This document shows, one piece after another, positions 1-24,204 of a DNA stretch of 24,204 bases; position 1 is the stretch's first letter; every line of letters starts with the position of its first letter. Origin of the DNA: a virus; the IMG/VR virus record IMGVR_UViG_3300042695_000196, positions 1-24,204 of that record. The stretch is one strand, 5' to 3'. The notes under the pieces were generated by a model that did not search any database, was not told the DNA's origin, and worked only from the letters and a program-made list of their open reading frames with translations. The translations under genes and the position numbers were made by a program.

Positions 1-1759
1 TATTAGTTGATTCACATTCTCCAAATATCTCTAATGTATCTGTGTCAGGATAATCTACTGTCCAAACCTTAAGACATATTTTTCCACTTGTTTCTCCTGC
101 TCCTAATGTTAAAACTACTGTTTGATCATTACAATCTATATACTCATACTCTTTATTTTGAGTGCTAAAATTTGTCATTTTATTACACATGCACGGAAGT
201 ACAGGTGTACAAGATGGACAATTTACATAAGTATTAGTTATTGTAACAGCTACCGGATTTATTGGTATCTCAACTTCACTTATTTCCCAGCAGCCCTCAC
301 AGCCTTGTACATTAACTATATCATCAAGATAAGTAGAAAGATCAGAACCTGTATATATTGGATCAAGTAAATTATTACAATCTTCTAATATATAATACTG
401 AGTCAAACATGCAGTACATGAGTTAAATGAAGTTACTATAACTACAGTAGTTACACTTGGTGGTTGGAAATCTATAAGTTCTACAAAGAAACAACCACAG
501 TCTTCTACTTTAACATACTCTCCAACATAGTTAGATAAATCTTGGTAAGTATATTTTATATCATTTGGGTTTTCACAACCTGTAAGTTTATATGCTATTA
601 TAGGTAAACATTCTTGACAAGATTCATACTCTCTAACTACTATGGCACTAATGGGACAATCACAAAGTTCTTCTGACTCTTTTACAGACCAACATCCATC
701 ATAACCTACTATTTCAACTACAGTATTAGTATTGGCATATTGAAATAAACTTTGTAGTGTAGAGTACAGTATTTGACCTGTATCACAGTTTTCAAGCTCA
801 TAGCATACTAATGGGCATTCCCCATCTATACATGCTCCATTATTGATAATTTGATAATTATTAACTATACCATTTACAGTTGGATAGGTTTGTGAACAGA
901 ATTTTTGTAATGGTCCAGGACCTACAACAGTTTGTAAAACACCATTACAATCTAAATATTTTACTTGTTTAAATGTTCCTGTTATCTCATAACATTCACA
1001 TGGACAAGGTGTTGGAAAAGTATCATCAATTCCAAAGTCATTAACAGGATTGTCACAAGGTCCTGTATTTTCTAGTAGAAACCAGGTTGATAATTCACCA
1101 TCTATAGAGATTACTAGATACTCACCTACTGTGGCATTAGTTTCTAAAAATGGATTTGTACTAAGAAATGATACACCCTCACAATTAATCAGTCTATAAC
1201 ACTTTGGTTGACAGTCACATATTTCTTGGTATTCAGGATCTGTACACTTTGCTTCAGGATCTGTTGTAATTACTGTAAAATAAGCTAAAGAAGGGGCAGG
1301 TCCTAAACCAACCCAATTTGAACCTAGATAAGTATTTACTCTATAACAACTATCTGAAAAGCCTGGAAATAATGTAGTAGGTTTTACAAGTGTACCGTAA
1401 TCTGTTGTACCATCATATATAAATTCTAAGAAATCAGTATCATCACAACAGCTTGTGAATCTTATTATTTCACGTTCAAACAGTGGTTCACATGCAATAC
1501 ACTGTTCATCAGAACAGTTTGAAACAAGTGTAAAATCATTATAACTTGGTGCCTCAGGATAGGAAGCAAAATTAGTATCAACTACTTGTATTGTATAACA
1601 CTGACTATTTTCAAATGATACACCATTAATAATAAAATTAGTTCCATTATATACATATACACCATTAGGTACTGGACCATCAGGTATATGAAAGTTTGTT
1701 ATTTGAGTACCTGAGTCAGGACAACATGGTATAATATTATATCTAGGAACTGCAGCCAT
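1..1759 (-). CDS. Cys-rich repeat structural protein, partial (3' end beyond window)
   Basis: An uninterrupted reading frame starts at the ATG at 1757-1759 (MAAVPRYNIIPCC) and runs 586 codons to the left edge with no stop, so the C-terminus is missing. It holds about 44 cysteines. At least three tandem units of 66-70 residues occupy roughly residues 315-515. Each has a Y-x-L-x2-C core (C325, C395, C461), a middle DLSxY-type stretch, and a GCW or GCF core (C356, C421, C487). A second unit type, with YLDCNG or YIDCND in a C-x-C context, appears near residues 252-288 and again near the left edge. No signal peptide or membrane segment is visible. The gene follows the zinc-ribbon gene with only a one-base gap (TAA-A-ATG). 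Position and repeat build suggest a tail, appendage or fibre protein exposed on the virion; that is inference. I do not recognise a named family. Confidence 0.8.
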   Translation of the reverse strand, partial: MAAVPRYNIIPCCPDSGTQITNFHIPDGPVPNGVYVYNGTNFIINGVSFENSQCYTIQVVDTNFASYPEAPSYNDFTLVSNCSDEQCIACEPLFEREIIRFTSCCDDTDFLEFIYDGTTDYGTLVKPTTLFPGFSDSCYRVNTYLGSNWVGLGPAPSLAYFTVITTDPEAKCTDPEYQEICDCQPKCYRLINCEGVSFLSTNPFLETNATVGEYLVISIDGELSTWFLLENTGPCDNPVNDFGIDDTFPTPCPCECYEITGTFKQVKYLDCNGVLQTVVGPGPLQKFCSQTYPTVNGIVNNYQIINNGACIDGECPLVCYELENCDTGQILYSTLQSLFQYANTNTVVEIVGYDGCWSVKESEELCDCPISAIVVREYESCQECLPIIAYKLTGCENPNDIKYTYQDLSNYVGEYVKVEDCGCFFVELIDFQPPSVTTVVIVTSFNSCTACLTQYYILEDCNNLLDPIYTGSDLSTYLDDIVNVQGCEGCWEISEVEIPINPVAVTITNTYVNCPSCTPVLPCMCNKMTNFSTQNKEYEYIDCNDQTVVLTLGAGETSGKICLKVWTVDYPDTDTLEIFGECESTN

Positions 1760-1760
1760 T

Positions 1761-1952
1761 TTATTTGGTAAATTTCTTCAGGTTTAAATATCTATTTGGT
1801 CCCCAAGTATTTGTGGTTGTAACAGGTTTAGCTGGAGTAACAGTTTTAGCTACTTTGGTAGCACAACTACTACATCCTTGTTTTCCATTTGGAAGTGTTC
1901 TTTTCTGACATCCACAACTTAATTTGGCTCCGCAATTAGGACAACTACTCAT
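1761..1952 (-). CDS. Small zinc-ribbon protein
   Basis: This 63-residue protein has three cysteine pairs in its first 30 residues: C4-x2-C7, C13-x-C15 and C27-x2-C30, in the context CPNCGAKL...CGC...GCSSC. That is the usual look of a small zinc ribbon. A Thr/Pro/Lys-rich linker follows, then a tail ending NRYLNLKKFTK. It lies between two Cys-rich virion-type genes. Its start is preceded by an A-rich leader (ATTTTAAAACCAACAAA directly abutting ATG) that also occurs before the 338-residue gene at 9724. The role is unknown: it could bind zinc or nucleic acid, or assist folding of its Cys-rich neighbours. Confidence 0.7.
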   Translation of the reverse strand: MSSCPNCGAKLSCGCQKRTLPNGKQGCSSCATKVAKTVTPAKPVTTTNTWGPNRYLNLKKFTK

Positions 1953-1969
1953 TTTGTTGGTTTTAAAAT
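1952..1969 (-). promoter_or_regulatory. A-rich leader repeat (copy 1)
   Basis: On the minus strand this reads ATTTTAAAACCAACAAAA, the last A being the first base of the zinc-ribbon ATG. The identical 18 bases occur at 9740-9757 before the 338-residue gene, and the core AAAACCAACA occurs before the scaffold-like gene at about 12715-12724. There is no Shine-Dalgarno box here. It is probably a translation-enhancing A-rich leader of the kind used by Bacteroidota and their phages. A binding site is also possible. Confidence 0.45.
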
Positions 1970-1971
1970 GT

Positions 1972-2514
1972 TTAACAATTAGTACAAGTTAATTTATTTA
2001 AAAGCTTAAGTGCATAATTGTACAAGCTCATTCCTTTCTGAGGCTCATGACAATATTCTACTTTTGCTTTTGCAGCTTGAAGATACATATTAATTAATCT
2101 CAAAGCTTCTAATTTCTTTTTGATTGCTGCTGGCGGATCACATGCTGCAGCATCTACATCACACAAAACTTTATTGTACTTTATTAAAGCTTGTGTAATT
2201 CTCATGTGGTTGTATTCTACATACACCTGATCATTAGGAGATACACTATACTTGATAATATATATCCCGTCCGGTATATCATAGTTTACTGTTCCACAAT
2301 CTACAGTTTGTAACTGAAGATCACATGCAGTTATTGTCTCTGCAAAGTTTTCAGTAGTATCTAGCTGTACTGAATATCCAAATCCAGGTACAGTTATATT
2401 TAATGTAGGACAAGTTACCGGAAGTAATGTTGTATAAACACTTGTATCAAATAATTTCATGATACATGAGTTCATTACTGTAGGTACTTCCAAGCTTAAT
2501 ACATGATTTGCCAT
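1972..2514 (-). CDS. Cys-rich structural protein of unknown function
   Basis: A 180-residue protein beginning MANHVLSLEVP. It has nine cysteines. The first 100 residues look beta-rich (LNITVPGFGYSVQLD, DGIYIIKYSVSPNDQVYVEY); the last 80 are helical with Ala/Lys/Leu (AAIKKKLEALRLINMYLQAA) and end in CTNC. That layout suits a neck, connector or tail component. It lies between the 526-residue structural gene and the zinc-ribbon gene, directly after a hairpin that ends about 13 bases before its ATG. No promoter can be seen in that space, so expression probably depends on read-through. I recognise no named family with certainty. Confidence 0.65.
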   Translation of the reverse strand: MANHVLSLEVPTVMNSCIMKLFDTSVYTTLLPVTCPTLNITVPGFGYSVQLDTTENFAETITACDLQLQTVDCGTVNYDIPDGIYIIKYSVSPNDQVYVEYNHMRITQALIKYNKVLCDVDAAACDPPAAIKKKLEALRLINMYLQAAKAKVEYCHEPQKGMSLYNYALKLLNKLTCTNC

Positions 2515-2526
2515 GATGTTTATAAT

Positions 2527-2563
2527 AAAAAAGGGGAGGAGTATTACACTCGGCTCCCCCTTT
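2527..2563 (-). terminator. Intrinsic terminator-like hairpin after the 526-residue gene
   Basis: Minus strand: AAAGGGG pairs with CCCCTTT, with inner pairs AG/CT and GAGT/ACTC around a GTAAT loop (one bulged G and an unpaired CC on the 5' side). A run of six T follows at once. This is a classic intrinsic terminator. The next ATG lies at 2514 with no room for a recognisable promoter, so it may terminate only part of the transcripts. Confidence 0.85.
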
Positions 2564-2584
2564 ATGTTTATAGTTTAATTCCTA

Positions 2585-4165
2585 TTAATCACAGAACTGT
2601 GTTGTGTTAGGAGTGAAGTTTGTTGTTAAAACTGGGAAGTTATAAACTGGTTCACAAACTGGTTCAACACATCCTTCAACTTCAAGACCTGAACACTGAG
2701 AACAAGCATCCAACCAATCATTTACAAAGTCTTCAAATTGTACTATGATACCACAAGTAATAATTTCTAACAAGTATTGGTCATTATCAAATGTACTAGT
2801 TGGGTTATTGAAACGTGGTACATTATGTTGGATAAAGTATCTTGTGTACAATACATTACGGTTGATATAATCAAACACACTGTATCCTTGTGTAATCTCA
2901 CGGATACGGAAGTCTGAGTGGAAGAAGTTTTGTCTGTATTGCTCAGATAAAATAACATCTCTTGCAACTGACTCACCTAATCCCATTACTTGTCTTCCTT
3001 CACATTCTTTAACTACACATACTCCGTTGAACAAACATGGATCACCATTTAAGTCCATTTCAGATACATACAATCTAACTGGCTCTACTTCATAGAAGTC
3101 AGTAATTTGGAATGTACAGTTTTGGAATTTAGTATCTACATAAGCTCCGTTAAGAACTAAACCAGCACAACCATCAGGTGTGTGTCCTGGAGATACATAA
3201 TGATCCCAAGTATCAACACCATTAGCAGCTAAGAAAGCAGCACTTGTTCCTGGTGCATACCAAGGAGTACCTGTTTCATCAACTAAGATGATTTGCATGA
3301 ATGGAGAGATAACTGGATATCTTGTAATAGCTTCAGCCCATTGTTTGAAGATTAATGTAGAGTCAATTACTACTGGAGCAATTGCACCTTCTGGACAACA
3401 TCCACCATATGCAGAAGCAATGATGTAAGAGTTGTGGTTAAGTAATCTTAATGCAGGAGAACCTTTAACATCAACACGTAATGTATAAGTCTCACCACAG
3501 AAAAATTCTTTACAACAATTAGCACCAACACCAGCTGTTACAACAAATATAGGTTGTGTACCATCACCAACTTCAGGAATAAGTTCAGTTCCTGTTGTAG
3601 CTGTATCAGCTGTTGTCCAATCTGAACCACCATTTACAATTTCTACAAAAGTAACTTCACCACCTACTACAGTGATGTTAGCTACTAAACCAACTCCTGT
3701 TGAAGGACCAACTGCAACTAATGGAATATCTGTGTATACACCATCAACTAAGTTAGCACCTGGATCACCAGCACCAGCTGTAGATAATGATAATGCAACG
3801 CTATCAGTCCAAGCTGTGTTACCAACGTGTACTACTTCATTTTGTGGTAAACATGGATCTACACGGTAGAATTTGTTTACATACTTAGGATTGATTTCCT
3901 TAGATTTGTTAGATTCTTGGTATCCACCATGGAAAGGACCAATTTTATCATTCTGATAAATTGAACCTGCAGCAAGAATAAGATTACAACATCCTAGTCC
4001 ACTAGAATAAGTTGTTGGTAATACTTGCCAAGTTTTAGGATTAACAAATCCAAATTGACCACCTTGAAAAATATTTCCAGTAGTTCCTAACTGACCTTCT
4101 GCAAGATCAGTAAAACCATTTGTTCCCACAAAGGTTTTTCTAAAGGCATGATTAAAATAACTCAT
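2585..4165 (-). CDS. Conserved crAss-type structural protein (MSYFNHAF family) with inserted beta domain
   Basis: A 526-residue protein starting MSYFNHAFRKTFVGTNG, a start I associate from memory with a virion protein conserved in crAss-like phages. Nineteen cysteines are present, including CC pairs near 59, 217 and 256, and a Cys-rich C-terminus (ACSQC, ending QFCD). Residues about 118-214 look like an added Gly/Thr/Val-rich beta domain. This contains ITVVGGEVTFVEIVNGGSDW, resembling the repeated GGSGYTVGD-type modules found in many phage surface proteins. The leader CTAAAAACAAAAAACAATG is A-rich. A strong hairpin follows the stop, suggesting high or tuned expression. The exact role (capsid decoration, neck or tail) cannot be set from sequence; it is unlikely to be an enzyme. 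Confidence 0.75.
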   Translation of the reverse strand: MSYFNHAFRKTFVGTNGFTDLAEGQLGTTGNIFQGGQFGFVNPKTWQVLPTTYSSGLGCCNLILAAGSIYQNDKIGPFHGGYQESNKSKEINPKYVNKFYRVDPCLPQNEVVHVGNTAWTDSVALSLSTAGAGDPGANLVDGVYTDIPLVAVGPSTGVGLVANITVVGGEVTFVEIVNGGSDWTTADTATTGTELIPEVGDGTQPIFVVTAGVGANCCKEFFCGETYTLRVDVKGSPALRLLNHNSYIIASAYGGCCPEGAIAPVVIDSTLIFKQWAEAITRYPVISPFMQIILVDETGTPWYAPGTSAAFLAANGVDTWDHYVSPGHTPDGCAGLVLNGAYVDTKFQNCTFQITDFYEVEPVRLYVSEMDLNGDPCLFNGVCVVKECEGRQVMGLGESVARDVILSEQYRQNFFHSDFRIREITQGYSVFDYINRNVLYTRYFIQHNVPRFNNPTSTFDNDQYLLEIITCGIIVQFEDFVNDWLDACSQCSGLEVEGCVEPVCEPVYNFPVLTTNFTPNTTQFCD

Positions 4166-4194
4166 TGTTTTTTGTTTTTAGTTTATAAATAATA

Positions 4195-4209
4195 TACTAT
4201 AATATAGTA
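4195..4209. repeat. AT-rich perfect inverted repeat in the gap before the 526-residue gene
   Basis: TACTATA and TATAGTA flank a single central base in the 66-base gap between the Dps-like gene and the 526-residue gene. It is not followed by a T-run in the minus direction, so it does not look like a terminator. A protein-binding site or chance AT palindrome are both possible. Confidence 0.35.
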
Positions 4210-4231
4210 AATGTTTTTTAAATATCCAAAT

Positions 4232-4744
4232 TTATTTTAAGAAAAGTAATTTATACTTAGTAGAATTAATAGAATCTTTAACTAAGTCTAGGTTATTTAC
4301 TATCTCTGAATAAGGTAACATCCCCTGAAGTTTGTTTATCATAGCATACAGATCTCTAAGATATGATACACCATCAGCTACAGTATCCAATGTTCTTGGT
4401 GCTACATCTTTTATTGTCAATAGTTTTTCAGAAACTCCTTGATAACCTTCCACAAGTGTATCAGCCTGTCCTGGTAAACCATCATAGAAATCTCCTATTG
4501 CTATGTGAGCAGCATAAGAACCTTCTCCTTTTACTTTTAAATGAAGCTTGTGAAAACTATTTCTAGCATTCATAAGTTCCATTGCACATGCAGCTACCAT
4601 ATTATCTAATGAGCTACCACCTACACCTGTATCCGAAGTTGGTTGTGGTTTAGCTGATTCTTCTTTAGGTTGTGTTACAGTTACTTCTGGTCTACTGATT
4701 GTTCTAGCAGGTTCAGGATTTCTTTTTAACATTCTTGTTGCCAT
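4232..4744 (-). CDS. Dps/ferritin-like protein
   Basis: A 170-residue protein. Residues 1-42 are a disordered Pro/Thr/Ser/Lys tail; from about 43 on it is helical. The stretch from H68 to E99 aligns without gaps to the ferroxidase region of Dps: H68, H80 (12 later), D95 (15 later) and E99 (4 later). These match the spacing of E. coli Dps H51, H63, D78 and E82. G73, A78, F86 and T96 are also shared. The Dps aspartate at H+4 is Gly here (G84), but D85 is adjacent. I recall a phage family of this kind as DUF5856, not checked. It sits between the neck-type and 526-residue structural genes in the late operon, so a virion role or a host stress / iron role are both possible. The leader ends CTAAAAACAATG. 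Confidence 0.7.
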   Translation of the reverse strand: MATRMLKRNPEPARTISRPEVTVTQPKEESAKPQPTSDTGVGGSSLDNMVAACAMELMNARNSFHKLHLKVKGEGSYAAHIAIGDFYDGLPGQADTLVEGYQGVSEKLLTIKDVAPRTLDTVADGVSYLRDLYAMINKLQGMLPYSEIVNNLDLVKDSINSTKYKLLFLK

Positions 4745-4749
4745 TGTTT

Positions 4750-5448
4750 TTAGTTGTTACGTTCTGCAGTTTCTGTACCTCTAGAGAATTGGTTTGTTGA
4801 CTCAATATCTCCAGCAAGTATACTCACTGCCTCATCTATTATTAATTCTATTATATCATCTTTAAATTCACACAGTACTTCAGCTGTAGAAGCTACATTA
4901 GTATATGGATCTACACATCCCTGGATTTGAATTTTAATAGGCTGTCTGTAATACACTAAGTCAGCTTTTTCTATGTCAAATGCATTGTTAGTATATACAT
5001 TTACTTTATTACCTTTTAGAGTAGCAAAAGTTTCTGCCCATTCAAAACTAGGTTTTTTAGCATCATCTCTAAGTAACTGATTTAAGTTACCTTCTTCAGC
5101 AAGATACACAGTCATCCTTCTTTTATCACAGCATTCTTTGTTAGCAAAAACATCTACTCTTTTCCACTGAAGATATTCTTGCGGAAGCACAGATTCATAA
5201 TATATTTCTTTATCTGTAAGAGTTAGATCATATGTAGATAATAGTACTTGCAAGTCATCCTTTCTTCTAGTAGATTGCTCATCACCTTCTTTAACTAAGT
5301 TTATACCATGAAGTTGTCTTCTAACCCATTCTACCTGAGCTTTATTAAAGCCTTCTACAATCTGCCAGCACTCAAGATTATCATAATCCTGACTGTCTAA
5401 CTTATTGAGACGTTGTTTAATCTTTATGGTAATAGTACTGTTAAGCAT
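4750..5448 (-). CDS. Neck / head-tail connector candidate
   Basis: A 232-residue protein. Residues 1-50 are helical (KIKQRLNKLDSQDYDNLECW, then FNKAQVEWVRRQL). The middle is mixed, with KRVDVFANKECCDKRRMTVY and LAEEGNLNQLLRDDAKKP, and the C-terminal third has beta segments (LVYYRQPIKIQIQGC) followed by an acidic helix. This helical then beta layout and the place between capsid and tail-type genes fit the ring or connector proteins below the portal of short-tailed phages. The C-terminus ends in a polar tail (ESTNQFSRGTETAERNN). It starts two bases after the stop of the 67-residue basic gene and is five bases from the Dps-like gene. The assignment is by position and general appearance, not by a diagnostic motif. 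Confidence 0.6.
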   Translation of the reverse strand: MLNSTITIKIKQRLNKLDSQDYDNLECWQIVEGFNKAQVEWVRRQLHGINLVKEGDEQSTRRKDDLQVLLSTYDLTLTDKEIYYESVLPQEYLQWKRVDVFANKECCDKRRMTVYLAEEGNLNQLLRDDAKKPSFEWAETFATLKGNKVNVYTNNAFDIEKADLVYYRQPIKIQIQGCVDPYTNVASTAEVLCEFKDDIIELIIDEAVSILAGDIESTNQFSRGTETAERNN

Positions 5449-5450
5449 TC

Positions 5451-5654
5451 TTATCTGTTTTTAGCCATTTTTTTTAAAGTTCTTGCAAGAGCTTTTCTTT
5501 TAGGAGTACAAGTAGGTTTTGACATGGGTGTGCAATAACCTTTGTGTTTAGGATTAATTGCATTCTGTATCCAGTTTTTGTCAGTAGATCCTCCCTTTTT
5601 ATACTCACGGTTTGTTTTAATGATTTTATCTAGTGAGTTTTTAACATCTCCCAT
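5451..5654 (-). CDS. Small basic KGG protein, last of the basic cluster
   Basis: A 67-residue basic protein with the shared motif YKKGGST (residues 18-24) and a conserved-looking core KNWIQNAINPKHKGYC, then TCTPKRKALARTLKKMAK. I recall this W-I-x2-AI-x-PKHKG / CTPKRKALA pattern from small proteins in unrelated phages of aquatic and gut bacteria, but have not checked it. It is tightly coupled to both neighbours (two-base gaps). It may be a nucleic-acid-binding virion cargo protein; this is inferred from charge and position only. Confidence 0.65.
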   Translation of the reverse strand: MGDVKNSLDKIIKTNREYKKGGSTDKNWIQNAINPKHKGYCTPMSKPTCTPKRKALARTLKKMAKNR

Positions 5655-5656
5655 GA

Positions 5657-6337
5657 CTATTTCTTTTTAACTGCTCCCCCTTTTTTCTGGAATCCCATTT
5701 TGTTTCTTACAGCAGTAGGTAATTTTGATAAACCAACTTTACCTGCCGGTACTGGTTTTAATGAACCACCTGCTTTAAACTTTCTTTCAGCAACACAATT
5801 ACCAGAAGCATCTTTAACCATACCTCCACGGCATCCTGGTTTTACTGCTCTACTAGTTGTAGAACCACCTTTTTTAAATCCTAATGAATCTGTTCTACCA
5901 GCATTAGGAATACCATAGATTCCCATTTTAGTATTGTCTCCACCTTTTTGAGCTGGAGCATATCCACCAGTGTTACCACCAGCAGCATATTTCTTAACTG
6001 ATCCGCCTTTTCTTTTTTCTTCAGTAGCATTAGAAGCTAGTTGTTTTCTTGCTTCTTTAGTTGTCATAGCTGGATTAGATTTTTTAAGTTCTTTAACAGC
6101 CTTTCTTTTTTTGCTAAAATCAGAAATTATTTTACCAGCTACACCGGCAACACCACTAATTGATGTAGCAAGACCAGCTACAGCTGATGTACAATCAATA
6201 CACTTTTTACCATCCCAACATTTATTAACACCAGGACAAGGGTTACTAGAAGACCCACCTTTAGCCATTTTCTTAACAGCAGCAACTTTGCCACCTTCTT
6301 TCATTTTGCCACCACAACCGTATTTACAAGTTTTCAT
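5657..6337 (-). CDS. Basic multi-KGG protein with glycine-rich hydrophobic segment
   Basis: A 226-residue, very Lys/Gly-rich protein. It starts MKTCKYGCGGKMKEGG and has eight xGG motifs (KEGG, AKGG, RKGG, AAGG, QKGG, KKGG, KAGG, KKGG). A Cys cluster lies at C34, C40, C46 and C49, and a second pair at C169 and C181 (GCRGGM...GNC). Residues about 51-73 (AVAGLATSISGVAGVAGKII) form a Gly/Ala-rich hydrophobic segment that could insert into a membrane, followed by a strongly basic helix. It ends with LSKLPTAVRNKMGF and KKGGAVKKK. It could be an internal virion protein that coats DNA or is ejected into the host envelope. That is a hypothesis; no family function is known to me. Confidence 0.65.
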   Translation of the reverse strand: MKTCKYGCGGKMKEGGKVAAVKKMAKGGSSSNPCPGVNKCWDGKKCIDCTSAVAGLATSISGVAGVAGKIISDFSKKRKAVKELKKSNPAMTTKEARKQLASNATEEKRKGGSVKKYAAGGNTGGYAPAQKGGDNTKMGIYGIPNAGRTDSLGFKKGGSTTSRAVKPGCRGGMVKDASGNCVAERKFKAGGSLKPVPAGKVGLSKLPTAVRNKMGFQKKGGAVKKK

Positions 6338-6349
6338 TTTATATATAAT

Positions 6350-6700
6350 TTAACAATTCCATTTTCTTAGTGAAAGAGCCTTTCTTGTAGGTCTTCCTTT
6401 TTCATCCTTCATAGGACCCTTTACTCCAGACATTCTGCTACAAAAGCTCCGTCTTCTCTTAGCATCTTTACTATCTGGATCTAGTTTAGAAGGCTTAGTA
6501 GTTACAGCCATCTTAAGTTTACTTCCTGGATTCTCTCTTCTATAAGAAGCAACACCTTTTGCATTAAGACCTCCTGTCTTATTTTTTCCTTCTGACCTTG
6601 TCCATGCGGGAGTAGAACCACCAGATTTCATCTTAGGTTTTTTACCAGCTTTCTTCATTGAAATAGCTATTGCTGCTTGCTGTGCTCTACTTCCTGCCAT
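6350..6700 (-). CDS. Small basic protein with conserved FCxRMSGxKGPMKD motif
   Basis: A 116-residue basic protein. After a Lys-rich start containing MKSGGSTPAWTRSEG, it carries GGLNAKGVASYRRENPGSKL, the core RRRSFCSRMSGVKGPMKD, and the C-terminus RPTRKALSLRKWNC. I recall this arrangement as a widespread phage family (DUF6321), found far beyond crAss-like phages, and not verified. No enzyme motif is visible. The start overlaps the preceding 88-residue gene by 14 bases, which suggests translational coupling. As one of a run of basic genes between capsid and neck genes it is probably a virion or DNA-associated protein. Confidence 0.7.
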   Translation of the reverse strand: MAGSRAQQAAIAISMKKAGKKPKMKSGGSTPAWTRSEGKNKTGGLNAKGVASYRRENPGSKLKMAVTTKPSKLDPDSKDAKRRRSFCSRMSGVKGPMKDEKGRPTRKALSLRKWNC

Positions 6701-6953
6701 TTTTCTTACCTTTATATTTATAGTCCGGGTTATCTTTATGCCATTTCTTTGTAGCTGCTACTCCTTGCTTAATTGTTTTTGCTCTTCCTTTTGCAGTTAA
6801 GTCTATAGTATCCCACTGTCCTTTATCTTTGGTAGGATGGTTAACCATTATGTTACCAACCTTTCCTTCACCTTTTTTTGTAGTCTTTTTATATACTACA
6901 TGTTTTTCACCACCGGCAGTTACTGTTACTTTCTTAGTCTTTGCCTGTGCCAT
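6687..6953 (-). CDS. Small basic protein (VNHPTKDKG motif)
   Basis: An 88-residue Lys-rich protein. The N-terminal half is beta-like (KKVTVTAGGEKHVVYKKTT). The middle has GNIMVNHPTKDKGQWDTIDL and the end a basic helix (KQGVAATKKWHKDNP) with a KYKGKKNGRK tail. The VNHPTKDKG...DLTAKGR..KQGVAATKKWHKDNP pattern looks like a real conserved domain that I have seen in phage proteins of unknown function. It is part of the tight basic-gene run, with a two-base gap upstream and a 14-base overlap downstream. Confidence 0.65.
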   Translation of the reverse strand: MAQAKTKKVTVTAGGEKHVVYKKTTKKGEGKVGNIMVNHPTKDKGQWDTIDLTAKGRAKTIKQGVAATKKWHKDNPDYKYKGKKNGRK

Positions 6954-6955
6954 GA

Positions 6956-7201
6956 TTAAATCTTTTTACCAGCAGCAATGCTGTTAAATTCTTTTGCTTT
7001 TTCAGCTGCCATCTTTTTTACATCTGCCATTAACTTAGCATTCTTTTGAATCTCAGCAGCTCTTTGTAAACAAGACATAGCAGATTCAATTTCCCATTTT
7101 CTCATATCAGCCTTATTACTTCCACCTAAAATGGAAATACCAACTGAAGAAGTTGATTTCTTAGCTGGTGCTTTTTTAGTTGTTGTTTTTTTAATTGCCA
7201 T
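6956..7201 (-). CDS. Small helical Lys/Ala-rich protein
   Basis: An 81-residue protein. Residues 1-17 are Lys/Thr/Ala-rich, like a histone tail (MAIKKTTTKKAPAKK). A short SVGISILGGSN stretch follows, then a long amphipathic helix from about 33 to the end (RKWEIESAMSCLQRAAEIQK, continuing with KKMAAEKAKEF). The helix could dimerise as a coiled coil. It sits in the middle of the basic cluster, two bases before the next gene. A DNA-binding or packing role fits the tail and helix layout but is not shown. Confidence 0.6.
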   Translation of the reverse strand: MAIKKTTTKKAPAKKSTSSVGISILGGSNKADMRKWEIESAMSCLQRAAEIQKNAKLMADVKKMAAEKAKEFNSIAAGKKI

Positions 7202-7206
7202 AACTA

Positions 7207-7470
7207 TTAATGTTTTTTAGATGTTCTTAATCCTTTAGAAGAAGCTTGTCTTCTCAATGAACTTCCTTTTATTACTGATCCACCTTTTTTCTTTACTATA
7301 GGACCTGGTTCTGCAGGTTTATAAGGTGTAGGTATGAACATTTCATTGTTAGGATCATTTGCAGGATTATTTTCTGCAGATCTAAAAGCTGCTTGAGCCG
7401 CTTGCTTTTGTGTCATAGGACCAATCTCTACACCATTTTCACCCTTAATTAATTTTTTTCTTGATTTCAT
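7207..7470 (-). CDS. Small basic KGG protein
   Basis: An 87-residue protein starting MKSRKKLIKGENGVEIG. The start resembles the 104-residue protein at 22101-22415 (KKLVKAQNGINV), which suggests a shared short N-terminal element. The middle is a Pro/Asn-rich low-complexity stretch (NNPANDPNNEMFIPTPYKPA). Near the C-terminus is VKKKGGSVIKG with a basic tail. No enzyme or membrane feature is seen. Its neighbours are five and two bases away. Confidence 0.6.
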   Translation of the reverse strand: MKSRKKLIKGENGVEIGPMTQKQAAQAAFRSAENNPANDPNNEMFIPTPYKPAEPGPIVKKKGGSVIKGSSLRRQASSKGLRTSKKH

Positions 7471-7472
7471 AA

Positions 7473-7811
7473 CTATGCTTTTTTAACTCTTCTTCCCATA
7501 CCTACTCTAGACTTCTCAGCTTTTTTAGCAGCTAGTTTAGAAGGAGTTAGTTCATACTTTGTTTTAGGAGTATCCTTTGATACTCTTTTTGTAGGCCGGC
7601 AGTATTCATTTTTACCACCGGCACCACAAGGTTTTCCTGATTTAGTATCTTGCCATTTCTCTGCTTGCCATCTTTTAAGCTCTGATCCTTCTTTAGTTTT
7701 TCTCACTGTGCCTGAACCTTTACGGCATTTGGCAATAGCTTGAGAAGCCCTTGCTGAAGGGAACACAGCATACCGTGCTTTTACACTATGATAGCAAGAA
7801 TCCTTTGGCAT
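7473..7811 (-). CDS. Small basic protein fusing two recurrent phage motifs
   Basis: A 112-residue basic protein with two recognisable blocks. Residues about 6-31 read CYHSVKARYAVFPSARASQA and IAKCRK, a pattern common in marine phage proteins. Residues about 44-88 read LKRWQAEKWQDTKSGKPCG, then EYCRPTKRVSKDTPKT and YELTPSK, resembling what I recall as DUF5872, also present in large eukaryotic DNA viruses. Cysteines at the block ends could bind zinc. Family recall is unverified. It lies second in the basic cluster after the 293-residue gene. No catalytic motif is seen. Confidence 0.7.
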   Translation of the reverse strand: MPKDSCYHSVKARYAVFPSARASQAIAKCRKGSGTVRKTKEGSELKRWQAEKWQDTKSGKPCGAGGKNEYCRPTKRVSKDTPKTKYELTPSKLAAKKAEKSRVGMGRRVKKA

Positions 7812-7813
7812 GA

Positions 7814-8695
7814 CTATTTTCTCCCTGGTGTAGCTTTTTTAGGAGCAGTAGATGTACCACCTGAACGTCCTCTTGCAACTTTAGAAGCAGTAGCTTTTGC
7901 ATTAACTCCAGACTTAACACCTTTAGAACCAGCAGTTGCTGTTGCTTTTAAATTAGCATTAGCATTAACCATTCCACCAGTTTTATATTTAGTAGCACCA
8001 CCTGTTTGTTGTTTCTTGTGTCTCCTGTCTTCCATTTTTTTCATTGCTTTCCGCTGTGCTAACTTAGCTCCTTCAGTATGAATTATTAAATCATTTAGTT
8101 TAATTTTTTTTGATTTAGGAGGTTCTGTTGCTGTTGTATTTGTAGAGCCTCCATCTTCATACTTGGTAGCACCGCCTTTTTTCTGCTCTTTAAGTTTTTT
8201 GTAAGCAGCATAACCTCCAAGACCACCAGCAATTGCTCCTAGTGTACCTAGGATGCTTCCTTTAGTTTCTTTAGATTTACCTTTACTTTTAAATGTTTTT
8301 TTACATCTAGGAGGTTTATTTGGTCCAGCACATGACGCTGCTTCTGTCATGCCTCCTACTTCATACTTTTTAGCACCACCTTTTTTTTGTTTATTTAACT
8401 GTTGTCTTTGTTGTTTTTTAAGATCTTGAAAAGAAGCTTTTTTTGCATTAATTGCATTTAATTCTTGTGCTTTTCTAAGAGCATCTGCAGGACTTATTTG
8501 TTCTACTCTTTGATTTTCTCTCATTGCATTTGTAGGACCAATCATTGGTTTATTCATTGGTCCTACCATAGGAGATTGAGTTTTAGGATTTTCTGGTAAT
8601 GCCATAGGAGCATGCCAACCACCACCATCACCTTTCTTTTTTAAATATCCACCTTTTTTCATTACTGGTTTTTTAACCATTTTTTTAGTTGCCAT
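7814..8695 (-). CDS. Large basic KGG-repeat protein with glycine-zipper segment
   Basis: A 293-residue protein that opens the basic cluster. Three spaced copies of a motif GGAxKYxxGG lie at about 106-115 (KKGGAKKYEVGGM), 174-183 (KKGGATKYEDGGS) and 232-241 (TGGATKYKTGGM). Residues about 147-165 (SILGTLGAIAGGLGGYAAYK) form a Gly-rich hydrophobic segment flanked by lysines, able to sit in a membrane. CAGPNKPPRCKK (122-133) resembles CTGGPGDPPGCRGSKRK in the small protein at 21845-22099, again just after a YEVGG motif. The C-terminus is Lys/Ala/Gly low complexity, like a DNA-binding tail. It may be an ejected or internal head protein. The function is inferred from composition. Confidence 0.65.
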   Translation of the reverse strand: MATKKMVKKPVMKKGGYLKKKGDGGGWHAPMALPENPKTQSPMVGPMNKPMIGPTNAMRENQRVEQISPADALRKAQELNAINAKKASFQDLKKQQRQQLNKQKKGGAKKYEVGGMTEAASCAGPNKPPRCKKTFKSKGKSKETKGSILGTLGAIAGGLGGYAAYKKLKEQKKGGATKYEDGGSTNTTATEPPKSKKIKLNDLIIHTEGAKLAQRKAMKKMEDRRHKKQQTGGATKYKTGGMVNANANLKATATAGSKGVKSGVNAKATASKVARGRSGGTSTAPKKATPGRK

Positions 8696-8707
8696 TTTAT
8701 TTTAAAT

Positions 8708-9724
8708 TTAAGTGTTCCAATACTTCTCACAGGCTAGGTTAAGATCTTTCAAAAGGTCCTCATTTAAAGGGTTTTTCAAGAACTCAACAACATCAGAAAC
8801 ATTTCTACCAAGCAAGCTATTAGACTTAGCATGGTATATATATCCATCTGCCTTATTTATAATATACTTAAAAAAAACGGAATCTCTAACAATTGATTTA
8901 ATTTTTAGTGTTTCCATATCTAAAGTTGCAGTCTCCATGAAGGATTTTGCAGCTCTTTCTTTGTTGGTTTCTCCACCCTCACCATTAATATGTCTGTCCA
9001 TATTCTCATAGATAATATCCAATGGAGTTGATCTCTTATATTGTGTACTATTGATATCTACAACTTTTGCAATGTAGAATAACTTAGTACTGTTTTTGTC
9101 AAATAATTTTTGTAATTCTGACAATGCTTTGTTACGGAGTTTTTTGTACTCTGTTCTATACATAACAGTTTCCTCTTCTTTATCTAAGTAGAACTTAGGT
9201 GGAACTGCTTTTGATCTAGCATCATCAAAACTTTTTGCTACAATAGAAAAACCACCTGCTTCAATAGCATGTAATTTAATTCTATCATAAGGATCCTTTG
9301 GATCTAGGAATAATGGATCATTACTACAAGATATAGATATCTTATTCCAAAATTCTGCATTATCTGGTTTAAGTAACTTTACTTTATTCCAGAACTGAGG
9401 ATCATCAATCTCAATAACATTTGCAGCTAGTTCTTTTTCTAGCTCAATTATTGCAGATCTTATTTCTCTTACTCTGGCTTCTCTATCTTCTGGGTTAAGT
9501 AACTTGATCTCTGGAGCAAATTCATTTAGACCAGTGATATATCTTACTACACCATTGTTTTCTAAACAAGCTAATTGCTCATTGTGAGTTACTCCATCAA
9601 AGAGAGAGATACCATATTCTTCTAATCCCATGTTAGAAGCTGAATTGTCAAAGAACGGGCGGACAGCAATTGTTGTTTGTTTAACAGTTCCTTTTCCTGT
9701 TTCCACCATTGTGAAATTTTCCAT
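8708..9724 (-). CDS. Unrecognised protein next to the major capsid gene
   Basis: A 338-residue soluble protein. It starts MENFTMVETGKGTVKQTTIA, then RPFFDNSASNMGLEEYGISL. A helical part around residues 78-105 (EDREARVREIRSAIIELEKE) precedes two short related stretches, DDPQFWNKVKLLKPD and DNAEFWNKISIS. The C-terminal half is mixed alpha/beta and ends CEKYWNT. No cofactor or catalytic motif is seen. It stands between the capsid-gene terminator hairpin and the basic cluster and has the tandem CCAACAAA leader. In crAss-like phages a protein of about this size follows the capsid gene and is thought to be structural. I cannot be more specific. Confidence 0.6.
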   Translation of the reverse strand: MENFTMVETGKGTVKQTTIAVRPFFDNSASNMGLEEYGISLFDGVTHNEQLACLENNGVVRYITGLNEFAPEIKLLNPEDREARVREIRSAIIELEKELAANVIEIDDPQFWNKVKLLKPDNAEFWNKISISCSNDPLFLDPKDPYDRIKLHAIEAGGFSIVAKSFDDARSKAVPPKFYLDKEEETVMYRTEYKKLRNKALSELQKLFDKNSTKLFYIAKVVDINSTQYKRSTPLDIIYENMDRHINGEGGETNKERAAKSFMETATLDMETLKIKSIVRDSVFFKYIINKADGYIYHAKSNSLLGRNVSDVVEFLKNPLNEDLLKDLNLACEKYWNT

Positions 9725-9725
9725 G

Positions 9726-9757
9726 TTTGTTGGTTTTTGTTTTGTTGGTTTTAAAAT
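9726..9757 (-). promoter_or_regulatory. Tandem A/C-rich leader before the 338-residue gene (copy 2)
   Basis: The minus-strand leader carries AAAACCAACAAA twice, the first inside ATTTTAAAACCAACAAAA (9740-9757, identical to 1952-1969) and the second ending two bases before the ATG at 9724. There is no purine-rich Shine-Dalgarno box. It follows directly on the capsid terminator's T-run. TAAATTTT resembles a -7 box with one mismatch, but no upstream element supports a promoter. Confidence 0.4.
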
Positions 9758-9759
9758 TT

Positions 9760-9789
9760 AAAAAAATAGGGAGGAGTTTCCCCCTCCCT
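9760..9789 (-). terminator. Strong intrinsic terminator after the major capsid gene
   Basis: The minus strand folds as AGGGAGGGG-GAAA-CTCCTCCCT. This is a nine-pair stem with one G-U pair, closed by a GAAA tetraloop at 9768-9789, then A and seven T. It begins 18 bases after the capsid stop. This is the best-formed hairpin in the window and probably ends or stabilises the capsid transcript. Confidence 0.9.
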
Positions 9790-9806
9790 GTATATATAGA
9801 TTTGGA

Positions 9807-11423
9807 TTAGAATGATCCACCAGTGATTGGGTTTCTCATAACAATCTTAAGGACTTTAGTTGGATCCTTAACCCAGATAGCTGGCATTGTTTGAGACATC
9901 ATCACACGGTATCCGTTGAATTGACCAGAAGACTGGAATCCTTGAGAACGGCCCATATAATCCATAGTACCATTTTGATACCACCACTTCAATTGATTAT
10001 CCCAAGATAACTTCAACAAGAAGATGTTGTCATTAGTGTTATCAGTGATATCAAAGATAATGAATGAGTAAGAAGATAATGGGAAACCATCAATGATTGG
10101 GTTCTCAATATCATTTGTATGAACATTGTCAAATGCTGGGTTAAGTACAAACTTAACATTTGCCAAGAATGGAATTACATATGAAGTATAAGCAAATCCA
10201 AAGTTCAAGTCCATACCTTTACCAGTGATTGCACCAATATCAGCAGCCTGAATAAGTAAACCTGAAGATACAGCCTCACGCTTGATAGCTTCATTTACCA
10301 TTCTCATACCACCCATACCAGTTTGAACTACTAAAGATCTTTTTGGATCTGGACCTTGGAACTCAACTTTACCATTGAAGAAGTTGTAGATCTCTCCACG
10401 GAATAAATCTAATGTAAAGTTGTTTTTGTTGTATACTCTTTTGAATGAGTTATCCAACTGCTTCCAAAGACCCACAGATAATCTTAGATCATCTGGACCA
10501 TCTTGACGTACTCTACCTCCTTGTCCCCACATTAAGTAAGTCTCAATGTCAGAAGCAATTTTAGTTAAGTGAGCAGCTTCCATAGTAGTTAAGAAAGTAC
10601 GTGATAAGTCTCCGTTATCAAATGCTTTTTTAACTTTATCTTTACCCATTACTTTAACCATGTCTTCCAAAGAAGTGATTGATGGATCAACAGATTTGTC
10701 AAATGTTCTCCAGATCTCAGTTACAGGAACTGTACCATCTGCATTCATACCACCTTTGATCATCAAGTCAGCACGGCTAGAGATAGAATAATGTACGTGA
10801 GCTTCAGCACCACCAACAAAGTTATAGAATTCACGGAATCCTGTTCTTGTTGTGATATCTGAGAATCTTTCACCATATTCTCCACGGGCAGAACCTTTAC
10901 GGAAAACTTTAGTACCATTAGCCAAGTACTTGTTATCCAAGTATTTGAAGTTATCATTGTTTACCAACTGCACTGTATAGATATATGCATCTCCTAATGG
11001 AAGAATATCTTCAGCAGTAATGTACATCTCAACTCCGTTATATTTGTCATAAGTGATGATATCACCATGTCCAAACTCACGTCTGCTAAGTTTGATACGG
11101 AAGGTTGAGCCTTCAATACCTTTAAAGTTATTGTCTGGTTCAATATCCTCAATGATGTAAGGTAAGTCCACAGACACTGGAGTCTGCCACTTATACTCAC
11201 CACGAGCATTATCAACCATAATTACATTTTTACCACCAAAGCTAGACATTTGGTAAAGAGGCATTTCTACCTTTTGAGCCATTGCCCAAAGGTCCACTGG
11301 ACCTAAATCCATTGGTTCTGCATCCTTCAACATGTTAACCAAGTGGTAAGAGTCTACATGTGACGTAGCATTGTACGCGGTATCTCGTAGAAATATACCA
11401 TTGTTTAAAACTGGAGTTGCCAT
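9807..11423 (-). CDS. Major capsid protein
   Basis: A 538-residue protein starting MATPVLNNGIFLRDTAYNAT. Size, order (after portal and a scaffold-like gene) and overall look match the major capsid protein of crAss-like phages, expected to have an HK97 fold and build the icosahedral head. Supporting features are the absence of any cysteine, many aromatic/Gly beta segments, and the long helix-forming middle (residues about 260-310, KVKKAFDNGDLSRTFLTTME). The C-terminus reads MPAIWVKDPTKVLKIVMRNP. The leader CAAATATAAAATGG has no Shine-Dalgarno box. The gene has its own strong terminator directly downstream, typical of a highly expressed gene. HK97 fold is knowledge of the family, not read from sequence. 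Confidence 0.88.
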   Translation of the reverse strand: MATPVLNNGIFLRDTAYNATSHVDSYHLVNMLKDAEPMDLGPVDLWAMAQKVEMPLYQMSSFGGKNVIMVDNARGEYKWQTPVSVDLPYIIEDIEPDNNFKGIEGSTFRIKLSRREFGHGDIITYDKYNGVEMYITAEDILPLGDAYIYTVQLVNNDNFKYLDNKYLANGTKVFRKGSARGEYGERFSDITTRTGFREFYNFVGGAEAHVHYSISSRADLMIKGGMNADGTVPVTEIWRTFDKSVDPSITSLEDMVKVMGKDKVKKAFDNGDLSRTFLTTMEAAHLTKIASDIETYLMWGQGGRVRQDGPDDLRLSVGLWKQLDNSFKRVYNKNNFTLDLFRGEIYNFFNGKVEFQGPDPKRSLVVQTGMGGMRMVNEAIKREAVSSGLLIQAADIGAITGKGMDLNFGFAYTSYVIPFLANVKFVLNPAFDNVHTNDIENPIIDGFPLSSYSFIIFDITDNTNDNIFLLKLSWDNQLKWWYQNGTMDYMGRSQGFQSSGQFNGYRVMMSQTMPAIWVKDPTKVLKIVMRNPITGGSF

Positions 11424-11448
11424 TTTATATTTGTTTATTTGTTACTAA

Positions 11449-12711
11449 TTAAAATCTCTTAAACATGTTTGCTCTTGAGATGGTTTTTTGTGGAGCTCTA
11501 GTAGTTGTATTTCTTCTCTCAGGTTCTTCATACTGAGTAGATGCTGTACTTCTTCTAGCCTCTTCTGTTTTCAATTGTCTTACTACTTTTTCTGTAGCTT
11601 GTCTTCCTCCCTGATCTCTTACTCTATTCTTATATCCATTAGGATCAGCAAGTAACCAAAGTGCTTCAGCAATAAGATCATGTCTAGGTTCTACAAACTG
11701 ATACTTCTCTAACAAGTGTCCAAGTAAGTTTGTAGGCTTACCAGAAATTGAAGGGTAATTAGGTTGTACTAATCCTGAATAAAGTAAACCTTGTGTTTTC
11801 TTATCAAGTTTAATTCCACCTATGTCACCTGCAGCAAGAGTACTATATACATTATCTGTGTAAGCTTTTGCCGCTGCTTGTTGTTGCTCTTTTCTATCTT
11901 CTTGCTCTGCTAGTTGTCTTGCAATAATTTCTTCTTGCATTCTATCTAGCTTTGGTTTGAACTGGTTAGCTTTTTGTTCTAGCTTATCCATGTCTTGCCA
12001 ATCTTGGATTTCTGATTCTATTTCCTCAGCTGTTCCAAAATTTGTAGCATAAAGATACTGTCTTGCAATTTCAGCTTGATCATACTCATCAGATGGATCA
12101 AGTTGTCTCATTTCTTCTACATGAGCTAAGGTTCTAAATAAACCTTTAAGATCTTGACCACCATCAGCTACATATTTAGCTGCATATTGCAATTCTTCAG
12201 GAAGTGAATTAAAGAATTCTTTTGGTACATTATTTCTTACTTTGTCTTCTCTTTCTTGAAAGTTAGCTTCAAATAACTCTCTGAAGTCTTTAGTAGTATA
12301 ATCTTCTAATGATTTATCATCATCAAAAGGTATTAGACTTCCTTCTTCAATCATTTTCTGTGCTAAATCATAAAGACCAGATTTATCTACTTTAGGTCTT
12401 CCTTTATTTCCAGCATCTTCTTCTTGTGCAATTAAACCATCAAGCTCTGCAATGGTTTCTTCAACTTCTGCTTTCTTTTCAGCTGCTTCCTCCTTTTCTT
12501 TTGGAGTAGCAGGTGAGTTGTCAAGGAACGTAGTGTCTACATTTTCTTTTGAAAATAAAGACTTAGGTTTATCATCTTCTTTGCCATCTTCTGGAAGCAT
12601 TACATTTTCTGCCCCAGGTATTCCAAAGATCTCATCAATATTTACATCTACTTGACCTACCGTTGTAGTGTCTAATGTCTGGGTTTCCCCAGTTTTGGTT
12701 GTGTCTTCCAT
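11449..12711 (-). CDS. Acidic scaffold-like head assembly protein
   Basis: A 420-residue, Glu/Asp/Gln-rich protein without cysteine. The N-terminal 100 residues are acidic and probably disordered; EEAAEKKAEVEETIAELDGL is coiled-coil-like. A second coiled-coil region lies around residues 240-285 (KLDRMQEEIIARQLAEQEDR, then KEQQQAAAKAYTD). The C-terminus is basic (RRSTASTQYEEPERRNTTTR) and ends SRANMFKRF. Acidic coiled-coil body, basic C-terminus and place between portal and capsid genes are the hallmarks of a phage scaffolding protein, which guides capsid assembly through its basic tail. No protease catalytic residues are evident. The 92-base gap upstream holds the AAAACCAACA leader core. Confidence 0.7.
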   Translation of the reverse strand: MEDTTKTGETQTLDTTTVGQVDVNIDEIFGIPGAENVMLPEDGKEDDKPKSLFSKENVDTTFLDNSPATPKEKEEAAEKKAEVEETIAELDGLIAQEEDAGNKGRPKVDKSGLYDLAQKMIEEGSLIPFDDDKSLEDYTTKDFRELFEANFQEREDKVRNNVPKEFFNSLPEELQYAAKYVADGGQDLKGLFRTLAHVEEMRQLDPSDEYDQAEIARQYLYATNFGTAEEIESEIQDWQDMDKLEQKANQFKPKLDRMQEEIIARQLAEQEDRKEQQQAAAKAYTDNVYSTLAAGDIGGIKLDKKTQGLLYSGLVQPNYPSISGKPTNLLGHLLEKYQFVEPRHDLIAEALWLLADPNGYKNRVRDQGGRQATEKVVRQLKTEEARRSTASTQYEEPERRNTTTRAPQKTISRANMFKRF

Positions 12712-12803
12712 AAGTGTTGGTTTTTTATGTTATACTTCAATATACAAAATAAACTTGATAAATTTAAAAGTCAGCAAAACTTTTTCTGCACTATATAGCT
12801 ATA

Positions 12804-15554
12804 CTACTTTTTATTTTTCACTGAACCACCCTTATCATATTTATTTTTATTTACTCTAGCCACCTGAAGTTGCTTATCAGCTATTTCTCTTTGTGCTTGT
12901 ATCTTCTCTCTTTCAATAGCATTCTTGTCTCTATCTAACATGGTTCTAGTAGCTTCTTTATCTCTTTGCAATTGATTTTGGGCCATGTACTGTTCACTTT
13001 GTCTAATGTCTTTCATAGCATCTTGATAGTCAGAGATTTCATTTTTGTTGACATCAGCCATAGATCCATAACCAGCTGCTCTAATTTCAGCAATAAGAAC
13101 TTCAGTTTGTCTATCTTTCTCTTTCTCAGCAGCAGTAGCATCAATCTTCATCTTCTCAATCTCTTGTTGTTTCTGAAGTTGTTGTTCTTGCATTTGCTGT
13201 TGTTGTTGCATTTCTTCTTGTTTTTGTTGCTGTTGTTTTTGCTCAGAAGATTTAAGAGCACTGTTAAGTTCAGCAATAGAATCAGATTGAACAATTTTAC
13301 CAAGATCATAGATACTAGCTCCTGTAGTATTATTCTGCATAGCCATTTGTTTTAACTGTTCTAATACAGCTCTATGATTTGCAGTTGTGCTACAGAAGAT
13401 ATTAAGATCTCTCATTAATAACTCAGTACCATTTATCTCAAAGTTTACTTTCTCATCAGCTGTGGTTATATAACTTAACCTGCTTGATGGTTTTGTAGAA
13501 TGATAGAACTGAGCTAGATCAGTACGCATCTGATGAACTCTTGGCATTAAGTAATCACAGTGTTGTACAAAGAACATTTCTGTTTGAGCATATGAAGAAG
13601 CTGCTGCTTGTTCTACTCCGGTAGCAGTCATTTGTGCAATCTGCTGTCCCATTCTTTGTGGAGTTACACCTATTACTTCATAAGCTTGTTGCTTAAAGTG
13701 ATTAGCTAACTGTATCCTTGACATTAATCTCTCTGTCTGAGATAGATCTAGTTTTTGGAAGTGCTGGAAGTTTAATGCATTCTCAGTATTTGTAATAGAA
13801 GTATCCAAAGGTAACATCTGGAAATTCTTCATAGCTACATAAGCCTTAGCATAATTTCCTTTTCCCCAATCTTCTCCTAAGGAGTGTCTTGGTAAAGTAT
13901 TCTGGTCAAGCATGATTATAGTACCAAGCTCATCTACTAAGATATCCGCTATCTGATTATTTACTATGTTATAACCAATCTGGTATGGCTTCATTAAGTC
14001 AATAAGTGCAGTAGACTTGGTATTCCTGTCTGAGAATACAGATCCTTCTACTGGAAGTTTACATCCATATAGTGAATTGTCACCTTTAAACTGAAACCTT
14101 AATGGACCTATCTTAGGTTTATCAACACCAATATACATAGGAGTAAATCCACCAGGATTATTCATACCCCAGAATGAAGGAATGTTTGGTCCTATTTTAA
14201 TACCACCCCAAACCTCATTAATCCATATCCAGTCTATATGCTCACCATATACTAGATTGTCTTTGCTTTTGTTTTTAAATAACCTAGTATCATATATAGG
14301 TTTTGTAGATATCTTATAGTCTTCATCTACTATATCCATTTCTACTTGGCCATTATCATCTATACTAATAAGGTGTCCAATCTTTCTTTGAGACTTCCAG
14401 TATATTGTAGATACTCTTAATAGATATGCAGTACCTTGATCATAATAATCTTCTCCTTCAGAAAGTATCTGTGTAATAATATCTCCACCCTCTAATACAG
14501 CACCACCCATTGCAGTAGTATATTGTCTGTATGCAAGAGATGGCATGTTTGTATTCCAGTCATGTGATTTAGTACCATCATAAAAGCTACCGTCATTTTG
14601 AAGACCACCAATAGTATAACCTGCAGATCTGATAGGATAAACAGCTTCAAGTGCTCTTAACTGTTCTTCATCCATTAGATAACCATATCTATCAATAACA
14701 TCTGCCGGAGTCATCATATCAGTTTTACCAGCCCAGTTAGCTTGTGATATATATCTTGCATCTGGAGACTTATGATAGAATGAGATAGCTGGATTCCAAA
14801 GCTCTACTTCATAATCATCCTCCATCATACGGAAATGCCAGAACTCTCTATCTGTAATTAACATGTCACGGAAGCCTCTTTCTTCAAGCTCATCCATTCT
14901 AAATCTCTCTACATCTACTTTATGCTGATGTGTAGCCCACTCTTCTACCATTGATCTGTAGTCTTTTCTAAAGTACATTTCAATTTCAGGAAGAGATTTA
15001 AGTTTTTCTGGAGATGTTTCTTGTTGGAATTCTTCTGAATCAGGTTGAAGACCTTTATCCATAAGTGCAGAAGATACTTTAAGTCTTGCATCTTCTAATA
15101 GGACATCTTCCACCATTTGTCTTTTTTGCTCCATCATCTCATTGTATGAGAACTCATCTACTGCTCTATATGTAAGCTTAGTAGATCTCTTTGCAAATTC
15201 AGCTACTAGAACATTAATAACATTTGGGATAATTGGGTAAAACTTAAGTTCAAGTGCTGATACATCTTCTTTAGTAAGTGTTTCAACTATATCTCTATAG
15301 TCATTATTCTCTTCTACTATATAATCAGACTTGTCTATTATACCTTTGGCCAGTTTATAATTTTTCATTAGTCTTCTGGCATTTCTCCGGATTTGTTTTA
15401 ATCCTTGCCACTCTAACCAATCTAAATTCCAAGCTGCCCACTTTTCATCTTTTTCTTTTTTAGGAATAAACTGTAACGGTTGGGTAATACTACCCATTCT
15501 GTTATTTTCTGTTGTTGCTCCTCCTTTTGCCTGTAAAGCATTTATTATCTTCAT
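12804..15554 (-). CDS. Portal protein with long Gln-rich coiled-coil C-terminus
   Basis: A 916-residue protein directly after the large terminase and before the scaffold and capsid genes, which identifies it as the portal, the dodecameric DNA channel of the head. The N-terminal part (WAAWNLDWLEWQGLKQIRRN, residues about 39-60) and the core (TKLTYRAVDEFSYNEMMEQK; later TATGVEQAAASSYAQTEMFF) fit crAss-like portals. The last ~150 residues are almost purely helical and Gln/Glu/Lys-rich, with runs of Q (encoded near 13140-13250), and would form a long barrel or crown inside the head. The final residues NKYDKGGSVKNKK repeat the KYxxGGS motif of the basic cluster. It ends with TAG. Confidence 0.85.
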   Translation of the reverse strand: MKIINALQAKGGATTENNRMGSITQPLQFIPKKEKDEKWAAWNLDWLEWQGLKQIRRNARRLMKNYKLAKGIIDKSDYIVEENNDYRDIVETLTKEDVSALELKFYPIIPNVINVLVAEFAKRSTKLTYRAVDEFSYNEMMEQKRQMVEDVLLEDARLKVSSALMDKGLQPDSEEFQQETSPEKLKSLPEIEMYFRKDYRSMVEEWATHQHKVDVERFRMDELEERGFRDMLITDREFWHFRMMEDDYEVELWNPAISFYHKSPDARYISQANWAGKTDMMTPADVIDRYGYLMDEEQLRALEAVYPIRSAGYTIGGLQNDGSFYDGTKSHDWNTNMPSLAYRQYTTAMGGAVLEGGDIITQILSEGEDYYDQGTAYLLRVSTIYWKSQRKIGHLISIDDNGQVEMDIVDEDYKISTKPIYDTRLFKNKSKDNLVYGEHIDWIWINEVWGGIKIGPNIPSFWGMNNPGGFTPMYIGVDKPKIGPLRFQFKGDNSLYGCKLPVEGSVFSDRNTKSTALIDLMKPYQIGYNIVNNQIADILVDELGTIIMLDQNTLPRHSLGEDWGKGNYAKAYVAMKNFQMLPLDTSITNTENALNFQHFQKLDLSQTERLMSRIQLANHFKQQAYEVIGVTPQRMGQQIAQMTATGVEQAAASSYAQTEMFFVQHCDYLMPRVHQMRTDLAQFYHSTKPSSRLSYITTADEKVNFEINGTELLMRDLNIFCSTTANHRAVLEQLKQMAMQNNTTGASIYDLGKIVQSDSIAELNSALKSSEQKQQQQKQEEMQQQQQMQEQQLQKQQEIEKMKIDATAAEKEKDRQTEVLIAEIRAAGYGSMADVNKNEISDYQDAMKDIRQSEQYMAQNQLQRDKEATRTMLDRDKNAIEREKIQAQREIADKQLQVARVNKNKYDKGGSVKNKK

Positions 15555-15559
15555 AGTAC

Positions 15560-17764
15560 CTATTTAATATTTTTAAAAGGGGATCTTGTGATTCCTTTGC
15601 TTAATGAATTACCAGAACCTCCCATATGTCTAAATGGACTTCTATTTAATTTACTAAAATTTTCAGACTTTTGCAAGTTTTTAGCCACATCATCCATGAT
15701 TGTTCTTTTTGGATAACCTGTATTTGAGTGTTGTATTCTCATAAAAGCAACAAGAGCAGCAAAGGCAACTAGTCTATCTACATTGACTCCATCAGCATAT
15801 TCTCTCATTTCTTTCATCAACATTGGATCCGGAATTCTTTCTATACCATATTTAGTTCTTACTATTGTACCATCAGGTTTTGTTTCCACATCTATTTCTT
15901 CTTTACAATATTCTATAGCATAACTAAGAAGGTGTGCTTTAAAAAGAGTACCTGTATTTTTCCAACCATACTCCTGGAATACATTAGCATTAGATCCAAG
16001 ATCTTTTAGAAACATTATCTGACTTTTAGGTACTAGATATTTCTGTTTTTTTCTAGATATCATATACTGGATAAATAGTGAAATATTGTTTTCAATTACT
16101 GTCCAGGCATTATACCACTCAATAATTAGTTCTAGTCTTTGATGTGTTTTATTTATATCATCAAATCTTCCACACCATGCTGCTACTATTTTACCCTGTT
16201 CTATATAATTTTCTGTTTCTACACCAGTTACTTTAGTTACTTCAATTGGAGCTTTCATTACATATATTGAACATAGTGATTCTGATGTATTAGTTTTTCC
16301 CTCTGATACCGGATCTATAGATGCATAGTACATTCTAAATGTTGGATCTTTAACCGGCCTTTCCCATACCACTAATACTCCTGTTTTATCTTCTGTCTTT
16401 TTGGATATAGGAAACTCTGATATAGGTCTTTTATTTGTAGGCATTACAGCAGGCTTACCATTCTCATCTGTGCTTATATCTAAGAATTCATAACCATATG
16501 TCTTATCTTCTATTCTTCTTTCTTGTGCTGCAAGCAAGTGAGTAGGAAATACAGATACTGTTCTATGATCAAATGCTTCTTTAATATTTCTTGGATGCTG
16601 AGATATCCTTAACTGGTAGTCTTCCGGGTTTAGTTCTTTCTTCCATTTATCAAACTGCTCATCTAATGCTTTTAATGCAGCTTCTACAAGTGAATTACCA
16701 TATTCATCAATATGAGGAGGCATAGACCATTGTTCAGGAATAAATAAACCTGACATACCTTGAGTGCCTTTATCATCTATAAGATCTGTTTCTACTGCAT
16801 ATACATCTTTAGATAATGGATTAAGGATCATATCTCTTAGTGGATTACACTGAGATAAATCACCCACAGATCCTGCAGCTATAAACATTCCTGTAGTAAT
16901 AAGTCCAGATCTCATGGCTGGGCGCATGTACTCATATGTCTGATCCATCTTAGGAGCAATTCCAGCCTCCTCATGGAAGAAGTATTTTACCGGACCTCCT
17001 ACACCATTTGTTGGATCTTTCTCAAATGACATACCTTGTATAGTACCTTTAAGACCAACTTCTGTTTTTCTATCTCCTTTTCTTACCTCAATCTTCTGTT
17101 GCCACATCATTACCTTATCCGGTGACATAGGTCTGTACCATGCTGTATGTTCATTTAAGAATGCAGCATATTCCTGTAAAAACTTCCAGGATCCTTTCTC
17201 ATTAATATAATCTTTAAGACTAGCTCCTATCTTAAGTGTTACCCCTGCTTCAAACCATTGCTGATTTATAAGTTTACCCATATGATAGTAAGAAGAAGCT
17301 ATCTGTCTTTTCTTTAATATTGCAGAGTGTTTATAGTTAAGTTCAGCTAATAGTTCATATAATGCCATATGATACTGAGCATCCCGTATCTTAGCAAACC
17401 CAAATTGTTGCAACTCTTTATCAAAAATTGGTAAAAAGTTTAACCACATGTAGTATTCTCTGGCAATGAACCATGCATTATTACCATCTTTAACTATTAC
17501 ACCTTTACGGCATTTAGCTTTTTGGTCATCCCAATATGTTATAAAGTCTTTTGATCTGTAGGGTGCCGGAGTGTATATTCCATCTTTTTTAAATTTTGTT
17601 GACTCAGATATGAAAACTTTATTTGTAGTTTCATTGAAGTTGTACTTACCTGGTTCTTTAAATATGCTAAAGATAAAGTTGCTGAACTCCTCTCTGGATT
17701 CAAAACTTGTAATTGTCCAGTCTCCATTGTCATAAGTTGGTATGTCTTGATAAATTTCACTCAT
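15560..17764 (-). CDS. terL: Terminase large subunit
   Basis: The ATP-driven DNA-packaging motor and headful nuclease. I start it at the ATG at 17762-17764 (MSEIYQDIPTYD), giving 734 residues. An in-frame ATG nine codons earlier lies inside the endonuclease gene. The ATPase part has a Walker-A-like segment KKRQIASSY (151-159), a Walker-B-like YFFHEEAG (261-268) and a coupling segment AAGSVGD (297-302). The nuclease part has ASIDP (D484), VIENN (E558) and NVDRLVA (D663), the expected acidic triad of an RNase H-like terminase nuclease. The Walker motifs are divergent, as is usual in crAss-like terminases. The C-terminal tail holds RSPF twice (708-711, 727-730) around a Gly/Ser linker. Confidence 0.88.
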   Translation of the reverse strand: MSEIYQDIPTYDNGDWTITSFESREEFSNFIFSIFKEPGKYNFNETTNKVFISESTKFKKDGIYTPAPYRSKDFITYWDDQKAKCRKGVIVKDGNNAWFIAREYYMWLNFLPIFDKELQQFGFAKIRDAQYHMALYELLAELNYKHSAILKKRQIASSYYHMGKLINQQWFEAGVTLKIGASLKDYINEKGSWKFLQEYAAFLNEHTAWYRPMSPDKVMMWQQKIEVRKGDRKTEVGLKGTIQGMSFEKDPTNGVGGPVKYFFHEEAGIAPKMDQTYEYMRPAMRSGLITTGMFIAAGSVGDLSQCNPLRDMILNPLSKDVYAVETDLIDDKGTQGMSGLFIPEQWSMPPHIDEYGNSLVEAALKALDEQFDKWKKELNPEDYQLRISQHPRNIKEAFDHRTVSVFPTHLLAAQERRIEDKTYGYEFLDISTDENGKPAVMPTNKRPISEFPISKKTEDKTGVLVVWERPVKDPTFRMYYASIDPVSEGKTNTSESLCSIYVMKAPIEVTKVTGVETENYIEQGKIVAAWCGRFDDINKTHQRLELIIEWYNAWTVIENNISLFIQYMISRKKQKYLVPKSQIMFLKDLGSNANVFQEYGWKNTGTLFKAHLLSYAIEYCKEEIDVETKPDGTIVRTKYGIERIPDPMLMKEMREYADGVNVDRLVAFAALVAFMRIQHSNTGYPKRTIMDDVAKNLQKSENFSKLNRSPFRHMGGSGNSLSKGITRSPFKNIK

Positions 17765-17766
17765 AA

Positions 17767-18459
17767 TTAAACTCTTTGATAGCAAAACCATTTAGGAGCT
17801 TTTGAATTTCCATTTAAATAAGATCTAATAGTACTAAATGGTATATTCAAATATTCAGATAACTCTTTACCAGAACCAAATAATTTTTGTGTTTGAGTAC
17901 ATATAATTTTTTTAGCATTATAGTGATTACCACCTGATACACTCAATCTTATTTTAACCCTAGTTTCTTCTGAAACTGCTTTACCTAATTGAGAGTTTCT
18001 CATTTTTAATTTAGATTCTTTTGTGTGTGTCTTACCTAAAAAAGTTTGTCTTCCTTTTGCTTTTTTGCTAATTTTTAATTTACTTTCATTTGAATGTGTT
18101 TTGCCAAAAAAATGGTTATTAGAACCTTTAGTATTTTTTATATATTCTGTTCTAATTTTGCAATATGTTTTTGCTGAAGGCTTGAATCTTAAATCTTTTT
18201 TTACATTACACATATTCCACAATGCTTTATGCATTGCTGGTGAATTGGGATATATTGCAACTAATAACAAATGTGCAATGTAATGTTCTTTTGGTGTTAA
18301 TAATACTATATTAGGGTGGACAGTATTTCTACCATCACCCTTTCCTCCAAATGATTTTGGCTTTATATGATGAGCTTCATAATAAACATCATCAGATCTT
18401 TTTCTACTTTCTAATTTTGCTTTAATTATAAGCTTGTTATATATTTTTATATAGTTCAT
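17767..18459 (-). CDS. Free-standing HNH homing endonuclease with NUMOD domains
   Basis: A 230-residue protein. Residues 28-63 carry an HNH nuclease: YEAHHIKPKSFGG (H30, H31), then HPNIVLLTPKEHYIAHLLL (N50, H59, H63). Residues about 112-172 hold repeated NUMOD3-type DNA-binding units (NHFFGKTHSNESKLKIS, TFLGKTHTKESKLKM, LGKAVSEETRVKI). A NUMOD1-like region near 184-215 contains SGKELSEYLNIPFSTIRSYL. These enzymes make a site-specific cut and spread their own gene. It sits between the 171-residue gene and terL with a two-base gap to terL. Its stretch looks even more AT-rich than the neighbours, in keeping with recent gain. terL is intact, so this is not an intron here. Confidence 0.9.
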   Translation of the reverse strand: MNYIKIYNKLIIKAKLESRKRSDDVYYEAHHIKPKSFGGKGDGRNTVHPNIVLLTPKEHYIAHLLLVAIYPNSPAMHKALWNMCNVKKDLRFKPSAKTYCKIRTEYIKNTKGSNNHFFGKTHSNESKLKISKKAKGRQTFLGKTHTKESKLKMRNSQLGKAVSEETRVKIRLSVSGGNHYNAKKIICTQTQKLFGSGKELSEYLNIPFSTIRSYLNGNSKAPKWFCYQRV

Positions 18460-18480
18460 AAGTAATTAATTATTAATAAT

Positions 18481-18996
18481 TTATGAATCATACGCAAGCC
18501 CCTGCCCACCTCTTACTCTGCTTGATTGCTCTTCCTGAAGATCTTTATAGGCTCCTTTAAAAGACTGTCTAATTGCATCATAGTTTTTAGCTGCGCTAAT
18601 TAGAGAGTTTATATTACCATCTCTACCTGCAGTAATTGTAGTTACTTCCATATATCTTGCTAATCTATCTAACATGGATGCAATACCTTTATATGCTCTG
18701 GATGTTGGAGTTTCATACATTCTTTCACAGAATTTAAGCGCAGTAAACACAGCATCATCTTCTGTTGAGAACTCACCTTCTATCTGTTGCATGATCAGGT
18801 TTTCTTTATCTATATCTGGTGTATAGAAGAAAGGATTCATATCTGGATTAGGACATGTCATGTAGAACAGATACTGATATATCTTAAGGTAATCTTCTGG
18901 ATAATCATCCATGATATCTTTCAATGCCTTTAAAGTATAACAATGCTCAGTTGGTATTACTACATTGTTTTGTATTTCAAATAGCTTAACTATCAT
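18481..18996 (-). CDS. Unrecognised protein upstream of the terminase (small-terminase candidate)
   Basis: A 171-residue mostly helical protein. It begins MIVKLFEIQNNVVIPTEHCY and has a helical middle (FTALKFCERMYETPTSRAYK, then GIASMLDRLARYMEVTTIT). The C-terminus is basic/polar (NYDAIRQSFKGAYKDLQEEQ). Apart from the inserted endonuclease it is the gene directly before terL, where the small terminase subunit often lies. No helix-turn-helix is obvious, so this is only a positional guess. Its ATG overlaps the stop of the nuclease gene by one base (TAATG), implying coupled translation. Confidence 0.55.
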   Translation of the reverse strand: MIVKLFEIQNNVVIPTEHCYTLKALKDIMDDYPEDYLKIYQYLFYMTCPNPDMNPFFYTPDIDKENLIMQQIEGEFSTEDDAVFTALKFCERMYETPTSRAYKGIASMLDRLARYMEVTTITAGRDGNINSLISAAKNYDAIRQSFKGAYKDLQEEQSSRVRGGQGLAYDS

Positions 18997-19826
18997 TATT
19001 TCTTTTTAATTGGGTTGTCTTTCATATAGTGAATAATTGCCTGTACTTCATCTACTAGATAAGGTACTGCAATTGGTTTTACTTCTTTTATTACAGGGTC
19101 TCCATTCTCATCTTTCTTAGTTACAGGATACCCCCAATTATCTTCAGCCTCTACCTCAAACATAACATGGTGTATAAATATTCTTCCTGGTTTTAGCTTA
19201 GGATTATGCTTCAATATAATATACATATAAATACTCAATTGTAAAGCATAATGATAGAAATGACAGTCATCTAAGTTATCTACTGGTGGTAGCATTTTAT
19301 CTGGCATACCCTCCCAGTTTACATAAGATTCCATATCTATCTTCTTATTAGTTTTGTAGTCAGTGATATTTACTTTACCATTGACTACTTCAACTAAATC
19401 TGATTGGCCACATAAGCCTGCTGACTTAAGATAGACCATATGTTCTGGATACACGCCTGGTTCTAACTTTTGATTTGGTGCTACTCTTATCCCATTATTC
19501 TCACCAGATGGTTTAAATACAGGTATAGTAACTCCTTCTCTTTCTAATGAAGCTAAAGAGCATAAGTCATCTTCTCTTTGGTTATGGTACCATGTACCTA
19601 AGGTAGTAGATCTGTCTGCTTCATTAGTCCATATCTGTTGTATTAATACAGGATCAATACCAAACCATTTTGACTTTTTACTCTTGGTGACTTTCTCTGC
19701 AGTCTTTTTTGCATCAAAAGGTTTTTTAAAAGCTGATACTACAGAAGTAACACTAGTCCAACTAATGTTTTCTTCTGAGCTTAAGCTTTTATAGCTATGA
19801 TCTGCTGCATTAAATACTATACTCAT
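18996..19826 (-). CDS. PD-(D/E)XK nuclease (RecB/Cas4-like)
   Basis: A 276-residue protein with the RecB-type nuclease motif series: GTWYHN (H81), PEH (E128), GQSDLVEV (D143), ITDYKTNKK (D156-x-K158) and YALQLSIYMY (Q196, Y200). That is the expected order His, Asp, Asp-x-Lys, Gln-x3-Tyr of lambda-exonuclease/RecB-family enzymes, which cut or trim DNA using a metal ion. It has no visible helicase part or Cys cluster of Cas4. The location just before the packaging genes suggests processing of replicated phage DNA before packaging, or recombination; both are inference. The start overlaps the preceding gene by four bases (ATGA). Confidence 0.85.
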   Translation of the reverse strand: MSIVFNAADHSYKSLSSEENISWTSVTSVVSAFKKPFDAKKTAEKVTKSKKSKWFGIDPVLIQQIWTNEADRSTTLGTWYHNQREDDLCSLASLEREGVTIPVFKPSGENNGIRVAPNQKLEPGVYPEHMVYLKSAGLCGQSDLVEVVNGKVNITDYKTNKKIDMESYVNWEGMPDKMLPPVDNLDDCHFYHYALQLSIYMYIILKHNPKLKPGRIFIHHVMFEVEAEDNWGYPVTKKDENGDPVIKEVKPIAVPYLVDEVQAIIHYMKDNPIKKK

Positions 19827-20074
19827 TTCTTTAATTGTTCTATAGCAAGTATTGCTATGTTAAAATTATCTATGTCTTCTGACCTCAACATAGTTATCAA
19901 ACTTTTTGCTGTCTCAGAATCTACTTTACCTCTGCTCTCCATCCACTCTACAAAGCCTACAGAATTTTCTATAGACATGTAATGTGCAAGTTCATCATTA
20001 GTATCTGTAGTATACATAATGTTAGGGCCTTGTGCAGCCATACCATCTGTTTGAAAATGTTCCCAATTATGCAT
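19823..20074 (-). CDS. Small protein of unknown function
   Basis: An 83-residue protein, MHNWEHFQTDGMAAQGPNIM at the start, then a helical acidic part (NDELAHYMSIENSVGFVEWM) and a C-terminal helix ending IAILAIEQLKK. No motif I recognise. Overlaps of eight bases upstream and four bases (ATGA) downstream with the nuclease gene show that it is translated as part of this operon, and it may partner the nuclease. Confidence 0.55.
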   Translation of the reverse strand: MHNWEHFQTDGMAAQGPNIMYTTDTNDELAHYMSIENSVGFVEWMESRGKVDSETAKSLITMLRSEDIDNFNIAILAIEQLKK

Positions 20075-20399
20075 TATCTATTATTGATTCAGCTAATGTT
20101 CTTGATGATTCATCTTCTGCAATTAACATCTTCCGGATATTAGTTACTTCTTCTTGTGTAAATTTACCTTCTATAGATAGAATCTTTAGTCTTAAAAACT
20201 TGTTTTCTGTTTCTAGTTTCCTAAGTCTTTCTTCTATTTGATGTATAGGATTCCATGGATCACTATAGGGTCCAGTATTCATTTGAGAAAACAAACCATT
20301 ACTAGAAGCTGTATCCAATGGTATAGTATTAATTACTTGACTGCCATCATTAACTAAAGTTCCAGCTGGATGATATACACTTGGAATTGGTACATTCAT
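20067..20399 (-). CDS. Small coiled-coil protein of unknown function
   Basis: A 110-residue protein. Residues 1-48 are Pro/Asn/Ser-rich and probably disordered (MNVPIPSVYHPAGTLVNDGS). Residues about 52-80 (IHQIEERLRKLETENKFLRL) form a clear heptad coiled coil, and a second helix follows (EEVTNIRKMLIAEDE). Likely an oligomer. Gap of four bases to the zinc-ribbon gene upstream, overlap of eight bases with the next gene. No function can be assigned. Confidence 0.6.
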   Translation of the reverse strand: MNVPIPSVYHPAGTLVNDGSQVINTIPLDTASSNGLFSQMNTGPYSDPWNPIHQIEERLRKLETENKFLRLKILSIEGKFTQEEVTNIRKMLIAEDESSRTLAESIIDNA

Positions 20400-20403
20400 A
20401 ATA

Positions 20404-20703
20404 TTAATCTTTAAGGTTGTCTAACTCATCTTCCTTCTCTTCAGTAGTAAGTGCTTCCCATTTACCTAATGGGCATTCTGATGATAAAGATCTTGTTTTA
20501 AAGTTAAGTGAGCATCCACATTCATTACAGCATGGAGCAGTACCTTTAACAGCACACTTCTTTCCTTTGTGCTCACAGTCATCACAGATACTATATCTTA
20601 ATCTAGCTATTTCTTCCACTGTTTCATCTCTGATAACTGAGTTAGTTATACCTTCAATTATTTGGTTCCTGTTCTCCCAAATTAGTTTTAGTGTGTTTTT
20701 CAT
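20404..20703 (-). CDS. Zinc-ribbon protein
   Basis: A 99-residue protein with a Cys-rich core: C40-x2-C43, C50, C58-C59-x2-C62-x-C64 and C77, in the context CDDCEHKG, CCNECGCSLNFKTRS and ECPLGKW. It probably binds one or two zinc ions. An N-terminal helix and an acidic C-terminal tail flank the core. The C-x2-C...CNECGC...K-x-R...CPLGKW pattern is one I have seen in small phage proteins of unknown role. Its ATG overlaps the HU-like gene stop by four bases, and the neighbours are DNA-associated, so nucleic-acid binding is plausible. Confidence 0.7.
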   Translation of the reverse strand: MKNTLKLIWENRNQIIEGITNSVIRDETVEEIARLRYSICDDCEHKGKKCAVKGTAPCCNECGCSLNFKTRSLSSECPLGKWEALTTEEKEDELDNLKD

Positions 20704-21086
20704 AAGTCTTCTTTATTAAGTTTATATTCTTCTTTCTTCTTTAAAGTCTCTTCTTTTTTTAATGCTACTTTATCTAATTCTTTTTCTATGTGAGCCAAAG
20801 CTATTAGTTTTTTTTCTAGCATCATCTTGTGGTGATAAGCATTAAAGGTAGATGTGTCATGGTTGGTTAATGCCTTTTTATATCTAGGCACCATCTTTCT
20901 TACAAAACTTTCTTTTATAACAAACTGACCAAGACCATCTACATTTATTCTTAAATGTTTTAAACCTGTTATATTACTTTTTACTTCTTTGTAGTAATAC
21001 TCAATCAAATCTTCAACCAGATCAATTGGGATATTTAATTCTTCAGCAACTTCTTTATATAAAGACTTTGACTTCTGTGGTATCAT
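20700..21086 (-). CDS. HU/IHF-like DNA-binding protein with coiled-coil extension
   Basis: A 128-residue protein. The first ~70 residues follow the HU/IHF pattern: two helices (SLYKEVAEELNIPIDLVEDL, then IEYYYKEVKSNI) followed by the beta part with GLGQFVIKE, the family's conserved GLG-x-F turn. The DNA-embracing beta arms appear short or absent; instead residues about 85-128 form a charged helix rich in Lys/Glu (EKKLIALAHIEKELDKVAL, LKKKEEYKLNKEDL). HU/IHF-type proteins bend or compact DNA and are commonly encoded by crAss-like phages. Four-base ATGA overlaps with both neighbours. The short arms leave room for a protein-protein rather than DNA role. Confidence 0.72.
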   Translation of the reverse strand: MIPQKSKSLYKEVAEELNIPIDLVEDLIEYYYKEVKSNITGLKHLRINVDGLGQFVIKESFVRKMVPRYKKALTNHDTSTFNAYHHKMMLEKKLIALAHIEKELDKVALKKEETLKKKEEYKLNKEDL

Positions 21087-21442
21087 TTACCTAAAAATTT
21101 AAAGTCTAATAATATGTCACCTTCAGTTTGCACCTTTAGAGCTGGGTCTATAAATACAACCTTTTTATTTGAAGGATCTTTACTTACTAAATTATTCTTC
21201 TCACACTTGTTAATACAGTTTCTTACTGTTTGCTCTGACTTAAATATCTTATGTTCATCAGATGCTTCATAACAAAAATGAGAAAGTTCAATTGGACCAA
21301 GTAATGATAACAGAGTTAAACATTCCAGATCAGACTCACTCATTGTTATACGGTTAATATAACAATGAGTTAAGATCTGAAACTTAATGATATCATTTTT
21401 TGACATCACTACTCTTTTCTGTACCTGATTAACTAAAGCCAT
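21083..21442 (-). CDS. Winged-helix candidate regulator
   Basis: A 119-residue protein. After an N-terminal helical part (KNDIIKFQILTHCYINRITM), with SESDLECLTLLSLLGPIELS continuing it, residues about 67-98 read FKSEQTVRNCINKCEKNNLV then SKDPSNKKVVFIDP. This is a helix-turn-helix followed by a wing, as in winged-helix proteins. The C-terminus is beta-like (VQTEGDILLDFKFLGK). I recall closely similar small proteins in crAss-like phages, of unknown role. It could be a late-gene regulator, or a DNA-recognition subunit such as a small terminase. Two-base gap upstream, four-base overlap downstream with the HU-like gene. Confidence 0.6.
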   Translation of the reverse strand: MALVNQVQKRVVMSKNDIIKFQILTHCYINRITMSESDLECLTLLSLLGPIELSHFCYEASDEHKIFKSEQTVRNCINKCEKNNLVSKDPSNKKVVFIDPALKVQTEGDILLDFKFLGK

Positions 21443-21444
21443 GA

Positions 21445-21729
21445 TTAGTCTTTCTTAAGCTTTCTTTTTGGAGCTTCTGTTTCTGGATACTCTAAGTCAT
21501 CTTCTTCTTCACCATTCTCAGCATTCTTAGCTTCATTCATCATCATAGCATACTGCATCTGAAGACTCATTCTTTTAAACCTTGCTTCATCAATAGCTAG
21601 AAGTTTTTGTTCATACACTAGTTGGGCATCAAGATAAGGTACTGAATCTGTGTAAAATTCAAGCATAGAAGCCTTCTTTTCAGCTAGTTGCTCAGGAGTT
21701 AATTCCTCCTCAAAATGTTGGTTTTCCAT
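21445..21729 (-). CDS. Small acidic helical protein, first gene after the terminator
   Basis: A 94-residue protein. Residues 1-75 are helical (EEELTPEQLAEKKASMLEFY; LAIDEARFKRMSLQMQYAMM). The end is strongly acidic (ENGEEEDDLEYPETEAP) with a short KRKLKKD tail. No enzymatic motif is seen. It is the first gene behind the terminator at 21792-21823 and the promoter candidate at 21753-21779, so it probably leads an operon that continues into the packaging genes. Leader ATATATAAAATGG, the same type as the capsid gene. Confidence 0.6.
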   Translation of the reverse strand: MENQHFEEELTPEQLAEKKASMLEFYTDSVPYLDAQLVYEQKLLAIDEARFKRMSLQMQYAMMMNEAKNAENGEEEDDLEYPETEAPKRKLKKD

Positions 21730-21752
21730 TTTATATATTTTAAAAGTTTAGA

Positions 21753-21779
21753 CAAATATACAATAAAAGTTTAAACAAG
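21753..21779 (-). promoter_or_regulatory. Candidate Bacteroidota-type promoter
   Basis: The minus strand has TATATTTG (21753-21760), an exact fit to the Bacteroidota -7 consensus TAnnTTTG, 24 bases before the ATG at 21729. Upstream is TTG (21776-21778) at a spacing of 15, shorter than usual for the -33 element. TAAACTTTTA is repeated on both sides of the box. The place between a terminator and the first gene of a run supports it. Confidence 0.5.
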
Positions 21780-21791
21780 ATATATTTAAAA

Positions 21792-21823
21792 CAAAAAATC
21801 CAGGCATACAAAGTACCTGGATT
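21792..21823 (-). terminator. Intrinsic terminator of the lysis region
   Basis: Minus strand: AATCCAGG, an 11-base loop, CCTGGATT, then TTTTGTTTT. It begins about 20 bases after the stop of the last lysis-region gene and precedes the promoter candidate. It is the clearest operon boundary in the window. Confidence 0.9.
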
Positions 21824-21844
21824 AGTATATCTAGTATATCTTAA

Positions 21845-22099
21845 TCATAGTCCTGGAACTCTTCTTCTTTTTATATACTTCTTCTGTCTGACTTTTCTTT
21901 TGCTTCCTCTACAACCCGGAGGATCACCTGGTCCACCAGTACATTGACTTTCTGCAGATGCTGCATTAGGAGATTGCAAACCTGTTACTCCACCAACTTC
22001 ATAGCTCTTCATTGACCTTATCATTGGTGCAGGTCCACCTTTCTGCATTGACTTACAGAATACTGTAGCATCTGTAACTCCTTTTAATCCATGTTTCAT
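21845..22099 (-). CDS. Small basic protein related to the KGG cluster
   Basis: I choose the ATG at 22097-22099 (MKHGLKGVTDATVFCKSMQK), giving 84 residues. It follows the upstream stop by one base and has AAAAAAGGATAAT before it, one of few Shine-Dalgarno-like boxes here. A longer frame from 22144 would overlap the 104-residue gene by 44 bases. Residues 19-37 hold QKGGPAPMIRSMKSYEVGGV, the same K-GG...YEVGG layout as the 293-residue protein. It continues CTGGPGDPPGCRGSKRKVRQ, similar to CAGPNKPPRCKK there. Strongly basic end (KKYIKRRRVPGL), stop TGA. The role is unknown; being in the lysis region while resembling the post-capsid cluster is notable. Confidence 0.6.
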   Translation of the reverse strand: MKHGLKGVTDATVFCKSMQKGGPAPMIRSMKSYEVGGVTGLQSPNAASAESQCTGGPGDPPGCRGSKRKVRQKKYIKRRRVPGL

Positions 22100-22100
22100 A

Positions 22101-22415
22101 TTATCCTTTTTTATTGTGTTTAGTAACTTTAGTATTATAAGCATACTTAGTTTTAGATGTTAGCTGTCTTGTTTTATCAACTGTTTTTATTTTGTCACCT
22201 TTTTTGTTATAGACATCTACTGTTTTTTCAGCATAACCTGGACGTGGTGCAACAGTACCTGTACTTGGCTTTTCTTTCCAGCCTTCAGTTACTCTTGTTC
22301 TGCCAGTCAAAGGATTAGTAAAAGATTTAGTTTTAGGTGGATCATTTTTTACATTGATACCATTTTGAGCTTTAACCAATTTTTTAGTTTTTGCTTTTTT
22401 GATTATCTTTTTCAT
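22101..22415 (-). CDS. Small basic protein
   Basis: A 104-residue, Lys/Thr-rich protein starting MKKIIKKAKTKKLVKAQNGI, similar to the start of the 87-residue cluster protein (KKLIKGENGVEI). The middle has NPLTGRTRVTEGWKEKPSTG and the end a series of short beta-like basic repeats (KTVDVYNKKGDKIKTVD). No enzyme motif or membrane segment is visible. It lies two bases after the stop of the 52-residue gene. Possibly DNA- or envelope-associated by charge; the function is not known. Confidence 0.55.
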   Translation of the reverse strand: MKKIIKKAKTKKLVKAQNGINVKNDPPKTKSFTNPLTGRTRVTEGWKEKPSTGTVAPRPGYAEKTVDVYNKKGDKIKTVDKTRQLTSKTKYAYNTKVTKHNKKG

Positions 22416-22417
22416 AG

Positions 22418-22576
22418 TTATCTATTTTTAATTGTAAAGTTTAAAACAGTAAGTAGATAAAACTCTCTTGATATATCTATCTCTAGTGAGAATATGTCCA
22501 AACTAGATAATCTCAATCTTACCATCACTTTATCCCACTGCTTCTTTGAATTATTCCAGTTGTTTCTCAGTTTCAT
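22418..22576 (-). CDS. Small ORF filling the gap after the endolysin
   Basis: A 52-codon frame: MKLRNNWNNSKKQWDKVMVR, LRLSSLDIFSLEIDISREFY, LLTVLNFTIKNR, stop TAA. Its ATG comes one base after the endolysin TAG, and its stop lies two bases before the next ATG. It thus fills the otherwise empty 162 bases exactly, in the spacing style of this operon, which argues that it is real. It has a basic amphipathic first half and a hydrophobic C-terminal half (FYLLTVLNFTI). I see no signal peptide. It may be a lysis accessory protein, from position only. Confidence 0.6.
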   Translation of the reverse strand: MKLRNNWNNSKKQWDKVMVRLRLSSLDIFSLEIDISREFYLLTVLNFTIKNR

Positions 22577-22577
22577 A

Positions 22578-23456
22578 CTATAAGCTTAATAACATATCAA
22601 TTAACTCTTGCTGCGGGAACATGTCCACTTTACCTCTTAATACATTAGTGTGAGAGTACATTCCTGGTGTAGAATTAGCTCTAGCCAAATCTAATACATC
22701 AAATCCATCAGCACCTTTTGCTCTTACATACTCTACTAAACCTACTCTAGGATCTATGTTATATTTCTCAGCTACAAATAATATCCATTGTTTTAATGCA
22801 GTTATCTGAGCATCTGAGTATCTGTGCCAGAACTGAAATCCACGGAATGGTTTAGCTAGCTTAACTATTTGGTTAGGATCTGCTGGTGTACCAACATATG
22901 TTTTACCATTAACTATCTGACCCATACAACATACCTCAATAGCTACAGAGTTTCTATGCATAACAGAGTTACCTGTACCTGTGTGCCACCCATATCCTCC
23001 TTCTGGAAAACACTGAATTAATTCACCGTCATACTTAGTATCTCCATTTCTAACAGACTGTCCTCCTAATACAAATTCAGTGGCTACATTACCTCTGTCA
23101 TCTCTTGCCCACATATCAGCAACCTGATAAGGGTCTTCCCATCCTGCTGTGTGGTGTAAGAATATCCAATTTTTTGGAACTGGGCCAGCAAAATAAGTAC
23201 CCGGGATCATGTAATGTTTCTTAATCTCTAGAGCTTTTTCTACTTCTAGATTTTCTGCATTATCTGTATTAAGGATACCCATGTGTGCCCAAGTCTTAGT
23301 ACCTACTATACCATCTGCTACCAGACCATTTTTCTTCTGGTAAGATTTTACTGCAGATTCTGTTTTAGGACCAAAGATTCCGTCAGCTGTAAGTTTTAAG
23401 AATTCTTGAAGAGTAACCACTGATGGTCCCTTGCTTCCTTTCTTTAAAACAGACAT
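22578..23456 (-). CDS. Endolysin: N-acetylmuramoyl-L-alanine amidase with peptidoglycan-binding domain
   Basis: A 292-residue lysis enzyme that cuts the amide bond between N-acetylmuramic acid and L-alanine in peptidoglycan. Residues 1-60 are a peptidoglycan-binding domain with two short repeats (LTADGIFGPKTESAVKSYQK and LVADGIVGTKTW). Residues about 90-285 are an Amidase_2/PGRP-type domain: IFLHHTAG (H101 as first zinc ligand), GYGWHTG (H158), SVAIEV (E174) and YSHTNVLRGKVDMFP (H269 and D278 as the other ligands). The H/H/D set resembles AmpD-type rather than T7 lysozyme-type amidases (H/H/C). No signal peptide, so release needs a holin, for which the gene at 23727-24005 is the candidate. 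Stop TAG. Confidence 0.9.
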   Translation of the reverse strand: MSVLKKGSKGPSVVTLQEFLKLTADGIFGPKTESAVKSYQKKNGLVADGIVGTKTWAHMGILNTDNAENLEVEKALEIKKHYMIPGTYFAGPVPKNWIFLHHTAGWEDPYQVADMWARDDRGNVATEFVLGGQSVRNGDTKYDGELIQCFPEGGYGWHTGTGNSVMHRNSVAIEVCCMGQIVNGKTYVGTPADPNQIVKLAKPFRGFQFWHRYSDAQITALKQWILFVAEKYNIDPRVGLVEYVRAKGADGFDVLDLARANSTPGMYSHTNVLRGKVDMFPQQELIDMLLSL

Positions 23457-23458
23457 TG

Positions 23459-23761
23459 TTACTTACGGTTAAATTTTTTACTCATCATATGAGCAACCCA
23501 TTTACCAACTCTTTGTAGTACTGGAGTCTCAGCTTCTACTTTAACTGTAGTGCCTTCATCTGTCTTAGTAACTTCTACATCTAATTTTCTAGAGTCTAGT
23601 ACAAACTTCTTTTCTTCTTCATTAGCTTTTACTGTAACATCTACTTTAGGTGTATCTACTACTACATCTAAGTTCTTGTCTTTTTTCTTAACACTTACTC
23701 TGGTTTTCTTTACCTTAACTTCAGCATTAATTTCCACTTGTGGTTTTACTTTCTTTGCCAT
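23459..23761 (-). CDS. Lys/Val-rich beta-repeat protein in the lysis region
   Basis: A 100-residue protein dominated by alternating hydrophobic and charged residues (VEINAEVKVKKTRVSVKKK; DVVVDTPKVDVTVKANEE; LDVEVTKTDEGTTVKVEAE). It ends in a basic amphipathic helix, VGKWVAHMMSKKFNRK. The pattern predicts repeated beta strands, with a VDV / VEV motif about every 8-12 residues. The ATG overlaps the holin-like gene by 35 bases, and the endolysin ATG lies two bases after its stop. It may be an accessory lysis or spanin-like protein, but no lipobox or signal peptide is present. Confidence 0.55.
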   Translation of the reverse strand: MAKKVKPQVEINAEVKVKKTRVSVKKKDKNLDVVVDTPKVDVTVKANEEEKKFVLDSRKLDVEVTKTDEGTTVKVEAETPVLQRVGKWVAHMMSKKFNRK

Positions 23762-24005
23762 TTTTCTTTTTTTTAGTTATTACTGTTTCTAAATCCTTGT
23801 AATCTTCTACTGTTAATTGGGATAAAGTAGCTGCTACTGTTCCTGCAGTTACTAAATATCCAGCCACTGTTACTACTGTAGCTGGTAATGTTATTGGAGC
23901 TGCTATTACTACTCCGGCTGCTGCACCTACTGCAATTGCAACCTTTTGTACTTTCTTCCAGAACTTAGGTGTTTTAGCATTCCATCTTTTTTTTAAATTA
24001 GTCAT
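23727..24005 (-). CDS. Holin-like membrane protein
   Basis: A 92-residue protein with a basic N-terminus (MTNLKKRWNAKTPKFWKKVQ) and two Ala/Val/Gly-rich hydrophobic segments, at about 22-40 (VAIAVGAAAGVVIAAPITL) and 43-62 (VVTVAGYLVTAGTVAATL), joined by a Pro turn. The C-terminus is Lys-rich (TKKKKNGKESKTTSGN). Size, two membrane helices, a charged tail and a place two genes before the amidase fit a class II holin, which makes the membrane lesion that lets the endolysin reach the wall. An eight-base overlap with the gene upstream. Holin is the best guess, but other small membrane proteins look alike. Confidence 0.7.
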   Translation of the reverse strand: MTNLKKRWNAKTPKFWKKVQKVAIAVGAAAGVVIAAPITLPATVVTVAGYLVTAGTVAATLSQLTVEDYKDLETVITKKKKNGKESKTTSGN

Positions 24006-24198
24006 GTCTACTGTTTACTATAAATAATTTTACTGCATCTGATAATTCACTTACATTCTTTGCTAAGTTTTTAATTTCAAGCTGTGTAAGTTCTTGTAGT
24101 GCTTGATATTTTATTTGACTTTCTTGCTGTACCAATTCTATTTTACCTTTTAACTTACCTTGTTCTTCTGTATTTTTTCTAACATCAGAGTGTATCAT
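23998..24198 (-). CDS. Small coiled-coil protein
   Basis: A 66-residue helical protein: MIHSDVRKNTEEQGKLKGKI, then ELVQQESQIKYQALQELTQL and EIKNLAKNVSELSDAVKLF. The heptad pattern predicts one long coiled coil. It begins seven bases from the right edge (leader TTAAAA), so its upstream partner is not visible. It overlaps the holin-like gene by eight bases and so probably belongs to the lysis operon. No function can be assigned. Confidence 0.55.
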   Translation of the reverse strand: MIHSDVRKNTEEQGKLKGKIELVQQESQIKYQALQELTQLEIKNLAKNVSELSDAVKLFIVNSRHD

Positions 24199-24204
24199 TT
24201 TTAA

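Follow-up and report, generated by a model that had tools for sequence, protein, structure and literature searches.

A Dps-related DUF5856 protein and a ferritin occupy the same slot among the virion genes of freshwater crAss-like phages

Results

A DUF5856 gene within the virion gene block

The window, by which we mean the whole 24,204-nucleotide stretch of viral DNA analysed, comes from a freshwater crAss-like phage and carries, among its particle-building genes, a gene for a 170-residue protein (Table 1). The open reading frame, its coordinates and the residue spacing given in an earlier note on this DNA were all correct on re-checking. The gene upstream probably encodes a crAss-type tail ring protein, an assignment that rests on a small search in which its profile matched crAss001 gp34 (ring R4/R5) at E 0.0012 and gp35 (R3) at E 0.024; a PDB-wide profile search and an AlphaFold2 model (pLDDT 52) of this gene product gave no confirmation of ring identity. 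Profiles of the two genes that follow downstream matched no solved structure, and the 180-aa product fell into no family.

Table 1. Coordinates, strand and supporting evidence for features of the window
Feature	Coordinates	Strand	Evidence
180-aa gene closing the syntenic block	1972..2514	-	conserved synteny
Downstream neighbour, 526-aa gene, presumed structural	2585..4165	-	conserved synteny; weak PHROG matches to tail and virion proteins
DUF5856 / Dps-like gene	4232..4744	-	PF19174 and phrog_858 matches; predicted four-helix bundle
D153, helix D	4286..4288	-	invariant in 50/50
Candidate metal-site core H65, H68, H80, D95, E99	4448..4552	-	end of helix A and helix B; invariant in 50/50; gapless to Dps
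E99 codon	4448..4450		
D95 codon	4460..4462		
D85 codon	4490..4492		
G84 codon	4493..4495		
H80 codon	4505..4507		
H68 codon	4541..4543		
H65 codon	4550..4552		
Disordered N-terminal tail, residues 1-43	4616..4744	-	low pLDDT; dN/dS higher than in domain
LKR motif, tail residues 6-8	4721..4729	-	common to ferritins in the same slot of sister phages
Upstream neighbour, probable crAss-type tail ring protein	4750..5448	-	phrog_29507 virion structural protein, E 3.4e-12
Counterpart of crAss001 gp33	8708..9724	-	profile match, E 1.3e-6
Major capsid protein	9807..11423	-	Pfam Crass_capsid, E 1.3e-30
Portal protein	12804..15554	-	phrog_6547, E 2.6e-94
Terminase large subunit	15560..17791	-	phrog_6681, E 1.4e-53

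Among 80 relatives recruited by DUF5856, every common gene pattern keeps the order portal, gene at 11449, capsid, gp33-like, ring-like, DUF5856, 526-aa gene and 180-aa gene. When loci were recruited by the capsid protein instead, DUF5856 occupied the slot, in fixed order, in 41 of the 42 spanning loci. Synteny thus fixes the location inside the virion gene block that the earlier note had proposed. The structural block of crAss001 was searched for a DUF5856 homologue and none was found. Two further features of the region are small Lys/Gly-rich proteins with KKGG repeats encoded between the gp33-like and ring-like genes (5451-8695), which crAss001 lacks there, and a homing-endonuclease-like gene (17767-18459; NUMOD3, E 1.4e-12) directly upstream of the terminase gene.

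The protein belongs to a phage family related to Dps

The window protein matches Pfam PF19174 (DUF5856) over model positions 6-94 of 94 (E 3.4e-13; 50.9 bits, above the gathering cut-off of 34.6 bits) as well as phrog_858 (E 7e-18). The Pfam Ferritin model (PF00210) gave no match to the window protein and weakly matches sister DUF5856 copies (E 1.7e-4 and 2.7e-4, 17 bits); an NCBIfam search returned no match. Deposited phage genomes with a family member number more than 1,400, many of them T4-like, and a search of genome contigs found no bacterial copies. The gene product is best explained as a mini-ferritin of DUF5856 that is specific to phages. Officially, DUF5856 is a family of unknown function, a literature search found no paper that names it, and the PHROG label of phrog_858, 'starvation-inducible transcriptional regulator', looks wrong. 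Purifying selection on the domain is strong, with a dN/dS of 0.11.

A single-sequence search of the PDB with phmmer was not significant, the best match being the Dps-type MrgA (E 1). With a family profile built from 16 sequences, Dps chains were matched at E 2e-7, in a list consisting almost only of Dps, and profile-profile alignments with Listeria and E. coli Dps have no gaps over the site. AlphaFold2, given 41 homologues, predicts helices at residues 45-70, 76-105, 122-142 and 146-167 with pLDDT above 90; the monomer model has no helix at residues 106-121, the region of the Dps BC helix. Foldseek places Dps at the top with probability 1.00, its E values being not below 0.001, while VIA gives M. 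smegmatis Dps2 a Z of 16.3 (2.2 A over 126 residues) and a top 50 of Dps and other ferritin-superfamily proteins. The mini-ferritin-like fold and Dps homology suggested in the earlier note are therefore supported by the family profile, the alignments, AlphaFold2, Foldseek and VIA alike, and the predicted four-helix bundle is a confident one. By sequence comparison, the protein descends from bacterial Dps, proteins that oxidise iron and protect DNA.

Conservation and geometry of the candidate metal site

The same family occurs in crAss-like phages, podoviruses (T7-like and P22-like), T4-like myoviruses, Ackermannviridae and jumbo phages, and conservation was assessed in 50 representatives covering these groups. 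Ten positions are invariant in all 50 (H65, H68, S76, H80, A82, D95, E99, G103, D153 and L166), which argues that the ligand match is not due to chance. Six of them are His, Asp or Glu (H65, H68, H80, D95, E99 and D153), and the only three His of the window protein are all among these. The candidate core corresponds exactly to residues 65-99. The 12/15/4 Dps spacing of H68, H80, D95 and E99 noted previously is correct, the gapless alignment across it was reproduced with both Listeria and E. coli Dps, and rather than varying freely in homologues these four residues are 100% conserved (n=50). In the Listeria alignment, H28 of Dps pairs with H65.

In the canonical Dps centre, the third ligand of the His-side subunit is an Asp at H+4 (PMC6675082). 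The window protein has Gly in its place with an Asp adjoining, as had been noted, here confirmed as G84 and D85. Position 84 is G in 34 representatives, N in 11, D in 2, E in 2 and A in 1; since Gly or Asn occurs in 45/50, loss of the Asp characterises the family as a whole. The Trp that adjoins the H+4 position in Dps is also missing in nearly all members, which have Leu or Phe (1 Trp in 50). H80 is separated from D95 and E99 by 15-19 residues, or about 22-28 A, on one helix, so that a common site needs two subunits, as in Dps; we infer that this geometry fits only a Dps-type inter-subunit site. The invariant D153 is perhaps the counterpart of the Dps pore aspartate; the profile alignments with Dps end before helix D and so do not reach it.

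Ferritin replaces DUF5856 in the same slot

At the 42nd capsid-recruited locus (L258), the DUF5856 slot is taken by a ferritin of 204 aa, encoded at L258:16043-16657, which matches PF00210 at E 1.6e-24 (86.9 bits; cut-off 24.5). A search with this ferritin recovered 57 viral loci, most with ferritin in the same slot; the slot ferritins of sister crAss-like phages, most of them LKR-tagged, are those of L258, L333-L353, L356-L359, L361-L371, L373 and L380. In three loci (L346, L347 and L352), ferritin and then DUF5856 stand in tandem, and DUF5856 is tail-less there. We also counted the 152 loci that cover the stretch from capsid through ring to downstream gene, which were recruited in part through the slot genes: 116 have DUF5856 in the slot, 33 ferritin and 3 both, and in none is it empty. 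Capsid recruitment, with its 41 + 1 of 42, gives the figure free of this bias. Of 21 records, all but one of them contigs of 98-123 kb, 13 carry DUF5856 alone and 7 ferritin alone, and a single one has the two in tandem. The capsid-protein tree requires at least 9 changes of slot state, of which 4-5 are forced by well-supported branches. The capsid gene may have recombined, yet this would equally be exchange at the slot.

Every FtnA-type ligand position is kept in the phage ferritins (40/40), namely E26, E58, E59, H62, E103, E135, Q136, E138 and E139 in the numbering of V. cholerae 3qz3. Among 50,697 annotated phage records, relatives of the slot ferritin were found in only 4 short ones. The position flanked by the tail-ring-like gene and the structural gene that follows it seems to be reserved for an iron-handling cage, and the swap of DUF5856 and ferritin within it amounts to a natural complementation experiment that points to iron handling.

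Other phage ferritins were seen outside this arrangement. Distant ones, 38-46% identical and without the tag (L372, L374-L378 and L381-L389), lie directly upstream of genes of about 580-1950 aa that have no informative PHROG match, and in two crAss-like loci (L354 and L360) a related ferritin lies upstream of the terminase gene (phrog_6681), outside the slot.

A short N-terminal motif follows the slot

The tail that precedes the domain had been described as disordered and rich in Pro and Lys. Its disorder (pLDDT 51-53) and Pro content (15%) were borne out, the Lys content was not: Lys accounts for 3 residues of the tail and Arg for 4, set against 5 acidic ones, for a net charge of about +2. 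Its dN/dS of 0.25 indicates purifying selection weaker than in the domain (0.11) but present. Many DUF5856 members, such as proteins of 117-120 aa, lack the tail, which is specific to the phage group of the window. A Lys-rich DNA-binding tail is not supported, and the DNA-binding role once suggested for the tail is weakened by the low net charge, by the tail-less branches and by its behaviour as a slot-specific tag.

Within this phage group, LKR occurs in the first 14 aa of 78/80 distinct DUF5856 proteins and 18/24 slot ferritins, compared with 6/1575 background ORFs, and in a 107-kb relative the slot gene is the only one of 115 genes with an N-terminal LKR. In the tandem loci, the motif is found in 0/2 distinct DUF5856 proteins and the ferritin keeps it. 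The tail thus goes with the slot and not with the fold. The simplest reading of these sequences is that the LKR tail serves as a docking or loading tag; alternatively, recombination may take place at a fixed point at the 5' end.

A different N-terminus is seen in T4-like DUF5856 proteins (L090, L091, L204 and L209-L220), which start MKFSDF, MKTKFEDF or MQTFNEITE. These starts resemble the sequence that targets T4 internal proteins to the capsid and are close to MKTYQEFMAEA of an annotated internal protein of Pet-CM3-4. This motif is rare (4/257 and 4/276 genes). The idea of a T4 capsid-targeting sequence was kept as a lead only, as most of these proteins have no cleavage Glu and the Ackermannviridae virion members do not have the motif.

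Homologues in purified virions

Two proteins that we identified as DUF5856 have been detected in particles of Ackermannviridae. ORF78 of LIMEstone1 was found in virions by mass spectrometry (13.15 kDa, 28.21% coverage, 3 peptides; PMC3296691), and its database record carries the note 'confirmed structural protein'. For gp217 of Sajous1, 10 spectra were obtained from CsCl-purified particles; its authors called it a ferritin (Phyre2 confidence 96.7%) and cautioned that cell debris may be present in the particle preparation (PMC10892097). This virion evidence, with its low peptide counts, concerns Ackermannviridae homologues and not crAss-like phages, and by analogy with these other phages we infer that the protein may also be located in the virion in the crAss-like group. 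For the phage of the window, the case for iron handling is firmer than that for a place in the virion. Separately, BFVD matches A0A6J7WIS1, A0A6J7WPK9 and A0A6J7XDU5 are annotated prohead proteases with a stretch that matches the Dps-like fold, which may connect Dps domains with head assembly by a separate line of evidence.

Discussion

From sequence, the slot most likely encodes a tagged iron-oxidising or iron-sequestering cage that is made with the virion and probably carried in it. The subunits would dimerise, probably going on to a 12-mer cage, such that H65, H68 and H80 of one meet D95 and E99 of its partner as in Dps, and this inter-subunit site would bind Fe(II) and oxidise it with peroxide or oxygen. 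The LKR tail may attach the cage that fills the slot, whichever it is, to a component of the virion or prohead. Made late, together with head and tail proteins, the product would travel in or on the particle, like the homologues detected in other phages, and keep iron and peroxide off packaged or newly injected DNA. We regard this proposal as a whole, from dimeric Dps-type iron site and LKR docking to a late virion-borne product that guards phage DNA, as reasonably probable. More tentative is the generalisation that freshwater crAss-like phages use an N-terminal LKR tag to load either of two iron-oxidising cages with mutually unmatched profiles, Dps-like or ferritin, so that every virion takes its own iron and peroxide defence to the host, in a manner comparable to encapsulin loading; we consider this plausible and put it below even chances.

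The protein may instead not be part of the virion and act within the cell as a late scavenger of iron and peroxide that protects phage DNA during replication, or the dying host; its position in the structural block would then set only late expression. The T4-like gene, which adjoins rI outside the structural block, fits such a role, and Dps and catalase genes of gut phages were interpreted likewise (PMC8008677). Homologues turned up in the purified particles of two phages, which speaks against it, as do two podovirus lineages in which the DUF5856 gene comes directly after the portal gene, and a fixed slot whose tag is common to two protein families; we see it as unlikely, though a real contender. 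Loss of catalysis, an option raised in the earlier note, would leave residues that bind a structural metal (e.g. Zn) in a head-tail assembly factor or minor structural protein. This agrees with the family-wide absence of the H+4 Asp, with the homologues in virions and with head and tail genes as neighbours, but an assembly surface alone hardly explains replacement by ferritins with the full FtnA-type ligand set. Such replacement in the same slot argues for an iron function, and we judge lost catalysis to be distinctly improbable.

A 'Ferrojan horse', in which iron borne by the particle exploits host iron-uptake receptors for entry, was proposed by the authors of Sajous1, whose gp217 is a DUF5856 protein; their tonB and feoB mutants gave no support, infection being undiminished on them (PMC10892097), and nothing places the window protein on the tail tip, so that this explanation appears very improbable here. 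That the ligand spacing reflects chance or convergence unrelated to Dps could be read from the phmmer result and from the miss by Pfam Ferritin, but the family profile with Dps first, the 50/50 invariance, the fold match and the direct, weak Pfam Ferritin matches of sister copies reduce its probability to almost nothing.

The sequence evidence makes DUF5856, a family without assigned function, a relative of Dps. Should the virion carry the tagged cage, particles of crAss-like phages would contain an antioxidant or an iron store, and the tag could be put to use for loading proteins into them.

Comparison with known systems

Already on record are DUF5856, phage proteins resembling Dps and a 'ferritin' of virions. 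In the searchable literature, we found no description of DUF5856/ferritin exchange in one virion-block slot with a shared tag, and no earlier description of DUF5856 in the freshwater crAss-like group. Gut 'Gratiaviridae' carry Dps and Mn-catalase genes, that is, phage-borne enzymes of the ferritin superfamily proposed to act against oxidative stress; these are different phages, and the accessible part of their description mentions no fixed virion-block slot, tag or ferritin exchange (PMC8008677).

Among Dps proteins, H31, H43, D58 and E62 of Listeria Dps equal H68, H80, D95 and E99 of the window protein without gaps, both are four-helix bundles, and the H28/H65 pair extends the likeness to the HxxH that is found in MrgA too. 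Compared with Dps of the MrgA, HP-NAP or Listeria type, the H+4 Asp is absent, as is nearly always its adjoining Trp, and the monomer model shows no BC helix. The bacterial non-haem ferritin of FtnA type has the same slot and tag in sister phages and keeps all catalytic-site positions; it and DUF5856 are different families of one superfamily, and their profiles do not recognise each other. LIMEstone1 ORF78 and Sajous1 gp217 are, like the window protein, DUF5856 and occur in purified particles, whereas the Ackermannviridae virion form is 117 aa long, tail-less and encoded among structural genes near a primase gene rather than beside tail-ring or portal genes. Finally, the window protein has the same invariant residues as PF19174 and phrog_858, and the crAss-like members differ from the rest of PF19174 in their 43-aa tagged tail and their fixed slot in the virion block.
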